From Lysobacterales bacterium (lineage in GTDB: Bacteria > Pseudomonadota > Gammaproteobacteria > Xanthomonadales > SZUA-5), in the NCBI GenBank assembly GCA_019187485.1, contig JABAQR010000005.1:1-64000 (forward strand): 64,000 nucleotides of DNA, written 5' to 3'. A program made the position numbers and the translations under genes. Of the stretch, positions 1 through 64,000 are shown piece after piece. Positions within the stretch are counted from its first letter, which is position 1. Each line of letters starts with the position of its first letter. The notes below the pieces were generated by a model that was not told where the DNA came from, ran no database searches, and saw only the letters and a program-made list of their open reading frames with translations.

Positions 1-962
1 AGCCCGACGATCCCGCCTGGGCGCCCTTCGCGTCGGTGCACCTGGTCGACGGTCGCCCGGAGCCGCCGCCCGGACTGGCCGGCGACCGCATCGCGCGCCT
101 GCGCAGCCACGCGCACCCGGCGCTGGTCGCGGAAGTGCGCCGGCTGGTCGCGCTGCACCGGCCGCGCGCACTGATCGTCGAGCACATGGAACTGGCCGGC
201 CTGGTCGACGGCATCGACGCACCGCGGCCGCGCTGCATCCTCAACCTGCAGGACGTGCTGCTGCAGCCCGGCGATCCGGCGCAGGCTGCGGCGGACGCTG
301 CCGAGCGCGCGCTGATCGCCCGCTACGACCAGGTCGTGGTGTGTTCGGCCGAAGACCAGGCTCTGCTCGGAGCGATCCCGAGCGTGCTCGTCGCCAACGG
401 CTGCGATCCCGGGCTCGCCGACGACTACGCGCCGTCGCAGGGCGGCGAACTGCTGTTCGCCGGCCCCTTCCGCGCCGCGATCAACTGGCGCGCGATCACC
501 GAGTTCCTGCAGCAGGCCTGGCCGGCGATCCGCGCCGCCGTGCCTGCCGCGCGGCTGACGGTACTCGGCGGACCGGGTGCGACGGCACGCACGGCCACCG
601 AGCCGCTGTTCGCGCAAGCCGGCATCGAGGTGCTCGAGCAGGTCGCCGACGTGCGCCCGCTGCTGGCGCGCGCCGCGCTGACCATCAACCCGCAGCGCGG
701 CCTGCGCGGATCCAGCCTCAAGGTGCTCGAATCGCTCGCCGCCGGACGCGTCTGCGTCAGCACCATCGACGGCGCCCGCGGCCACCGCCAGCACGGCTTC
801 GCGGGCCTGGTCGAGTGCGCCGACGTGCGCGATTTCGCGGACGCGATCGTGCCGCTGCTGAGCGACCCCGCCCGCCGCCACGCGCGCGAGGCACCCGACC
901 ACGCGCGCCTCGCCGCCTGCACCTGGGAAGCCTGCGCGCGCCCGCTGCAGGCGCTGCTGTAA
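1..962 (+). CDS. Glycosyltransferase, group 1 (GT4-like), 5' end missing
   Basis: The reading frame is open from the first complete codon at position 3, so the gene begins upstream of the window. The GTG at 36 is probably internal. The visible C-terminal part has the layout of a GT-B glycosyltransferase: a segment with VVCSAEDQALL, then a Rossmann-like half with GELLFAGPF and LTVLGGPG, and the nucleotide-sugar-binding region GSSLKVLESLAAGRVCVST. The last motif is the usual 'G..LKvlEalA.G.pVv.T' signature of group 1 enzymes. The protein probably transfers a sugar to a surface or secreted glycan; donor and acceptor cannot be told. The stop at 960-962 is followed by a gap full of inverted repeats. 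Confidence 0.75.
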   Translation, partial: PDDPAWAPFASVHLVDGRPEPPPGLAGDRIARLRSHAHPALVAEVRRLVALHRPRALIVEHMELAGLVDGIDAPRPRCILNLQDVLLQPGDPAQAAADAAERALIARYDQVVVCSAEDQALLGAIPSVLVANGCDPGLADDYAPSQGGELLFAGPFRAAINWRAITEFLQQAWPAIRAAVPAARLTVLGGPGATARTATEPLFAQAGIEVLEQVADVRPLLARAALTINPQRGLRGSSLKVLESLAAGRVCVSTIDGARGHRQHGFAGLVECADVRDFADAIVPLLSDPARRHAREAPDHARLAACTWEACARPLQALL

Positions 963-997
963 CCGCTCTCTCAGAACATCCGGCAAAACATGGTTTT

Positions 998-1081
998 CGT
1001 AGGTCACGTCTTCCGCAACGCGGACTACGTGACACGCGCATCGTCGTCAAAGAGTCCGCCTTGCGGATAACGTGACCTACG
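998..1081. repeat. Imperfect inverted repeat (REP-like palindrome)
   Basis: Two 28-base arms, 998-1025 and 1054-1081, are reverse complements at 25 of 28 positions and flank a 28-base loop. The outer ends read CGTAGGTCACGT on the left and ACGTGACCTACG on the right. It lies in the gap after the glycosyltransferase gene. It looks like a dispersed extragenic palindrome or a MITE-like element. I found no second copy in this window. Confidence 0.75.
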
Positions 1082-1198
1082 CCCGTTCCTTGCGCGACGT
1101 AGCGCACCGAAGCGGTGCGAGTGGAACTCTCCCCAAGCATGATCCAACGGATTGTTTTTCGGAGCGTTCGACCCAAGCCCAAAGCGTATCTCGAAGGA

Positions 1199-1266
1199 AC
1201 TGTGGGAACGGGTTCATCCCGCCACCGGGGCGCCGCGCAGTCGCGGGATAAACCCACGCCCACAGT
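1199..1266. repeat. Second imperfect inverted repeat upstream of gspE-like gene
   Basis: Arms 1199-1221 and 1244-1266 (23 bases each) pair at 19 of 23 positions. They begin and end with ACTGTGGG and CCCACAGT and enclose a 22-base GC-rich loop. The element ends 63 bases before the likely start of the secretion ATPase gene. It could be a REP element or form an RNA hairpin in the leader; nothing shows which. Confidence 0.65.
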
Positions 1267-1329
1267 CGGTCCCATCGAGGCGGCGCATTCGTGGAGAATC
1301 CCGCCCCTGCATCCTCCGACCACTGCACG

Positions 1330-2805
1330 ATGACCCAACTGCCCCGCCTGCCTTTCGGATTCGCGCGCAAGCACGGGGTCGCCGTGCTCGGTCTCGCGCA
1401 GGGCAAGGCGCGCATCGCCTGCCGGCCGGACGTGAAGCCCGAAGCGCTGCTGGAACTGCGGCGCTTCCTCGGCACGCCGCTGGCGCCGGAGAAGGTGCCG
1501 GCCGATCGCTTCGAGGCGCTGCTGCAGGAACTGTACGAGGGCGGCGGCGAGGATTCGCGCTCGATGGCCGCCGACATCGATCAGAAGCTGGACCTGAAAC
1601 AGCTCGCCGACGAGCTGCCCGAGCCCACCGACCTGATGGAGAGCGAGGACGACGCGCCGATCATCCGCCTGATCAACGCGCTGCTCGCGGAAGGCGTCCG
1701 CGAGAACGCCTCCGACATCCACATCGAGCCCTACGAGAATCGCCTGGTGGTGCGTTTCCGCGTCGACGGCGTGCTGCGCGAAGTGCTGAGCCCGCAGAAA
1801 TCGATCGCGCAGCCGGTGGTCTCGCGCATCAAGGTGATGGCCAAGCTCGACATCGCCGAAAAGCGCTTGCCGCAGGACGGCCGCATCGGATTGCGCATCG
1901 CCGGACGCCCGGTCGACGTGCGCGTGTCGACGATCCCGGCCAGCTTCGGCGAACGCGTGGTGCTGCGCCTGCTCGACAAGCAGGCCGGGCGCCTGAACCT
2001 GACCGAGCTCGGCATGGACGAGGCCACGCGCGGGCGCCTCGACGAGCTCATCCACCGCCCGCACGGGATCCTGCTGGTCACCGGCCCCACCGGCTCGGGC
2101 AAGACCACGACCCTGTACGCGGCGCTGATGCAGCTCAACGACCGCAGCCGCAACATCATGACCGTCGAGGACCCGATCGAGTACTACATCGACGGCATCG
2201 GCCAGACCCAGGTCAACACCAAGGTCGACATGACCTTCGCGCGCGGCCTGCGCGCAATCCTGCGCCAGGATCCGGATGTGGTGATGGTCGGCGAAATCCG
2301 CGACCTCGAGACCGCCGAGATCGCGGTGCAGGCCTCGCTGACCGGCCACCTGGTGCTGTCCACGCTGCACACCAACACCGCGGTCGGCGCGGTCACGCGC
2401 CTGCGCGACATGGGCATCGAGCCCTTCCTGCTGTCCTCCAGCCTGATCGGCGTGCTCGCGCAGCGGCTGGTGCGCATGCTCGATCCGATCGTGCGCGAGC
2501 AATATCCGGCGACCCCGTCCGAACTCACCGCGCTCGGCCACGCCAAGGACCGCGGCACCCTGCTGTGGCGCCCCGGCCAGGACATGTTCCACAAGAGCAC
2601 CGGCTACAAGGGCCGCACCGGCGTCTACGAGCTGGTCGCCATCGACGAAGCCATGCGCCAGGCGATCCACGACAAGGCCGGCGAGATGGACCTGGAAAAG
2701 ATCGCCCGCCGCTCCAGCCCCGGCATCCTCGAGGACGGCTGGCGCAAGTGCCTGGCCGGCATCACCTCGGTGGAGGAAGTGCTGAAGGTGACCCGGGAGG
2801 ATTGA
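1330..2805 (+). CDS. gspE: GspE/PilB-family secretion ATPase lacking the zinc tetracysteine motif
   Basis: The protein has 491 residues from the ATG at 1330. It is a hexameric ATPase of the type II secretion/type IV pilus family, which would power pseudopilus or pilus assembly at the inner membrane. The Walker A motif GPTGSGKTTT is at residues 252-261, the Asp box ASDIHIEP precedes it, the Walker B region DPDVVMVGEIRD starts near residue 314, and the His box is TGHLVLSTLHTN. GspE and PilB proteins normally carry four cysteines in the C-terminal domain that bind zinc. Here that region (RMLDPIVREQY, GQDMFHKSTGYKGRTG) has none. No gspF or other secretion gene is adjacent. An in-frame GTG at 1291 would add 13 residues and is less likely. 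PilB is the alternative name. Confidence 0.85.
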   Translation: MTQLPRLPFGFARKHGVAVLGLAQGKARIACRPDVKPEALLELRRFLGTPLAPEKVPADRFEALLQELYEGGGEDSRSMAADIDQKLDLKQLADELPEPTDLMESEDDAPIIRLINALLAEGVRENASDIHIEPYENRLVVRFRVDGVLREVLSPQKSIAQPVVSRIKVMAKLDIAEKRLPQDGRIGLRIAGRPVDVRVSTIPASFGERVVLRLLDKQAGRLNLTELGMDEATRGRLDELIHRPHGILLVTGPTGSGKTTTLYAALMQLNDRSRNIMTVEDPIEYYIDGIGQTQVNTKVDMTFARGLRAILRQDPDVVMVGEIRDLETAEIAVQASLTGHLVLSTLHTNTAVGAVTRLRDMGIEPFLLSSSLIGVLAQRLVRMLDPIVREQYPATPSELTALGHAKDRGTLLWRPGQDMFHKSTGYKGRTGVYELVAIDEAMRQAIHDKAGEMDLEKIARRSSPGILEDGWRKCLAGITSVEEVLKVTRED

Positions 2806-2856
2806 CGGGGCGCCGGTGGCTTGGCGGCAAGCTGGCACCGGCAATCCGCGAGCAAC

Positions 2857-2921
2857 GACGGCCGCCAAGGGTGACGGCCCTCAGGACATGGTCTCTGGAG
2901 GGTGGTGTTCCGCGCCGCCGC
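2857..2921. repeat. Degenerate copy of a GC-rich dispersed element
   Basis: This stretch has the block order 'ACGGCCGCCA..GG..ACGGC' followed by 'GGAGGG.GG.GTTCCGCGCCGCCGC'. The same order is seen at 33606-33682 and, on the opposite strand, at 36243-36325. It is the most degenerate of the three. It lies between the ATPase gene and the small membrane protein gene. Confidence 0.45.
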
Positions 2922-3049
2922 ACTTGCCGTGGCCCGCCGCCACTGCCGACCTCACTCGGCCATGAAGCCCACCGGTACCCGCGCTTGTGGTGGGCGCAGT
3001 CCACCGCCCGAGCAGCCTATCATCGACGCACCTGCCCCCGGCGAGCGCC

Positions 3050-3205
3050 ATGCAGCCCGACCCCAATGCACGCCCGCCCCTGCGCGGCCAGAGCTACCTG
3101 CCCAAGAACCTGCCTCGCGAACGTTGGGGCCTGCTGATGCCGGCTGCGGTCGCGCTCGCGCTGCTGCTGATTCTGGCGATCGTGTTCGTGCGCATGACCT
3201 CCTGA
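3050..3205 (+). CDS. Small single-pass membrane protein, unknown function
   Basis: This 51-residue protein has a polar, proline-rich N-terminus (about residues 1-26) and one hydrophobic helix (about 28-47, core MPAAVALALLLILAIVFV), ending RMTS. I do not recognise a family. The ATG at 3050 follows GGCGAGCGCC, a weak ribosome binding site. An in-frame upstream start at 2987 would add a segment that reads like translated spacer. The orientation of the helix is not clear from the charges. It may be monocistronic: 244 bases separate it from the ATPase gene. Confidence 0.5.
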   Translation: MQPDPNARPPLRGQSYLPKNLPRERWGLLMPAAVALALLLILAIVFVRMTS

Positions 3206-3616
3206 CGGGGCCTGCGGCGGGATGGACGTCGCTCGAAACACGATCCGGCGATCTTTCGCAACGCCGCCATATCCATTCGCCGCCCTCATTCTGACGCAAG
3301 TCGTGTTCGGTGCTGAAGTCTGTCGATCCCCCTGATCGGTCGGAGGCGGTATCGATGGCACAGCGTCGGCGGTTGGACTCGGTGGTGTGGTTCATGCGGA
3401 TTTCGGCGACTTCGACGAGCGGCCTGAGCGCAGCGGCATATTGCCGTGCCCAGGGGTGCCCCTCGGCACCTGGGGGAACCCATTCGCAGTGGCAAACTGT
3501 GACACTACGAATCAATTCCTTGGGCCGAACAAGTTTCGAACTCTGGCGATCTCTGCAACGACGGAACTCGACGGGAAATCGGTGCGCGCGGGCGTGCCGA
3601 GCCGCGCGCATGCAGT
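3206..3616. other. 411-base gap without a recognisable gene
   Basis: Frames across this stretch give no protein that resembles a family. The composition is less GC-rich than the neighbours, particularly 3480-3580. A hairpin-forming stretch lies at about 3450-3473 (CCAGG and GTGCC on the left, GGCAC and CTGG on the right, around CCTC). It may be a decayed gene or mobile-element remnant; nothing identifies it. Confidence 0.4.
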
Positions 3617-4360
3617 CTACATGCGCCCGCGCAACAGGCTGATGCCTGGCCGTGGTTGCAGGATCTGCCACTGCCGCAGTGGCGCCGCCGAGCGTGCGAT
3701 CAGGTCTTCCGGCAACATGCCGTAGTTCAGCAGCAACAGCGAGCGCCAGCCGCTCGCGGCGAGACGGCGGATCAGTTCGTCGTGGATGCCGCTGCGGCCG
3801 CCCTGCTGCGGGAAGGCGGATGCGCGTGGCATCTGCTCGTAGTAGCGCGCATCGCGACCGTCGGCGTAGACGTCGCCCGCATCGCCCCAGGGCGGATCGC
3901 CGAAGATCAGATCGGGGGGTGTTTCGTTGGCCGGCCAGCCGGACAGGTAATCGCTGTGCAGCAGATTCAGCTCGACGCCGTGTCGAAGGGCGTTTTCACG
4001 CGCGAGTTCGAGCGCCGGCGGATCGACATCCAGGCCCCACAGCTCCCAGCCGGGCGCGGCCAGCTTCAGCGTGATCGCCAGAGTGCCGGCGCCGACGCCG
4101 AACTCGAGCACGCGCAAAGGTCGTGTCAGCGTCGGCTGCAGGCGGCGCCCCTCGGCGAACGCCTGGTCGAGCAGCGGCCGGGACTCGGGATCGGTGATGA
4201 AGGCGCGGCGGTCCATCGCGAAGCGTCGACCCGCGTACTCGATGAAGCCGGCGACGTAGGCGGTCGGTTCACCGGACGCGACGCGCGCGCGCAGTTCAGC
4301 CAGACGCCGTGGGTCGTCCGCGGCGGCGGCGACCAGCCAGGACTCCTCATCGGCCCTCAT
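3617..4360 (-). CDS. HemK/PrmC-like class I methyltransferase, DPPW motif
   Basis: This 247-residue protein resembles the glutamine-N5 methyltransferases that modify release factors. The N-terminal part (GEPTAYVAGFIEYAGRRF) is similar to the PrmC helper segment. The SAM-binding motif is VLEFGVGAGTLAI, followed by the acidic motif GLDVDPPALELA. The catalytic NPPY of true PrmC is replaced here by GDPPWGD, so the substrate may differ from release-factor glutamine. It starts at the ATG at 4358-4360, which overlaps the stop of the SpoIIE phosphatase gene by four bases, so it is the last gene of that operon. A protein or small-molecule methyltransferase outside translation is possible. Confidence 0.75.
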   Translation of the reverse strand: MRADEESWLVAAAADDPRRLAELRARVASGEPTAYVAGFIEYAGRRFAMDRRAFITDPESRPLLDQAFAEGRRLQPTLTRPLRVLEFGVGAGTLAITLKLAAPGWELWGLDVDPPALELARENALRHGVELNLLHSDYLSGWPANETPPDLIFGDPPWGDAGDVYADGRDARYYEQMPRASAFPQQGGRSGIHDELIRRLAASGWRSLLLLNYGMLPEDLIARSAAPLRQWQILQPRPGISLLRGRM

Positions 4361-6018
4361 GCGGGCGGCGGCAGCACGCGCAGCGCCATCACCGTGATGT
4401 CGTCGGCCTGGAAATGGCCTTCGGCGAAGTGGTACACGCTCTGCATGCCCTCTTGCACCCATGCGGTGGCGCTGGATGCGCCTGCGCCGATGCGGGTCAG
4501 CTCGTTTTGCAGGCGCGCCTCGCCGTAGAAAGATTCGTCCGTGGCGATCGCGTCGGTGACGCCGTCGGTGTACAGGTACAGGGTGTCGCCCGGGAGCAAC
4601 TGCAACTGGTAACGCGGGTATTCGGCGCCGGGCATGATGCCCAGCGCGATGCCGCCCTTGAACTCCAGCAGGCGCGGGAGTTCGCCGGGACGGCACAGGA
4701 AGGGATGGTTGTGGCCGCCATCGGAAAACACCAGCCGGCCGGTGCGGACGTTGAGAATCCCGAGGAACAGGGTCACGAACTGGCACATCGCATTCTGGAT
4801 GTTCAGCAGTTCGTTGGTCTGGCGCAGGATTTCCTGCGGCTGGTCGATGTAGTCCGCGGTGGCGCGTGCGCGCAGGATCGAGATCACCACGGTCATGAAC
4901 AGTGCCGCCGGCATGCCCTTGTCGGAGACATCGCCGACCACCAGGCACAGGTGATCGTCGTCCAGGTAGTAGTAGTCGTAGAGGTCGCCGCCGGCTTCCT
5001 TGGCCGGCTTGACGTCGCCGTGCAGGTCCACCAGCAGGCGGCCGTCGTCCTTGTGCAGCGGTGTGAAGCCACGTGGGAGCATGGACAACTGGATGTCGCC
5101 GGCGATGCGCAACTCGTTGCGCAGGCGCTCCTTGGTTTCGGTGGTGGCGGTCAGCTCCTTGAGATAGGAGTTGAGGCGCGCCTCCATCGCGATGAAGGAA
5201 CTGGCGAGCTGCGCCAGCTCGTCGCGGCCCTGGTGCTCCATCGCCACGATCTCTTGCCGCAGCGGCAGGTCGGAGACCGGCTGGAAATCGGTGGCGGCGA
5301 GTTCGACGGTGTAATCGGACAGCCGGGTGATCTTGCGCGACACCCGCGACCCGATCCAGAAACTGAACAGGAAAACCACGAAGAAACTGGCGAAGCCGAT
5401 CAGGATCGATTTGCGCAGCGAGGCATCGAGCTGCGCCTGCAGCGCGCTGATGGTGATGTCGGCGCCGGCCACGTAGCGCGTCCCGGCCGCGGTGATTCCG
5501 GGCTTGAACAGGAAGTAGATGTGGCCCCACTGATCGTTGGACTCGCCGTAGCGCGGCTGGTTCTGCTCGAAGGCCTCGGACAGCAGCGGCTCCTCATATT
5601 CCTCCCAGTAGGCCGCGTAGTCCCCGCTCGCGCGCTCCTTCGCGGTGCCGTTGGACGAGGTCGTGTGAAACTTCTTGCCGTCGAAGTGGTAGCTGTAGAG
5701 GTACACCAGGCCGATGTCGTCGCAATAGCGGGACAGCCGATCGAGGACCTTCAGGTACTCGTCCGCCGGAATCGCGCTTGCCGCCTGCGCGCGGTCCAGA
5801 TAGCCCTCCGGCAGCATGTCCGGCAGCGCGCGTGCGGCCGCGGCGAGCTTCTGCTCGATGCCATCGATGATCGCGCGCTTCTCCACCAGGTAGTGGTTGG
5901 CGGCGAACATTGCGGTGCCCAGGATATTGAAAATCGTCAGGCCGAGGATGACCTTGAAACGCAGACCAAAACGGATGCGGCGTCGCGCGGTCTGGGCAGT
6001 GTCGTCGGTCGCGCGCAT
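4357..6018 (-). CDS. Membrane sensor with HAMP and SpoIIE/RsbU-type PP2C phosphatase domain
   Basis: The protein has 553 residues. A transmembrane helix (about 21-41) is followed by a periplasmic sensor region (about 45-203), a second helix (205-223), a HAMP-like linker (222-275) and a C-terminal SpoIIE phosphatase domain (about 310-550). The metal-binding motifs appear intact: EAGGDLYDYY (341-350), VVGDVSDKG (360-368), YTDGVTDA (483-490) and ADDITVM (538-544). Enzymes of this type remove phosphate from serine or threonine, usually on a STAS-domain antagonist in partner-switching pathways. No STAS protein or RsbW-like kinase is nearby, so the target is unknown. The gene starts three bases after the stop of the upstream sensor gene and overlaps the next gene by four. 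Confidence 0.9.
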   Translation of the reverse strand: MRATDDTAQTARRRIRFGLRFKVILGLTIFNILGTAMFAANHYLVEKRAIIDGIEQKLAAAARALPDMLPEGYLDRAQAASAIPADEYLKVLDRLSRYCDDIGLVYLYSYHFDGKKFHTTSSNGTAKERASGDYAAYWEEYEEPLLSEAFEQNQPRYGESNDQWGHIYFLFKPGITAAGTRYVAGADITISALQAQLDASLRKSILIGFASFFVVFLFSFWIGSRVSRKITRLSDYTVELAATDFQPVSDLPLRQEIVAMEHQGRDELAQLASSFIAMEARLNSYLKELTATTETKERLRNELRIAGDIQLSMLPRGFTPLHKDDGRLLVDLHGDVKPAKEAGGDLYDYYYLDDDHLCLVVGDVSDKGMPAALFMTVVISILRARATADYIDQPQEILRQTNELLNIQNAMCQFVTLFLGILNVRTGRLVFSDGGHNHPFLCRPGELPRLLEFKGGIALGIMPGAEYPRYQLQLLPGDTLYLYTDGVTDAIATDESFYGEARLQNELTRIGAGASSATAWVQEGMQSVYHFAEGHFQADDITVMALRVLPPPA

Positions 6019-6021
6019 GGC

Positions 6022-7371
6022 TCAGTGCCTGGAGGTTTGCAGATCGCAGATCACCAGCAGGCCGTCGTGGCGGGTGCCGAGCAGGCCGGACAGCTCCTCC
6101 GCGATCTGGTCCACCGGACGGTCCGGGAACTGGTTGGCGTAGGCCTGGGCGATGTGGTGGGCCTCCGGCGCGAGCGTGCTCAGCACTTCGCGGCGGTCGC
6201 CGGGCGACCAGGGTTGCGGTCTGCCGCGCGCCGGATCGAGCGTCCAGCCGGTCGGCGCCTGGCCGCTCGCCGGCACCAGGATCAGTTGCAGCGATTCGCA
6301 GGGGTGTACACGCAGCGCCTCCGGCCAGCTCGGGCCGTGTGGCCGCGCGGTCGCCACGCCGAGCAGGAACTCGCGCGCCGCGTCGGCGCGCACCAGGCGT
6401 GCGAGCAGGTCCGGATCGCCATCGGCTGCGCGGCAGCGGCCCACGCACAGGTACCAGCCTGCGCTGCCCTCGCGCCAGCCGCAGAAATCTTCGGGCGTCG
6501 GCCGACCAATGCGCCGCTGCGCGCACTGGACCTGGCCCAGGGTGGGCGGCAGCGGCTGTCCCAGTTGTGCGCGGTACGCGTTCGCGAGTTCCTCGTCACC
6601 AGGCAAGGGTTCGGCCTGGAAAAAGCGCCGCCGGGTCTGGTGCTTTTCGTCGGCGAGCAGGCTGGTCATGGTGAGCAGGGTACCACCGAGGTCGTTCAGC
6701 TCGCGGATACGCCCAGCCGGCCAATGCGAGAGATAGCGGCCGTGAGCGGCATCGCGGGCTGCCGACGTCAGCGCCGCCAGCTCACCGCGGGCGATGCGTG
6801 CGACCAGTTCGGTGGCGAGAATGCCGGCCAGCAGCAGCGCCAGCAGCAATCCGCCCAGGCGCCGCCGGAGCGCCAGCATTTCCGCTTGCAGCGATCGGTC
6901 GATCTCGGCGATGCCGATGACTGCGCGTACTCCACCGGCGGCGTCGTGCAGCGGCGCATAGCCGACGTTGAGATCGCCCTCGGACGGATCCCGGCTGTGC
7001 AGCTCCCAGGCCAGACCGCCCGCGCGCAATGTCGTCGCGACCGCGCCGAAGGGCGGAGCCGGCGGCGGCACGCCCTCGGCGTCGAACAGCGTGCGCTGCG
7101 TCCACTGGTTCCGACCGGGCTCGAACCAGGCGATGCTGACCGCCCCCAGTCGCCGGCTGTAGCGTTCCAGCTCCGCAGCGGGCGAGTCCGTGGCCTGCGG
7201 CGCGATCTGGTCCCAGAAGCCGGCGATGCTGGCGGCGGCGCCCTGCGCGCGCTCACGCAGGCCCCATTCGAGCTCGTTGCGCTCGGTGTACCAGACCAGC
7301 AGGCTGTTGATCAGACCGAGCCCCAGGAACAGCGGCAGGATCGCCAGGTAGTAGCGCAGGCGCAGGCTCAC
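6022..7371 (-). CDS. Two-helix membrane sensor with probable degenerate SpoIIE-like C-terminus
   Basis: A GTG start at 7369-7371 overlaps the upstream stop by four bases and gives 449 residues. Helices are at about 8-27 and 172-191, with a periplasmic domain between them and a HAMP-like stretch at 190-245. The C-terminal 200 residues match no family by plain reading. The order of elements (LRVHPCESLQLILVPASG, then WSPGDRREVL, then a final RHDGLLVICDL) resembles the end of a SpoIIE phosphatase whose metal-binding acidic residues have been lost. It may therefore be a pseudophosphatase partner of the intact enzyme encoded just downstream. Five cysteines in the cytoplasmic part (residues 283-358) are unusual for this cluster. 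Confidence 0.65.
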   Translation of the reverse strand: MSLRLRYYLAILPLFLGLGLINSLLVWYTERNELEWGLRERAQGAAASIAGFWDQIAPQATDSPAAELERYSRRLGAVSIAWFEPGRNQWTQRTLFDAEGVPPPAPPFGAVATTLRAGGLAWELHSRDPSEGDLNVGYAPLHDAAGGVRAVIGIAEIDRSLQAEMLALRRRLGGLLLALLLAGILATELVARIARGELAALTSAARDAAHGRYLSHWPAGRIRELNDLGGTLLTMTSLLADEKHQTRRRFFQAEPLPGDEELANAYRAQLGQPLPPTLGQVQCAQRRIGRPTPEDFCGWREGSAGWYLCVGRCRAADGDPDLLARLVRADAAREFLLGVATARPHGPSWPEALRVHPCESLQLILVPASGQAPTGWTLDPARGRPQPWSPGDRREVLSTLAPEAHHIAQAYANQFPDRPVDQIAEELSGLLGTRHDGLLVICDLQTSRH

Positions 7372-7772
7372 GACTGCGGCTCGCCGAGGTAGTCGACGCC
7401 GAGCAGCGGCATGCGGAAGAAGCCGACCAGCAGCGCCGGGCACTCGTTGATCACGGTGAAGAACTTGCCGCGCGGCAGCGACAGGGCGAGAAAACCCTCG
7501 GGCCCGGCCTTGATCGCGAACGGCGCCGCCTTGCCGGTGAGCAGGATGGTGGTACCGAGCACCGCCTGCATGCGCGTGCCCTTGGCGTCGACCGCATGGC
7601 CGTCGACGCGCACGTACAGGCGGGCGATCACACCGCCCTGCTCGCAGATCAGCGCACCGGGCTCGAAGCGGTGCACGCGCATGGCGGTGGCAATGGTGAG
7701 CAGCTCCTCCGGATTCAGTTCCGAGAACGGGTATACCGCGTGCAGCGCGAGCAGTTTTTCGGCGAGCGTCAT
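7368..7772 (-). CDS. Small cyclic-nucleotide-binding-like (Crp fold) protein
   Basis: The protein has 134 residues and consists only of a Crp-type beta-roll: FSELNPEELLTIATAM, RFEPGALICEQGGVIARLYV, then LGTTILLTGKAAPFAIKAG. It has no DNA-binding domain. The phosphate-binding cassette that in cAMP-binding members reads FGE...R.A appears as LGTTILLTGKAAPFAI, without the Glu and Arg that hold the cyclic nucleotide. Classical cAMP binding is therefore doubtful, and a protein-protein or other ligand role is possible. The ATG at 7770-7772 overlaps the upstream stop and the gene overlaps the next start by four bases, so it is probably translationally coupled on both sides. Confidence 0.75.
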   Translation of the reverse strand: MTLAEKLLALHAVYPFSELNPEELLTIATAMRVHRFEPGALICEQGGVIARLYVRVDGHAVDAKGTRMQAVLGTTILLTGKAAPFAIKAGPEGFLALSLPRGKFFTVINECPALLVGFFRMPLLGVDYLGEPQS

Positions 7773-9697
7773 CGTGCACCGGTCTCCGTGTCGGCGGCGC
7801 CCACCAGCGTCAGGCCATCGGCCCAAGCCAGTCGCTGGCCTGGCATCAGCCGTACCGTGGCCTGGTCGCCGCATCGCTGCGAGCGGGCACTGCCGTCGGC
7901 CTCGATCAGCAGCAACGTGAGTTCTTCGCGCGTGCGCACGCGCAGTTCCGAACGCGACGAATCCCAGCAAGCCACCGCCGTCACCATCGGCATGGTGCTC
8001 AGCAGCGCATCCTGCGCCGCCGCCGGCGCCAGCCGCTGGAGCAGGGTCCGTGCCAGCGACTGCACGTGCGCCTGCTGCGAGATCAGGCGCAAGGGATCGA
8101 GACCACCGGAGGCCAGGGTCCACAGCATCCCGATCTCGCCGTGCGCGCAGGCGGCATGCTCGGACGCGGGCCGCTCGCTCTGCATGCGCGGCGGCAGCGC
8201 GCCGGTAGCGGCGCCGACGAGGTCGGTCAAGGCGTTCTCGAGCGCGATCTGCTCGCGGCCGGAAGCGAGCGCCCGCTGGTAGCCGACCGACTGTCGCGCC
8301 TGGGCGGCCAGACGTGTGGACAGGGCATCCAGGCTTTGCGCCAACTGGCCGATCTCGTCGCCCGAACTCCAGGCCACGCGCGAGCCGTGGTAGCCGGCGG
8401 CGATCCGCAGCGCGGAATCCTTGATCTCGCGCAGCGGCCGGGTCAGCCCCTGGGAAACCCGCAGGGATACCGAGCCGGCCAGCAGCAGCAGGCCGGCGCC
8501 CACGAAGATCACCGAGAACAGCGCATAACGGGTCTTGTCGCGGATCACGCCGATGTCGACGTCGGCGCCGGCGATCGCGACCACGCGCCCGCCGTGATCG
8601 TAGATCGGCTCGCCGGCGACCTTGATCAGGCCCCATTCCTCCCATTCGCGGATGTCGGAGACGAAGCCCTGGCCTCGCGCCTGCGCCTGCGTGTAGTCGT
8701 TGATCGTGGCGACATCGGGAACGTCGTCGAGATAGCCCGGCGGCGAGTGGTCCTCGCCCAGCGAGCCGTCCATGATGTAGCGGATCTGATCGCCGCCCAG
8801 ATACACCAGGGTGTACAGAAAGGTCAGGCCGGCCAACTCGCGGGTGCGCCGATATGCGGGGACCAGACGGGCGAACCAGGGATCGCGTTCGCTGAACCAG
8901 CCCGGCGCAAAGTCCTCGGCGACCGTGCCCTCCTCGGGGTCGATGCGCAACAGCGACGAGCCGGCGGCATAGAGCGTGTCGCCGATGCAGGCGAGCGCTT
9001 GTACGCGCAGTCCCTCTGCCTGGAGCTTCACTCGTCGCAGCAGTTCGCCGTCGGCGGCGAATTCGAGCAGCGCACCGTCCTTGGCGGCGATGCCGAACAA
9101 GCGGCCGGATGCCGCCGCGGTCAGCGCCGAAACCTCCTCCGCCAGTCGCAGCTTGCCCGGCGGCCCGGTCAGCGTGGTCAGCTCGCGACCGCGCCGCAGC
9201 CACAGCGCGTCGGTGATCGCGAGCAACTGGTCGGCCGGCGTCGGCAGTGGATCGGGCGCAGAGAAGATGCGATCAGGATCGAGCCTTGTGTGCAGCGTCG
9301 TGCCGTCGGCAGAAAGCACTGCGAGGTGCCCGCTGGCCTGGTCGAAGGCGAGCGAGCGCGGCGCCTGCATCGGCGGCGTGGGCAGGGCCAGGGCGCCGCC
9401 GTCGCCAGGATCGATCGCCACCAGTTCCGCGCGACTGCCGTCCCAGCCCCACAACTGACCTGCGGGTCCGGGCAGCAGGTGCACGATTTCGCGCGGCTCC
9501 TGGTAGGCGGCATGACCGTCGCCATCGGTGAATTCGGCGGCACCGTTGCCCAGTGCGATGAGTTTCTGATCGAAACCGTGCAGGATGATGTCGTAGATCG
9601 AGCGATAAACCACCGCGCCCCAGATCGCGGTGGCGACCGCAAGCACCACCGTCAGCGACAGCATGATCAGCGTCTGGAAGTTGACGGTGAGCTTCAT
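7769..9697 (-). CDS. Membrane sensor: propeller-like/Cache-like periplasmic region, HAMP, degenerate SpoIIE-like domain
   Basis: The protein has 642 residues with helices at about 10-30 and 391-411. The 360-residue periplasmic part has repeated beta-rich segments (LAFDQASGHLAVLSADGTT, LLEFAADGELLRRV, LLRIDPEEGTV) that suggest a small propeller. A following segment (LTFLYTLVYLGGDQIRYIMDGS to AIAGADVDIG) resembles the sensor region of the neighbouring SpoIIE phosphatase (LVYLYSYHFDGKKF to YVAGADITIS). HAMP is at about 412-465. The C-terminus (about 485-640) keeps the shape of a SpoIIE domain (LRVRTREELTLLLIEADG, LMPGQRLAWADGLTLVG) but lacks the GGD and GDVSDKG metal motifs, so it is probably inactive. 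The start overlaps the transporter gene's stop by four bases. Confidence 0.75.
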   Translation of the reverse strand: MKLTVNFQTLIMLSLTVVLAVATAIWGAVVYRSIYDIILHGFDQKLIALGNGAAEFTDGDGHAAYQEPREIVHLLPGPAGQLWGWDGSRAELVAIDPGDGGALALPTPPMQAPRSLAFDQASGHLAVLSADGTTLHTRLDPDRIFSAPDPLPTPADQLLAITDALWLRRGRELTTLTGPPGKLRLAEEVSALTAAASGRLFGIAAKDGALLEFAADGELLRRVKLQAEGLRVQALACIGDTLYAAGSSLLRIDPEEGTVAEDFAPGWFSERDPWFARLVPAYRRTRELAGLTFLYTLVYLGGDQIRYIMDGSLGEDHSPPGYLDDVPDVATINDYTQAQARGQGFVSDIREWEEWGLIKVAGEPIYDHGGRVVAIAGADVDIGVIRDKTRYALFSVIFVGAGLLLLAGSVSLRVSQGLTRPLREIKDSALRIAAGYHGSRVAWSSGDEIGQLAQSLDALSTRLAAQARQSVGYQRALASGREQIALENALTDLVGAATGALPPRMQSERPASEHAACAHGEIGMLWTLASGGLDPLRLISQQAHVQSLARTLLQRLAPAAAQDALLSTMPMVTAVACWDSSRSELRVRTREELTLLLIEADGSARSQRCGDQATVRLMPGQRLAWADGLTLVGAADTETGAR

Positions 9698-12600
9698 TCG
9701 ATCGCCGCGATCGTCTTGAACTGGTACAGACTGACGCCCATCGCCGGGAAGATCTCGATCGCGCGCATCACCGCCAGACCCGGCAGCACCAGGGCGCTGC
9801 AACCCTCTGAAACCACACGTTCCCGGCGACGCTTGTCGCCCATCAGCACGCGCTGGCCGAAGGTGGCGCCGGCACGCGCGGTCCAGTCGCCGCTGCGGCG
9901 GGATGCGACCACGCTGCCCTCGGTGATGACGTACAGCTCCTGCGTCGGCGCGGTCTCGTCGTAGACCAGCTCCCCCGGCTCCCAGCGGCGCTCGAGCGCG
10001 TGCCCGGCGAGATAGTCGAGCGCGAGGATGCGTGCGTCCGAGAAGAACTCGGCGCGCACCAGCGAAGCAACGCGGTCCACCGGGTGCGCGGCGAAGGCGA
10101 AATTCACGCCGGTATCGACGAAGCGCGGCAGCAGCGCCACCAGCCACTCGTTGACGCGGCCGGACTCGTTCTGTTCGAGGCGCGCGCGCAGCAGTTCCAG
10201 GCCGCCGGGAAGCTCGTGCTCGCGGAAGGCGGTCAGGCCGGCAGATGCCTCCAGGGCGATGCTGCTGCCGGCGGCACGACGCAGCACCGTCTCCACCGTC
10301 AGCGATTCGCTCGGCGAGGAAGCGAGGCCACTGCCCGGCACGGTCGCCTCGATCAGTCCACAGATGCGCTGGAAGATGCCGCGCTCGCAGCTCTGCTGGA
10401 TGGTTTCGATCGCGTTCGCGCGGTCGCGCGGATTGGCGAAGGCGAGCGAGGCGCGGATCAGGTCGAAGTCCGGCAGGCGCCCGGTCAGGCTGAGCAGCTC
10501 GAGCACGAACTCGAGTCCCTCGGCGGCGGCATCGCGGTAGAAGCGCGTCAGCACCGTCTGGCCGACGCCGCGACCGCCGTCGGCGGCGAGCGCGCGGTGC
10601 GCCAGCACTGCCTGGTGCGCACGCTTGAGTTCGTCGTCGATCAGCTCCTCGACGATCAGCAGCAACTGCGGCATCGCCAGCCGGCTCAGTGCGCGCACCG
10701 CCACCGAGCGCGAATGGAAGGGAGCGGAAACGTTGCGCAGCAGGTGGATCACCGCCGGAATCGCCTTCAGACCCATGCCGGCGATGGTCGCCTCGAGCCG
10801 ACGGCTCTCGGCCGAGGAGAAGTGCTCGGCCGCCCACAGCAGCGGCTGGATCGCCGCGGTGTCGCCGATGCGCGCGACGATCGCCAGCACCAGGTCGCGC
10901 TCCTCGGTGGAGCCATCGCGCACCAGCGGCAGCACCTGCGGCAGCAGCGCGGAAGAATCCGGAGAGGCGAGTTTGCGCAGCGAACGCAAGGCCTCCAGCC
11001 GCAGCTCCTGGTCGCGGTCGGCCAGGAAGCGCAGCAGCTCGCTGGCATGGCGTGAATACCGGGAATCGCCGATCGCACGGATCGCGTAGCGGCGCGACTG
11101 CGCGTCGCCGTCGAGCAGCGCGCGGATCTCGTCCAGCGCCTGCGCCACCTCGTCGATGCGGCTGCCGTTCCAGCGTGCGACCGCGATCGCGGCCTGGTGC
11201 GCGGGGTGGCCCGAGTGGCGCCAGTCCTGCAGCCGACGCATCGGGAAGGCGCCGGAAGAGGTGAACTCGTCGAGCACTTCGGGCTCGTTCGGGCCGTGGT
11301 CGCTCTCCAGCCACAGCAGAGTTTCGGCCAGCGCTTCGGTGTCGCCCTGCTGGATCAGCGCGGAGATCGCCGGGCGCAAACGGTCGGCTTCGTCGGCGCT
11401 GGCGGTTGAGAGGAAATTCAGCAACGCTGCGCGCGCCGCCGAATCCTGCAGCCGCCACAGCAGCTCCACCGCGAGCAGCTGTTGCGGACGTGAACCGGAA
11501 AAGGCGGTGTTGCGCAACAGGGTGAAGTCGGCCGCGCCGAGCTGGGCGCGCCAGACGCTCTCGGGGTTGGCGAAATCCAACCAGTCGCTGCGCAGGTTGA
11601 CGGCCAGCGCGCGCACGTAATTCTGGCGTATGAAGCCAGCGACGGCGAGCGCGCCGCAGGCGGCGAGCAGGCCCGCCAGCGCCAGGTTGTCGGGGTCGAT
11701 GCGGCTGGCCGAGTAGTACAGAAACAGACCGACGGTGGCGCTCGCGGCGGGTTCGGCCATCGCCTCGATGAAGGTGCGCAACTGCCGTTTCACGCCGGCC
11801 GGCAGCGCGTTGTACAACAGATTGATGTTGTTGAACTCGATCGCGACGAACAGCGTCTGATAGGCGTAGAAAGCGAACAACGCGGCGGCGAAGCCGGTGT
11901 TGAGATAGAAGAACACGAAGGCACCGAGGTAGGCGAAAGGCACCACCAGCGCGGTGCTGCCGACGCCGAGTCGACCGACGATGCGGTTGAAGAAGAACAG
12001 GTTGATGATCAGTGTCAGCAGGCCCGCCAGGGCGTACAGGCCGCCGAGCAGGGCAGCAAGTTCGTCGGCGCTGCGCCCGCGCGCGAACTGCCCCAGCGCC
12101 AAGTACTCGAGACCGCCGGTCAACGCCACCATCGCGAAACAGATCGAGGCAACCGCAAAGGCGAAACGCGAATTCGCGAAGGTGTGTCCGATGAAGCGCA
12201 GCAGACCGAACAGCGACAGCGACTCGTCCGACTGCGCCTCATCCGCGGCGATCGCGCGGAAGCGCTTGAGGGCGATCACCAGCACCGGAAAGGTGGCGAT
12301 GGCGACCACCGACCAGACCAGGAAGAGCTTGGCCGCCGGCACCACCCCAGTCAGTCCGCTGACGAGGCCGCCGCCGAGCATCGAGCCGGCCGAACTGCCG
12401 GCGGCGATCAGGCCGTACAGGCGCTTGCCGTCGAGGATGCTGAAATAGTCGTCGGCGAAGTTCCAGAACAGGGTGTAGAGGGCGATGAACCACAGGCCCG
12501 CATAGAACTTGGTCGCGAACAGGAACCAGCGTTCGTGGCCGAAGCTGTCGCCGCCGAAGCCGAAGAACAGGCCACCGACCACCAGTGTCACCAACGTCAA

Positions 12601-12855
12601 CTGGAATAGCGCGCGCACCCCGAGGCGCTCCACCAGCAGCGAATACAACGGTGCGTAGACCAGCATCACCACCGGCATGAAAATGAACACCACCGGCAGC
12701 ATCTCGATGCCCAGGCCCGCCAGGAACAGCGAGTCGGCCGCGACCGTGCCGATGGCCACGCCGGCCTGCAGCAGGCCGGCCAGCAAGGCGAACAGCAGCA
12801 CCTTGCGGCCTTCGTCGGGCAACACCTGGAACAGGCTGCGGAACTGCGAGTGCAC
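9694..12855 (-). CDS. ATP/ADP-translocase-like (NTT/MFS) transporter fused to HEAT repeats and cyclic-nucleotide-binding-like domain
   Basis: The protein has 1053 residues. Residues about 18-410 form around twelve membrane helices of the nucleotide-transporter/MFS type, beginning FQVLPDEGRKVLLFALLAGLLQ, which resembles the TLC ATP/ADP carrier family. Residues about 430-900 are helical HEAT-type repeats (for example SRRYAIRAIGDSRYSRHASELL, then ELRLEALRSLRKLA). The end (about 955-1050) is a Crp-like beta-roll (WEPGELVYDETAPTQELYVI, FGQRVLMGDKRRRERV) with FGQ where cAMP binders have FGE. The GTG at 12853-12855, two bases after the upstream stop, is the best start. An ATG at 12954 would overlap the previous gene by 97 bases with unrelated residues. 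The cargo is unknown. Confidence 0.8.
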   Translation of the reverse strand: MHSQFRSLFQVLPDEGRKVLLFALLAGLLQAGVAIGTVAADSLFLAGLGIEMLPVVFIFMPVVMLVYAPLYSLLVERLGVRALFQLTLVTLVVGGLFFGFGGDSFGHERWFLFATKFYAGLWFIALYTLFWNFADDYFSILDGKRLYGLIAAGSSAGSMLGGGLVSGLTGVVPAAKLFLVWSVVAIATFPVLVIALKRFRAIAADEAQSDESLSLFGLLRFIGHTFANSRFAFAVASICFAMVALTGGLEYLALGQFARGRSADELAALLGGLYALAGLLTLIINLFFFNRIVGRLGVGSTALVVPFAYLGAFVFFYLNTGFAAALFAFYAYQTLFVAIEFNNINLLYNALPAGVKRQLRTFIEAMAEPAASATVGLFLYYSASRIDPDNLALAGLLAACGALAVAGFIRQNYVRALAVNLRSDWLDFANPESVWRAQLGAADFTLLRNTAFSGSRPQQLLAVELLWRLQDSAARAALLNFLSTASADEADRLRPAISALIQQGDTEALAETLLWLESDHGPNEPEVLDEFTSSGAFPMRRLQDWRHSGHPAHQAAIAVARWNGSRIDEVAQALDEIRALLDGDAQSRRYAIRAIGDSRYSRHASELLRFLADRDQELRLEALRSLRKLASPDSSALLPQVLPLVRDGSTEERDLVLAIVARIGDTAAIQPLLWAAEHFSSAESRRLEATIAGMGLKAIPAVIHLLRNVSAPFHSRSVAVRALSRLAMPQLLLIVEELIDDELKRAHQAVLAHRALAADGGRGVGQTVLTRFYRDAAAEGLEFVLELLSLTGRLPDFDLIRASLAFANPRDRANAIETIQQSCERGIFQRICGLIEATVPGSGLASSPSESLTVETVLRRAAGSSIALEASAGLTAFREHELPGGLELLRARLEQNESGRVNEWLVALLPRFVDTGVNFAFAAHPVDRVASLVRAEFFSDARILALDYLAGHALERRWEPGELVYDETAPTQELYVITEGSVVASRRSGDWTARAGATFGQRVLMGDKRRRERVVSEGCSALVLPGLAVMRAIEIFPAMGVSLYQFKTIAAIE

Positions 12856-12857
12856 GG

Positions 12858-14810
12858 TCAGCCGCCGCGCGTCGGCGGGCGCCGCATCAGCAGCACATGG
12901 CTGACGTGGCGGTGGGCGCCGGCGCGGTACCCAGGATGTGCGGACTCGACCCATTCCCGGCGCGCCGATTCGATCGGCTCGAATCCGGCCACCACCAGTT
13001 GTTGCTCGGCTTTCGCCGGCGCGACGAAGCGATAGAAATAGGCGCTCTGGTAGAGAAAGCTGTCCTCACTCAGCTTGCGCATGTCCAGACCCGCGACGCC
13101 ATCGTCCAGGCCCGGAATATTGCACAGCAGGAGGCCGCCGGGCTTCAGGACGCGGTACAGCTCGGCGAGCACGCTCTCGGCGTTCGGCAGGGTTTCATAG
13201 ACGTCGAGCAGCAAGATCGCGTCGAAGTGCGCCGCCGGGTAGCCGCTCGCGGAGAGATCGCCCTGGCGCAGCAGCGTGCGCCCACGCAGTGCCTGCGGAA
13301 TCTTGTCCAGCGCGTGCCGGGAAGCATCGATCGCGTGCACCTCGTCGGCGCCGCAGTCGAGCAGGAAGGGCAGGTTGCGGCCTTCGCCCACGCCGGCGTC
13401 GAGCACTCGTGCGGGCGCGCGCAGCGCGGTGCGCAGGGCCGCACCGAAGTCTCCCAGGAAGGGCAGTGGATCCTCGCCCCAGACGAGCTCGCCGGTGGCG
13501 GCGTAGAGCCGGTCCCAGGCAAGCTTGTTGGCATCCGCGAGCTGCGCGACGTCGTGTTCGGCGATGCGCATGGATTGCGCCAGCAGATGTTCGCTCAGCT
13601 CGGTGCGCAGGCAGTGCGCGCTCGCCATCGACGCCCCGTAGCCGCCGGCGTTGAGGAAGCACAGCACATCGCCCTCAACCAGCGGCGGCAGGCCGATGTC
13701 CTCCGCGAACAGGTCCAGCGCCTCGTTGAGGTTGCCAGCGATGCTGACAGTCTGTGCGGCGCCGGGCCGCCGGCGCGCCGGTGCCGGCACCAGCGGCAAC
13801 TGGTAGAAGGCGGGTTCCGGGTGCACGTTGAAGCCGGCATCGACGCCGACGAATATCCGTCCACCCTTGCTTTCGACCTGGGTGACCTCGGTCAGCAGCA
13901 CGCCGGCGTCCTTGACCAGGTAATCGCCGGGCTCGATGCTGAGGGTCAGCTCGCGGGCGCCGAAGTGCTTGCGCACCAGCGCCGCCCAGGCCGACAGGTC
14001 GAGTTCGGTCTCGCCGGCGACCAGCGGGATGCCGAGTCCGCCGCCGAGGTTCAGTTCGGTGATGCCGGGCGCCATGTCCAGGAATTCGCCGATGCGCTCG
14101 TACACGCGCTCGAGCGCCGGCAGGTGCCGGTCGAGCAGACCGCAGCCCGCATGACAGTGCAGGCCGGCGAGTTCAAGACCGAGGTCGGCAGCGAGCGCGT
14201 GTGCCTCCAGATAGCGGTCCCGGTAGATCCCGAACTTGCTCGGCCGGCTGCCGCCGGCATAGCGGACGTGATCGTTGTAGCCGACCGCGCTCGCCGGGTT
14301 GATGCGCAGTCCGAGCCGGCGTCCGGGCGATGCCGCGGCAAATCGTCGCAGCGCACTCAGCGAGTCCGCGTTGATCCACAGTTGCGGCCAGCCCGCGAGC
14401 GCCGCGTGGTCGGCGCGCGACAGGCAGCCGGCGGTGAAGGAGATGTGCGCTTCCTCGAAGCCGCAGGCGAGCGCGTGACGCACCTCGCCAGGCGAGGCCG
14501 CGTCGATGCCGAGCCCGAGCTCGCGCAGGTGCGCGAGCAGCGGCGCATGGCGGTTGCTCTTCATCGCGTAGAGCAGGCGCACCGGGCGGCCGATCTCGGC
14601 CAGCGCCGAACGCATCCGCGCCACGTTCTGGCTGACCCGCGCCGCGCAATAGGCGTAGGCGGGCGTACCGAACTCGCGCGCGAGCTCGGACACACGCCGG
14701 CCACCGAACCAGAGTTCGCCTTCGGCGTCGTAGTGGCGGTCGGTTCGCTCCCACCATTCGGCAACGATGGCGCCGCGACGGGCGTGGCCGTGTGCGTCTG
14801 CTTTGCCCAT
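12858..14810 (-). CDS. Fusion of PLP-dependent (DAP/ornithine-type) decarboxylase-like domain and SAM methyltransferase
   Basis: The protein has 650 residues from the ATG at 14808-14810, which has a good ribosome binding site (GAGGAG). Residues about 35-420 form a fold-type III PLP enzyme: the PLP lysine is in YAMKSN (Lys84), HCHAGCGLLD and LNLGGGLGIP are present, and a GGYGASMASAH motif lies near 389-399. Two signatures of true diaminopimelate decarboxylases are altered: EPGR is EPGDYLVKDAG, and the catalytic CES.D block reads GNLNEALD with no cysteine. Residues about 440-640 form a class I methyltransferase (VLDAGVGEGRNLPFL, LYRVLKPGGLLLCNIPG). The pair probably makes or modifies an amine or amino-acid product. 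The stop is two bases before the transporter start, and the gene heads the operon. Confidence 0.8.
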   Translation of the reverse strand: MGKADAHGHARRGAIVAEWWERTDRHYDAEGELWFGGRRVSELAREFGTPAYAYCAARVSQNVARMRSALAEIGRPVRLLYAMKSNRHAPLLAHLRELGLGIDAASPGEVRHALACGFEEAHISFTAGCLSRADHAALAGWPQLWINADSLSALRRFAAASPGRRLGLRINPASAVGYNDHVRYAGGSRPSKFGIYRDRYLEAHALAADLGLELAGLHCHAGCGLLDRHLPALERVYERIGEFLDMAPGITELNLGGGLGIPLVAGETELDLSAWAALVRKHFGARELTLSIEPGDYLVKDAGVLLTEVTQVESKGGRIFVGVDAGFNVHPEPAFYQLPLVPAPARRRPGAAQTVSIAGNLNEALDLFAEDIGLPPLVEGDVLCFLNAGGYGASMASAHCLRTELSEHLLAQSMRIAEHDVAQLADANKLAWDRLYAATGELVWGEDPLPFLGDFGAALRTALRAPARVLDAGVGEGRNLPFLLDCGADEVHAIDASRHALDKIPQALRGRTLLRQGDLSASGYPAAHFDAILLLDVYETLPNAESVLAELYRVLKPGGLLLCNIPGLDDGVAGLDMRKLSEDSFLYQSAYFYRFVAPAKAEQQLVVAGFEPIESARREWVESAHPGYRAGAHRHVSHVLLMRRPPTRGG

Positions 14811-15014
14811 GCACTCCTCGATGCGTGCTCGACCGGTCGGATCGACGCCGTCGCAGCCGACGGTCGACGGCACTGCGCGTTCCCTCGCGACAGGCGCCGC
14901 CGATGATGCGCGTTCGCGTCCGCAAACGCGCCCACCCGCGGCATTCGGTAATGCTCGCGACGAATTGTGAGAAACGGTGGTCGGCGCGCGTCTCCGGGCA
15001 CCACTCGCCACCCA

Positions 15015-15341
15015 TCAATGCCCGCCCTTGTCGCGCTTCCAGCCGCGGTGGCGGATGTCGAGGTAGAGGCTGTAGAGCGCGGTGAAGGTCGGGAACAGGT
15101 TCTGCAGCACGCCGACCGAATCCTGCTTGGCGGAGAACGAGAAGTAGGACAAGGTCATCAGGCTGCCGACCACGCTCATGTACCAGAACACGCGCGGGAT
15201 CACCGGCTTGCCGGCGCGCTTGCTGGCGATGAACTGCACCACCCAGCGCATGCCGAACATCAGCGCCCCGGTGTAACCGATGATCTTCCACCAGGTGACG
15301 TGCAGGCCGGTCCATTCCAGCCACAGCAATTCTTCGTTCAC
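15015..15341 (-). CDS. LAB_N-domain membrane protein (lipid A biosynthesis N-terminal domain)
   Basis: This 108-residue protein has three hydrophobic helices and the features of the LAB_N family: VTWWKIIGYTGALMFGMRW and QFIASKRAGKPVIPRVFWY near the front, then LSYFSFSAKQDSVGVLQNL. Members are found as the N-terminal part of LpxB in some species or as separate proteins beside ArnC-like glycosyltransferases. Here the gene follows such a glycosyltransferase by 54 bases on the same strand, so the two probably form one transcript. The exact biochemical role of the family is not settled. Confidence 0.85.
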   Translation of the reverse strand: MNEELLWLEWTGLHVTWWKIIGYTGALMFGMRWVVQFIASKRAGKPVIPRVFWYMSVVGSLMTLSYFSFSAKQDSVGVLQNLFPTFTALYSLYLDIRHRGWKRDKGGH

Positions 15342-15395
15342 TCGAATCCTCGATCGACTTCCGACGAACCCCGGATGGACCGGTTCGGATCGTTC

Positions 15396-16139
15396 CTACA
15401 ACTCATCAACTTGGGTCAGCCGGCTGCGCGCGATCAGCCAGGCCACGCCGCGCAGGTCCTTGAGGCCGACCCAGGCGCGCTGCAGGTTGCCGTACTTGCT
15501 GCGTCCGGCGGTGCGCGGCCGATGGCCCACCGGGACCGACACCGAGCGCCAGCCGGCGCGCTTGACGAGTGCCGGCAGGTAGCGGTGCATGTGGTCGAAC
15601 CAGGGCAGGTCGAGGAAGGTCGCGCGCTCGAACAGCTTCAGGCCGCAGCCGGTGTCCGGGGTCTCGTCCTGCAGCAGGCGCGCACGGATCGCATTGGCGA
15701 TGCGCGAGGCCCAGCGCTTGCTGCCGCTGTCGCGCCGCTGCACGCGCCAGCCGGCATACAGCTTCACCGTCGGATCGCCGGCGTCGCGTGCCGCGAGCAG
15801 GCGCGGGATGTCGGCCGGATCGTTCTGCCCGTCGCCGTCGAGGGTGGCGATCCACGGCCCGCGCGCGGCCTTGACGCCGGTGCGGATTGCCAGGCTCTGG
15901 CCGCTCTGGCGCCGGTGGTGCAGCACCCGCAAGCGCGGGTGCGCGGCCTGGAGGGCGCGCAGTTGCGCGAGCGTGTCGTCGCCACTGCAGTCGTCGACGA
16001 ACAGCGCCTCCCACTCGATGCCGAGCGGGCCCAGCGCCGCCTCGATCTCGGCCAGCAGCGCGGCCACATTGTCGCGCTCGTTGTGCGCCGGGACGACGAC
16101 GGAGAGTGCCGGCGGGGCGCCGGTGGCCAGCACGGGCAT
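15396..16139 (-). CDS. Family 2 glycosyltransferase (dolichyl/undecaprenyl-phosphate sugar transferase type)
   Basis: The protein has 247 residues. The GT-A fold is clear: LSVVVPAHNERDNVAALLAE at the front, ALFVDDCSGDDT, then GPWIATLDGDGQNDPADIP with the acidic metal-binding residues, and a conserved TPDTGCGLKLFERATF segment. It is similar to DPM1 and ArnC, which load a sugar onto a polyprenyl phosphate on the cytoplasmic face, but it lacks C-terminal membrane helices. The start is the ATG at 16137-16139. Upstream is a 183-base divergent gap shared with the TPR gene; downstream is the LAB_N gene. The lipid-sugar product is not identifiable. Confidence 0.88.
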   Translation of the reverse strand: MPVLATGAPPALSVVVPAHNERDNVAALLAEIEAALGPLGIEWEALFVDDCSGDDTLAQLRALQAAHPRLRVLHHRRQSGQSLAIRTGVKAARGPWIATLDGDGQNDPADIPRLLAARDAGDPTVKLYAGWRVQRRDSGSKRWASRIANAIRARLLQDETPDTGCGLKLFERATFLDLPWFDHMHRYLPALVKRAGWRSVSVPVGHRPRTAGRSKYGNLQRAWVGLKDLRGVAWLIARSRLTQVDEL

Positions 16140-16322
16140 GAATGAGCGCGTAGACGCGGTTTTGTGGGCCGCGAAGGGTAACGGAAAGCCCGCGGGTGCT
16201 CCACCAAACCGGTGGGCGGCGCCCGTCGCTGTTATCCTCCGCGGCCGGCCTACATGGCCCGCGGCGCCGCGAGCGCCTGTCCCTCGTTCCGCAGCCCGCA
16301 CGTCGGCTCCCGCAAGGCATCC

Positions 16323-18416
16323 ATGCAGCACATCCGCGAGTTGATCCACAAGGGCCAGTTGGACGAGGCCGAATACCGCCTGCGCGACCGCCTGAACGAT
16401 GCGCCCGGCGATGCCGAGGCGCTCAACATGTATGGCGTGGTGCTGGCACGCAAGGGCGACGCGCTCGGCGCGCGCAGTCACTTCAAGCGCGCCATCGACG
16501 CCGCGCCGAACGAGCCGAGTTTCCTGGTCAACTATGGCCTGCTGCTGGCGCAACAGGGCGATTCGCTGCGCGCCGCGGAGTTCCTCGAACGCGCCGCGGC
16601 CCTGGATCCGAACTGGTCACGCGGACATGCGCAGTTGGGCGAACTGGCGCTCGCTTCGGGCCAGCTCGAATCCGCCGAGCAGCGCTTCCGCACGGCGCTG
16701 CGCGCCGACCCGGAGGATCCGCAGGCGCAGGTCGGACTCGCGCAGATCCTGCTGCTGCGGGGCGACGCCGAGCAAGCGCTCGCACTCGCCCAGGCAGCGA
16801 TCACGCGCATGCCTGGCGATGCGCGCGCGCAGGCGGTGCTGGGCATGATCCTGCTCGCCAAGGGCCATCATGCCTTCGCGCGCCAGGCGCTCGACAACGC
16901 CCTGCGGCTGGAGCCCGCGAATCTGCGCGTGCGGCGTCTGGCGGCGCGCGCGCAGATCGCCGACGACGATGGCGAAGCCGCCTTGCAGACCCTGCGCAGG
17001 ATCCACGAATACTCCGACGAGGACGCGCCGGTACTTGCGCAACTGTGTGAGCTGCTGCTGCGCGGGAAACGTCAGGACGGGCTGATCGAGTTGCTCGATC
17101 GCGCGCTGGTGCGGCTGTCCGACACCCGCCTGGTGCATGCCGCCGCCGAGGCGCGCGTGCGCGCCGGCCGCATCGACGATGCGATCTCCCTGCTCGGTGC
17201 CTATGCCAAACCGGAGGCGCACCCCTCGGTGTGGACTCATCGGCTCGGACTGCTGGCGCGTCAGAACCGCCTGGACGATGCCTGGCAGCTGACGCAGGAC
17301 TGGGTGGAAGCGCAGCCGCACCAGGCCGATGCGCACGCCGAACTCGCGATCGGCGCCGAACTGCGCGGCGACGCGGCGCGCGCGCAGCAGGCGGTCGAGA
17401 AAGCGCTATCGCTGGATGCGCGGCAGCCGAAGGCGCTCGCGATCGCGGCCGCCTACGAGCTCAAGTCCGGCGGACCGGGCGCGCACTGTGCGGCGCTCGC
17501 TGCGCTCGAAGGCGCCGCCCAGGGACTTGCGGCACGTGCCACGCGCGGCTTCCTGCTCGGTCATGCCGCCGACCGCGAGGGCGATTCCGAGCGCGCGGTG
17601 GCGCGCTGGCTGGACGTGCACGCGGCGCTGCCGAAACAGAAGATGCCGGCGCTCGCCGACCCGCTCGGCCCGCCGCGCGAATTGCCGATGCCGCTGCCGG
17701 CCGAGGGGCGGCCGCTGGTGCTGCTGCCGTTCATTCCAGGCAGCGGTGTCGATGCGCTGCTGCGCGCGCTCGCGCGTGGCGACAGTGTCGCCGTGCTGAG
17801 CGACCGCCTCGGCCCGCATGGCCGCCACGACGGTCTCAGCGCCGACCAGCGTCCGCAGATCGAGAACGGTTTGGGCGAAACCACGCTGCAACTGTTCCGA
17901 CGCCGCTACTGGCGTGCACTGGACCGTCTCAAGCTGCCGGCTTCGCGGCTGGCCATCGACGTGCTGCCCGCGCTCGAATGGGTGCAGTTCGCGGCGCTGT
18001 CGGCGGCACTGCCGCAGGCGCGCGTACTCGCCTTCGTGCGCGACCCGCGCGATACCCTGCTGCACTGGCTGGCCTACGGGACCACCCCGGCGCGGCCGAT
18101 CGGCAGGCCCGAACTCGCGGCCAACTACCTGTTGCGCCAATATCAGCACCTCGACCGCATGCGCGCCTCGGCCGGCTTGCCGGTGAGCGTGATCCGCGCG
18201 GAGGAGTTCGACAGCGACCGCGATGCGCTGCGCGAACGCCTGGGCCAGGCCCTCGGCGTAGCGCCCGCTTCGCTGACGCTCGACGCGCCGCAGCGGCCGG
18301 TGCTGGCCGGACTGCCCGAGCGCCTCGAACCCGGCCACTGGCGCCGCTACACCGCCCCGCTCGGCAAGGCCTTCCGCCTGCTCGTGCCAGCGGCGAAGCG
18401 CTTCGGCTACGAGTGA
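16323..18416 (+). CDS. TPR-repeat protein with degenerate sulfotransferase-like C-terminal domain
   Basis: The protein has 697 residues. Residues about 1-440 are tandem tetratricopeptide repeats (for example AEALNMYGVVLARKGDALGA and EPSFLVNYGLLLAQQGDSLR). From about residue 460 the fold resembles the sulfotransferase family that often follows TPRs in this lineage: PLVLLPFIPGSGVDALLRAL stands where the PAPS-binding 'PRSGTT' loop is expected, and VLAFVRDPRDTLLHWL matches the 3'-phosphate-binding 'RDPRD' segment. The first loop has lost the usual Arg and Thr residues, so sulfuryl transfer may be lost. I chose the ATG at 16323 because the earlier frame reads as spacer. Divergent from the glycosyltransferase gene. 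Confidence 0.75.
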   Translation: MQHIRELIHKGQLDEAEYRLRDRLNDAPGDAEALNMYGVVLARKGDALGARSHFKRAIDAAPNEPSFLVNYGLLLAQQGDSLRAAEFLERAAALDPNWSRGHAQLGELALASGQLESAEQRFRTALRADPEDPQAQVGLAQILLLRGDAEQALALAQAAITRMPGDARAQAVLGMILLAKGHHAFARQALDNALRLEPANLRVRRLAARAQIADDDGEAALQTLRRIHEYSDEDAPVLAQLCELLLRGKRQDGLIELLDRALVRLSDTRLVHAAAEARVRAGRIDDAISLLGAYAKPEAHPSVWTHRLGLLARQNRLDDAWQLTQDWVEAQPHQADAHAELAIGAELRGDAARAQQAVEKALSLDARQPKALAIAAAYELKSGGPGAHCAALAALEGAAQGLAARATRGFLLGHAADREGDSERAVARWLDVHAALPKQKMPALADPLGPPRELPMPLPAEGRPLVLLPFIPGSGVDALLRALARGDSVAVLSDRLGPHGRHDGLSADQRPQIENGLGETTLQLFRRRYWRALDRLKLPASRLAIDVLPALEWVQFAALSAALPQARVLAFVRDPRDTLLHWLAYGTTPARPIGRPELAANYLLRQYQHLDRMRASAGLPVSVIRAEEFDSDRDALRERLGQALGVAPASLTLDAPQRPVLAGLPERLEPGHWRRYTAPLGKAFRLLVPAAKRFGYE

Positions 18417-18508
18417 CCCGCCGCCGAAATTCCAACCCGCGAAGGACGAAACACGATCGCCCCGGCCGAATGGGAATGCGCTGTCATGAGGCATAGCATA
18501 ACCATTTG

Positions 18509-19243
18509 TTATACAACGATATGATTTCCCAATCGGTGGAGCCTGGCCAGGTCGAGCGAAGCAACCAGCGTCTGCGCCCACCGCGCGCAGGCGCGCGCAT
18601 TCGGGTGATAACCGTCCTCGGCAAAGGCCGCGGGATCATCGGGGACGGGCGTCGGCAGGTGGCACACGCCAGGCGATGAGACGGCGAGCGCGCGACCGAC
18701 CGAGTCCAGGCGTGCGGCGCGCCACCCGAGGGCCTGGCGCAGCGGCGTCGGCAAGGCCGGGAAATGTTCCATCGGCGGTATGCCGGCGAGCACGATCAGC
18801 GCTGCCGGCGAATGCGCGCGCAGACCCGCGAGCAACGCCCGCAATTGCAGCGCGAATCGGCCTGCAGTCGTCAGACCGGTGACGTCGTTGACGCCGACCG
18901 AGACGAACGCCAGGTCTGCGGATGCCACCGGCAGTCGCGCGAGCTGCGCCCGCAGTTCGCGACAGCGCGCGCCGTTGCAACCCGACGCGTGCCACTCGAC
19001 GCGTGCGCCGCAGCGCATCGCCAGCGCCCGCGCCAACTGCCCCGGCAACGCATCCTCCAACCGCTCCACGCCGACGCCGTCGACGATGGAATCGCCGAGC
19101 AGCAACAGTTTGAGCGGCTTGCCCTGACCGACCACGCCCGCGCGCGCGCCGGTGGCCGGCGGCAGCCGCCGCGCGCTGCACTTCAGCCACAGAGCCTGGG
19201 GCAGCAGCACGGGCAGAGAGAGCCAGAAGAGCGGGCGCAGCAT
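18509..19243 (-). CDS. SGNH/GDSL-family hydrolase, membrane-anchored or exported
   Basis: The protein has 244 residues from the ATG at 19241-19243. An N-terminal hydrophobic segment (LRPLFWLSLPVLLPQALWL) suggests an anchor or signal. The SGNH blocks follow in order: LLLLGDSIVDGVG (catalytic Ser), SGCNGARC, VSVGVNDVTG (block III Asn) and FAEDGYHPN (catalytic Asp and His). The family hydrolyses esters, including acyl groups on lipids and glycans. The substrate is unknown. It converges with the TPR gene across a short gap that is AT-rich for this genome (18487-18530), and the ribosome binding site may lie in GGAG just upstream. Confidence 0.88.
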   Translation of the reverse strand: MLRPLFWLSLPVLLPQALWLKCSARRLPPATGARAGVVGQGKPLKLLLLGDSIVDGVGVERLEDALPGQLARALAMRCGARVEWHASGCNGARCRELRAQLARLPVASADLAFVSVGVNDVTGLTTAGRFALQLRALLAGLRAHSPAALIVLAGIPPMEHFPALPTPLRQALGWRAARLDSVGRALAVSSPGVCHLPTPVPDDPAAFAEDGYHPNARACARWAQTLVASLDLARLHRLGNHIVV

Positions 19244-19391
19244 GGTTGGCGGAGAAGGAAAATGGGACGCCGGGTCCGGAGGGAGGAGGCGACGGGGGCG
19301 GACGGCTTTCACGCCTTCCCACCAAGTCGTGGAGGGCATGTGCATCCTGGCCGGGACGAGTGGCGTTCGTGCCCACTCTTCCCGGTTCCTT

Positions 19392-20288
19392 CTACGCTTT
19401 TCCTTTTCTCGCTTCCTCGAACAAGCGTCGCTTGACCCGGATCAGTGAGCTGATCTCGTCCTCGCCGCGGCCTTCGGCCATCAGCGTCGAGTAGTCGCGG
19501 TGGGCGGCGTCGACCGTCGGCAGGCGCGTGCCGAGGGCGGCGGCCATCTGCTGGACGATGCCAAGATCCTTGTGCAGCAGCGCGAGCTTGAAGCCGACGT
19601 CGTAGCGGCCTTCGAGCATGCTCTGGCCGCGCTTCTCCAGGAACCAGCTGTTGGCGGCGCCCGCGGTGAGCACCGCGAGCAGCTCCGCGCGCGGCAAGCC
19701 GAGCGCTTCGCCGAAGGCGAGCGCTTCGCAGACCGCCTCGGCGATGCCGCCGATCATCACCTGGTTGACCGCCTTGGTGGCCTGGCCGGCGCCGACGCCG
19801 CCCATGCGCACCAGGCGTGCAGCAAAGGCCTCGAAGGCCGGCCGCGCACGTTCGAGCACTGCGGCATCGCCGCCGACCATGACGCTGAGGCGCCCGTTCC
19901 TGGCGCCCTCGACGCCACCGGTCAGCGGTGCGTCGAGGAAATCGACGCCGATGCTCGCGAGTTCCGCCGCCAGGTCGGTCGCGGTCTGCATCGCCACCGT
20001 CGAGGTGTCGACGACGATGCCGCCGGCGCGCAGGCCCGGCTTCAGGCCCGCGACCACCGCGCGCACGTCGGCGTCCGCGGACACACAGACGAACACCAGA
20101 TCGCTGCAAGCCGCCACGTCGGCGAGCGACTCCGGCGCGGCCACGCCGAGTTCGGCCGCGAGCGCGCTGGCGCGTTCGCGCGTGCGGTTCCACAGCGCGA
20201 CGAGCAGCCCGCGCGCGGCCAGGTGACGCGCCATCGGCGCGCCCATCGCGCCGAGACCGATGAAGGAGCAGCGGAGTGGATGGGTCAT
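19392..20288 (-). CDS. 3-hydroxyisobutyrate dehydrogenase-family (beta-hydroxyacid) dehydrogenase
   Basis: The protein has 298 residues. The NAD(P)-binding motif FIGLGAMGAPMARHLAARG is at the start, the substrate motif FLDAPLTGGVEGARNG is in the middle, and the catalytic lysine lies in GAGQATKAVNQVM. The C-terminal helical domain contains KDLGIVQQMAAALG. Enzymes of this family oxidise 3-hydroxyisobutyrate, tartronate semialdehyde or related acids; valine degradation genes are not adjacent, so the substrate is open. The start at 20286-20288 is preceded by an intergenic element with repeated GGGCACGA blocks, which separates the gene from speA upstream on the same strand. Confidence 0.85.
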   Translation of the reverse strand: MTHPLRCSFIGLGAMGAPMARHLAARGLLVALWNRTRERASALAAELGVAAPESLADVAACSDLVFVCVSADADVRAVVAGLKPGLRAGGIVVDTSTVAMQTATDLAAELASIGVDFLDAPLTGGVEGARNGRLSVMVGGDAAVLERARPAFEAFAARLVRMGGVGAGQATKAVNQVMIGGIAEAVCEALAFGEALGLPRAELLAVLTAGAANSWFLEKRGQSMLEGRYDVGFKLALLHKDLGIVQQMAAALGTRLPTVDAAHRDYSTLMAEGRGEDEISSLIRVKRRLFEEARKGKA

Positions 20289-20308
20289 CGTATCGAAGCC
20301 TGGGGAAG

Positions 20309-20326
20309 GAGGGCACGAGGGCACGA
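20309..20326. repeat. GAGGGCACGA tandem element
   Basis: The 18 bases GAGGGCACGAGGGCACGA are two overlapping copies of GAGGGCACGA. The same unit recurs at 62713-62739 and, inverted, at 62816-62831. Here it sits in the gap between speA and the dehydrogenase gene. Confidence 0.6.
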
Positions 20327-20343
20327 CCTGCATCCGAGCTCCC

Positions 20344-22221
20344 TCACTCGTCGTGCAAATACGTGTACCCCACCAGCCCGGCCTCCAGCGCCTCGGCGAC
20401 GCGCTTGGCATCGGCGGGGTCGAGGCCGGCGGCGGCGATCTTGGCGCGGTAGGCCATGCGCAGATGGTCGATGTCGTAGCCGACGTAGCGCAGCAGCTCG
20501 TCGGTGGTGTCGCCCTGGCGCGCGGATTCGAGTTCGAAGCCGCCATCGGCCAGGCGCACGCAGACGCAGTCGGTGTCGCCGAAGAGGTTGTGGATGTCGC
20601 CGAGCGTCTCCTGGTAGGCGCCGACCATGAACACGCCGAGGTGGTAGGGCTCGCTGCCGGGTGCGTGCAGCGCGAGCGTGGTGTGCACGCGCTCCTCGTC
20701 GACGTAGTGGTCGATGCGACCGTCGGAATCGCAGGTCAGGTCCTCGAGCACGGCGCGCCGGGTCGGACGCGCGTGCAGGCCGGCGAGCGGCATGATCGGG
20801 AAGATCTGCTCGAGCGCCCACACATCGGGCATCGACTGGAACACCGACAGGTTGACGAAGTACTTGTCGGCGAGCTTCTCGGTGAGCTCGTCGAGCGCCT
20901 GCTGCTGGCCGCGGCCGTCGTGGCGCAGGCGCGCATGGATCGCGTGCACGATCGCGTAATAGACGTCGTCCAGGGCGGCGCGCTCGGCCAGCGACATCGC
21001 GCCGAGCGCGAACAGGGTCTGGCCCTCCTGCTGGTGGTGCTGGGCCTCGTGGTAGACCTCCAGCAAGGGCCGCCGGTCGAGTTCGCCGTAGAGCTCGTGC
21101 AGGTGCTTCAGCGCGCTCGACTGCGCGTGCGCGCCGGCCGCCGGATTGCCCTCCGGCATGCGCTCGACCGCGGTCACGTCGGACACCAGCACCGCGTGGT
21201 GCGCGGTCAGCGCGCGTCCGGATTCGGTGAGCACGCGCGGGTGCGGCAGCGCATGTTCGACACAGGCCTCGGCGAGCGGCGCGACGATGCTGTGCGCGTA
21301 TTGCGACAGGCCGTAGTTGATCGAGCAGAAGCTGCGCGAGCGCGTGCCCTCGTAGTCCACGCCGAGGCCGCCGCCGACGTCGACGTGGGTGATGCCGTGG
21401 CCGAGCTTGCTGAGCTCGACGAAGTAGCGCACCGCCTCGCGCATGCCGTTGGCGATGTCGCGCACGTTCGAGATCTGGCTGCCCATGTGGAAATGCAGCA
21501 GCTTCAGCGCGTCGCCGTAGCCGGCCTGCTTGAGCGCATCGGAGAGTTCCAGCGCCTGGCGCGGCATCAGTCCGAACTTGGCCTTGTCGCCACCGGTGTT
21601 CTGCCACATGCCGGCGCCGATCGAGACCAGCCGCATGCGCACGCCGAGCAGCGGCTGCACGTCCAGCCGGCGCGCCTCCTCGATCACCAGCTGCAGCTCG
21701 CTGGCCTTCTCGATGACGATGTAGACCTCGAGCCCGAGCTTGCGCCCGATCAGCGCCAGGCGGATGTACTCGCGGTCCTTGTAGCCATTGCAGACGACGG
21801 TGCCGCCGCGGCTCATCGCCAGCACCGTCATCAGCTCCGGCTTGCTGCCGGCCTCGAGGCCGAAACCGCCATCGCCGCTGCGCACCAGCTCGGCCACCAC
21901 GTCGCGCTGCTGGTTGACCTTGATCGGGTAGATCGCCGTGTAGCCACCGTCGTAGTGGCGCGCCGCCATCTCCTGCTCGAAGGCCGCCTGCAGGCGCCGC
22001 AAGCGATGCCCGAGCACCTGCGGGAAGCGCAGCAGCAGCGGAATGCGCAGCCCCTGGCGCCGGGCCGCCGCGATCACCTCGGGAAAGGCCACCGACGGAC
22101 CTCCGGCACCGAGCGGCTGCGCCACCGCCCTGCCCGCCCCGTCGACGTCGAAATAGCCCTCCGACCAGTGCGGCACGCTGTAACTGCGGCGCGCGTCGGC
22201 AATCGTCCAGTCGGCGGTCAT
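20344..22221 (-). CDS. speA: Biosynthetic arginine decarboxylase
   Basis: The protein has 625 residues, the usual length for SpeA. It is a PLP-dependent fold-type III enzyme that converts arginine to agmatine, the first step of putrescine and spermidine synthesis by the agmatine route. The N-terminus TIADARRSYSVPHWSEGYFDV is typical, the PLP lysine lies in YPIKVNQQRDVV, and ITHVDVGGGLGVDYEGT is the family glycine-rich loop. The C-terminus contains GAYQETLGDIHNLFGDTDCV, a conserved SpeA block. It stands alone: agmatine-processing genes are not in the window. About 110 bases separate its start from the stop of the lipoprotein methyltransferase gene on the same strand. Confidence 0.97.
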   Translation of the reverse strand: MTADWTIADARRSYSVPHWSEGYFDVDGAGRAVAQPLGAGGPSVAFPEVIAAARRQGLRIPLLLRFPQVLGHRLRRLQAAFEQEMAARHYDGGYTAIYPIKVNQQRDVVAELVRSGDGGFGLEAGSKPELMTVLAMSRGGTVVCNGYKDREYIRLALIGRKLGLEVYIVIEKASELQLVIEEARRLDVQPLLGVRMRLVSIGAGMWQNTGGDKAKFGLMPRQALELSDALKQAGYGDALKLLHFHMGSQISNVRDIANGMREAVRYFVELSKLGHGITHVDVGGGLGVDYEGTRSRSFCSINYGLSQYAHSIVAPLAEACVEHALPHPRVLTESGRALTAHHAVLVSDVTAVERMPEGNPAAGAHAQSSALKHLHELYGELDRRPLLEVYHEAQHHQQEGQTLFALGAMSLAERAALDDVYYAIVHAIHARLRHDGRGQQQALDELTEKLADKYFVNLSVFQSMPDVWALEQIFPIMPLAGLHARPTRRAVLEDLTCDSDGRIDHYVDEERVHTTLALHAPGSEPYHLGVFMVGAYQETLGDIHNLFGDTDCVCVRLADGGFELESARQGDTTDELLRYVGYDIDHLRMAYRAKIAAAGLDPADAKRVAEALEAGLVGYTYLHDE

Positions 22222-22331
22222 CGGCAGGCGCCTGCAGGCAGATCAGGGGCCGCGCAGTCTAAGCCGTCCGGTGTCGGGTCGCAGCGTCCGCGCCGTACGC
22301 GGGCGGCGCGGCAATGCCCGCGCAAGACGTC

Positions 22332-23255
22332 TCAGCCCACCGGCTTGACGAACTTCAAGGTCATCCGGTCAGACTCGCCGATGTCCCGATACCTGGCCTG
22401 ATCTGCCTCCGGAATGTCCTGCAGGTTGTTGCTCGGCGGCAGCGTCCACACGCCGTTCGGATGATCCTTGGTGTCCTTCGGGTTGGCGTTGATCTCGCTG
22501 CGCTCGGCGAGTTGGAAGCCAGCCTTGGTGGCGAACTCGATCAACGCGGACTCCGGGAAATAGCCGGTCTCGGTCAACGCCTTCAAGTCGCGGGTGTCGT
22601 CGGGCTTCGCGCGGTGTTCGACCACGCCGAGCACGCCACCCGGCCTCAGCACCTTGAAGAAACCGTCGAACATGGCCTGCACAGCGTCCTGGCCAACCCA
22701 GTTGTGGACGTTGCGGAAAGTCAGCACCAGATCAGCCGAATTCTCGTTGCCGAAAGTGGGCGTCCGCAGGTCGATCTCGACGACATGCGCCTGGCCGTAG
22801 AGTTCCGGACTGGCGGCAAGCTTGTCGCGGAAAGCCTGGTTGGTCTTGGCGTAGTAGGCCTTCGCGCCCTCGCTGGCGATGCTCTGCGGATCGATGATTG
22901 CAGCCATGTAGTGACCGTCGTTCATCAGGACCGGGGCGAGGATCTCGGTGTACCAGCCGCCGCCCGGTGTGATCTCGATGACGGTCTGGCCGACGGCGAG
23001 GCCGAAGAAGCCGAGGGTTTCCTTCGGATGGCGGAAGACGTCGCGCGCCTTGTTGGCCTCGCTGCGGTGGGAACCGGCGAGCACCTCGTCGAGCTTGGCG
23101 GCGAAAGCGTCGGACGGAAGACCCGGCGGCGCCGGAGGCGGCGCCACGGCGGGCGCGGTCGCCGATGCGGGAAGGGCTGCGTCCTGCGGAGCGGTGGAGG
23201 GCTGACAGGCTGCCAGCGTCAGGGTCAGCAGCGTTGCGAGCAGCGTCTTGTGCAT
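22332..23255 (-). CDS. Predicted lipoprotein with class I SAM-methyltransferase domain
   Basis: The 307-residue protein begins with a lipoprotein signal (LLATLLTLTLAAC, with the lipid-modified Cys at residue 17) and an alanine/proline-rich linker. The rest is a methyltransferase-like domain: VIEITPGGGWYTEILAP as the SAM-binding loop, then HVVEIDL, ADLVLTFRNVHNWVG and VLRPGGVLGVVEHRA. It ends with a family-specific part (NPKDTKDHPNGVWTLPP). An exported methyltransferase is puzzling because SAM is made in the cytoplasm; either the signal is not used or the domain has another role. The family is widespread in Proteobacteria as a 'methyltransferase' of unknown substrate. Confidence 0.8.
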   Translation of the reverse strand: MHKTLLATLLTLTLAACQPSTAPQDAALPASATAPAVAPPPAPPGLPSDAFAAKLDEVLAGSHRSEANKARDVFRHPKETLGFFGLAVGQTVIEITPGGGWYTEILAPVLMNDGHYMAAIIDPQSIASEGAKAYYAKTNQAFRDKLAASPELYGQAHVVEIDLRTPTFGNENSADLVLTFRNVHNWVGQDAVQAMFDGFFKVLRPGGVLGVVEHRAKPDDTRDLKALTETGYFPESALIEFATKAGFQLAERSEINANPKDTKDHPNGVWTLPPSNNLQDIPEADQARYRDIGESDRMTLKFVKPVG

Positions 23256-23473
23256 GGCGGATTCTCCATGGGCACGGGGAAGGCCGCGGTTCTAGCACAG
23301 GCGCCGTCGCGTTGCGCGAAAAATGCGCGGGGCATCGGTTTTCCGGTGCGTGCGGGAATCGCCTGGACGGTCCGCCGGCACTGCCAGCAGGAATCGGCGT
23401 GGAGGCTGATCGAGGTGCGCATTTCCCTGCCTGCGCCTACAATCCGCGCCCTCGCTCGGGGATGGGGAAGATC

Positions 23474-26400
23474 ATGAGGGAATTGCGCACGCGGGTCTTG
23501 AGCCTGGCATTGGCGATGGTGCCGCCGCTGGCACTGGCCGCGCCGTCCGGCCGCGAGGTGCAGTTGCGGGGCGCAGCGCCGGCACCCGAGCGATACGCGC
23601 AGGCGCAGGATCCGCGGCTGTTGGTACTCGCTGCCGGCATCTTCGATCCGGTCCGCGAGGAGTTGCGGCATCCCCTGGCAACCCTGCGCGCACCGGGTGC
23701 GGGCCGTTATGCGGTGGTGCAGTTCGAGACGGATGCAAAGGCCGATGCCGACTGGCTCGTCGCGCGCGGCGCGCGCGTGGTCGGCTACGTGCCCAACCAC
23801 GCCTTCCTGGTTGAAGCCGACGCCGACGCGCGCGCGGCGCTGGCGGCCGATGCACGCGTGCGTTTCGTCGGAGCCTGGCGCGCCGACTACAAGATCGCAC
23901 CATCGGTGGCAACCGCGGATACCGATCATGTCGCGCTCGGCATCCTGCTGTTCCGGGGCGAGGATCCGCGTTCGCTGCTGTCCACCGTGGCCGCGCTGAC
24001 CGGCGATCCGCTGCCAGGCGTGATCGCCGGCGCGGCCTTCCCGCAACTGCGCGTTGGCGTGCCGCGCGCGCGCCTCGCCAACGCGGTGGCGGCGCTCGCC
24101 GCGCTCGACGAGGTGCAGTGGATCGAACGCTTCGAGTATCCGAAGCTGTTGAACGCGGCGGCGGTGTGGCCATTGCAGGCCAATCAGGCGGCCGGCGCGA
24201 ATCCGGTCGGCAATGCGCCGGTGTGGGCGCAGGACATCCTCGGCAGTGGGCAGATCGTCGCGATCGCCGATTCCGGAATGGATCGCAACGAGGGTTGGTT
24301 CAACCGCTACAACGCGGGTGGCGGTGTCAACACCGGCATCACCGATGCCGATTCGCCTTCGCCGCCGATGATCGGAACGCTCCACCCGACGCGCAAGGTG
24401 ATCGGCTATTTCGTGCAGCCCGGCGCCACCGCCTACGACAACGATTCGACCTGCCCGGGCGGCTTCGCGACCGGTTTCCACGGCACCCACGTCAGCGGCA
24501 CGGTGGCCGGCGACTCCGCCACCGCGTCCACCCCCACCGAGCCGAATTACGACACCGGCGACGGCATGGCGCCGAATGCGCAGATCCTGTTCCAGGACCT
24601 CGGCAACGACACCTCGGGCTGTCTGTCCGGCGAGGGTGGCCTGCCGATGTTCCAGCAGGCGCGCAACGCCGGCGCCCACATCTCCAGCAACAGCTATGGA
24701 TCGCAGTACAGTGGCGCCTACTCGGGCAGTGATGCCGAGGTCGATCAGGCGGTCTGGCTCAATCAGGACCTGCTGATCGCGGTGGCCGCCGGCAACGATG
24801 GCCCTAGCGGCACCACCATCGGCCATCCGGCACACGCCAAGCACGCGCTGACCGTGGGCGCGCTGGGTTCCGGCAATTCCACCAGCACGGCCAGCTTCAG
24901 CTCGCGCGGCCCGACCAGCGACGGCCGGCGCAAGCCCGACATCATGGCGCCGGGCACGCTGACCTCCGCGCTTGGCAACACCAACAACGCCAATCCGCCG
25001 GCAAATCCAGACCAGGCCAATACCCAGACCATCTCCGGCACGTCGATGGCGACGCCGGCGATCGCCGGCACGATGGCACTGTTGCGCCAGTACTTCACAG
25101 ACGGCTTCTATCCCAGTGGCGTGAAAACCGCCGCGAATGCGCGCAAGCCGCTCGGCGCCGAGATGAAGGCGCTCGCGACCAACACCACTGCCTTCCTGTC
25201 GACCACGCCGGGCAATGCCACCGGCTGGGGTCGCATGTGGCTGGACCACAGCCTGTACTTTCCCGCCGACGCCCGCGAATTGCGCATGTTCGCGCGCGAA
25301 CACGACACCGGTCTCGCCAGTGGCGAAATGCACGAATACCAGGTGCAGGTCGGTGCGGGCCAGGAGTTCCGGGCGACGCTCGCCTGGTTCGATCCACCAG
25401 GTACACCGGGCGCCGCCGGTACCGCGCTCGTCAACAACCTCGATCTCGAGGTCATCGAAGGGGCCAACACCTATCGCGGCAATGTCGTCGGCGGCACCGG
25501 AGCGAGTGCCAACTCGACCACCGGCGGCAGCGCCGACACGCTGAACCCGCTGGAACAGGTGCGCCTGACCGCCCCCGCCGCCGGCATCTACACGATCCGC
25601 GTCAAGGGCACGGCGGTACCCGGCGACGGCCAGACCGGCTCCAATCGGCAGGGCTACGGTCTCGCGGTGTCGATGGCGCAGTGCCCCACGCTGGTGACTG
25701 CCGCGCCCGCGGCGCTCAGCGCCAGCAACAACGGCGGTGCCGTGGACGTGAACGGTGGGCTCCTTGCCGGCGCCACCAGCTACCAGCTGTATCGTGCCGA
25801 CGGCAGTTGCGCAGGCGCCGCGACCAGCGACTTCCAGTTGGTCGCCCACGGCAACGGTCCGACGATCAGCGATGCGCGCACCCAGGGCGGCTACCAATAC
25901 GCCTACAAGATGCGCGGCGCGGACGCCTGCGGCGAGGGTCCGATCAGTGCCTGCAAGGACATCGTCTCGACCGCGCCGTGCACGCTCTCGCCCAGCTTCA
26001 ACCAGGCGACGGTGACGGTGACCAGCCAGAACCCGGGCGCCTGTGAGACCCGCGTGCAGTGGAGCGCTGGCCAGAGCAATTGCCCGGCCGCGCCGACCCT
26101 GCGCTACAACGTTTACCGGTCGACGGACCCATTGTTCACGCCGGGGCCGGCCAACCGCATCGCCACCGGCATCAGCGGCAACGAGTACATCGATGACACC
26201 ACTCTGGGTCTCACCACCTACCACTATGTGGTGCGCGCCGAGGACAGCACCAGTGGCAACCCGGGTCCTTCCGGCGGCAACGAGTCGATCGGCAGTGTGC
26301 GCGTCAAGCACACGCCGGCCGCGGCCGCCTTCGTTCCGGGAGACTTCACCGACGGCGCGGATACGCCTTCTTTCCTGACGCTCGGCTCACCCTGGTCTTT

Positions 26401-26920
26401 CAGCAACAATTTCGCTTCCGCCGGCAGCTTCAGTTATCGCAACGCTCCCGATGCGGCCACCAATTATTCGTCGGATACCTGCGCGACGCTCACCTCGCCG
26501 GTATTCAACCTGCCGGCCGGCACCTCGGTGCTGAGTTTCCGCGCCCGCTACAACCTCGAAGCCAACTGGGACGGCGTGGTTCTGGAGGCGGCGGTAGACG
26601 GTGGCGCTTTCGCGCCGGTGGCGCCCGACGGCGGCTATCCCTCCAGCTTCTCGCAGACCGGCTCGCCGCCGATCAACGCCTGCGGCTACCCGGCCTCGCA
26701 GGGTGCCTTCTCCGGCAACACCGGCGGCAACTTCCAGACCTTCACCCGCAGCTTCACCGGTGCCACTCCGCGCACCGTGCAACTGCGCTGGCGCTTCTCC
26801 TCGGATCCCGGATCCGAGGAGGCGGGCTTCTATCTGGATGAGGTCAGCTTCACGAATGCCTCGCGGCCGGCGATGTGTCTGGGCGGCAACGCGATCTTCA
26901 ACGATGGATTCGAGAACTGA
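23474..26920 (+). CDS. Secreted subtilisin-like serine protease (S8) with C-terminal beta domains and DGFE end
   Basis: The protein has 1148 residues. A signal peptide ends near LALA-APSG. The catalytic triad is visible: Asp266 in IADSGMD, His339 in GTHVSGT and Ser524 in GTSMATP; GNDGPSG holds the oxyanion-hole Asn. After the catalytic domain come a beta-sandwich (about 560-720), a fibronectin-like stretch (YNVYRSTDPLFTPGPANRI) and a jelly-roll-like end. The last residues are NAIFNDGFEN, a motif shared with other secreted proteins here. It would degrade extracellular protein. An in-frame ATG at 23462 would add four residues; the ATG at 23474 has GGGGAAG just upstream. It is a single gene by context. 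Confidence 0.92.
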   Translation: MRELRTRVLSLALAMVPPLALAAPSGREVQLRGAAPAPERYAQAQDPRLLVLAAGIFDPVREELRHPLATLRAPGAGRYAVVQFETDAKADADWLVARGARVVGYVPNHAFLVEADADARAALAADARVRFVGAWRADYKIAPSVATADTDHVALGILLFRGEDPRSLLSTVAALTGDPLPGVIAGAAFPQLRVGVPRARLANAVAALAALDEVQWIERFEYPKLLNAAAVWPLQANQAAGANPVGNAPVWAQDILGSGQIVAIADSGMDRNEGWFNRYNAGGGVNTGITDADSPSPPMIGTLHPTRKVIGYFVQPGATAYDNDSTCPGGFATGFHGTHVSGTVAGDSATASTPTEPNYDTGDGMAPNAQILFQDLGNDTSGCLSGEGGLPMFQQARNAGAHISSNSYGSQYSGAYSGSDAEVDQAVWLNQDLLIAVAAGNDGPSGTTIGHPAHAKHALTVGALGSGNSTSTASFSSRGPTSDGRRKPDIMAPGTLTSALGNTNNANPPANPDQANTQTISGTSMATPAIAGTMALLRQYFTDGFYPSGVKTAANARKPLGAEMKALATNTTAFLSTTPGNATGWGRMWLDHSLYFPADARELRMFAREHDTGLASGEMHEYQVQVGAGQEFRATLAWFDPPGTPGAAGTALVNNLDLEVIEGANTYRGNVVGGTGASANSTTGGSADTLNPLEQVRLTAPAAGIYTIRVKGTAVPGDGQTGSNRQGYGLAVSMAQCPTLVTAAPAALSASNNGGAVDVNGGLLAGATSYQLYRADGSCAGAATSDFQLVAHGNGPTISDARTQGGYQYAYKMRGADACGEGPISACKDIVSTAPCTLSPSFNQATVTVTSQNPGACETRVQWSAGQSNCPAAPTLRYNVYRSTDPLFTPGPANRIATGISGNEYIDDTTLGLTTYHYVVRAEDSTSGNPGPSGGNESIGSVRVKHTPAAAAFVPGDFTDGADTPSFLTLGSPWSFSNNFASAGSFSYRNAPDAATNYSSDTCATLTSPVFNLPAGTSVLSFRARYNLEANWDGVVLEAAVDGGAFAPVAPDGGYPSSFSQTGSPPINACGYPASQGAFSGNTGGNFQTFTRSFTGATPRTVQLRWRFSSDPGSEEAGFYLDEVSFTNASRPAMCLGGNAIFNDGFEN

Positions 26921-27039
26921 GGGCCGATCTTCGGCGCACGGGAAGGCGCGCCGGATTGCCGATCCCGGACGCACCGCTGCCTGGCGGGGCGTCGGGAATA
27001 CCTTTCTCGCGGATCTGGTCGCTCCGTCCGGTGGCGAGC

Positions 27040-27621
27040 TCAGTTGAGGAATTGTCCCAGTTCGAGAATGCACAGCTCGGTGGAGCGCTGGCAGTAGGGT
27101 CCGGGACCGCCTTGCGCATCGCGGCCTAGGGTCAGATTTACGTAATAGGTCTGTCCCGGGACCAACTCGCAACGGAAGCTTCCGGGCTGGCCGCTGATCC
27201 AGGTCACGCTCTGGACGCCGGCGACTTCCGATACGCAGTGCGACGCATTGAAGGCAGGGTCGAAACAGCCCGGCACGCGCGAGATCGCCACCCAGCCGGC
27301 GCTGTTGGCACCCGGTGGGACCGGTACCCCGAGCAATTCACCCAGTTGTCCGGCCGGCCCGGCGGTGAAGCGCAGCGAAACGTAGCTCTCGGGCGGAGGG
27401 ATGAAGCGCACCACCTGGTTGTAGCCGGGCCAGCCCTGAAAGTACAGGTCGTTCCACTCGAAGTGGTAGCCCTTGGCGTACAGCGGTGCGCAGGCGGCGT
27501 CCTCGAAGCCGTCCGCGTGGATCGGTTCGTTGCCGGCGTGGGTTTCGGCAAGCAGCAGCGCACCGACTGCGAAGAGACCACCGCGCACACACGCCAACCC
27601 CGGCCCGTCCGTCTGCTGCAT
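27040..27621 (-). CDS. Secreted protein of unknown function with N-terminal DGFE motif
   Basis: The protein has 193 residues. A hydrophobic signal segment (LACVRGGLFAVGALLLAET) is followed at once by NEPIHADGFEDAACAPL, so the DGFE motif sits at the mature N-terminus rather than the end. The rest has many aromatic residues (YHFEWNDLYFQGWPGYNQVV) and six further cysteines (CFDP, SHCV, FRCE, PYCQ, LCIL), which suggests a disulfide-stabilised extracellular domain. I do not recognise a family. It is convergent with the protease gene across 119 bases and divergent from the cupredoxin gene. Confidence 0.65.
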   Translation of the reverse strand: MQQTDGPGLACVRGGLFAVGALLLAETHAGNEPIHADGFEDAACAPLYAKGYHFEWNDLYFQGWPGYNQVVRFIPPPESYVSLRFTAGPAGQLGELLGVPVPPGANSAGWVAISRVPGCFDPAFNASHCVSEVAGVQSVTWISGQPGSFRCELVPGQTYYVNLTLGRDAQGGPGPYCQRSTELCILELGQFLN

Positions 27622-27759
27622 CGATGGCTCCAGGGCACGAATCCCCGCGATTCGTGATTGTGACAAGCGCCCCGGATGGTGTCGAGACGCTGGTTTGCGC
27701 ACTGGTCGCAGGCGGGTGGGCCACGTACGATGCGCTGCCCACGCTGCCGCAGCTTGCCA

Positions 27760-28227
27760 ATGCCCATGGTTTTCCCGCTGGTCCGCAGCGCGCTCGCGGC
27801 GATTCTGGTGCTCGCCACCGACGCAGCCGGCGCGACCAACTGGGTGGTGCATGCCGGGGGTTCGCGCCAGGAATTCGTGCCGCGCGAGCTGCTGATCCAG
27901 CCCGGCGACAGCGTGACCTTCCGCAATCTCGGCGGACTGCACAATGTGACGGCCGACGACGGATCCTTTCGCTGCGCCAACGGTTGCGATGGACTGGGAG
28001 GAAACGGGGCGGCGAGCGCGCAAATCTGGAGCGCGACCCTGACCTTCGTCCGCTCCGGACGCCACGGTTATTTCTGTGAGCCGCACGGCGCTCCAGGCGA
28101 GGGCATGCACGGCGCCATCGTGGTCGCCGGCGCACCGCCGGTGGCGGTGCCTGCCAATGGCCTGATTCCACGCATGCTGCTGGCGGGGCTGCTGCTGCTC
28201 AGCGGAGCGCTGCTCGCCCGGCGCTGA
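27760..28227 (+). CDS. Cupredoxin (plastocyanin-like) with C-terminal membrane tail
   Basis: The protein has 155 residues. A signal peptide (about 1-24) leads to a type I copper fold: FVPRELLIQPGDSVTFRNLGGLHNVTAD, then HGYFCEPHGAPGEGMHGAIVV. Likely copper ligands are His61, Cys106, His109 and Met116. The protein ends VPANGLIPRM, a 13-residue hydrophobic stretch and an Arg-Arg terminus, the layout of exosortase/rhombosortase-style sorting tails. It probably carries electrons or binds copper outside the cytoplasm while anchored in the membrane. Start choice is open between the ATGs at 27760 and 27766. Confidence 0.85.
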   Translation: MPMVFPLVRSALAAILVLATDAAGATNWVVHAGGSRQEFVPRELLIQPGDSVTFRNLGGLHNVTADDGSFRCANGCDGLGGNGAASAQIWSATLTFVRSGRHGYFCEPHGAPGEGMHGAIVVAGAPPVAVPANGLIPRMLLAGLLLLSGALLARR

Positions 28228-28284
28228 TGGCGATCGATGCACGATCCGCCGATTGCGCCAGGCAGCGCACCGAGGCGATCGCCT

Positions 28285-29814
28285 TCAGGCCAGGAAACCC
28301 ATGTATCCGCCCGCCGGGTTGTAGTGCGCCGACGGCGAGAAGTTCGACAGGTTCGGGAAGATCAGTGCGATGTCGCTGTGGTCGAGCCCGAACCAGCGCG
28401 CGAGGGTGGCGCCGTACTGATCGACGGATGTGGTCGGGATCAGGCGGCCGTTGCCGTCGCCGGGATCGTTGAGGTTCGGCGAGGGCACGCCGAAACTCGA
28501 GGTCGGGTCGAGCAGGCTCGGCATGACCAGGCCATAGTTCGCGGCCGCGCCCGAGAAGCCGCAGCCGTTGCCATAGAAGCGCCCCCCCTGCACGGCGCCG
28601 CCGAGCACCAGTTGGTGCGAGCCCCAGCCGTGGTCGGTGCCGCCGCTGTTGGTGGTCATCGAGCGGCCGAAGTCGGAGGCGGTGAAGGCGGTGGCGACGC
28701 GCGCCAGGGTGCCCCCGGTGATCGGCACCGAGTTCAGCGCGAGATAGAAGCCGGAGAGCGCGCGCGAAAGCTCGCCGAGCAGGTCCGGGTGCTGCGCGAG
28801 CTGGTCGGAGTGGGTGTCGTAGCCACCGGTGTTGACGTAGAAGACCTGGCGCTTCAGGCCGCTGTAGCCGGAGACGTTGTGATACGCGGCCCAGATCAGG
28901 CGCGCGGCGGTCTGCAACTGCGCGTCGAAGTTGTAGCCGTTGGCCTGCGGGAAGAAGCTCGCGAAGGTCGGCACGCCGGCCGCGTTGAGCACGCCCTGCA
29001 TGATCGCCGCGGTCGCCACCGAGTGGTTGATCGCGCCGGCGTAGGCGCGCTCGAGGATGTGCGCCTGCGCGCCCTGCGCCTGCAGCGCGTAGAAGGCGTT
29101 CTCGAGTTGCCCGTGCTGGTCCCAGGGCAGATCCACGGTCAGCGCCTGGCTGGCATTCATGACGTAGCCGTTGACCTGGCTGCCGCGGATGAAGGCGTCC
29201 TCGCCGGACAACGAGGTCAGGATCGGGATGTTCGGCGGGTTCGCGCTTGCGACGAGGTCGCAGATGCGACCACCCCAGCCGGTCGCCGGCTGGTTGCTCG
29301 GCGGCGAGGACTGCCAGTACGCGGCCTGGTCGGCGTGCGAATACAGTTGCGGCGGCAGCGCGGTGTTGCCGGCGAGGTACTGCGCCTGGGTCACCGGGCC
29401 GACCAGGGTGCCGACGTTGGCCATCACCGCGAGCGGACTGCTGGCCTGGTTGAACAGCGCGGCGAGCTGCGGCATCTGCGCGTGCATCGCGTACTGGATG
29501 CCGTCTCCCGAGGAGCCGCTGAGGTCGCTCAGCGGATGCAACTGGGCGCGGTCCAGGGCCAGTTGCGGGCGCACCCCGCCGGCGCCGTAGAAGGCGTTGA
29601 AGGCCGCCTGGGTGTAGGGCACGATGGTGTTGAAGCCATCGTTGCCGCCGTACAGGAAGACGCAGACGAGCGCCTTGTAGTCGTTGAACACGTAGCTGGG
29701 CTGCAGGCTCGCGGCTTGCAGCAACTGCACCTGGCCGAGGGCCGAGTACAGGCTGGCGCCACCGAGCGCGGCGGACAGGGTTTGGCGGATGAACTTGCGG
29801 CGGTCTGGGCGCAT
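28285..29814 (-). CDS. DUF1501 protein with Tat signal
   Basis: The protein has 509 residues. The N-terminus RPDRRKFIRQTLSAALGGA is a twin-arginine signal (RRKFIR). The DUF1501 family belongs to the alkaline-phosphatase/sulfatase-like superfamily; blocks seen here are VCVFLYGGNDGFNTIVPY at the front, VFYVNTGGYDTHSDQL in the middle and ASDFGRSMTTNSGGTDHGWG near the end. The His and Asp residues in these blocks could bind metal. Its substrate is unknown. It lies eight bases after the DUF1800 gene on the same strand, the family's common partner, so both are probably made and exported together. Confidence 0.92.
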   Translation of the reverse strand: MRPDRRKFIRQTLSAALGGASLYSALGQVQLLQAASLQPSYVFNDYKALVCVFLYGGNDGFNTIVPYTQAAFNAFYGAGGVRPQLALDRAQLHPLSDLSGSSGDGIQYAMHAQMPQLAALFNQASSPLAVMANVGTLVGPVTQAQYLAGNTALPPQLYSHADQAAYWQSSPPSNQPATGWGGRICDLVASANPPNIPILTSLSGEDAFIRGSQVNGYVMNASQALTVDLPWDQHGQLENAFYALQAQGAQAHILERAYAGAINHSVATAAIMQGVLNAAGVPTFASFFPQANGYNFDAQLQTAARLIWAAYHNVSGYSGLKRQVFYVNTGGYDTHSDQLAQHPDLLGELSRALSGFYLALNSVPITGGTLARVATAFTASDFGRSMTTNSGGTDHGWGSHQLVLGGAVQGGRFYGNGCGFSGAAANYGLVMPSLLDPTSSFGVPSPNLNDPGDGNGRLIPTTSVDQYGATLARWFGLDHSDIALIFPNLSNFSPSAHYNPAGGYMGFLA

Positions 29815-29822
29815 GGCCACTC

Positions 29823-31706
29823 CTACTTCTGGACCATGTATTCGGCGGAGGTCTGGATCAGCAACAGCGCCCGGTGGATGCGCTGGAAGCGCCAGTCGGG
29901 CCCGTCGGCGCTGCTGACCGGGTTCAACGCGGTGAGCAAGGTCTGACGCATGAACGGGGTCATCTGCCCGGACAGGAAGCGCAGGTTGTAGGCATCGATC
30001 AGGCGTGTCGGCGGGTCGCCGGGTCCGCCGTTGGCATTGCCGGCGAGCGCCGCATCCTGGGCGCGGTCGATCTTGACGTCGCCGATGTCCTCGTCGGGAT
30101 CGCAGGCGATCGCGATGTCGAGCCCGAAGGACTTGCCGGCGGTGCTGTTGGTCGAGTTCGCGACCAGGGTATCGGTGTGCAGTTGGAACTCCGGCGCCAC
30201 CAGCCCGGCGGCGGCGACCTCGCCCGGCGGCGCGTAATCGGGCTGGAAGAAGTTGAACACCGAGAAGGCATTCAGCGGCGCCTGCGCCACGCCGCTGCCG
30301 TAGATGCTGTCCGAGGTGCCCCAGGCGGTGACGTAGCCGGCGTAGCGGTAGGGCTGGTTCTGGTAGTGATAGGTGACGCCGCCGACGCTGTAGTTGCGTC
30401 CGCAGTGGTGGCGCGCGCCCATCGCGCGCCAGAAGTGGGTCAGGCGCAGCAGCGGTTCGCGCAGCTTGCCGAAGGTCTCGGGCTGGCGCAGGTGGCCATA
30501 ACGGGCCTCGGGGTCGAGCAGGATCGCGCGCACCACTTCCTTGAGGTTGCCGCGCACATGCGCCGGGCTGCCGTCGTCGTTGAACACCGCGGTGATGCGG
30601 GCCACGTAGGCCGGCGAGGGGTTGCTGGTGACCAGCCGCTGGATCAGTTGCTTGCCGATGTAGGGCCCGACGTTGGGGTGGCGGAAGATGTTGTCGAGCG
30701 CGAAGGCGAGGTCGCTCTGCGGGGTGCCGCCAGCGGCGAGCACGCCGCCATTGACCGCACCCGGGTAGCTCAGCAACTGCTTGACCGGGATGTCGTTGCC
30801 GGCCTGGGTACCGTTGTCGTGCCAGTCCGGGAAGGCCGCCATCGGGGTCTCGAAGTTCGCGCCGGTGGTCCAGTCGGGGCCGCAGTCGAGGAAATTCCCG
30901 CTGTCGCAGTCGGACCAGTTCCAGCCGGTGAACACGTGCGCGAAGTGCTTGACCACCGCCTGCTGGTAGGTCGGGACCGGCTGGCCGCCGTTGAGCTGCG
31001 GCGAGCCGTCCGCGTTCAGCATGACGAGGCCAATGCTGAACAACTGATTGACCTCGCGCGCGTAGTTCTCGTCCGGATGCACGTTCTGCGCGAGGTTGGC
31101 GCGCGGGTTGCCGAGCATGTTCAGGTACACGCCCATCGCCGGGCTCAGCGTGACCTGCTCGAGCAGCGTGCGGAAATTGCCGAAGGCGTTGTTGACGAGC
31201 ACGTCGTAGTACCAGGACAGGCCGTTCGGGAACTGCGAGAGCAGTGCGTTCTGGTCGGAGACGACGAAGATCTCGCTGAGCGCGAAGGCCACGCGCTGGC
31301 GCAACTGGTCGCGGTGGATGATCAGGTTGTTCTGCGGGTCGGGGCCGCCGAGCGCGGCCAGGAACCAGCCCTCGCGCAGCGTCGTCGTGCCGGTGTTCTC
31401 GTCCAGCACGTCGTCGACCCAGTTGTAATAGGCCATCTGCGAGGTCGCCGCGGCGTTGAACTGCTCGTCCAGCCAGGCCGCGTAGCGCAACTGGCGCAGC
31501 CGCGCGATGTCGGCATCGGTGGGCCCGAAGGTGGATTGCGCGAGGAAGCGCGCGGCGTCCTCGTCGTTGAACGGCCCCGCGACCAGGTCCTCCATGCCAT
31601 CGCCGAACATCCGCCCCGGCAGGCGGTCGGGCGTTGCAGCCACCAGCGGCAGCGCCGCCAGCAACAGCGCGCAGGCCCCCACCCGCAGAGCCCAATGGTT
31701 GTACAT
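29823..31706 (-). CDS. DUF1800 secreted protein
   Basis: The protein has 627 residues with a signal peptide (about 1-24, ending PLVAA-TPD). The mature N-terminus reads [10 protein letters not shown], a variant of the DGFE motif found in neighbouring secreted proteins. Family blocks follow: [50 protein letters not shown] and [21 protein letters not shown]1800 proteins are encoded beside DUF1501 proteins in many bacteria; their function is not known, and an outer-surface or polymer-related role is only a guess. The start has GGGGGG six bases upstream of the ATG at 31704-31706. Confidence 0.92.
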
Positions 31707-31891
31707 GCAGATCCCCCCTGTGGCCTGCACCGTGGTCAGTGCGGCGCGAGCATACGCCGATGTCAACGAATGCGACTGTGACCACGGTCCGGTCCGCAGC
31801 CCCGGAGCGTGCTTCCACGGTCATCGGGTACACGCCAGGTTCCCGCGCGCCGACCTATCATCCGCGCTCCCCGCCCGCCTCCGAGCCCGGC

Positions 31892-33556
<1,665 letters not shown>

Positions 33557-33605
33557 GCCGAGAAGCCGGTTGTCGATTGGCGGTTCTCGGTTGTCGGCAG
33601 CCAAA

Positions 33606-33682
33606 ACGGCCGCCAGGACGGCGGCTCTCCAGCGGCAACAGCGTACGAGCTTCATGGAGGGCGGCGCTCCTGCGCCGCCGCT
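33606..33682. repeat. GC-rich dispersed element, copy 1
   Basis: The element has the blocks ACGGCCGCCAGGACGGCGGC (33606-33625) and GGAGGGCGGCGCTCCTGCGC (33657-33676). Both blocks are themselves palindromic. The same two blocks in the same order occur in reverse orientation at 36243-36325, and degenerated at 2857-2921. It lies between hutU and the DUF454 gene. Confidence 0.65.
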
Positions 33683-33711
33683 CCGCCGACAGCCGCCAAC
33701 CGCCCCACCGA

Positions 33712-34080
33712 ATGCCGCGCTTCCTCTACCTCGCCCTCGCCTACCTCTGCCTCGCGCTCGGCTTCATCGGCATCTTCGTGCCGGGACTGCCGACCACGCC
33801 CTTCGTGCTGGTCGCGGCCTGGGCCGCGGCGCGCGGGTCGAAGCGGCTGCACGCCTGGCTGCACGCACACCGCGTGTTCGGACCAATGGTGCGCGACTGG
33901 CAGGTCTACGGGGCCGTCAGCCGCCGCGCGAAGTGGGCATCGACGCTGACCATGATCGCGTGCAGCGCGATCTTCTTCCGGACCTCCCCGCGCTGGTGGA
34001 TGGCGGCACTCGGCACCGCGATCATGGCCTGCGTGGCGGTGTGGCTGTGGCTGCGGCCCGAACCGCCGGGTGACTACTGA
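33712..34080 (+). CDS. DUF454 (YbaN-like) inner-membrane protein
   Basis: The protein has 122 residues with three predicted helices. The family signature is present: LALGFIGIFVPGLPTTPFVL, followed by AAWAAARGSKRLHAWL and a KWASTLTMIA helix. These small inner-membrane proteins have no established function. The start is the ATG at 33712, next to a dispersed GC-rich repeat. Divergence from the neighbours (hutU upstream, pgk converging downstream) gives no clue to its job. Confidence 0.85.
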   Translation: MPRFLYLALAYLCLALGFIGIFVPGLPTTPFVLVAAWAAARGSKRLHAWLHAHRVFGPMVRDWQVYGAVSRRAKWASTLTMIACSAIFFRTSPRWWMAALGTAIMACVAVWLWLRPEPPGDY

Positions 34081-34096
34081 GTTCTGAAGGAAGAGC

Positions 34097-34328
34097 TTGG
34101 GACGCAGAGATCGCAGAGGAAAAGCAGAGAGAACGCAGAGTCGGCAGATCTGTCCGGCTTCTGGTCGGCCTCGCCGCCGGCCGCCGGCGGTGAATCGCTG
34201 CGCGATACGCCGCCCTACGCAAAATCAATGCCTTGGGACATGTTTGGTGAGAACACAGAGAAAGCAGATCGGTTGAATCAGTTCTCTCTGTGATCTCTCT
34301 GCTTCTCCTCTGCGTTCTCTGCGTCCAA
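34097..34328. repeat. Long-loop inverted repeat between DUF454 gene and pgk
   Basis: The left arm (34097-34140) and right arm (34286-34328) are reverse complements at about 39 of 44 positions. The arms are made of purine-rich GCAGAGA and pyrimidine-rich TCTCTGC runs, and a 145-base loop separates them. A related pyrimidine-rich block occurs at 50391-50418. The space is between convergent genes, so a role in transcript ends or as a mobile remnant is possible. Confidence 0.75.
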
Positions 34329-34355
34329 CGCTTTCGCGCGAACTCGCGATAAGCC

Positions 34356-35534
34356 TCAGCCCGCCGCGCGCGCCTGCAGCATGGCCACCGCCGGCAGCGT
34401 CTTGCCTTCGAGGAACTCCAGGAAAGCGCCGCCGCCGGTGCTGATGTAGCCGATGTCGTCCTCGACGCCATACTTCTCGATGGCGGCGAGGGTGTCGCCA
34501 CCGCCGGCGATCGAGAACGCGCTGGATTTCGCGATCGCCTGCGCGATCGCCCGGGTGCCCGCGCCGAAGGCATCGAACTCGAACACCCCGACCGGGCCGT
34601 TCCAGACCACGGTGCCGGCGTTGGCGATCAGCTCCGCATAGTGGGCCGCCGTGCGCGGACCGATGTCGAGGATCATCTCGTCGGCCGAGACGCTGTCGAT
34701 ACCCTCGATGGTGGCCGGCGCATCGGCGGCGAAGGCCGGCGCGGTGACCACGTCCAGCGGCAGCGGGATGCTGGCGCCGCGCGCGCTGGCCTTGGCGACG
34801 ATCGCGCGCGCGGCGTCGAGCAGATCGGCCTCGTGCAGACTCTTGCCGACGCCGTGACCGGCCGCGGCGATGAAGGTGTTGGCGATGCCGCCGCCGACGA
34901 TCAGCTGGTCGACCTTCTCGACCAGGTTGCCGAGCAGTTCCAGCTTGGTCGACACCTTGGAACCGGCGACGATCGCCAGCAGCGGCCGGCGCGGGTGCGC
35001 GAGCGCCTGCGCGAGGGCATCGAGCTCGGCCGCCAGCAGCGGCCCGGCGCAAGCCACCGGCGCGTACTTCGCGACGCCATGCGTGGAGGCCTGCGCGCGG
35101 TGCGCGGTGCCGAAGGCGTCCATCACGAAGATGTCGCACAACGCGGCCATGCGCCGGCTCAGCGCCTCGTCGTCCTTCTCCTCGCCGACGTTGAAGCGCA
35201 CGTTCTCGCACAGCGCCACGCTGCCCGGCGCCACCTCGACGCCGTCCAGCCAGTCGCGCACCAGCGGCACCTCGAAGCCCAGGTGTTGCGACAGCCAGGC
35301 CGCCACCGGCGCGAGCGAGGCGGCGGCGTCGAATTGGCCCTCCTTCGGCCGCCCCAGATGCGACATCACCAGCACTTGCGCCCCGGCGGCGGCGGCGGTG
35401 CGAATGGTTGGCAGGCTCGCGGCGAGACGTTGTTCACTGCCGATGCGTCCGTCCTTGACCGGCACGTTGAGATCCTCGCGGATCAACACCCGCTTGCCGG
35501 CGAGGTCGAGGTCGATCATGCGCAGGAAATTCAT
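34356..35534 (-). CDS. pgk: Phosphoglycerate kinase
   Basis: The protein has 392 residues, normal for bacterial Pgk. It carries out the ATP-forming (or reverse) step between 1,3-bisphosphoglycerate and 3-phosphoglycerate. The N-terminal substrate motif [15 protein letters not shown], the [13 protein letters not shown] loop, the [17 protein letters not shown] block and the C-terminal [17 protein letters not shown] nucleotide site are all visible. Starts at 35534 (MNFLRM) or 35519 (MIDLDL) are both possible. Pyruvate kinase is about 2.2 kb upstream on the same strand, with three genes of opposite strand between the two. Confidence 0.97.
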
Positions 35535-35749
35535 CGCGGACTCCGGAAGATGTGTTCAGCCGCCGAGCATAGGCGCTGGCGGTCGATCGCGGTCGCACAG
35601 CCACCGCCACGCTGGCGCAGCACCCCCCGTTTGGCGGATGCTTCGCATACCGTCCGCGGGTCGTGATCGAGCCCGGCCGGTCCACGGCCATGGTGTGCAC
35701 CGGGAGCGCATCAGGGCGGTCGGCATCGTCGCTGCACTGAGGGGAGCAC

Positions 35750-36211
35750 ATGGGCCTGTTCGACTTTGTCCGCGGTTTGTTCGGAAGCAAGTCGACCGAC
35801 GACCGGCGGACGCGCAGCCGCCCGCGCGTCAAGCGCGGCACCCAGATCCTGATCATCGACGACTCGACGACGGTGGTGACCATGCTGCGACGCATGCTCG
35901 AGCAGAACGGCTACGAACCGCTCGAGGCCTTCGACGCCGAGAGCGGCATCCAGATCGCGAAGGAGAGCCTGCCGCGGCTGATTTTCCTCGACATCGTGCT
36001 GCCCGGCATGAACGGCTTCGCCGCCTTGCGCGCGCTGCGGCGCGAGCCGCTGACCGCCGAGATCCCGATCATCATGATGAGCGGCAACGAACAGGCCACC
36101 GAGCATTTCTGGGCGCAGAAGATCGGTGCCGACGACTTCATGAAGAAGCCCTTCTCCCGCCCCGAGGTGTTCGCGCGCGTCGACCGCCTGCTCGGGGTGG
36201 CGAAAGAGTAG
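35750..36211 (+). CDS. Single-domain response regulator with basic N-terminal extension
   Basis: The protein has 153 residues. A 30-residue N-terminal piece (FDFVRGLFGSKSTDDRRTRS) precedes a CheY-like receiver with acidic pocket Asp37/Asp38 (LIIDDST), phosphoacceptor Asp81 (FLDIVLPGMNG), Ser111 and Lys133 (MKKPFS). There is no output domain, so it would act by binding a partner, as PilG/PilH or CheY do. No histidine kinase is adjacent. GGGGAG lies six bases upstream of the ATG at 35750, a good ribosome binding site. Confidence 0.88.
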   Translation: MGLFDFVRGLFGSKSTDDRRTRSRPRVKRGTQILIIDDSTTVVTMLRRMLEQNGYEPLEAFDAESGIQIAKESLPRLIFLDIVLPGMNGFAALRALRREPLTAEIPIIMMSGNEQATEHFWAQKIGADDFMKKPFSRPEVFARVDRLLGVAKE

Positions 36212-36242
36212 GGGGCGTTGCGGGTTGCGGGGTATCGGTGAA

Positions 36243-36325
36243 AGCGGCGGCGCGGGAACGCCGCCCTCCAGCAGTCCGCACCGCCCGGGTGTCACCCGCA
36301 GGGCCGCCGTCCCGGCGGCCGCTGT
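36243..36325. repeat. GC-rich dispersed element, copy 2 (inverted relative to copy 1)
   Basis: Read on the minus strand, this stretch has GGAGGGCGGCGTTCCCGCGC and GCCGCCGGGACGGCGGC in the same layout as 33606-33682. It lies just after the response regulator gene and shares the gap with another dispersed element at 36476-36576. Confidence 0.65.
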
Positions 36326-36475
36326 TGCCTCCAACCGGCACCGGCAACCCTCTGCATAGGCCATCCGTTTACCCGGTCACCCGTAACCTACGGCCCTTCC
36401 GCCGCGTCCTGTACAGGGCATAGCGTTGCCACACCGCAGCCCGAGTGTCGGCCAGTGCGGAGTCATGAGTTCCGT

Positions 36476-36576
36476 ACCGGGGCGACCCGATCCGCGAGGG
36501 ATGAACCGTCGGCCATGGATGGCCGGCCCGCATATCCAGCGCGCAAGCGATGGATTTTTGCGAAGCCGACTCCGGA
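36476..36576. repeat. ~100-base dispersed repeat, copy A (opposite orientation to 53431-53529)
   Basis: The reverse complement of this stretch matches 53431-53529 at close to nine positions in ten. The shared core includes CATCGCTTGCGCGCTGGAT and the palindrome GGCCGGCCATCCATGGCCG, and both copies end near CCCCGGT. It lies between the response regulator gene and the small gene at 36657. In one frame both copies read as similar peptides, but no start or other support suggests a gene. Confidence 0.8.
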
Positions 36577-36656
36577 CATGCGCCGGACCCGGCGCGGGCT
36601 GGCGAGCCCAGGATGGACTCGTCCGGACCCAATTGCTTTCTTCCCAGGAGATGGTC

Positions 36657-36806
36657 ATGGAACACACGCTGGAAGAGCGCTTCGTTGATCGGCTGCTGCA
36701 TGCGCTGGCCGCGCAGCGCGAGCACGATGGCCAGCCACCGGCAGGACCGGACTGGCAGGCGTGGGCCCGCGCAGCGGCGTCCGCCCCCGCTCCCACCCCG
36801 ATCTGA
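36657..36806 (+). CDS. Hypothetical small protein upstream of the VETVNG-repeat protein
   Basis: The protein has 49 residues: an acidic/basic amphipathic N-terminus (EHTLEERFVDRLLHALAAQR) and an Ala/Pro-rich end. AGGAG at 36646-36650 lies six bases before the ATG at 36657, a good start signal; the ATG at 36651 directly abuts it. The stop is eight bases before the next gene, so the two are probably co-transcribed and the small protein may be translated just ahead of the exported repeat protein. I do not recognise a family. Confidence 0.5.
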   Translation: MEHTLEERFVDRLLHALAAQREHDGQPPAGPDWQAWARAAASAPAPTPI

Positions 36807-36814
36807 GGTTCCGC

Positions 36815-37552
36815 ATGAACACGCATTCGCTCGCGACCGCCCTGGTCGCCGTCCTCGCCGCGTCCGTCGCGCACGCCGCCACCATCGTCGCGCCGGGCAC
36901 CAGCCAGGATTCCGTCAACAAGTCGCTGATCGTCGCCGCCGGCAGCGCCGTCCAGGACGTTGAAACCGTCAATGGCGGCATCGACATCCAGGATGGCGCC
37001 AGCGCCGAATCGGTCGAAACCGTCAACGGCGGCATCGACATCGGCCGGGACGCTAGCGTCGAGTCGGTCGAGACCGTCAACGGCAGCATCGAGATCGGCA
37101 GCGGACTCAAGGCCAGCGGCGATGTCGAAACCGTCAACGGCCGCATCGACATCGGTGCCGGATCGACCGTGGCCGGCTCGGTGTCCACCGTCAACGGCCA
37201 CATCAGCCTCGACCAGGTCACGGTCACGGCCCATGTCGAGACCGTCAACGGCGGCCTCGACTTCCAGGCCGCGCGCATCGGCGGCAATGTCGAGATGGTC
37301 AACGGACGTGCCGAACTGCAAGGCGGCACCGTGGTCGCCGGTGACCTCATCGTGCGCAAGTCCAAGGGCAACTGGGGCTGGGGCAGCAGGCCCAAGCCGC
37401 CGGTGGTCATCGTCGGTGCCGGCAGCGAAGTGCGCGGCACGCTGCGCATCGAGAACGAGGAAACCAGGCTGTTCGTGCACGAAAGCGCGCGCGTCGGCGC
37501 CGTCGAAGGCGTGCAGGCGCAGCGCTACTCCGGCACCCAGGCCCCCGAGTGA
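36815..37552 (+). CDS. Exported repeat protein with seven 'VETVNG' units (DUF4097/bactofilin-like solenoid)
   Basis: The protein has 245 residues with a signal peptide ending SVAHA-ATIV. From about residue 48 to 170 seven units of the form [DSHN]V.xVNGxxxx recur, for example VETVNGGIDI, VETVNGSIEI, VSTVNGHISL and VEMVNGRAEL, spaced 17 to 21 residues apart. This is the pattern of a beta-solenoid as in DUF4097 or bactofilin-like proteins. A Trp/Lys/Pro-rich loop (KSKGNWGWGSRPKPP) interrupts before a final VRGTLRIEN turn. Surface or periplasmic structural roles are plausible. The small gene at 36657 probably belongs to the same transcript, and a hairpin terminator follows. Confidence 0.8.
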   Translation: MNTHSLATALVAVLAASVAHAATIVAPGTSQDSVNKSLIVAAGSAVQDVETVNGGIDIQDGASAESVETVNGGIDIGRDASVESVETVNGSIEIGSGLKASGDVETVNGRIDIGAGSTVAGSVSTVNGHISLDQVTVTAHVETVNGGLDFQAARIGGNVEMVNGRAELQGGTVVAGDLIVRKSKGNWGWGSRPKPPVVIVGAGSEVRGTLRIENEETRLFVHESARVGAVEGVQAQRYSGTQAPE

Positions 37553-37666
37553 ACCTGTTCCGGAACTATTTGCGCATCCTGCAGTCGTAGTTCACGCAGG
37601 GCGCACACTCCGACATCCCAACCCCCCGGGATGGTGCAAGCGACAGCGAAAACGGGACCTCTTCGA

Positions 37667-37693
37667 ACCGGGCTTCGTGCCCGGTTTTTTTTC
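37667..37693 (+). terminator. Rho-independent terminator
   Basis: The stem AACCGGGC (37667-37674) and GCCCGGTT (37680-37687) encloses TTCGT and runs into eight T residues. It lies 115 bases after the repeat protein's stop, in the correct strand for that gene, and the T-run is on the plus strand only, so it would not stop pyk transcription from the other side. Confidence 0.88.
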
Positions 37694-37721
37694 GCGACAA
37701 GCCGGAGCCGGCACAAGCGGC

Positions 37722-39182
37722 CTACAGGTCCGACATCCCTTCCGGCGTGCCGCTCTGGCCGACCCGCAGCAGCTTGAGGGTGTTGGTGCCGCCGAGCAGG
37801 CCGGTGTGGTCGCCGGTGGTGATGATCACGCGGTCACCGGCGGACAGCCGACCCTGGGCGTGCAGCAGTTCCACCGCGAGGCGGGTCGAATGGGTGACGC
37901 CGCTGCCTTGCGGATCGAAGGCGACCGCGTAGACATCGCGGTACAGGCCCATGCGCTGGCGCGCCATCTGGTGGCGGCTCATCGCGTAGATCGGGATGCG
38001 CGAGCGGAAACGCGAGAGCCACTGCGCGGTGGCGCCGGATTCGGTCAGGGCGATGATCGCGCGCACGCCGATGCGATTGGCCATCGTCATCGCCGCCATC
38101 GCGATCGCCTGGTCGGTGCGCGCGATGTCGGTGGGCGCGTGCAGCATCGCGTCGCCAGGCTCGAACTGGCGCTCTGCGGCTTCGCAGATGCTGCGCATCG
38201 CCGCCACTGCCTTGTCCGGGTGTTTGCCCGAGGCGGTCTCCTGCGACAGCATGACCGCGTCGCTGCCGTCGATCACCGCGTTGGCCACGTCGAGCACTTC
38301 GGCGCGGGTCGGGATCGGCGATTCCACCATCGACTGCAGCATCTGGGTGGCGGTGATCACCACGCGATGGCGCAGCACCGCCTCGCGGATGATGCGTTTC
38401 TGCAAGCCGGGCAGCTCGGCATAGCCGATCTCGACGCCGAGGTCGCCGCGCGCCACCAGCACCGCGTCCGAGGCGTCGATGATCTCGGCGAGGTTGGTGA
38501 TCGCCTCGGCACGTTCGATCTTGGCCACCAGCGCCGCCGAGGAGCCGGCGCCGCGCAGCAGCGCGCGCGCCTGGTTCATGTCCGCGGCCGAGCGCGGGAA
38601 GGACACCGCGAGGTAGTCGGCGCCCATGCGCGCGGCGAGTTCGATGTCGCGCCGGTCCTTGTCGGACAGCGCGTCCACCGACAACCCGCCACCGAGGCGG
38701 TTGATGCCCTTGCGGTCCGACAACCGGCCGCCGATCTGCACCCGCGTGTGGATTTCGAGGCCGTCGATGCGCTCGACCTTGAGCGCCAGCAGGCCGTCGT
38801 CCAGCAGCAGGGTGTCGCCGGCGAACACGTCCTGGCACAACTGCTTGTAGCTGACGCCGACGCGGTGTTTCGTCCCCGGCGCCGGCTGGTCGGCGCAGTC
38901 GAGGATGAAGGGCTGCTCGGGCTCGAGTTCGATCGCGCCGTCGGCGAAGCGCTCGATGCGGATCTTCGGGCCCTGCAGGTCGGCGAGGATCGCCACCTCC
39001 ACGCCCAGCGAGGTTGCCACCCGACGCAGCTCCTCGGCGCGCCGCAACTGGTCCTCGGCGGTGCCGTGCGAGAGGTTCAGGCGGATCACGTCGGCGCCGG
39101 CCTCGATCACCCGCGCGAGCATCCCGGGCTTGTCGGTGGCGGGCCCGAGGGTGGCGATGATCTTGGTGCGGCGGCTGGCCAT
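37722..39182 (-). CDS. pyk: Pyruvate kinase
   Basis: The protein has 486 residues, in the type II size range. It transfers phosphate from phosphoenolpyruvate to ADP in the last step of glycolysis. Visible blocks: RTKIIATLGPATDKP at the N-terminus, VIRLNLSHG, ILADLQGPKIRIERF, the metal- and substrate-binding KIERAEAITNLAEI with RGDLGVEIGY, and ITATQMLQSM. The C-terminal regulatory domain includes ALTESGATAQWLSRFR. It stands alone on its transcript but shares the minus strand with pgk, from which it is separated by three plus-strand genes. Confidence 0.97.
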   Translation of the reverse strand: MASRRTKIIATLGPATDKPGMLARVIEAGADVIRLNLSHGTAEDQLRRAEELRRVATSLGVEVAILADLQGPKIRIERFADGAIELEPEQPFILDCADQPAPGTKHRVGVSYKQLCQDVFAGDTLLLDDGLLALKVERIDGLEIHTRVQIGGRLSDRKGINRLGGGLSVDALSDKDRRDIELAARMGADYLAVSFPRSAADMNQARALLRGAGSSAALVAKIERAEAITNLAEIIDASDAVLVARGDLGVEIGYAELPGLQKRIIREAVLRHRVVITATQMLQSMVESPIPTRAEVLDVANAVIDGSDAVMLSQETASGKHPDKAVAAMRSICEAAERQFEPGDAMLHAPTDIARTDQAIAMAAMTMANRIGVRAIIALTESGATAQWLSRFRSRIPIYAMSRHQMARQRMGLYRDVYAVAFDPQGSGVTHSTRLAVELLHAQGRLSAGDRVIITTGDHTGLLGGTNTLKLLRVGQSGTPEGMSDL

Positions 39183-39330
39183 GGCGTGCTCCCTTCCCTG
39201 GAGCGAAGACTCTAGCCCGTGCGCATCGCCCCTGCACGCTTGCCAAACATCGTGCTGCTCGCACGCGCGCAGACGGCCGCTCGTCGGCAGGCAGTAGAAT
39301 CACGCCCCCGCCTGGAACCGCGCGCACCCG

Positions 39331-41673
39331 ATGACGCACTCCCCCGAACTCACCGTCGCCTTCGTCGACAAAGCCAAGGGCGTGCTGGTGGGACTGCATC
39401 GGCTGATCGCGGAAACCTGGGACGCCGCGCGTGCCGAATCCTCCCAGGAAGATCTGGGCGCGCTCGCCGACTACGCCGGCAACCTCCAGTACGAGGATGT
39501 GCGCTCGGCGGTGCTCGACCTGTACGCCTATCTCGGGGTGTTCGCCGAGGACGGCCGCGAACCCAAGCCAGCGCAACGCCAGGAGCTCGCGCGCCTGGCC
39601 GAACATGTGCAAACGGCGGTGATGGTGCTGGCGCCGGCCGCGCAGGTCAGCGGCGGGGCCAGCGTCTACCTGCTCGCGCCGGGGATGGCGGACTCACCGG
39701 CGCTGGCGGCGGCCTTGCGCCAGGAGTCGCTGCAACTGCGCGCCTTTGAGGATGGCGACGATTTCGCCACCGCGCTGCGCCAGCATGCGCCGCAACTGAT
39801 CCTGGTCCAGGCCGGCCTGGTCGGCGCCGTCACCGAACTGCTCGATTCGCTGTCCGGCAGCGCCTTCGATGCCACCCGCATCCCGATGGTGGCGATCGCC
39901 GACGGCGATCCCGAGGGCCGTCTGCAGTCCTTGGTGATGGGTGCCGACCTGTGGGTGGAGAACCTCGACGATCCGGCCCTGGCCACCCAGTTGCGCGAGC
40001 TGCTCGCCACGCAGTCGAGCACGCCCTACCGCGTGCTGGTGGTCGACGACGACCGCCAGATGTGCACCTACTGCGAGAGCATCCTCGGCCGCGCCGGCAT
40101 GCAGGTCAAAAGCTGCACGCGTGCCGCCGACGTGGTCACGGCGGTGCGCGACTTCCATCCGGACCTGGTGCTGATGGACCTGTACCTGCCCGGCTCGGAC
40201 GGGCTCACCTTGACCGCGCAACTGCGCCAGCAGGCCGACGCGCTGGTGCTGCCGATCGTGTTCCTCTCCGGTGAGCAGAACGAGGAGGCGCGCTTCCGCG
40301 CGATCCAGGCCGGCGGCGACGACTACCTGACCAAGCCGATCCGGCCGCGCCACCTGGTCGCGGCGGTGCGCAGCCGCATCAAGCGCGTGCGCGCGCTGAG
40401 CCGGCAACTGACGCGCCAGCCCGGCGACGCCCAGGGCCACATGCGCCGCGGCGCCTTCCTCGATCACCTGCGCAAGCTGCTGAAGGAACCGCCGACCAAT
40501 CCGGTCGCGCTGGTGGTGGCGAACGTAGACCAGGCCGACGCGATCCAGGAGCGGCTGTCGCTGTCGAGCTGTCACGAACTGGAGCAGGCGGTGGCCTGGC
40601 GGCTGGCGCACCATTTCGCCGCGAACGACCGCTACGGTCTGATCCGCGAGTTCGGTTTCGGCATCGTCGTCGAGCGCCCGCAGCGCAGCGAACTGCTCGG
40701 CTTCGCGTCCGAGATCTGCCGGCACGTTTCGCAACTGCCTTTCAAGATCGACGGCAAGGACCAGTCGCTGACAGTCAGTGTCGGCCTCGCGTTGATGCGC
40801 GCCGGCGAGGCCGATGTCGATGCCTGGATCGGTGCCGCCTTCGCCGCCGCGCGCGCCGCGGCACGCGGCGGCGGCAACCGAGTCGAAGGCCTGGTGTCCG
40901 ACGTCGCCCACGGCGTATCCCCGGAACGCGTGCTGCGCATCCGCGAGTTGTTGCGCCAGCTCAGCGACCGTCGCGTGCTCGCGATCGACTACCAGCCGCT
41001 GATCCCGCTGCGCGGCAGCGAGAGCGGCCGCTACATCCTGCAGGTGCGCCTGCGCGACAGCGGCGAGGCCTTCGGCGGCATCGAGCGCCATGAGTTCGTG
41101 CCGATCGCGCGCGAAGCCGGCATCCAGCAGGCGATCGACCGCGACATCGTCCAGCGCGCGATCGCCGCGCTCAACGACCAGCGCACCCGCAACCGTGTCA
41201 ACGACCTCGTCGTGCCGCTCGATTTCGCTTCCACCGGCGCCGAGCAGATCGCGTGGATCGCCGCCGAGTGGGCGAAGACGCGCACGCCAGACCGGCGCCT
41301 GACCATCGAGTTCGATGCCGCGCAACTGCTCGAGAACACCCAGGCCGCGCGCACGCTCGCACGGCTGCAGGCGCAGGGCCTGCGCATCGGCGCCGCGCTC
41401 GCATCGGCGGTGCGCCTGCCGCAACTCGCGAACCTGCCCTTGCACACGGTGCGCATCGGCGCCCCCGACCTGCTCGCGCTGAAGGCCGAGGTGGCCGATC
41501 CGATGGTCGAGCAATGGACGCGCGGCGGACGCGCGATCGTGGTCGACGCGCTGCAGGACCTGACGCCGCTCGCACGCCTGTGGAACCTCGGCATCGATTA
41601 CCTGTGCGGCGACACCGTCGCCAGCGCCGGCCCGCGCCCGGACTTCGATTTCTCCGAAATCAACCTGGGTTGA
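39331..41673 (+). CDS. Receiver-domain protein with degenerate GGDEF and EAL domains (FimX-type candidate)
   Basis: The protein has 780 residues. The N-terminal 225 residues include a helical part and a receiver-like segment lacking the phosphoacceptor Asp. A second receiver (about 232-350) keeps it: VVDDDRQM, LMDLYLPGSDG (Asp283) and YLTKPIRP. The GGDEF-like region (about 370-520) has RYGLIREFGFGIVV where a cyclase has RYGGDEF. The EAL-like region (about 525-775) starts LAIDYQPLIPLRGSESGR, with QVRLRD in place of EALLR, and lacks most metal ligands. It is thus unlikely to make or break c-di-GMP and may instead bind it or relay a signal, as FimX does. No pilus genes are adjacent. Confidence 0.85.
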   Translation: MTHSPELTVAFVDKAKGVLVGLHRLIAETWDAARAESSQEDLGALADYAGNLQYEDVRSAVLDLYAYLGVFAEDGREPKPAQRQELARLAEHVQTAVMVLAPAAQVSGGASVYLLAPGMADSPALAAALRQESLQLRAFEDGDDFATALRQHAPQLILVQAGLVGAVTELLDSLSGSAFDATRIPMVAIADGDPEGRLQSLVMGADLWVENLDDPALATQLRELLATQSSTPYRVLVVDDDRQMCTYCESILGRAGMQVKSCTRAADVVTAVRDFHPDLVLMDLYLPGSDGLTLTAQLRQQADALVLPIVFLSGEQNEEARFRAIQAGGDDYLTKPIRPRHLVAAVRSRIKRVRALSRQLTRQPGDAQGHMRRGAFLDHLRKLLKEPPTNPVALVVANVDQADAIQERLSLSSCHELEQAVAWRLAHHFAANDRYGLIREFGFGIVVERPQRSELLGFASEICRHVSQLPFKIDGKDQSLTVSVGLALMRAGEADVDAWIGAAFAAARAAARGGGNRVEGLVSDVAHGVSPERVLRIRELLRQLSDRRVLAIDYQPLIPLRGSESGRYILQVRLRDSGEAFGGIERHEFVPIAREAGIQQAIDRDIVQRAIAALNDQRTRNRVNDLVVPLDFASTGAEQIAWIAAEWAKTRTPDRRLTIEFDAAQLLENTQAARTLARLQAQGLRIGAALASAVRLPQLANLPLHTVRIGAPDLLALKAEVADPMVEQWTRGGRAIVVDALQDLTPLARLWNLGIDYLCGDTVASAGPRPDFDFSEINLG

Positions 41674-41679
41674 GCGGGT

Positions 41680-42255
41680 TCAGCGCGCCCGCGCGCCGAG
41701 CGAGCGCAGGTGCCCCAGCCACTCCGCGCGCGCCAGTTCCGACAGGCCTTCGACCTGCCCGACCACCGAATGCCGGCAGGGCTTGATGCCGACGAAGCGC
41801 AGCACATTGCGCTCGAAGGCGCGCAGCGTGTGCGCGCGGTACCACAGCCGGTAGACGATGCCGGGCATGCCCATGGTGACGATGGTCCGCGCGGAGCGGC
41901 CACGCAAGGGCAGATGCGTGGCCTCGCCGACCTTGCCCTGGAAGGCGAAACCCGGGCGCAGCAACTGTTCGAAGAAGGCCTTCAGCAAGGCCGGCAGTGC
42001 GCCCAGCCACAAGGGATAGACGATCACCAGGTGTTCGGCCCAGTCGAAGTCCCGCTGTGCCGCGGCGATCGCGGGCGGCGGCGCGCCTTCCCAGTCCGCA
42101 CGTTCGCGCAGCAGCGGGAAGTCGAGCTCCGCGACGCGGATCTCGCGCACGTCGTGGCCGGCGGTGCGCGCTCCGTCCATGTAGGCCTGCGCCAGCGCGT
42201 GGCAGAAATGGTTGTCGCGCGAGGGATGGCCCTGAATCAGGCAGATGCGGCGCAT
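41680..42255 (-). CDS. Flavodoxin-like NAD(P)H oxidoreductase (quinone reductase/KefF type)
   Basis: The protein has 191 residues. The flavodoxin fold is shown by CLIQGHPSRDNHFCHALAQAY and WAEHLVIVYPLWLGALPALLKAFFEQLL, the latter matching the FMN-binding/quinone region of NQO1-like enzymes. Such proteins reduce quinones or gate potassium efflux channels with an FMN or FAD cofactor. It is encoded 12 bases after korB on the same strand and may be co-transcribed with that operon; a functional link to ferredoxin-based electron flow is possible but unproven. Its stop is seven bases from the converging receiver gene. Confidence 0.85.
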   Translation of the reverse strand: MRRICLIQGHPSRDNHFCHALAQAYMDGARTAGHDVREIRVAELDFPLLRERADWEGAPPPAIAAAQRDFDWAEHLVIVYPLWLGALPALLKAFFEQLLRPGFAFQGKVGEATHLPLRGRSARTIVTMGMPGIVYRLWYRAHTLRAFERNVLRFVGIKPCRHSVVGQVEGLSELARAEWLGHLRSLGARAR

Positions 42256-42267
42256 CTCGGCGGTCCC

Positions 42268-43323
42268 TCAGCGCAGGCTCGCGTTGATCTTCTCCAGCAC
42301 CGCAGCGCCCGGACACAACTCGGCCGCACCGAGCCGGTTCAGCGGGGTCTGCACGCTGCCGAGGTGCTGGTGGAAGTCGCGCGCCTGCGGATCGACGAAC
42401 AGCAGGCCGGTGACCACTTCGCCCCGTTCCTGGTGGCGGGCGATGAAGTTCATGGCGCCGATGCGGTCGCGCGGGTCGTAGTCGGGTTCGGTGCGGCGCA
42501 GGCGCAGGATCGATCCGTCGTGCTGGACGACCTCGATGACGCCTTCGGGCGGTTGTTCGATTTCGATGGGCTCGCGACCTTCGATGACGTCGAGGAAGTT
42601 CACCGAGTCGTTGTGCTCACGCACGTAGTCGTAGCTCTTGGTGCTGCCGGTGTGGTTGTTGAAGGCCACGCAGGGGCTGATGACGTCGATGAAGGCGGCA
42701 CCGCGGTGGCCGATCGCGGCCTTGATCAGCGGTACCAGTTGCGCCTTGTCGCCGGAGAAGCTGCGGGCGACGAAACTGGCGCCGAGTTGCAGCGCGAGCG
42801 CGACGAGATCGACCGGACTGTCGGTGTTGAGCACACCTTTCTTGCTCTTGCTGCCGGCATCGGCGGTGGCGGAGAACTGGCCCTTGGTCAGGCCGTACAC
42901 GCCGTTGTTCTCGACGAGGTAGACCATGTCGACGCCGCGACGCATGCAATGCACGAACTGGCCGATGCCGATCGATGCCGAGTCGCCATCGCCGGACACG
43001 CCGAGGTAGAGCAACGACTTGTTCGCGAGGTAGGCTCCGGTCAGCACCGAGGGCATGCGACCATGCACGGTGTTGAAGCCGTGCGACTGGCCGAGGAAAT
43101 AGTCCGGCGTCTTCGACGAGCAACCGATGCCGGAGAGCTTGGCCACCCGGTGCGGCTCGATGTCCAGCTCCCAGCAGGCCTGAATGATCGCCGCCGAGAT
43201 CGAATCGTGCCCGCAGCCCGCGCACAGCGTGCTGATGCGTCCCTCGTAATCGCGGCGCGTGAAGCCGACCGCGTTCGGCTTGAGACTGGGGTGGTGGAGC
43301 CTGGGTTTGGCGAGGTAGGTCAT
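42268..43323 (-). CDS. korB: 2-oxoacid:ferredoxin oxidoreductase, beta subunit
   Basis: The protein has 351 residues. The N-terminal STLCAGCGHDSISAAI motif provides cysteines for a [4Fe-4S] cluster. The thiamine-diphosphate region is YLGVSGDGDSASIGIGQFVH followed by VENNGVYGLTKGQ. With the alpha subunit it oxidises a 2-oxoacid (by length and sequence, most likely 2-oxoglutarate) to the acyl-CoA and reduces ferredoxin. The gap to korA is 226 bases and carries an inverted repeat, which is long for subunits of one enzyme. Confidence 0.93.
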   Translation of the reverse strand: MTYLAKPRLHHPSLKPNAVGFTRRDYEGRISTLCAGCGHDSISAAIIQACWELDIEPHRVAKLSGIGCSSKTPDYFLGQSHGFNTVHGRMPSVLTGAYLANKSLLYLGVSGDGDSASIGIGQFVHCMRRGVDMVYLVENNGVYGLTKGQFSATADAGSKSKKGVLNTDSPVDLVALALQLGASFVARSFSGDKAQLVPLIKAAIGHRGAAFIDVISPCVAFNNHTGSTKSYDYVREHNDSVNFLDVIEGREPIEIEQPPEGVIEVVQHDGSILRLRRTEPDYDPRDRIGAMNFIARHQERGEVVTGLLFVDPQARDFHQHLGSVQTPLNRLGAAELCPGAAVLEKINASLR

Positions 43324-43368
43324 TGCCGGGACCGGGGGATGAAATGCGGGGAGATGAAAAGCGGGGAA

Positions 43369-43546
43369 AGGGGCAAGGGGCAGGGGAATGACGGTCCTGC
43401 ATCGCCAACCGCTGTCGCGGTCCGAGGATCAAGGGGGGATGTCAGGGGATCGATGCGGCTGCTCTTGCTACCGGTCAAACTCCACGCCGAGCCGCCCGGA
43501 CAGGCCGCACGGCAGGTTCCCTGCCCCCTGCCCCTTGCCCCCGCTT
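43369..43546. repeat. Inverted repeat in the korA-korB gap
   Basis: GGGGCAAGGGGCAGGGGAA (43372-43390) is matched near the other side of the gap by TTCCCTGCCCCCTGCCCCTT (43518-43537), with about 130 bases between. The arms are near-complementary with one small insertion. The whole korA-korB gap is occupied by this structure. Confidence 0.65.
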
Positions 43547-43549
43547 CTC

Positions 43550-45370
43550 TCACGCCACCCTCTCTTCCTGCCCCAGCGTGCGGGTCAGGAACTCTCGAAT
43601 TGCGCGGACGATGAAGCGGGCGGTGATCGGGGTGCCGTCGTAGTGCAGCACCGGTTGGATCAGAGCGGGATCGAGGCCGTATTCCTGCACCAGCAGCGTG
43701 CGCAACTGGGCGTCGCGGTTCTGTTCGACCAGGAAACACTGGTCGTGAGCGAGCACGAAGTCGCGCACTGATTCCGGGAAGGGATAGGCGCGGATGCGCA
43801 GCAGGTCGATGGCGATGCCCTCGGCGGTGAAGCGCTCGCCGGCCTCGAGCATGGCCGGACTGGTCGAGCCGTAGTAGAGCACGCCGATGCGCGTCGGCCG
43901 GTTGGCCGGCGTCGGCACCGGTTGCGGCACCAGGCCGCGCGCGGTGACGAACTTGCGGATCAGCCGGTGCACGTTCTCGAGGTAGTCGGGACCGCGCTCG
44001 GAGTAGCCGGCATCGACGTTCTTGGTGGTGCCGCGGGTGAAGAAGGCGCCGCGCTGCGGGTGGGTGCCCGGGTAGGTGCGGAAAGGGATGCCGTCGCCGT
44101 CGACGTCGCGGTAGCGGCCGAAGGGGCGTCCGGCCTCGAGTTCGTCGTGGCTCAGCACCTTGCCGCGATCGTATTCGCGGCCCGCGTCCCAGGCGAAGGG
44201 CCGGCACAAGCGCTGGTTCATGCCGATGTCGAGGTCGAGCATCAGGAACACCACGGTCTGCAGGCGATCGGCGAGATCGAGCGCGGTGGCCGCGAACTCG
44301 AAGGCCTCGTGCGGGTCCTCGGGGAACAGCAGCACATGCTTGGTGTCGCCGTGCGAGGCCCAGGCGCAGGCCAGCACGTCCGCCTGCTGGGTGCGCGTCG
44401 GCATGCCGGTGGAGGGGCCGCCGCGCTGCACGTTGATGATCGTCGCCGGGATCTCGGCGAAGTGCGCGAGACCGATGAACTCGGTCATCAGCGAGACCCC
44501 GGGACCGCTGGTGGCGGTGAAGGCGCGCGCACCGTTCCAGCCGGCGCCGACGACCATCCCGATCGAGGCGATCTCGTCCTCGGCCTGCACGATGGCGTAC
44601 TTCTTCTGGCCTTCGGGCGTGGTCCGGAACTTGCGCGCGTATTTCTCGAAGGCCTCGGCCACCGAGGTCGACGGCGTGATCGGGTACCAGGCGCACACCG
44701 TGGCGCCACCGTACACGCAGCCCAGGCCCGCCGCGGTGTTGCCGTCGACGAAGATGCGGTCGCCGACCTTGTCGGCGCGACGCACCTGCAGGCCGATGGC
44801 CTCCAGGTGCTCGGCGGCCCACTGGAGCCCGAGGCGGAAGGCGTCGATGTTCGGCTGCGCCAGTTGCGGCTTGCCCTGGTATTGCTCGCCGAGGAGTTGC
44901 TCGACCACCGCCGGTTCGATGCCGAGCAGGTGCGAGAGGCCGCCGAGGTAGAGCACGTTCTTCAGCAACTGGCGCTGGCGCGGGTCGTCGTAGTGCTTCA
45001 CCGCCAGCATCGTCAACGGCATGCCGATGACGGCGATGTCCTCGCGGAAAGCCGACGGCGGCATCGGCTTGGTCGAGTCGTAGAACAGGTAGCCGCCGGA
45101 TTCGATCTCGGCGACATCCCACTGCCAGGTCTGCGGGTTCATCGCGACCATCAGGTCGACCCCGCCGCGGCGCCCGAGGTACCCGGCCTCCGACACCCGC
45201 ACCTCGTACCAGGTCGGCAGGCCCTGAATGTTCGACGGGAAGATGTTGCGCGGCGACACTGGCACGCCCATGCGCAGGATCGCCTTGGCGAACAGCTCGT
45301 TCGCCGACGCCGAACCCGAGCCGTTGACGTTGGCGAACTTGATGACGAAGTCGTTGGTGGCGGTCAACAT
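43550..45370 (-). CDS. korA: 2-oxoacid:ferredoxin oxidoreductase, fused gamma-alpha subunit
   Basis: The protein has 606 residues. Its first 190 residues are the gamma domain (FVIKFANVNGSGSASANELF, the 'G.GG.G' loop in variant form), followed by the alpha domain beginning CVYGGATVCAWYPITPSTSVAEAF, and later FTATSGPGVSLMTEFIGLA and VNVQRGGPSTG-like blocks (here INVQRGGPSTGMPTRT). It partners KorB. Such enzymes are typical of anaerobes but also occur in aerobic bacteria. The order korA, korB, with an iron-sulfur flavoprotein gene upstream on the same strand, argues for one electron-transfer unit. Confidence 0.93.
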   Translation of the reverse strand: MLTATNDFVIKFANVNGSGSASANELFAKAILRMGVPVSPRNIFPSNIQGLPTWYEVRVSEAGYLGRRGGVDLMVAMNPQTWQWDVAEIESGGYLFYDSTKPMPPSAFREDIAVIGMPLTMLAVKHYDDPRQRQLLKNVLYLGGLSHLLGIEPAVVEQLLGEQYQGKPQLAQPNIDAFRLGLQWAAEHLEAIGLQVRRADKVGDRIFVDGNTAAGLGCVYGGATVCAWYPITPSTSVAEAFEKYARKFRTTPEGQKKYAIVQAEDEIASIGMVVGAGWNGARAFTATSGPGVSLMTEFIGLAHFAEIPATIINVQRGGPSTGMPTRTQQADVLACAWASHGDTKHVLLFPEDPHEAFEFAATALDLADRLQTVVFLMLDLDIGMNQRLCRPFAWDAGREYDRGKVLSHDELEAGRPFGRYRDVDGDGIPFRTYPGTHPQRGAFFTRGTTKNVDAGYSERGPDYLENVHRLIRKFVTARGLVPQPVPTPANRPTRIGVLYYGSTSPAMLEAGERFTAEGIAIDLLRIRAYPFPESVRDFVLAHDQCFLVEQNRDAQLRTLLVQEYGLDPALIQPVLHYDGTPITARFIVRAIREFLTRTLGQEERVA

Positions 45371-45422
45371 GCGGGCGGGGCGGGACGGCGGTGAGGATGG
45401 GAATGGTGAAGGGTGAAGCAGG

Positions 45423-45588
45423 AGCGGGGCTGGGGGGCTGGGGCGAGTGCGCGGCAGCATGCGCGGAATCCTTGCCCGCCGCGTGCGCGCAGCAGCGCTT
45501 GCCACGCGCAATCGCGCGAGCCGGAAACTGTGGTCCTGGACTCGAGCTCACCGCGCACACGCCCCAGCTCCCAGCCCCCAGTCCCGCT
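45423..45588. repeat. Inverted repeat between the GltD-like gene and korA
   Basis: AGCGGGGCTGGGGGGCTGGG (45423-45442) is partially complementary to the pyrimidine-rich stretch CGCCCCAGCTCCCAGCCCCC at 45560-45579. About 115 bases separate the arms. The pairing is less regular than in the korA-korB gap, but the layout is the same. Confidence 0.5.
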
Positions 45589-45598
45589 TTTCACGCGT

Positions 45599-47428
45599 TC
45601 ACGCCGCACGCCGCACGCCCTCGCCGGTCCGACAGCCCGGCCCCGCATGCACCATCTCGAGGAAGAACTTCTGCATGTCCCAGGCGCCGGTGGGGCAGCG
45701 TTCGGCGCACAGGCCGCAATGCAGGCAGAGGTCCTCGTCCTTGACCATCGCGCGTCCGGTCTTGAGGCCGTCGGCGACGTACAGGTCCTGGGACCGGTTC
45801 TGTGCCGGCGCGGTCAGGCGCGTGCGCAGCTCGGCCTCGGGGCCGTTGGCGGTGAAACTGATGCAGTCCATCGGGCAGATGTCGACGCAGGCGTCGCATT
45901 CGATGCACTTGTTCAGCGTGAACACCGTCTGCACATCGCAGTTGAGGCAGCGCTGCGCCTCCTTCCATGCGAGCTGCGGATCGAAGCCGAGTTCGACCTC
46001 GGCCTTGATGTTGTTGAGGGTGTGCTCGAGAGGCGCCCACGGCACCTTGTTGCGCGCCGCGGTGGTGATGTCGTTGTCGTAGCTCCACTCGTGGATGCCC
46101 ATCTTCTGCGAGACCAGCAGCGGCGCCGGAATCGGCCGCTCGCGCAGGTTCTCGCCATTGAGCATGCGGTCGATCGACACCGCGGCCTCGTGGCCATGCG
46201 CAACCGCCCAGATGATGTTCTTCGGGCCGAAGGCGGCGTCGCCGCCGAAGAACACCTTCGGATGCGTCGACTGCAGCGTCTGCTCGTCCAGCTTCGGCAG
46301 GCCCCAGCGGTCGAATTCGATGCCGGCATCGCGCTCGATCCACGGGAAGGCGTTCTCCTGGCCGACCGCGATCAGCACCTCGTCGCAGTCGATCTCGATG
46401 TCGGGCTCGCCGGTAGGCAGCAACTGGCGCCGACCCTGCGCGTCCACCTGCGGGCGCACCTGCTGGAACTGCATGCCGGTCAGGCGCCCTTCGCTGTGCA
46501 GGAAGGCCACCGGCACCAGGAAGTTGCGGATCGGGATGCCCTCGTGCATCGCGTCCTCTTTCTCCCACGGCGAAGCCTTCATCTCCTCGAAACCGGAGCG
46601 GACGACGACGGTGACGTGCTCGCCGCCGAGGCGGCGCGCCGAGCGACAGCAGTCCATCGCGGTGTTGCCGCCGCCGAGCACGATCACGCGGCGGCCGACG
46701 CGGTGCACGTGGCCGAAGGACACCGAGGCGAGCCAGTCGATGCCGATGTGGATCTGCGCGGCGGCCTCGCGGCGGCCGGGAATGTCGAGGTCGCGCCCGC
46801 GCGGCGCGCCACAGCCGACGAAGATCGCGTCGAAACCTTGTGCCAGCAGGTCCTTCATCGAATCAATGCGCTGGCCGGAACGGAACTCGACGCCGAGACC
46901 GAGGATGTAGCCGATCTCCTCGTCGATCACCGATTCCGGCAACCGGAAGCGCGGGATCTGGGTACGGATGAAGCCGCCGGCGCGCGACTCGCCGTCGTAC
47001 ACGACCACCTCGTAGCCGATCGCGGCGAGGTCGCGCGCGACCGTCAGCGAGGCCGGACCGGCACCAACACAGACGACCCGCTTGCCATTGCGCTGCGCCG
47101 GCGCATCCGGCATGCGCGCGCTGACATCGCCCTTGTAGTCGGCCGCGACGCGCTTGAGGCGACAGATCGCCACCGGTTCCGGCGTGTGCCCGGCGGTCTC
47201 CTCGACCCGGCCACGCCGGCAGGCCGGTTCGCAGGGACGGTCGCAGGTGCGTCCGAGCACGCCCGGGAACACATTCGATTTCCAGTTGATCATGTAGGCG
47301 TCGGCGTAACGTCCGTCGGCGATCAGGCGGATGTACTCCGGCACCGGCGTGTGCGCCGGACAGGCCCATTGGCAGTCGACTACCTTGTGGAAGTAGTCGG
47401 GATGACCGATGTCCGTCGACTGCATCAA
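45599..47428 (-). CDS. GltD-like FAD-dependent NAD(P) oxidoreductase with ferredoxin-type iron-sulfur domains
   Basis: The protein has 609 residues. The N-terminal CQWACPAHTPVPEYI and RTCDRPCEPACRRG supply cysteines for [4Fe-4S] clusters as in glutamate synthase small subunit. The FAD site is RVVCVGAGPASLTVARDLAA and the NAD(P)H site is RVIVLGGGNTAMDCCRSARR. The C-terminus has two ferredoxin-type clusters, CIECDACVDICP and CLHCGLCAERCPTG. It would move electrons between NAD(P)H and the ferredoxin or the Kor enzyme. Encoded 228 bases upstream of korA on the same strand, it is a probable third component. ATGs at 47428 and 47425 are both possible. Confidence 0.9.
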   Translation of the reverse strand: MMQSTDIGHPDYFHKVVDCQWACPAHTPVPEYIRLIADGRYADAYMINWKSNVFPGVLGRTCDRPCEPACRRGRVEETAGHTPEPVAICRLKRVAADYKGDVSARMPDAPAQRNGKRVVCVGAGPASLTVARDLAAIGYEVVVYDGESRAGGFIRTQIPRFRLPESVIDEEIGYILGLGVEFRSGQRIDSMKDLLAQGFDAIFVGCGAPRGRDLDIPGRREAAAQIHIGIDWLASVSFGHVHRVGRRVIVLGGGNTAMDCCRSARRLGGEHVTVVVRSGFEEMKASPWEKEDAMHEGIPIRNFLVPVAFLHSEGRLTGMQFQQVRPQVDAQGRRQLLPTGEPDIEIDCDEVLIAVGQENAFPWIERDAGIEFDRWGLPKLDEQTLQSTHPKVFFGGDAAFGPKNIIWAVAHGHEAAVSIDRMLNGENLRERPIPAPLLVSQKMGIHEWSYDNDITTAARNKVPWAPLEHTLNNIKAEVELGFDPQLAWKEAQRCLNCDVQTVFTLNKCIECDACVDICPMDCISFTANGPEAELRTRLTAPAQNRSQDLYVADGLKTGRAMVKDEDLCLHCGLCAERCPTGAWDMQKFFLEMVHAGPGCRTGEGVRRAA

Positions 47429-47608
47429 AGCTTACCCCCCCGGGCCGATCGCGGCGGGGAGTCTACTCCGTTGATGGCGGTGCGGAGTTGAGGCGGATCA
47501 GGCGGCGTTGAGGCGGTTGTTCCGCTTGCGGGCCGCGGAGAGCTTCGCGTCTGCGCGCCTTTCGCCCGGAGGCAGGAACAGTGTTCGCGGATGGAGCGGC
47601 TGTGACAG

Positions 47609-47649
47609 CCCCTTGAGTCAAGGGGGCGATCGAGCGCGCAGCGCTCGAT
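47609..47649. repeat. Two adjacent perfect hairpins
   Basis: CCCCTTG-AGT-CAAGGGG (47609-47625) is followed four bases later by ATCGAGCGC-GCA-GCGCTCGAT (47629-47649). Stems are seven and nine bases, without mismatches. They are in the 288-base gap between the DUF350 gene and the GltD-like gene, downstream of the former on its strand. They may end its transcript, although no T-run follows. Confidence 0.7.
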
Positions 47650-47716
47650 GGGGGGTTGTGGCAGGCGCGCGGTCTTGGGTCCGCCGAAGCCGACACGCCA
47701 GTGGGACCTCGCTCAC

Positions 47717-48133
47717 TCAGTAATAGGTCATCGCCGCAGCGTTCAGCAGGCCGATGCTGATCGACACCGCGGCGACGAAGTTCGCCGCCGCGGTCTCGCC
47801 GCGGGCGATGCGGTCGGGCAGACCGTTCAGTACCAGGCGCAGCACCAGGAAGGTCAGGACTTGCACGGCGAGTGCGACCAGGCCCCACAGTGCGCAGTCG
47901 AGCAGGCTGATCGCGTTGGTGATCGCGCTGTGCAGCGGCAGCGCGAAGCCGAGCAGGGAACCGCCGAGGGCGGTCGCCGCGGCCTGGTTGTTGAGCCGGA
48001 TCAGGGTGAACTCACGCTGCGGCGTCAGCAACGTGTAGATGAACAGGTAGAGCAGGGTCAACGCCACCGCCAGGCCGAAGTAGGCTAGGAAGGCCGGCAG
48101 GCCCTGCAGCGAGGTTTCGGCGGAAGACCACAT
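47717..48133 (-). CDS. DUF350 membrane protein
   Basis: The protein has 138 residues with four hydrophobic helices, in the pattern of the DUF350 family: LAYFGLAVALTLLYLFIYTL, then NNQAAATALGGSLLGFALPL, then LLDCALWGLVALAVQVLTF, then NFVAAVSISIGLLNAAAM. The family has two such two-helix repeats, and its function is unknown. The gene is divergent from the sugar aminotransferase gene by about 105 bases and has no obvious partner on its own strand. Confidence 0.85.
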   Translation of the reverse strand: MWSSAETSLQGLPAFLAYFGLAVALTLLYLFIYTLLTPQREFTLIRLNNQAAATALGGSLLGFALPLHSAITNAISLLDCALWGLVALAVQVLTFLVLRLVLNGLPDRIARGETAAANFVAAVSISIGLLNAAAMTYY

Positions 48134-48238
48134 GGCGGCGGATCCGGACGGGCGCTGCGCCGAGCATAGGGGGAGCGCCGCGCCCGGTGCGAACACGTCG
48201 CACGGCGTGCGCAGCGCTCCTGCGCTAGATTCGCGCTC

Positions 48239-49360
48239 ATGTCGCCCGCCGATGCACCCATTCCGCCGATCCGCTGCTACGACGCCGCGCGCGTGCTCGC
48301 GCCGCAGCGGGCGGGGATCGAGGCGGCGATCGCCGACGTGCTCGATTCCGGTCGTTTCATCCTGGGCGCCGCGGTGGAGCGCTTCGAGTGCGAGTTCGCG
48401 GACCATTGCGGCCGTGCCCACGCGATCGGCGTGGCCAGCGGCAGCGACGCGCTGGAACTGGCGCTGCGTGCGCTCGACGTCGGCCCAGGCGATTCCGTGG
48501 TCACGGTCGCCAATGCCGGCGGCTACGCCACCCACGCGATCCGTGCCTGCGGCGCAAGACCGCTGTACGCGGAGGTCGATCCAGCCACGCTGCTGCTCGA
48601 TCCGGTTGCGCTGGCGCTGCTGCTGACACAGCGACCGCGTGCACTGGTGCTGACCCACCTGTACGGGCGGCTCGCCGATGTCGGGACGGTTGCCACCATC
48701 TGCGCCGCACACGGGATCGCGCTGGTCGAGGATTGCGCGCAGGCGCACGGTGCGCGGCGCGGCGGACGCCATGCCGGCAGTTTCGGTGCGCTCGGTTGCT
48801 TCAGCTTCTACCCGACCAAGAACCTGGGTGCGCTCGGCGACGGCGGTGCCCTGGTCACCAACGACGCCGCGCTCGCCGCGCGCCTGCGCGCGTTGCGTCA
48901 GTACGGCTGGATCGGCAAGTACCGCGTCGAGGTCGGCGGCGGCCGCAATTCGCGCCTCGACGAGTTGCAGGCGGCGATTCTCAGCGTGCGCCTGCGCTCG
49001 CTCGATGCCGACAACGCGAAGCGCCGCGCGATCATCCGCGCCTACGATGACGCGCTCGCCGGCTGCAAGGCGCGACCATTGCCCGGCCGCGGCGGTGAAG
49101 ACGATGTCGGCCATCAGTACGTGGTGCGCTGCGCGGATCGGAATGCGCTGCGCGCGCACCTCGCTGGCGTTGGCATCGACAGCGAAGTGCACTACCCGGT
49201 CCCCGATCATCTGCAGCCTGCCTGGCGCATGTCGCTCCCGCAAATGCAGCTCCCGTACACCGAACGGGCTTGCGCCGAGGTGCTGTCGCTGCCCTGCCAT
49301 CCGGCGCTGACGGACGTCGAAGTGCGGCGCGTGATCGCCGCGGTGCGCGCGCATGGCTGA
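48239..49360 (+). CDS. DegT/DnrJ/EryC1/StrS-family sugar aminotransferase
   Basis: The protein has 373 residues. The PLP lysine is Lys194 in FYPTKNLGALGDGGA; GVASGSDALELALRAL and LVEDCAQAHGA are other family blocks. It would transaminate a dTDP-3-keto-6-deoxyhexose, giving a 3-amino-3,6-dideoxy sugar, as FdtB or QdtB do. This assignment comes from the gene two places downstream that encodes the matching isomerase and acetyltransferase. The gene overlaps the next start by eight bases and opens a five-gene plus-strand operon. The sugar configuration (Fuc3N or Qui3N) cannot be read. Confidence 0.9.
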   Translation: MSPADAPIPPIRCYDAARVLAPQRAGIEAAIADVLDSGRFILGAAVERFECEFADHCGRAHAIGVASGSDALELALRALDVGPGDSVVTVANAGGYATHAIRACGARPLYAEVDPATLLLDPVALALLLTQRPRALVLTHLYGRLADVGTVATICAAHGIALVEDCAQAHGARRGGRHAGSFGALGCFSFYPTKNLGALGDGGALVTNDAALAARLRALRQYGWIGKYRVEVGGGRNSRLDELQAAILSVRLRSLDADNAKRRAIIRAYDDALAGCKARPLPGRGGEDDVGHQYVVRCADRNALRAHLAGVGIDSEVHYPVPDHLQPAWRMSLPQMQLPYTERACAEVLSLPCHPALTDVEVRRVIAAVRAHG

Positions 49361-50345
49361 ACGCTGCGAGTGCACGGTGGTGATCCCGGTCTACCGCAAC
49401 GCGGACAATCTGCCGCCACTGCTGGTCGAACTGGCCGCCTTGCACGCGCGCGTGGCGGGGGGCATCGAACTGGTGTTTGTCGTCGACGGCAGTCCGGACG
49501 CCAGTTTCGAACACCTGCGCGCGGCGCTGCCGGCGCAGCCCTACGCATCGCAACTGCTGCTGCTTTCGCGCAACTTCGGCTCCTTCGCCGCGATCCGCGA
49601 GGGTCTTGCAGCGGTGCGCACCGAATACTGCGCGGTGATGGCGGCCGATTTGCAGGAGCCACCGGAGCTGATCGGACGTTTCTTCGAGGCACTGCGCGGC
49701 GATCGCGCCGATGTCGTCGTCGGCCAGCGCAGCGGTCGTCTGGATGCGCTCTTCGACCGCCTCGCCTCTGGAGCGTTCTGGTGGGCTTACCGCTGGCTGG
49801 TGCAGCGCGATCTGCCACCGGGCGGGATCGACGTGTTCGGCTGCAACGCCGCCTTCCGTGCGCACCTGCTACGCTTTTCCGAGGCGCACTCCTCGCTGGT
49901 CGGCCAGTTGCTGTGGCTGGGATATCGCCGCGAAGCGCTGCCCTACGTGCGCCGGGCACGCGCCATCGGCAGGAGCGCCTGGACCCTGCGCGGCAAGCTG
50001 AGATATCTCTCCGACAGCGTGTTCGCCTTTTCCGATCTGCCGATCCGCTTGCTCATGGCCGCCGGTGGGCTCGGTCTTGCGGCCTCGCTGCTGCTCGCGA
50101 CGGCGGTGCTGTTCGCGAAATTGTCGGGGGCGGTGCCGGTGCCGGGCTACGCGGCCACCGTGCTGACCATCCTGTTCTTCGCCGGCATCAACCTGCTTGG
50201 CCTCGGCATCGTCGGCAGCTATGTGTGGCGCGCCTACGAGAACACCAAGGCGCGTCCACTCGCGGTGGTAATGCGCGCAGAGTGCTTCGGGCGGGCCGAG
50301 TCCGCGGTGGCGGAGCATCCGACCGCAAAGAAGGACGCGGAGTAG
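49353..50345 (+). CDS. Family 2 glycosyltransferase with two C-terminal membrane helices (GtrB-like)
   Basis: The protein has 330 residues. The GT-A part starts TVVIPVYRNADNLPPLL and contains LVFVVDGSPDASFEHL, LLSRNFGSFAAIREG and VMAADLQEPPELI with the metal-binding acidic residues. Two membrane helices follow (about 230-255 and 268-295). This is the layout of GtrB and DPM1-like enzymes that transfer a sugar to undecaprenyl phosphate on the cytoplasmic side. Because gtrA and sugar-synthesis genes share the operon, the donor is probably the 3-acetamido-3,6-dideoxyhexose nucleotide. Confidence 0.88.
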   Translation: MAERCECTVVIPVYRNADNLPPLLVELAALHARVAGGIELVFVVDGSPDASFEHLRAALPAQPYASQLLLLSRNFGSFAAIREGLAAVRTEYCAVMAADLQEPPELIGRFFEALRGDRADVVVGQRSGRLDALFDRLASGAFWWAYRWLVQRDLPPGGIDVFGCNAAFRAHLLRFSEAHSSLVGQLLWLGYRREALPYVRRARAIGRSAWTLRGKLRYLSDSVFAFSDLPIRLLMAAGGLGLAASLLLATAVLFAKLSGAVPVPGYAATVLTILFFAGINLLGLGIVGSYVWRAYENTKARPLAVVMRAECFGRAESAVAEHPTAKKDAE

Positions 50346-50390
50346 AGCGGGCGAGTGGTTTCGGCTTCCCGTTCCGATCATCCTTCGCCC

Positions 50391-50418
50391 CTGCTTTTCC
50401 TTTGCGTTCTTTGCGTCC
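50391..50418. repeat. Pyrimidine-rich block resembling 34286-34328
   Basis: The stretch CTGCTTTTCCTTTGCGTTCT followed by TTGCGTCC is similar to the pyrimidine-rich arm at 34300-34325. It lies in the short gap between the GtrB-like gene and the acetyltransferase/isomerase gene, inside a probable operon. Confidence 0.5.
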
Positions 50419-50460
50419 TTTGCGGACAAAATGCATTTCCCCTCCGCGAACCGTGCCCCG

Positions 50461-51387
50461 ATGCCCGTCTACATCCACCCCCAGGCCCTGTGCGAGTCGC
50501 CTCACATCGGCGAGGGCACGCGCGTATGGGCCTTCGCTCATCTGCTGCCGGGCGCGCGCATCGGCGCCGACTGCAATCTCTGCGATGGCGTATTCGTTGA
50601 GAACGACGTCATCGTCGGCGACCGTGTGACGGTCAAATGCGGCGTGCAACTGTGGGATGGCGTACGTCTGGAGGACGACGTCTTCGTCGGCCCCAACGCG
50701 AGCTTCTGCAACGACCGCTTCCCGCGTAGCAAACAGCAACCCGAACGCTTCGCGGGAACCATCGTGCGCAAGGGCGCCTCGATCGGCGCCAACGCCACCC
50801 TGTTGCCCGGCATCACGATCGGACCCGGCGCGATGGTCGGTGCCGGCGCGGTGGTACTGCGCTCGGTGCCGGCGAACGCGATCGTGGTCGGCAACCCGGC
50901 GCGCATCGTCGGCTACACGGATGCGCCACGGATCGCGGTGGATATGCCCACGTCGTCCCGAGAGGGCGCCCCGTCGCCGGTGGCCGGCGTCGAGCTGCGA
51001 CTACTGACGCGCGCGATCGACATGCGCGGCTCGCTGGCGGCGGCGGAGGTCGGCCGCGAACTGCCTTTCGTTCCACAGCGCGCCTTCGTGGTCCACTCGG
51101 TACCGAGCACGGAGGTGCGCGGCGAGCACGCACACCGGGTCTGCGCGCAGTTCCTGATATGCGTGCATGGAGCGCTCAGTGCGCTGGTCGACGATGGTTG
51201 CGCGCGCGCCGAATACCGCCTCGACCGCCCCGACCTCGGTCTGTATCTGCCGCCGATGGTGTGGGGCACGCAGTACCGCTACAGCGCCGATGCGGTGCTG
51301 CTGGTGCTCGCATCGCAAGCCTACGATGCCGGCGACTACATCCGCGATTACAGCGAGTTTCTGGCTGCGGTCGGGGTGACGCGCTGA
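50461..51387 (+). CDS. WxcM-like bifunctional sugar N-acetyltransferase and 3,4-ketoisomerase
   Basis: The protein has 308 residues. The first 170 residues are a left-handed beta-helix acetyltransferase (HIGEGTRVWAFAHLLPGARI, then GASIGANATLLPGITIGPGA). The C-terminal 130 residues are a cupin of the FdtA family with the HxH active-site pair His223/His225 in RGEHAHRVCAQFLICV. FdtA-like enzymes convert dTDP-4-keto-6-deoxyglucose to the 3-keto isomer, and the acetyltransferase then acetylates the amine made by the aminotransferase. Both steps in one chain match Xanthomonas WxcM. An in-frame ATG at 50431 is possible; the ATG at 50461 fits the family better. Its stop overlaps the gtrA start (TGATG). 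Confidence 0.9.
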   Translation: MPVYIHPQALCESPHIGEGTRVWAFAHLLPGARIGADCNLCDGVFVENDVIVGDRVTVKCGVQLWDGVRLEDDVFVGPNASFCNDRFPRSKQQPERFAGTIVRKGASIGANATLLPGITIGPGAMVGAGAVVLRSVPANAIVVGNPARIVGYTDAPRIAVDMPTSSREGAPSPVAGVELRLLTRAIDMRGSLAAAEVGRELPFVPQRAFVVHSVPSTEVRGEHAHRVCAQFLICVHGALSALVDDGCARAEYRLDRPDLGLYLPPMVWGTQYRYSADAVLLVLASQAYDAGDYIRDYSEFLAAVGVTR

Positions 51388-51779
51388 TGCTGCGCCAGGG
51401 CCTGCGCTTCCTCGTCGTCGGCGGCTTCAACACCGCGGTCACCTATGCGATTTACTGCGTACTGGTGATCTGGTGGCATCCGCAGTTGGCCTGGTTCGCG
51501 GTGTTCGTGCTCGGCCTTGGCATGGGCTTCGTGCTGCACACGCGGGTGGTCTTCGCCGCCGAACTGGCGCCGCGCAAGGCACTCGGCTATCTGTTCGCCC
51601 AACTGTGTTCATACGCTTTCTGCAGCGCGGCGATCCATGCCGGCATGACGTGGGCGGGTCTCGGACCGCGCGTCGCTGCGGGCGTGGCGATCACCCTCAA
51701 CATACCGTTCGCCTTCGTCATGGCCAGGTTGGTGCTGGCCGACCGCGCGCCAGCGGCGGACGTTGGCAGGATGCCCTGA
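51387..51779 (+). CDS. gtrA: GtrA-family membrane protein
   Basis: The protein has 130 residues with four hydrophobic helices and the family start FLVVGGFNTAVTYAIYCVLV, followed by GMGFVLHTRVVFA. GtrA-like proteins are thought to flip undecaprenyl-linked sugars across the inner membrane. It shares one base with the stop of the preceding gene and is followed directly by the last gene of the operon (TGA then ATG), so translation of the three is probably coupled. Confidence 0.9.
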   Translation: MLRQGLRFLVVGGFNTAVTYAIYCVLVIWWHPQLAWFAVFVLGLGMGFVLHTRVVFAAELAPRKALGYLFAQLCSYAFCSAAIHAGMTWAGLGPRVAAGVAITLNIPFAFVMARLVLADRAPAADVGRMP

Positions 51780-53411
51780 ATGCGCGCGTTCACACAGGCC
51801 CGTCCGCCCTGGCTGGCGATCCTGCTGCCGGTGCTGTGCGCAGCGTTGTTGTACGCGCCGGGCTTCGGCGGCTGGTGGCTGGGTGACGACCTCACCAACC
51901 TGCACCACTTCCATCACTGGGCCGAGCAGGGCCGTCTGTGGCGCGAGAGCTTCGCAAGCTTCGGCCAGGGGATCAGCGTCGAAGGTTCGGCCTGGCGGCC
52001 GCTGTCGATATTGAGTCTGGCCGCGAACCAGGCGCTCGCAGGCAGCCACTACGCTGGCTGGTACGCGGCGAACTACGCCGTCCACCTCGCCAACACCGCG
52101 CTCGTGGCGCTGCTGGTCCTGCGCCTTGCCGCGCATGCACATGTGGACGGCGAGCTCGCGGCGGCGCTGGCGGCGCTCGCCTTCGCGCTCGCGCCTACCC
52201 TGGCCGAGGGCGTGTACTGGTTGTCGGCACGCGCCGACGGCTGGGTCACGCTGCTGACGCTGGCCGCGACCTGGTGCTGGGCCGGCCCCGCGCAGTCGCA
52301 CCCGCGTGCCTGGATGCCACTGGCCGTCGGCGGACCGTTGCTGCTTGGCCTGCTGTTCAAGGAATCGGCCGGCGTGTTCCCGCTGCAACTGGCGCTGCTG
52401 GCGCTGGCCTGGCCCGGGCGCGTCGGGGCCACGCGCTGGATCGCCGTGCTGCTCGCCTTTGCCCTGCTGGCCGCCTTCTTCGGCTGGCGCGCGCACCTGT
52501 TCGGACACGCTTTCTGGGTCTACGCGGCGCCGGGCGAGCCGCAGGCGGCGGTCGACTGGCTCGATCGCCTTGGCGCTGCGCTCGCCTCCGGCATGCCGTG
52601 GTGGCGGGCCTTGAGCGCCGGCGGCGCACCCGCCTGGCTGTACCTCTGCATGCTCGCGCTCGCCTTCGTGCTCGCCTTCCTCGCCGCGGACACGGCGCAA
52701 CGGCGGATCGCGCTGGCCCTGCTTGCGGCCGGCGGCGGCATGGCGCTGGCGACGCTGCTCAATCTCGGCGGCTTCCTTGCACACGGCGAGGGCGGTCGCC
52801 TCTCCTACGGTCCGATCGCATGGACCGCGCTCGCGCTCGGCGTGCTGCTGGCGCGACCGTTGGTGAACCGCCCGACGCGACCACTGGCGGTGCTGGCGGC
52901 GGCGTTCGCCATCACCAGCGGCGCGCTCGTGCTGTGGTCCGAACTCGGCCGCGTGCGCAACGCCCAGGACGGTCTCGCGGCACTCGCCGGCGCGTTGCCG
53001 ACGCAGGTCCGGACGCACCCGGGCTACAGCCTGTTGCTGGTGCCCGAACACGCCGGCCAGGCGGTGCTGCTGCGCAACGCGCAGGGCGCGATCGCGCTGC
53101 CACCGATCCAGACGGAGGGCCTGCTGCACCGCGTGTTGCCCACGCTGCCGGGTGAACTGGCGAACCGCCACGAGCGGATCGCGGCGGGCCTGCTGACCCG
53201 GTTCGAGCAGCACCGCTTCCAACACCTTCTGGGCGACGAGCTGCGCCAACTGTACGAACCCGCACCGGCGCGCTGGCCGGATCACTATCTCTGCTGGTCG
53301 ATGGCCGAACAGCGCTTTCTCGAACTGCCGGCACCCGATCCGGGCGACGCCCACGCCTGGACAGCGACGCTGCTCGCGCAACTGCCGCGTTGCGGACTGG
53401 CGGAGCGCTGA
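51780..53411 (+). CDS. Large polytopic membrane protein, probable GT-C type glycosyltransferase
   Basis: The protein has 543 residues with about ten to eleven hydrophobic segments. The loop after the first helix, FGGWWLGDDLTNLHHFHHW, has the acidic pair and aromatic residues typical of GT-C enzymes, and further family-like features include WRPLSILSLAANQALAG and NYAVHLANTALVALLVLRL. GT-C enzymes use polyprenyl-linked sugars on the periplasmic side. As the last gene of the gtrA-gtrB-like operon it would pass the lipid-linked sugar on to a glycan or protein. A periplasmic C-terminal domain of about 120 residues completes it. Sequence alone does not prove the activity. Confidence 0.75.
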   Translation: MRAFTQARPPWLAILLPVLCAALLYAPGFGGWWLGDDLTNLHHFHHWAEQGRLWRESFASFGQGISVEGSAWRPLSILSLAANQALAGSHYAGWYAANYAVHLANTALVALLVLRLAAHAHVDGELAAALAALAFALAPTLAEGVYWLSARADGWVTLLTLAATWCWAGPAQSHPRAWMPLAVGGPLLLGLLFKESAGVFPLQLALLALAWPGRVGATRWIAVLLAFALLAAFFGWRAHLFGHAFWVYAAPGEPQAAVDWLDRLGAALASGMPWWRALSAGGAPAWLYLCMLALAFVLAFLAADTAQRRIALALLAAGGGMALATLLNLGGFLAHGEGGRLSYGPIAWTALALGVLLARPLVNRPTRPLAVLAAAFAITSGALVLWSELGRVRNAQDGLAALAGALPTQVRTHPGYSLLLVPEHAGQAVLLRNAQGAIALPPIQTEGLLHRVLPTLPGELANRHERIAAGLLTRFEQHRFQHLLGDELRQLYEPAPARWPDHYLCWSMAEQRFLELPAPDPGDAHAWTATLLAQLPRCGLAER

Positions 53412-53430
53412 TCCGCGACACCGGCGCGCG

Positions 53431-53529
53431 TCCGAACTCGGCTTCGCCAAATTCATCGCTTGCGCGCTGGATTTGCGGGCCGGCCATCCATGGCCGGCGT
53501 TTCATCCCTCACGGGTCGGGAGCCCCGGT
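53431..53529. repeat. ~100-base dispersed repeat, copy B
   Basis: This is the partner of 36476-36576 in opposite orientation, sharing the palindrome GGCCGGCCATCCATGGCCGG and flanks on either side. It lies between the convergent ends of the sugar operon and the RcnB-like gene. Confidence 0.8.
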
Positions 53530-53536
53530 GGGAAGC

Positions 53537-54343
53537 TCAGTAGAAAAAGCCGCGGAGGATGTCCACCACTTCACCGGTGGCGATCTCGACCAGCAACACG
53601 TCGCGGTCGATGCGCACCCAGTAGCAGCCCCAAGGCGGGGACGTCAAGCCATAGGAGCGCCAGTCGATGTAGTAGGTCGGCGCGTAGTAGACGCTCGGCA
53701 GGCGGTAGCCGATGGTCCACGAGCGGTAGCTGTAGCCGCGCGGATAGTAGTAGCGGGAGGGCGAGTGCCAGCGATGGCCGTTCCAGCCGTGGCGCCAGGA
53801 ATTGCGCCAGCCGTGATCGCGCCAACTGTTCCAGTGCCGGCCGTGATCATCGCGCCAGCCATGACGATGATCGTCGCGCCAGTCCTGTCGGCGATGGTCT
53901 CGCCAGTCGTCGTGGCGGCGGTCATCGCGCCAGCCATCCTGGTGACCGTAATCGTTGGGCAGACCGTTGTTCCAGCCCTGGCGATGATCGTCGCGACCCC
54001 ATTGCTGGCGCTGGTCGCGCCACTCCTGGCGCCCAACTTGAGATTGGAGCTGCGAATAGGGTTGTGAATAGGGCTGCGCCTGCGGCTGCTGGCCGAAACC
54101 GTAGCCCTGGCTGTGCGGCTCGGTGCCGCCCCAGGACTGGCCGCCGCTCTGACGCTCGCCGCGACCAGACTCCTGGGCGCGAAAACCAGCATCCTGGCCG
54201 CGCCCCTGCCAACCGGAATTCTGGTCCTGGGAGCGACCTTCATCGCGACCACGACCCGCCATCGACGACAAACCCTGCGCGCCGGCAGCGGCCGCAGCCG
54301 TCGCCAACAAGGCGCCCAGGATGACCACCAGGAACTGCTTCAT
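53537..54343 (-). CDS. RcnB-domain exported protein with Arg/Asp/Trp-rich repeat region
   Basis: The protein has 268 residues with a signal peptide (KQFLVVILGALLATAAAAAG). Residues about 25-120 are Gln/Gly/Ser-rich; about 120-195 is a stretch of short WRDD or WRDH units (for example GWRDDRRHDDWRDHRRQDW). The C-terminus is an RcnB domain (YYIDWRSYGLTSPPWGCYWV, IATGEVVDI), a periplasmic family linked in E. coli to nickel and cobalt homeostasis. The histidine-rich repeat might bind metal. No rcnA-type exporter is next to it, so the name reflects the domain only. The gene follows the A2M gene by 212 bases on the same strand. Confidence 0.8.
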   Translation of the reverse strand: MKQFLVVILGALLATAAAAAGAQGLSSMAGRGRDEGRSQDQNSGWQGRGQDAGFRAQESGRGERQSGGQSWGGTEPHSQGYGFGQQPQAQPYSQPYSQLQSQVGRQEWRDQRQQWGRDDHRQGWNNGLPNDYGHQDGWRDDRRHDDWRDHRRQDWRDDHRHGWRDDHGRHWNSWRDHGWRNSWRHGWNGHRWHSPSRYYYPRGYSYRSWTIGYRLPSVYYAPTYYIDWRSYGLTSPPWGCYWVRIDRDVLLVEIATGEVVDILRGFFY

Positions 54344-54555
54344 CTGCCACCTCGCACGCAGGACGATGCCGCTGGCGAAGCGCCATGCGGTGAGGAGAGC
54401 TTGCACCGGGATTTCTGAATGCGCGCCTGTTTTCTACCGTACCGCATACGTCGTTCAGCAATCCTTGCGCCGACAGCGCATCCTGCGTGCGCCCGCAGAC
54501 GAACTCCGTTCCGCTTTCCTCGCGCGCGATGCCAACCTGGCGGCGTGCGGCGCCG

Positions 54556-57500
54556 CTACTTCACCTCGATCGTCCCCGCCGGCCCGCCCTGGGCGTAGAT
54601 GCCGCGTTCGTACATCGATTCCGCATAGGCCGGTGGGATCACGAAGCTGCCGGGGTTGCTCGGCTTGACCTTGTAGCGGAACTCGGCGATCTGCGGGCCG
54701 GCGCTGGCGTAGACCACCACGCGGTCCTCGCGCTGCTCCACATGCTCGGTCCACAGCGATGAGCCCGGCAGCGCCAGCGTCGGCACCGGCGGCGCGGACT
54801 CGCCGTCCTCGCTGTCTTCCTCGTCGACCTCGCCCGAGTCGGCCGGCGCCGGTGGCATCTGCACCACCGGCTCGAAGCCGCCCGGCAGCAAATCGACCAC
54901 CGCGATCGAGTCGATCGCGTCGGGCCCGAGCGCGCGCAGACGCAGGCGCACGGTGATTTCCTGGCCGAGCGCGGCCGCCGTGAGCGGCTTGCCATCCTCG
55001 CCGAGGTAGTCGCGCAGCACCTCGATGCCCTGGCCCTGCACCGCCTTCGGCGCGGCCTGGTCGTAGCCGGTCTGCGCCAGCACGTACCAGGCCGGCGTCG
55101 CCTCCGGCGGGGTGACCGCCAGCATCTGGTCGCTCGCGCTGAAGGCGGCGCGCCGCAGCACGCCGAAGGCCTCGCCGATCTGGCGCTCGACGCCGTCGCC
55201 GCCGAGCGCGGCGAGCTGCGGCAGGCCGACGGCCTGCTGCGCGCTGGTGTAGGCGTCCAGCGCGAGCACCGTCAGCGCCGAATACAGCGTGCTGTACTGC
55301 TCGTGCTGCAGCGGCCACAGCAGGTTCTCGATGGCGCGCACGCGCACGCGCTCGGCCTCCTGCGGGAAGTGCTTGTGCGCCAGGTAGACCACCCAGGCGG
55401 TGTCGATGCCGGCGTCGTGGTAGTAGCGGAAGCCCTGGAACTTCGGCGCCTGCGCGGCGCCGACGCGCGCGAGGCCGCCCTGTGCGAGTTCCTTCGCCGG
55501 CCTGGCCTGCTGCAGCAACTGGTAGCTCGCCGCCAGCAGCATGCCGATGCTGTCCTCCTTCCACGCATCCGGGTAGTCGCGCTTGAGCTGCTCGTGCACC
55601 GCAGACAGCAGGTGGGTGGCGGTCTGGCCCTGGCGGATCAGCAGGTAGGTGGCGAGCGCGCGCGCCCGCAGCTCGTGCACCTGCGTCAGCGCGGCGTCGG
55701 CGGCCATGCCGGCGAGGTAGCGGTTGACCGAGTTCAGCAAATCGTCCGGCACCGGCACGCCGCGTTCGCGCGCCTCGACCAGGTAGAAGCCCGCCCAGGC
55801 GCTGATGAAGGGATCGACGTCCGGCGTCGCCAGCCACAGGCCGATGCCGCCTTCGCCGTTCTGGCGTGCACGCAGCACGTCGATGAGGTCGAGCGGGCTG
55901 CCGCTGCCGCGGATCTCGCCGAACTCCGGACGCGCGCGATAGACCAGCGCCGGCACCGCCTGGCTCAGCAACTGCTCGGTGCACAAATGCGGGTAGTCCT
56001 GCAGGTAGGCGACCAGGCCGTCGGCGGCGACGAAGGGCGAGGTCGAGGCCGACAGCAGCCGCTGCGAGCGTTCCGGATACATCGTGCGCAGCTCCTTCAG
56101 CTCGACGCGCCGGTCGGCGCGGCCGAGGCGCAGATCGCTGCGGCCGACGATCGCCGGGCGCAGCGAGAGCTCGATGCGCCGGCGCACGCTGCGTTCGCCC
56201 GAGGACGCGATGATCGTCACCGGCGCCGCGCCGAGGCCTTCGCCGGCGCGCAGGCGGATGCTGATCTTGCCCTCCTGGCCGGGCTTCAGCGAGAGCGGTC
56301 TGGGGCCGTCTCCGACCAGCGCCAGGGTCGCCGGCAGCTCCACCTGCACCGCCACGTCCATGGCGCTGCCATCGGTGCCCTCGGCGGTGTTCGCCACGCC
56401 CACCGGCAGCTCGAACTCGTCGCCCGGCGCGACGTGCGTCGGCACCGTCGGCGTCAGCACGAAGTCGCCGCGCACCAGCGCCTTGCCGGTCTCGATGCCG
56501 ATGCGCTCGCTCGACACCGCCACCGCCATCACCCGCAACTGGCCGTTGAAGTGGTCCGGCATGCGGAAGCGGAAGCTGTGCTCGCCGTCGACATCGGTCA
56601 GCCCCGACCACCACACCGCCGGCTTCTCGCTCTTGCGCTTGAAGGGATTCAGGTGCTTGCCGAGCTCGCCCTCGCCGTCGCCGCCGGGCGCGGCGGAAGC
56701 GACCAGTCGCGAGAACTCCGGCAGGATCAGGTCGAGGATCTGGCTGGTCTCGACATCCAGCATCTTCTTGCGGAAGAAGTGGTCGAGCGGATCGGCGAGC
56801 TGGTAGCGCGCCACCTGCAGGATGCCCTCGTCGATCGCGAAGGCGACCACGCGCGCGCGGCCCTGCGTCTTCAGCGCCAGCGTGATCTCGGCGCCGGGCT
56901 TGCTGACCGCCGGCACGGTGAATTCGAGCGGCAGCGTGCGCCGCCCGCGGTCGACGCTGAAGGGCGCCACCGCGTAGGACAGCGGGCTCATGTAGATCTC
57001 TTCCGAACCCGGGTCGCGGATGAACTGCACGTTCACGTAGCCCGAGCCCTCGAAGTCGTCCGGGATGCGGATCTTCTGCACCGAGGAGGTCGTGGTCGCG
57101 CGGAACCAGGTGTGCGCGTAGACGCGATCGCGCTCGATGGTGATCAGGCCCGAGCCGGTGTACGGCGCGCGGATGCCGATCTCGATCTCGCCGCCGGCCG
57201 GGTAGTCGGGCTGCGACAGGCTGAGCGCGAGTTCGGCGTTGCGCTCCAGCGAGCGGGTGACGTTGGCGTCGCCGGCGACCACGTAGTAGAGCTTGTTGAC
57301 CACGGTGTCGCGCGCGTCGCGGATCTCGACGAAATAGTCGCCGGGCTCGTCGGTCTTCAGCACCAGCGGCTGCTCGCCGGCCTGCGCCGGCAAGGGCGTG
57401 TCCGAAACCGTGCGCTTGCGCTCCTGCGAGACGTAGCGGTACAGCCCGGAATCCTGCCGGGTCAGGATCGAGACGTAATAGCGCGCGATCAGCACCACGC

Positions 57501-60369
57501 GCAGGCCCTCGACCGCGACCGGCTGCGCGTCCGGGCCGATGCTGACCAGTTGCAGCGCGCGCTTGGCGCCACGCTGCACGTGGTACAGCGCGTCCTCGCC
57601 CTGGATGCCGACCAGGTAATCGTTGCTGGACACCAGCGTGCCGGTCTGCGCGGCCACACTGCGGCCGCTGCCGGGTTCGAAGGCGCGCGCCAGGAAGGAG
57701 AGCTGGTAGGTGGCGCGCGCGTAGTTCTGCAGGCCGAGGTCGAAGACCGCGTTGCCGGCTTCGTCGGTCTCGCCCTCGGACAGCGGCTCGTTGACGCCAT
57801 CGTTGCGGCTCAGCGGATCGTGGAAGCGCCAGCCCGGCCAGCGCGCGAAGCTCGGGAAGGCCGGCCGCAGCAGCAGCGTGGCCTCCACCCGGCGCTGCTG
57901 CGCCGGCGTGCCGAAGAGGTTCTCGACCGCCACCGTCGCGCTCATGCCGTCCGGCTTGACCCAGCCTTCCGACGCGCTCGCCGACAGCGTGGTGCGCACG
58001 CGCATGGTGTCCGGCAGGAACTCGCGGATCTGCACCGTGGTGGCGCCGATCATGGTGCGCGAATCCTCTTCGCCGATCAGGTACAGCGTGGCCTGCCAGG
58101 TGCCGCTCGGCGCGCCTTCCGAGGGCGCGTGGCTGAAGGCGTCGAAGCCGGTGGCGTCGAGCGACACGCGCTGGCGCTTGACCACGCTGCCGCGCGGATC
58201 GCTGAACTCCACCTCCAGCGGAATCCCCGCGAGCGGCCGGTTCCAGTCCGCCGCACGCACGATGAAGCCGATGTTGACGGTGTCGCCCGGCCGGTACAGC
58301 CCGCGATCGGAGAACAGGTGCGCCTTGAGCGTGCCGGCATCGATCTCGTTGGCGTCGCCACCGATGTCGAAGCGCGAGAAATCGAGCGCGCGGTCGTACT
58401 TGTGCAGCGGCAGGAAGGACAGGTCCTCGCCGGCCACCACGCTGATCGCCACCGCCACCTTCTCGCGCTGGAAGCCGTCCAGGTTCGGCAGCGAGGCGCG
58501 GCCCATCGCGTCGGTGTCGGAGGCCGCCAGGGTCTCGCCGTTGCGCGCCAGCACGCGCACCCGCGCGCCGGCCACCGGCGTGCCGTTCGCGAGCGACTGC
58601 ACGAACACTTCGCGGCTGCCGTCCAGGGTCTTCTTGACGACGATGCCGAGGTCGGTCAGCACCACCAGGCGCGCGTCCATGGTCTCGCCGGCATCGTTGC
58701 CGATGGTCCAGTCGGGGCTCTGTTCGGCCTCGTGGTCGGAGAGCGTGCGCAGCGACAGCAGGAACACGCCGTGGCGCCCGCCGGTGAAGAACTCGCCGAG
58801 GTCGACGCCCTCGTAGAGCGTCTTCGCCGGATCGCCGCCCGGCAGCACGATGCGCTTCTCCATGCGCTCGACCAGGCTGTCCTCGCCGATGCTCCACAGC
58901 TCCGGATTGCCGTAGCTGCCCTCGTTGAACTGCACCAGGTGGTGCAACTGCTCGGGCAGCACCCGCCCGATCTCCAGCCGCGCCTTCGGCATGTTGCGCG
59001 CGACCACGGTGACGCGGCGCTCGCCGCGCAGCGACAGCAGCGCGCCCTCGCCGACGAAATTCAACATGCGCGGAAACTCCGGTACCACGCGCACGCCGGC
59101 CGCCGGCTTGCCGAGGATGAAACCGCCGAAGGACTTGAGGCCCTGGTTGACGCGCACATAAAGGCGCCGCCCGACGGGTGCCTGGTACTTGAAGCTGTGA
59201 ATTTCCGTCCACTCGCGCTCGGCGGGATCCGCCTTCAGCTCCAGCGGCATCGAGGCCTTCAGCAGCGCCTCGTCGACCTCGTCCTCGCTCCAGCCGTAAG
59301 GAATCGTCTGCTCGTTGTCCTTGAGCTTCGGATTTTTCTCCGGCAGCAGCCAGGCGCGGGTCGCGCCGACGACCTCGCGATCCTTCATCGCCATGTTGAA
59401 GCCGAGCACGATGACCTGGATCGGCTCCTTGCCCGGCTCCTCGACCAGGGTCGGCGACAGGTCGTCGACGCTGACGCTGTACAGCGCCGGCAGGTCGACC
59501 TTCATCGACAGCTCGCCGGTGCTGCCAGGCCCACCGAGCGCGCTGGTGATGCCCTGGCCGACGTCCAGGTGCGCCTCGCCGCCATTCGGCGGCAGTTCCA
59601 GCGGCGCGCTGTGCACCCAGGCATTCAGCTTGCGCGCGTTGTACTGGGTGGATAGCACCGGTGGCGGCAGCACCCGCCCGGCGCCATCGAACAGACGCAC
59701 GCGCAGCGCCGACTCGAACTTCGCCGCATCCACCGGGTGGCTGAAACGCAGCTCCCACACCGATTTTTTCAGCGCCGCATCCTGCGGATCCTGGTAGAAC
59801 TCGGCGGTGCCAGCCTCGACCACGAACGGCGCGGTGTCAAACCCCAGCTCGAAAGGCGCCAGCACCACCGTTTCCGCGACCGTTTTCTTCGGATCCAGCG
59901 TCACCGTGTAGTGCTGCCCTACCGGCCAGTCCTTCGCCGGCCGGAACACGATGGTGTGATCGTCCTCCCAGCGGAAGCTGCCGTCCAGGAAAGGCTCCAG
60001 CGTGATCCCCTGCGCCTCGCCCTCGACATCCGCCAGCGGCGCCGCCGAGCCCGAGAAATGCACCCGCAGCGGCCGCACCCGGATCTCGTCGTGGTCGTAA
60101 TCGGTCTTCCCCGGCGCCGTCAGCGTCACATCCAGCGCGTTCGGAATCACCGGCGGCGGACGCGTCGCCCACCACCACGCCCCGTAACCCACCAGCGCCA
60201 GCACCGCCAGCACCCCCGCCACCTTGAACTTGCGCCCCCACAACCAGCGCACCCAGGGCGGCGGATCCCAGCGCCCGAACAGGCTCGCCAGCAAAGAACG
60301 CTTCGGCTCGGCAACAGGCGCAGCCGGCTCCGGCTGCGCAGCCGCGTCGGCGGATTCGGTGTGGTCCAT
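54556..60369 (-). CDS. Bacterial alpha-2-macroglobulin (YfhM-type) with thioester motif
   Basis: The protein has 1937 residues. An N-terminal proline-rich cytoplasmic stretch and one membrane helix (about 49-69) replace the lipobox seen in E. coli YfhM. A long series of beta-rich MG domains follows. The thioester motif is intact: Cys1463 and Gln1466 in HLCTEQLLSQAVPALVYRAR, the site that traps attacking proteases. The C-terminal helical domain and receptor-like end (GGFEPVVQMPP, then an acidic linker with DSGEVDEEDSEDGES) complete it. These proteins guard the periplasm against host or competitor proteases. The usual partner gene, penicillin-binding protein 1C, is not next to it. Confidence 0.93.
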   Translation of the reverse strand: MDHTESADAAAQPEPAAPVAEPKRSLLASLFGRWDPPPWVRWLWGRKFKVAGVLAVLALVGYGAWWWATRPPPVIPNALDVTLTAPGKTDYDHDEIRVRPLRVHFSGSAAPLADVEGEAQGITLEPFLDGSFRWEDDHTIVFRPAKDWPVGQHYTVTLDPKKTVAETVVLAPFELGFDTAPFVVEAGTAEFYQDPQDAALKKSVWELRFSHPVDAAKFESALRVRLFDGAGRVLPPPVLSTQYNARKLNAWVHSAPLELPPNGGEAHLDVGQGITSALGGPGSTGELSMKVDLPALYSVSVDDLSPTLVEEPGKEPIQVIVLGFNMAMKDREVVGATRAWLLPEKNPKLKDNEQTIPYGWSEDEVDEALLKASMPLELKADPAEREWTEIHSFKYQAPVGRRLYVRVNQGLKSFGGFILGKPAAGVRVVPEFPRMLNFVGEGALLSLRGERRVTVVARNMPKARLEIGRVLPEQLHHLVQFNEGSYGNPELWSIGEDSLVERMEKRIVLPGGDPAKTLYEGVDLGEFFTGGRHGVFLLSLRTLSDHEAEQSPDWTIGNDAGETMDARLVVLTDLGIVVKKTLDGSREVFVQSLANGTPVAGARVRVLARNGETLAASDTDAMGRASLPNLDGFQREKVAVAISVVAGEDLSFLPLHKYDRALDFSRFDIGGDANEIDAGTLKAHLFSDRGLYRPGDTVNIGFIVRAADWNRPLAGIPLEVEFSDPRGSVVKRQRVSLDATGFDAFSHAPSEGAPSGTWQATLYLIGEEDSRTMIGATTVQIREFLPDTMRVRTTLSASASEGWVKPDGMSATVAVENLFGTPAQQRRVEATLLLRPAFPSFARWPGWRFHDPLSRNDGVNEPLSEGETDEAGNAVFDLGLQNYARATYQLSFLARAFEPGSGRSVAAQTGTLVSSNDYLVGIQGEDALYHVQRGAKRALQLVSIGPDAQPVAVEGLRVVLIARYYVSILTRQDSGLYRYVSQERKRTVSDTPLPAQAGEQPLVLKTDEPGDYFVEIRDARDTVVNKLYYVVAGDANVTRSLERNAELALSLSQPDYPAGGEIEIGIRAPYTGSGLITIERDRVYAHTWFRATTTSSVQKIRIPDDFEGSGYVNVQFIRDPGSEEIYMSPLSYAVAPFSVDRGRRTLPLEFTVPAVSKPGAEITLALKTQGRARVVAFAIDEGILQVARYQLADPLDHFFRKKMLDVETSQILDLILPEFSRLVASAAPGGDGEGELGKHLNPFKRKSEKPAVWWSGLTDVDGEHSFRFRMPDHFNGQLRVMAVAVSSERIGIETGKALVRGDFVLTPTVPTHVAPGDEFELPVGVANTAEGTDGSAMDVAVQVELPATLALVGDGPRPLSLKPGQEGKISIRLRAGEGLGAAPVTIIASSGERSVRRRIELSLRPAIVGRSDLRLGRADRRVELKELRTMYPERSQRLLSASTSPFVAADGLVAYLQDYPHLCTEQLLSQAVPALVYRARPEFGEIRGSGSPLDLIDVLRARQNGEGGIGLWLATPDVDPFISAWAGFYLVEARERGVPVPDDLLNSVNRYLAGMAADAALTQVHELRARALATYLLIRQGQTATHLLSAVHEQLKRDYPDAWKEDSIGMLLAASYQLLQQARPAKELAQGGLARVGAAQAPKFQGFRYYHDAGIDTAWVVYLAHKHFPQEAERVRVRAIENLLWPLQHEQYSTLYSALTVLALDAYTSAQQAVGLPQLAALGGDGVERQIGEAFGVLRRAAFSASDQMLAVTPPEATPAWYVLAQTGYDQAAPKAVQGQGIEVLRDYLGEDGKPLTAAALGQEITVRLRLRALGPDAIDSIAVVDLLPGGFEPVVQMPPAPADSGEVDEEDSEDGESAPPVPTLALPGSSLWTEHVEQREDRVVVYASAGPQIAEFRYKVKPSNPGSFVIPPAYAESMYERGIYAQGGPAGTIEVK

Positions 60370-60539
60370 GCGTGGTCATCCCCAGGGGTGGCCGCGCAAG
60401 CGCGCGGCAACGAGAAGCATCCACGGGAGACTACGACGGGAGGGGGCAGCGATGGGGCGGGATGGAGGCACTCAGTCGTGAGTGGCAACAGCCCGCGCCT
60501 TGTGAGCTTCTGCTACTCACCACGCGCCAATCATCGATC

Positions 60540-62666
60540 CTACAGCGGGAAGCGCACGCGGAACCTCGCACCGCCGTCGCTCATGTTGTCGGCACGGATG
60601 TGGCCGCCGTGCTCCTCGACGATCTTCTTGACGATCGCGAGGCCGAGGCCGGTGCCCTTGGGTTTGGTCGTGGTATAGGGCTCGAACAGGCGGTCGCGCA
60701 GGCTCTCGGGGAAGCCGGGTCCGTGGTCGCGCACCTCCAGTTCGAAATAACTGCGGCTGCCATCCGTGGCGCCGTACAGCGCCAGGTCCACCTGCGCGCG
60801 ACCTTCGGGCTGGGCCTCCTCGGCGTTGCGCAGCAGGTTGTGCAGCAACTGGCGCACGCGGCCGGCATCGGCACGCACGGCAGGTTCGTCCTCCGGCAGA
60901 TGCAGGCGGATCACCATGCGCGCGGCCTCGCCGGCGTACAGGTCGACCACTTCGCGCACGATCCGTGAGAGCTGGATCGGCCGCAGCTCCAGGCGCGGCG
61001 GCCGTGCGTAGTCGCCAAAGGCATTGACCATCGCCTTCAGCGCCTCGACCTGGGCAACGATGGTGTGGGTGGAGCGGTCCAGTACTTCGCGATCGGCTTC
61101 TGGCAGGCGCTCGAGGAACTTGCGACGCAGGCGTTCGGCGGCGAGCTGGATCGGCGTCAACGGATTCTTGATCTCGTGCGCGAGCCGACGCGCGACCTCC
61201 GACCAGGCCGAGTCGCGGGTGGCGCGCGCGTAGGCGGACTCGTCGTCGAAGACCAGCACCAGGCCACCGACCTCGCCGTCGCCACCGGGCAGGCGCGCGC
61301 CTCGCAGCAGCAGGCGCTGTTCCTGCGGACCGCGCTGCACGCGCACTTCCTCGCGCCAGTCGCCAGGTTCGCGCGCGAGCGCCTCGTTGAGACGTTGCAC
61401 CAGCGGCAGCAGCGGCGGGTCGGCCTTGCCCAGACGCTCGATGGGCAGCCCGTTCCACGGCGTCAGGTCGACGCCGAGGATTTCCTGTGCGGCGCCATTG
61501 GAGGTGCGCAACCGGCCCGCGCCGTCCAGGCTGAGTACCCCCGAGGAGATGCGGTCGAGCACGCCCTCGAAATAGCGGCGACCGGATTCGGCATCGCCGG
61601 CGGCGCGCAGCAGGCGCTGGTTGGCCTCGTCGAGTTCGCGCGCCATCTGGTTGAAGGCGCGTGCGAGACCGCCGAGTTCGTCGTCGGAGAGCTCCGGCAC
61701 CGCGATCCGGTAATCACCCTGGGCGACCGCGCGGGTGGCTTCGACCAGCTGCCGCAGCGGCTCGACCAGCCCGCGCGCGAGCGCGAAGGCCAGATACAGC
61801 GCGAACAGCACGGCCGCGACCAGGACCACGCTCAGCACCACGCTCAGCGTGTACTTCAGCGCGCCGCGCAGGAAGGCCAGTTGCTGGTAGTCGTAGTAGT
61901 GCTTCTCGATGGTCTGCGCGAGCGTGGCGATCTCGTTGTCGAGCGCGAAACGCCCGAGCAGCACTTCGTCGCGACCGGCGATGTCGACCAGCGCGAGCAC
62001 GCTCAGCACCTCGCCGCTGCGATCGATGCCGCTGACCTCGCCGCTGTTGCGCAAAGCGCGCCAGAGTGCGTCTTGCGGCTGTGCCGGCGCGAGGAAACGC
62101 GGATCGGCGCTGGCGCGCGCGCGCAGCCGCTGCTGGCGGTCGTAGAGCGCGAGTTCCAGCGCCTGCAGGCCGTCGAGCGCTTCGGCGAGACCAGCGTCAT
62201 CGGCGTCCGCCGCGCCCTCATCGAGGCGCTGCGCGTGCGTGCGCAATTGCCGCAGGGCCTGTCGTTCGGCGAGTTCGAGCGAGCGTTGTGCGACGGTCAG
62301 GCTGTCGTCCAGGGCCGCCGCCACATCCACCCGGAACCAGCCATCGACCGCGCCGTGCACGAAGTGCAGCGAGAACACGAACAGCATGCCGAGCGGCGGC
62401 AACACCAGCAGCGCGAGCCGTTTCAGCAATCGCCAGGACATGCGCGCACCGGGCGCGCGTGCGGCGAGATCCCGGCGCAGGCGCCACGCCTCCAGGCCGA
62501 GCGCGCCCAGCAGCAGCAGCAGCGCGCCGGCCATCGCGACCAGCACATAGGTCCATTCTTCGCCCATCGATGGCCCGACCTCGGCGTCGCGGCCCGCGAG
62601 GTAGACCGCGCCGAAGGCCAGCACGGCCAGCGCCAGCAGCGGCAGCGCGCGGATCCAGGCGTTCAT
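60540..62666 (-). CDS. ntrY: NtrY-like membrane sensor histidine kinase
   Basis: The protein has 708 residues. It has three or four N-terminal helices, a periplasmic sensor region, another helix (about residues 262-292), HAMP, a PAS domain (YFEGVLDRISSGVLSLDGAG), the phospho-acceptor His497 in RRLAHEIKNPLTPIQLAAE, and an ATPase region with LLHNLLRNAEEAQ and FEPYTTTKPKGTGLGLAIVK. NtrY homologues commonly sense nitrogen or redox state with NtrX as partner. Here the downstream gene is the A2M gene, not a response regulator. The ATG at 62664-62666 overlaps the DUF4390 stop by four bases. Confidence 0.88.
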   Translation of the reverse strand: MNAWIRALPLLALAVLAFGAVYLAGRDAEVGPSMGEEWTYVLVAMAGALLLLLGALGLEAWRLRRDLAARAPGARMSWRLLKRLALLVLPPLGMLFVFSLHFVHGAVDGWFRVDVAAALDDSLTVAQRSLELAERQALRQLRTHAQRLDEGAADADDAGLAEALDGLQALELALYDRQQRLRARASADPRFLAPAQPQDALWRALRNSGEVSGIDRSGEVLSVLALVDIAGRDEVLLGRFALDNEIATLAQTIEKHYYDYQQLAFLRGALKYTLSVVLSVVLVAAVLFALYLAFALARGLVEPLRQLVEATRAVAQGDYRIAVPELSDDELGGLARAFNQMARELDEANQRLLRAAGDAESGRRYFEGVLDRISSGVLSLDGAGRLRTSNGAAQEILGVDLTPWNGLPIERLGKADPPLLPLVQRLNEALAREPGDWREEVRVQRGPQEQRLLLRGARLPGGDGEVGGLVLVFDDESAYARATRDSAWSEVARRLAHEIKNPLTPIQLAAERLRRKFLERLPEADREVLDRSTHTIVAQVEALKAMVNAFGDYARPPRLELRPIQLSRIVREVVDLYAGEAARMVIRLHLPEDEPAVRADAGRVRQLLHNLLRNAEEAQPEGRAQVDLALYGATDGSRSYFELEVRDHGPGFPESLRDRLFEPYTTTKPKGTGLGLAIVKKIVEEHGGHIRADNMSDGGARFRVRFPL

Positions 62667-63277
62667 GGCGCGCCGCGTCGGGCGGCGACGTGTGCCACGG
62701 CCCGGAGGGCATGAGAGCACGAGGGCACGAGGGCACGAGAGGCGGGCGTGCACGATCCAGGGGCGGGGGCGAGAAGACGCACGGGACTTTCGGAACCCGG
62801 CGGCACTCCGGCTTGCGTGCCCTCGTGCCCTACCACCACCCACCCGCTGTCGAAACGCCAGTCGCCATCGACCAGCGCCGGCAGCCGCAGCGGTGCCGGC
62901 AGCGCTGCGGGGTCGAGACGCACGCGGACCTCGCCGCCACAGGCGTTCACGCAGACGCGCGCCTGCGGCCAGCGCAGGCGCGCGTTCTCCATCGCCGCGA
63001 GCAGGTGGTTGCGCAAGGCGTGCGGCTGCGGCTGCGCGTCGCCGATCGCGAGCTCATAGCTGCGCAGCAGCGGCGAATAGCGCAGGACCAGGTGCTGGCG
63101 CAGCCGGCGGCCGTCGGCCAGTCGCCATTCGACCTCGAAGGCGAGCATCAGCCCGGCATCGAGCGCGGCGGTGGCGCGTTCGCCCAGTTGCACCGCGAGC
63201 GCCAGTTGCAGGGTGGGCGTGGTCGCGGCGACTTCGTCGGCGCGCTCGATCCGCAGGCTCTGGGTTGCGGCCGGCAT
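62663..63277 (-). CDS. DUF4390 protein with a repeat-derived C-terminal tail
   Basis: The minimum reading, from the ATG at 63275-63277, gives 204 residues. The DUF4390 domain is seen in VQLGERATAALDAGLMLAFE and EVEWRLADGRRLRQHLVLRY. In frame before this ATG lies a good signal peptide (RPRRSGR, then LLLRLLAALLLIPAMPA), but the stretch has no ATG, GTG or TTG, so translation may start at a rarer codon inside the end of rsmB. Residues about 150-204 are translated from GAGGGCACGA-type repeat DNA and are unlike the family. The gene lies between rsmB and ntrY, an arrangement seen in many relatives. Confidence 0.75.
   Translation of the reverse strand: MPAATQSLRIERADEVAATTPTLQLALAVQLGERATAALDAGLMLAFEVEWRLADGRRLRQHLVLRYSPLLRSYELAIGDAQPQPHALRNHLLAAMENARLRWPQARVCVNACGGEVRVRLDPAALPAPLRLPALVDGDWRFDSGWVVVGHEGTQAGVPPGSESPVRLLAPAPGSCTPASRALVPSCSHALRAVAHVAARRGAP
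62713..62831. repeat. Inverted GAGGGCACGA element inside the DUF4390 3' end
   Basis: The copies at 62713-62739 (GAGAGCACGAGGGCACGAGG..) and the inverted copy at 62816-62831 (CGTGCCCTCGTGCCCT) enclose about 76 bases. The unit is the same as at 20309-20326. It makes up the coding sequence for the last 55 residues of the DUF4390 protein. Confidence 0.65.
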
Positions 63278-63285
63278 CGCCGGGA

Positions 63286-64000
63286 TCAGCAGCAGCGCAG
63301 CAAGGAGACGTAGAAGAAGCCGTCCTGATCGCCGTGGCCGGAGAACTGTTGCCAGCCGGGCCCCGCCGCCGAAAAACCCGGCAAGGCCAGCGGCAGCGCG
63401 CGCGCCGAAGGCGTGCGCTGGCAGAAGGCCGCGATCTGGGCCTGATTCTCGACGGCGAGGACGGAGCACGTGGCGTAGGTTAGACGTCCGCCGACGGCGA
63501 GCAAAGGCCACAGCGCGTCCAGCAGCGCCGATTGGCGCGCCGCGAGCGCCTGGATGTCGCCGGCACGGCGCAGGAGCTTGATGTCCGGATGGCGCCGGAT
63601 CACGCCGGTGCCGCTGCAAGGCGCGTCGATCAGGATGCGCGCGTAGGGCTGTCCGTCCCACCAGTCGGGCGGCCGCGTGGCGTCGGCGACGAGCAGGCGC
63701 GCATCGACCCGACAGCGCTGTAGCGTCCGCCGCAGACGCTCGGCGCGCACGGGGTCGATCTCGAGCGCGTCGAGTGCCAGCCCCGGCACGCGTTCGGCGA
63801 GCGCGGCGGTCTTGCCGCCGGGCGCGGCGCAGGCGTCGAGCACGCGCTCACCGGGTCGCGCATCGAGCGCCTCCACCACCCATTGCGCTGCCGCGTCCTG
63901 CACCGACACGCGCCCTTCGGCGAAGCCCGGCAGGCGTTCCACCGCGACCGCTTCGAGCAGGCGCAGCGCGTACGGCGGTGCCTCCTCCGGTGCCACCGCG
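63286..64000 (-). CDS. rsmB: 16S rRNA (cytosine-967-C5)-methyltransferase RsmB, 5' end missing
   Basis: The window holds the C-terminal 237 or so residues; the gene continues beyond 64000. The SAM-binding motif VLDACAAPGGKTAALAER, the catalytic region IDAPCSGTGVIRRHPDIK (with one catalytic Cys) and TYATCSVLAVENQAQI (the second Cys) identify an RsmB/Sun-type RNA m5C methyltransferase. The C-terminus GHGDQDGFFYVSLLRCC is typical. It acts on 16S rRNA during ribosome assembly. It is the first visible gene of the rsmB-DUF4390-ntrY operon; in relatives fmt and def often lie further upstream. Confidence 0.95.
   Translation of the reverse strand, partial: AVAPEEAPPYALRLLEAVAVERLPGFAEGRVSVQDAAAQWVVEALDARPGERVLDACAAPGGKTAALAERVPGLALDALEIDPVRAERLRRTLQRCRVDARLLVADATRPPDWWDGQPYARILIDAPCSGTGVIRRHPDIKLLRRAGDIQALAARQSALLDALWPLLAVGGRLTYATCSVLAVENQAQIAAFCQRTPSARALPLALPGFSAAGPGWQQFSGHGDQDGFFYVSLLRCC

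Follow-up and report, generated by a model that had tools for sequence, protein, structure and literature searches.

A seven-gene operon joining an NTT-like protein and membrane receptors to a SpoIIE phosphatase, proposed as the membrane half of a partner-switching system

The window, a 64,000-nt stretch of Lysobacterales DNA, carries seven minus-strand genes at positions 3617-14810. They are listed here in order of transcription, each followed by the features located within it.

12858-14810, minus strand: PLP-enzyme/methyltransferase fusion, the first gene in transcription order
13122-13403, minus strand: Methyltransf_11 domain of the fusion (E 1.2e-16)
9694-12855, minus strand: NTT-HEAT-CNB protein of 1053 aa, start codon GTG
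9697-10068, minus strand: CNB (Crp-like) domain of the NTT protein, with cassette Arg1010 kept and the cassette Glu replaced by Gln1001
7769-9697, minus strand: sensor 1, the third gene
8930-9496, minus strand: beta-propeller insert of sensor 1 (structure match 3mbr, Z 15.7)
7368-7772, minus strand: free CNB protein, the fourth gene
6022-7371, minus strand: sensor 2, start codon GTG
6025-6537, minus strand: PP2C-fold domain of sensor 2, predicted from a model, with the metal-binding aspartates missing
4357-6018, minus strand: SpoIIE phosphatase, the sixth gene
3617-4360, minus strand: HemK-like methyltransferase, the seventh gene

From 5′ to 3′ along the transcript, the coordinates give a gap of 2 bases, three overlaps of 4 bases, a gap of 3 bases and a final overlap of 4 bases. 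The tight packing described in an earlier note on this DNA stands, but the 4-base overlaps, which were said to join five genes, number four and involve six. Scans for promoters and terminators revealed no pattern standing out at either end of the operon. We also considered the upstream genes as operon members (a lipid A biosynthesis N-terminal domain at 15015-15341 and a GT2 protein at 15396-16139) and rejected them; they have no match beside the operon in the Lysobacterales genomes G002 and G005.

Absence of the gene order from every relative had been named beforehand as a refutation of the claim of a single unit; a neighbourhood search in other genomes recovered the order in relatives. The same seven genes occur in the same order in the Lysobacterales MAGs G002 and G005, in Lysobacter sp. 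CAU 1642 and in two Opitutales (Verrucomicrobiota), Opitutaceae EW11 and G456, which with the source genome makes six genomes from two phyla. Most junctions in the relatives' loci are also 4-base overlaps. Because both the seven-gene order and the overlaps recur, the arrangement is more than chance, and the seven genes form a conserved unit, as the earlier note had proposed. The operon is rare within Lysobacterales (4 of 398 genomes), and the unit has spread horizontally. The core NTT–sensor 1–CNB–sensor 2 is also found on a plasmid of Sphingomonas paeninsulae YZ-8, where the phosphatase, NTT protein, sensors, CNB protein, STAS protein, kinase, PLP enzyme and cyclase-like protein all lie within 11 kb and a SET-domain protein replaces the HemK-like methyltransferase. 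We note that this copy comes from a named strain and a complete plasmid record.

The sixth gene encodes a membrane HAMP-SpoIIE (PP2C) protein (SpoIIE domain E 5e-44). Its metal-binding Asp set is intact, with D345, D348, D363, D485, D539 and D540 invariant in all seven sequences compared, which bears out the earlier description of an apparently active phosphatase. The SiaA model match reaches 50.2 bits, below its cutoff of 700. The SpoIIE protein would be the sole catalytic member among the three receptors of the operon.

Sensor 1 comprises a TM segment, an extracytoplasmic propeller and Cache-like region, a second TM segment, a HAMP domain (E 5e-9) and a small C-terminal alpha/beta domain. 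Its Cache-TM-HAMP portion shares homology with the SpoIIE protein at E 1e-11 to 1e-13. The propeller insert is missing from the orthologues of EW11, G456 and Sphingomonas, and in G456 sensor 1 is fused to the CNB protein. Neither fold comparison nor profile comparison supported a PP2C remnant at the C-terminus of sensor 1. Sensor 2 consists of a CitA/DcuS-like Cache domain, which is predicted to be extracytoplasmic and matches 8biy (Z 11.1), followed by a TM segment, a HAMP-like linker and the predicted pseudo-PP2C domain. The model of this C-terminal domain resembles the RsbU-RsbW protein Rv1364c (Z 12.0), SiaA (Z 11.1) and SpoIIE (Z 10.3), and its metal aspartates are missing from the alignment as judged by eye. 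Profile comparison detected nothing between full-length sensor 2 and the SpoIIE protein, or between the C-termini of either sensor and the phosphatase domain; the PP2C fold of sensor 2 is seen in the model only. Sensor 2 is thus a predicted pseudophosphatase. The three membrane sensors of the earlier note, one of them bearing SpoIIE, are present; what had not been foreseen is that sensors 1 and 2 share ancestry or fold with parts of the phosphatase, yet are predicted not to be phosphatases themselves.

The 1053-aa protein combines an NTT-like membrane domain, HEAT repeats and the C-terminal CNB domain. The TLC (NTT, PF03219) model gives it 17.3 bits, under the cutoff of 21, so "NTT-like" is the correct wording, as had been used; the other domain claims also hold, with cNMP_binding at 29.5 bits (cutoff 27.5) and HEAT_2 above its cutoff. 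Major 2017 (PMC5381601) describes the NTT-HEAT(-cNBD) architecture and a nearby free cNBD gene, treats these proteins as functionally uncharacterised, and proposes that cNBD fusions and adjacent free cNBD genes tune NTT transport. Proteins of this kind are found in cyanobacteria, chlamydiae and oomycetes as well as in many bacteria that live freely. Such a proposal would favour reading the operon as a nucleotide exchange unit, with the NTT-HEAT protein as a genuine ATP/ADP-type translocase gated by CNB domains and the phosphatase as an accessory. The cassette Arg of the NTT-CNB domain, kept in Lysobacterales and EW11, fits this reading, but the subthreshold TLC score does not, nor does the state of the cassettes. 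In the window and CAU 1642 the NTT-CNB Glu is Gln, the phosphate-binding cassette is not preserved in G619 or G401, and the free CNB-fold protein, which has no Pfam match and is 53-78% identical across Lysobacterales and EW11, lacks both cassette residues (Glu and Arg) in all relatives. A nucleotide pump alone would also leave the two extra receptors unexplained, and we consider this reading very unlikely. On the same residues, binding of cyclic nucleotides by the Crp-like domains is doubtful. The absent cassettes likewise weaken a scheme in which all CNB domains act as receptors of a cyclase product.

In the first gene, a PLP fold-III enzyme resembling DAP decarboxylase (residues ~27-411) is fused to a SAM methyltransferase (residues ~460-600). 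Across 9/9 relatives the enzyme has EPGD (Asp296) where DAP decarboxylase has EPGR, and GN-I/L-NEALD, in which Asn362 takes the place of the catalytic Cys (CESGD). It scores 234 bits on the LysA model TIGR01048 (cutoff 297.9). An ordinary decarboxylase is not plausible from these residues, and the earlier "decarboxylase" label is weakened. The HemK-like protein is not PrmC; it carries GDPPW instead of NPPY and reaches 85.8 bits on the PrmC model (cutoff 199). This protein might modify the receptors in a methylation-based adaptation comparable to CheR in chemotaxis. A protein-methylase-like methyltransferase is present in all seven-gene loci and the Sphingomonas locus has its SET-domain substitute, but the DPPW motif equally fits small-molecule or nucleic-acid methyltransferases, and we regard adaptation by methylation as improbable.

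The enzymes also raise the possibility of a biosynthetic and export cassette: a small molecule would be built by the PLP enzyme and methyltransferases and carried by the NTT-like protein, with the sensors only regulating the cassette. Consistent with this, the cassette abuts large NRPS/PKS clusters (PPTase, AT, AMP ligase, thioesterase) in the Opitutales genomes G619, G711 and G469, and the methyltransferase domain, fused to the PLP enzyme in the window, is encoded separately in G619 and in G711 is joined to the HemK-like protein, suggesting that the enzymes act together. However, no NRPS condensation domain above cutoff is present in G000, G002, G005, EW11 or G456, which weakens a biosynthetic cluster as the sole explanation, and G1308 has NTT-sensor 1-CNB-sensor 2-SpoIIE with no enzyme matches within the stretch examined. 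We hold this account to be possible at rather long odds.

The relatives contribute three further genes, whose products are a STAS antagonist, a kinase of the RsbW type and a protein resembling class III cyclases. In G002 and G005 the STAS gene adjoins the operon end directly and convergently; EW11 has a pair of STAS genes upstream, and 17 bp separate the end of its RsbW-type kinase gene from the operon. A HATPase_c_2 kinase accompanies the phosphatase in EW11 and Sphingomonas and is fused to it in G101; in G101 and G106, REC-SpoIIE-kinase, STAS and cyclase-like genes are consecutive. Within the order, six of the 398 genomes carry the cyclase-like gene, among them 4/4 operon genomes (hypergeometric P 1.5e-8, kinship ignored). 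The cyclase-like family has no Pfam match, and its PDB matches are weak, class III cyclases accounting for most of them. Among the class III positions checked (two metal Asp, purine Lys/Asp, transition-state Asn/Arg and a Lys), 6/7 are kept, and the usual catalytic Asn is Asp in 7/7 sequences. The source genome itself has its STAS/cyclase-like pair on contig C38 and its best kinase candidate on C4, both unlinked to the operon; for this genome, the case for linkage comes from the relatives. Neither the phosphatase nor the cyclase-like gene is present throughout, since EW11 has no cyclase-like gene at the search threshold and in several Opitutales cassettes SpoIIE was not found within the stretch examined. 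The set of co-occurring components is found in three bacterial groups.

Proteins of the two kinds found here, HATPase_c_2 kinases and conserved-Ser STAS proteins, usually serve as anti-sigma and anti-anti-sigma factors. The STAS protein may thus sequester an anti-sigma kinase, with transcription rather than a cyclase as the output, and EW11, with kinase and STAS but no cyclase-like gene, would suit this reading. Against it, the STAS gene is adjacent to the cyclase-like gene or one kinase gene away in 6/6 Lysobacterales genomes that hold the latter, and no sigma-factor gene was noticed beside the pair in these six genomes. We judge a sigma-factor switch unlikely.

We favour, with a probability of roughly 0.6, the interpretation that the operon is the membrane half of a partner-switching system with STAS, kinase and cyclase output and a logic like that of SiaABCD, control of the cyclase being proposed by analogy. 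This interpretation is supported by the seven-gene order, the adjacency of STAS and kinase genes, the co-occurrence of the cyclase-like gene, the consecutive genes of G101 and G106, the Sphingomonas locus, the SpoIIE aspartates and the sensor 2 fold, and further by the sensor 1-CNB fusion in G456 and the SiaABCD precedent. The earlier claim that a single unit couples an NTT-like protein with membrane sensors and an apparently active SpoIIE phosphatase is supported, while the output arm outside the operon was not anticipated.

From gene content and order, conservation, co-occurrence, the active-site residues kept or missing and the predicted sensor 2 fold, we infer an assembly, a phosphorylation cycle, cyclase control, a ligand and a direction of signalling. 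Sensors 1 and 2, the SpoIIE protein, the NTT-HEAT-CNB protein and the free CNB protein would be co-produced and probably form one membrane assembly, in which the Cache receptors and the NTT-HEAT protein would set phosphatase output; the predicted dead PP2C-fold domain of sensor 2 could regulate the SpoIIE protein through hetero-assembly. The phosphatase would dephosphorylate the conserved Ser of the STAS protein, opposed by the RsbW/SpoIIAB-type kinase, and the STAS protein would control the cyclase-like protein as SiaC controls SiaD. The PLP enzyme and methyltransferases may act on the ligand, by producing or altering it, or else on the receptors, by modifying them. As the earlier note suggested, a transported or modified metabolite may control phosphatase output. 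More tentatively, the operon could represent a new class of transmembrane signalling in bacteria: the NTT-HEAT protein would be a transceptor, its ligand state read by a hetero-assembly of one live and one or two dead phosphatase-type receptors. The output would be a class-III-type cyclase gated by the STAS protein, and the PLP enzyme and methyltransferases would form a dedicated pathway that provides the ligand or tunes it.

Because the system links one NTT-HEAT(-cNBD) branch with particular partners (phosphatase, kinase, STAS protein, cyclase-like protein), a receptor or transceptor role becomes testable, the first such role for this poorly understood transporter-like family. Two further points of interest are a predicted pseudophosphatase receptor whose gene lies beside that of its live relative, and a PLP enzyme distinct from ordinary decarboxylases.

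Literature searches on pseudophosphatase PP2C receptors and on class III cyclase partner switches yielded no account of this gene set. It shares the one-chain architecture and nearby free cNBD gene with the NTT-HEAT-cNBD proteins of Major 2017, but the passages on those proteins mention no neighbouring genes for sensors, phosphatase, STAS protein or PLP enzyme. The PLP enzyme has the fold, PLP lysine and pyridoxal-binding motifs of diaminopimelate decarboxylase, BtrK and DokD but differs in its EPGD motif and Asn for Cys, and sensor 2 resembles CitA/DcuS in its predicted extracytoplasmic domain but has a predicted PP2C-like output domain in place of a histidine kinase. With RsbU/RsbV/RsbW (SpoIIE/SpoIIAA/SpoIIAB) it has in common a PPM phosphatase, a conserved-Ser STAS protein and a HATPase_c_2 kinase; it differs in having two receptors apparently without an active site, a transporter-like partner and no sigma factor noticed adjacent. 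In SiaABCD of Pseudomonas aeruginosa, the switch protein SiaC controls the cyclase SiaD (PMC7278518, PMC7647112), and here too a membrane HAMP-PP2C phosphatase, a kinase and a small, putatively phosphorylated switch protein are encoded, together with a cyclase-like protein. The kinase here is of the HATPase_c_2 type, however, the switch is a STAS protein and the cyclase-like protein has class III-type motifs whereas SiaD is a GGDEF protein. Further components are the NTT-HEAT and CNB proteins, the two apparently non-catalytic receptors, the PLP enzyme and the methyltransferases. Lacking a GGDEF target and a SiaA-model match above cutoff, the system is not a SiaABCD member, but it may work like one.

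The contig that carries the window (C19; 70,938 bases, the window being positions 1-64000) belongs to an assembly of 3.83 Mb. All seven genes reported in the earlier note are present at the locus in the stated order and strand:

3617-14810, minus strand, in transcription order: PLP enzyme/methyltransferase fusion, NTT-HEAT-CNB protein, sensor 1, free CNB protein, sensor 2, SpoIIE phosphatase, HemK-like protein.

The junctions are as tight as had been claimed (gap of 2 bases, overlaps of 4, 4 and 4, gap of 3, overlap of 4), although we counted four 4-base overlaps rather than five. Pfam supports the assigned domains (SpoIIE phosphatase, HAMP, HEAT, C-terminal cNMP-binding, PLP fold-III and methyltransferases); the NTT (TLC) match of the NTT-HEAT protein scores under the Pfam cutoff. 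Elsewhere in the window, a very long minus-strand ORF (54556-60369; 1937 aa) has a hydrophobic stretch at its N-terminus.

The gene neighborhood recurs in other genomes, as the earlier note had proposed to check. We found the identical seven-gene order in two Lysobacterales genomes, G002 (same genus as the window) and G005 (different genus, same family), in Lysobacter sp. CAU 1642, in the verrucomicrobial Opitutaceae bacterium EW11 and in the Opitutales genome G456, with 4-base overlaps again at most junctions in relatives. In G456, the NTT protein lacks the CNB domain, and sensor 1 and the CNB protein form a single chain (L066, 8738-10581); its sensor 2 is just 170 aa, without the PP2C-like domain. 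Next to the operon in G002 and G005 we did not see the lipid A and glycosyltransferase genes that flank it in the window. The unit is rare, with NTT orthologs (E below 1e-60) in 4/398 genomes of the order and, among 321 genomes drawn from the class, in the window's own only. In a tree of NTT sequences, the four from Lysobacterales group as a single clade (96/98); EW11 is closest to them by path, and verrucomicrobial sequences make up the deeper branches. This tree and the patchy distribution point to horizontal transfer of the unit, the direction of which we infer.

The SpoIIE protein is probably active as a phosphatase, since its six active-site aspartates are invariant in 7/7 sequences. Sensor 1 and the SpoIIE protein have homologous Cache-TM-HAMP regions (E 8e-12 and 1e-13); a propeller inserted in the Lysobacterales forms of sensor 1 is absent from EW11, G456 and the Sphingomonas form described below. 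In a model of sensor 2 (mean pLDDT 78.7), the outer domain matches CitA (Z 11.1) and the C-terminus matches Rv1364c RsbU-RsbW (12.0), SiaA (11.1) and SpoIIE (10.3). As the phosphatase aspartates are missing from this PP2C-type fold in the alignment, judged by eye, sensor 2 is a predicted pseudophosphatase. Cyclic-nucleotide binding by the CNB proteins is doubtful, because the free protein has no cNMP cassette in any relative and the NTT-fused domain, which keeps the cassette Arg, carries Gln in place of the Glu in the window. The PLP enzyme keeps its PLP lysine, but EPGD for EPGR and Asn for the catalytic Cys, in 9/9 sequences, rule out an ordinary diaminopimelate decarboxylase. The HemK-like protein is not PrmC, given its GDPPW motif and a PrmC model score of 85.8 bits, where 199 is required.

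STAS proteins are typical substrates of SpoIIE-type phosphatases (PMC11418112). A STAS gene convergent to the operon directly adjoins its end in G002 and G005, and a gene with class III cyclase motifs adjoins the STAS gene; in CAU 1642, a HATPase_c_2 kinase lies between the two. The window's genome encodes a cyclase-like/STAS pair on contig C38 and a kinase related to that of CAU 1642 on contig C4. Upstream of its operon, EW11 has two STAS genes, and a HATPase_c_2 kinase gene stops 17 bases short of the PLP gene. Interspersed with these STAS genes are isoamylase-type and GlcNAc-2-epimerase-type genes (L029, 2861-7169), which hints at a connection with glycogen or polysaccharide.

The cyclase-like protein keeps six of what we take to be the seven class III positions, with Asn replaced by Asp; its PDB matches are weak and mostly to class III cyclases. 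It occurs in 6/398 genomes of the order, namely the four operon genomes, G101 and G106, a co-occurrence with a chance of 1.5e-8 by random draw if genomes are taken as unrelated. G101 and G106, from another Lysobacterales family, carry a compact operon (L073 and L074) of a REC-SpoIIE-HATPase_c_2 fusion, STAS and cyclase-like genes, with no NTT cassette in the stretch read. We regard this operon as the proposed switch reduced to its essentials.

Searching plasmids at the protein level returned one record, a complete plasmid of Sphingomonas paeninsulae YZ-8, with this locus:

Cyclase-like, SpoIIE (opposite strand), NTT-HEAT, sensor 1, CNB, sensor 2, STAS (opposite strand), HATPase_c_2 kinase, SET-domain methyltransferase, PLP enzyme.

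Its cyclase-like protein, annotated as hypothetical, shares 41% identity with the counterpart from the window's genome across 208 residues (E 1e-49); its sensor 2 was detected by profile only (4.6e-17). The locus is an independent check: we had predicted the component set by comparing Lysobacterales genomes before it turned up in another class. Beyond it lie genes for a hybrid histidine kinase and a REC-GGDEF diguanylate cyclase (L089, 22623-26446), which may or may not belong to the locus.

The core of NTT then sensor 1 also occurs in six Opitutales genomes (G619, G711, G401, G475, G445 and G469), mostly with CNB and sensor 2, and, contig permitting, is accompanied by the PLP enzyme, HemK-like protein and methyltransferase; the stretches read gave no SpoIIE match. 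The otherwise free CNB domain forms a fusion with a GAF domain in G401 (L068, 14166-15068). In the window, the methyltransferase and the PLP enzyme make up one chain; in G711 the fusion partner is the HemK-like protein, and in G619 the methyltransferase stands alone. This varying partnership suggests, by the gene-fusion argument, that the three enzymes act together. The cassette adjoins large NRPS/PKS genes in G619, G711 and G469, possibly natural-product clusters of no known type with their own sensor set. These clusters carry PPTase, acyltransferase, AMP ligase and thioesterase genes (L067/L077/L078, L069/L080 and L072/L075, respectively). Another genome, G1308, has NTT, sensor 1, CNB, sensor 2 and SpoIIE together, with no match to the enzyme genes in the stretch read; its NTT ortholog (L086, 11846-15151) contains one in-frame TAG within a match, which may reflect either sequencing error or decay.

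In our proposal, the receptors and NTT-HEAT protein would assemble in the membrane and together set the activity of SpoIIE and hence the phosphorylation state of the STAS protein, which in turn would control the cyclase-like protein. The PLP enzyme and methyltransferases may make or tune the signal, a presumed ligand. NTT-HEAT and NTT-HEAT-cNBD fusions, with free cNBD genes nearby, are already described, without a function (PMC5381601). We found no description of the present gene set in an open-access library, and we consider the system a new form of partner switching; there is a real chance that it represents a new kind of transceptor. The closest system in logic is SiaABCD, in which the membrane phosphatase SiaA and the kinase SiaB govern how far SiaC is phosphorylated, and dephosphorylated SiaC activates the cyclase SiaD (PMC7278518, PMC7647112). 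The system here is not SiaABCD itself, because its cyclase-like protein is of a different, class-III-like type and its phosphatase falls short of the SiaA model.
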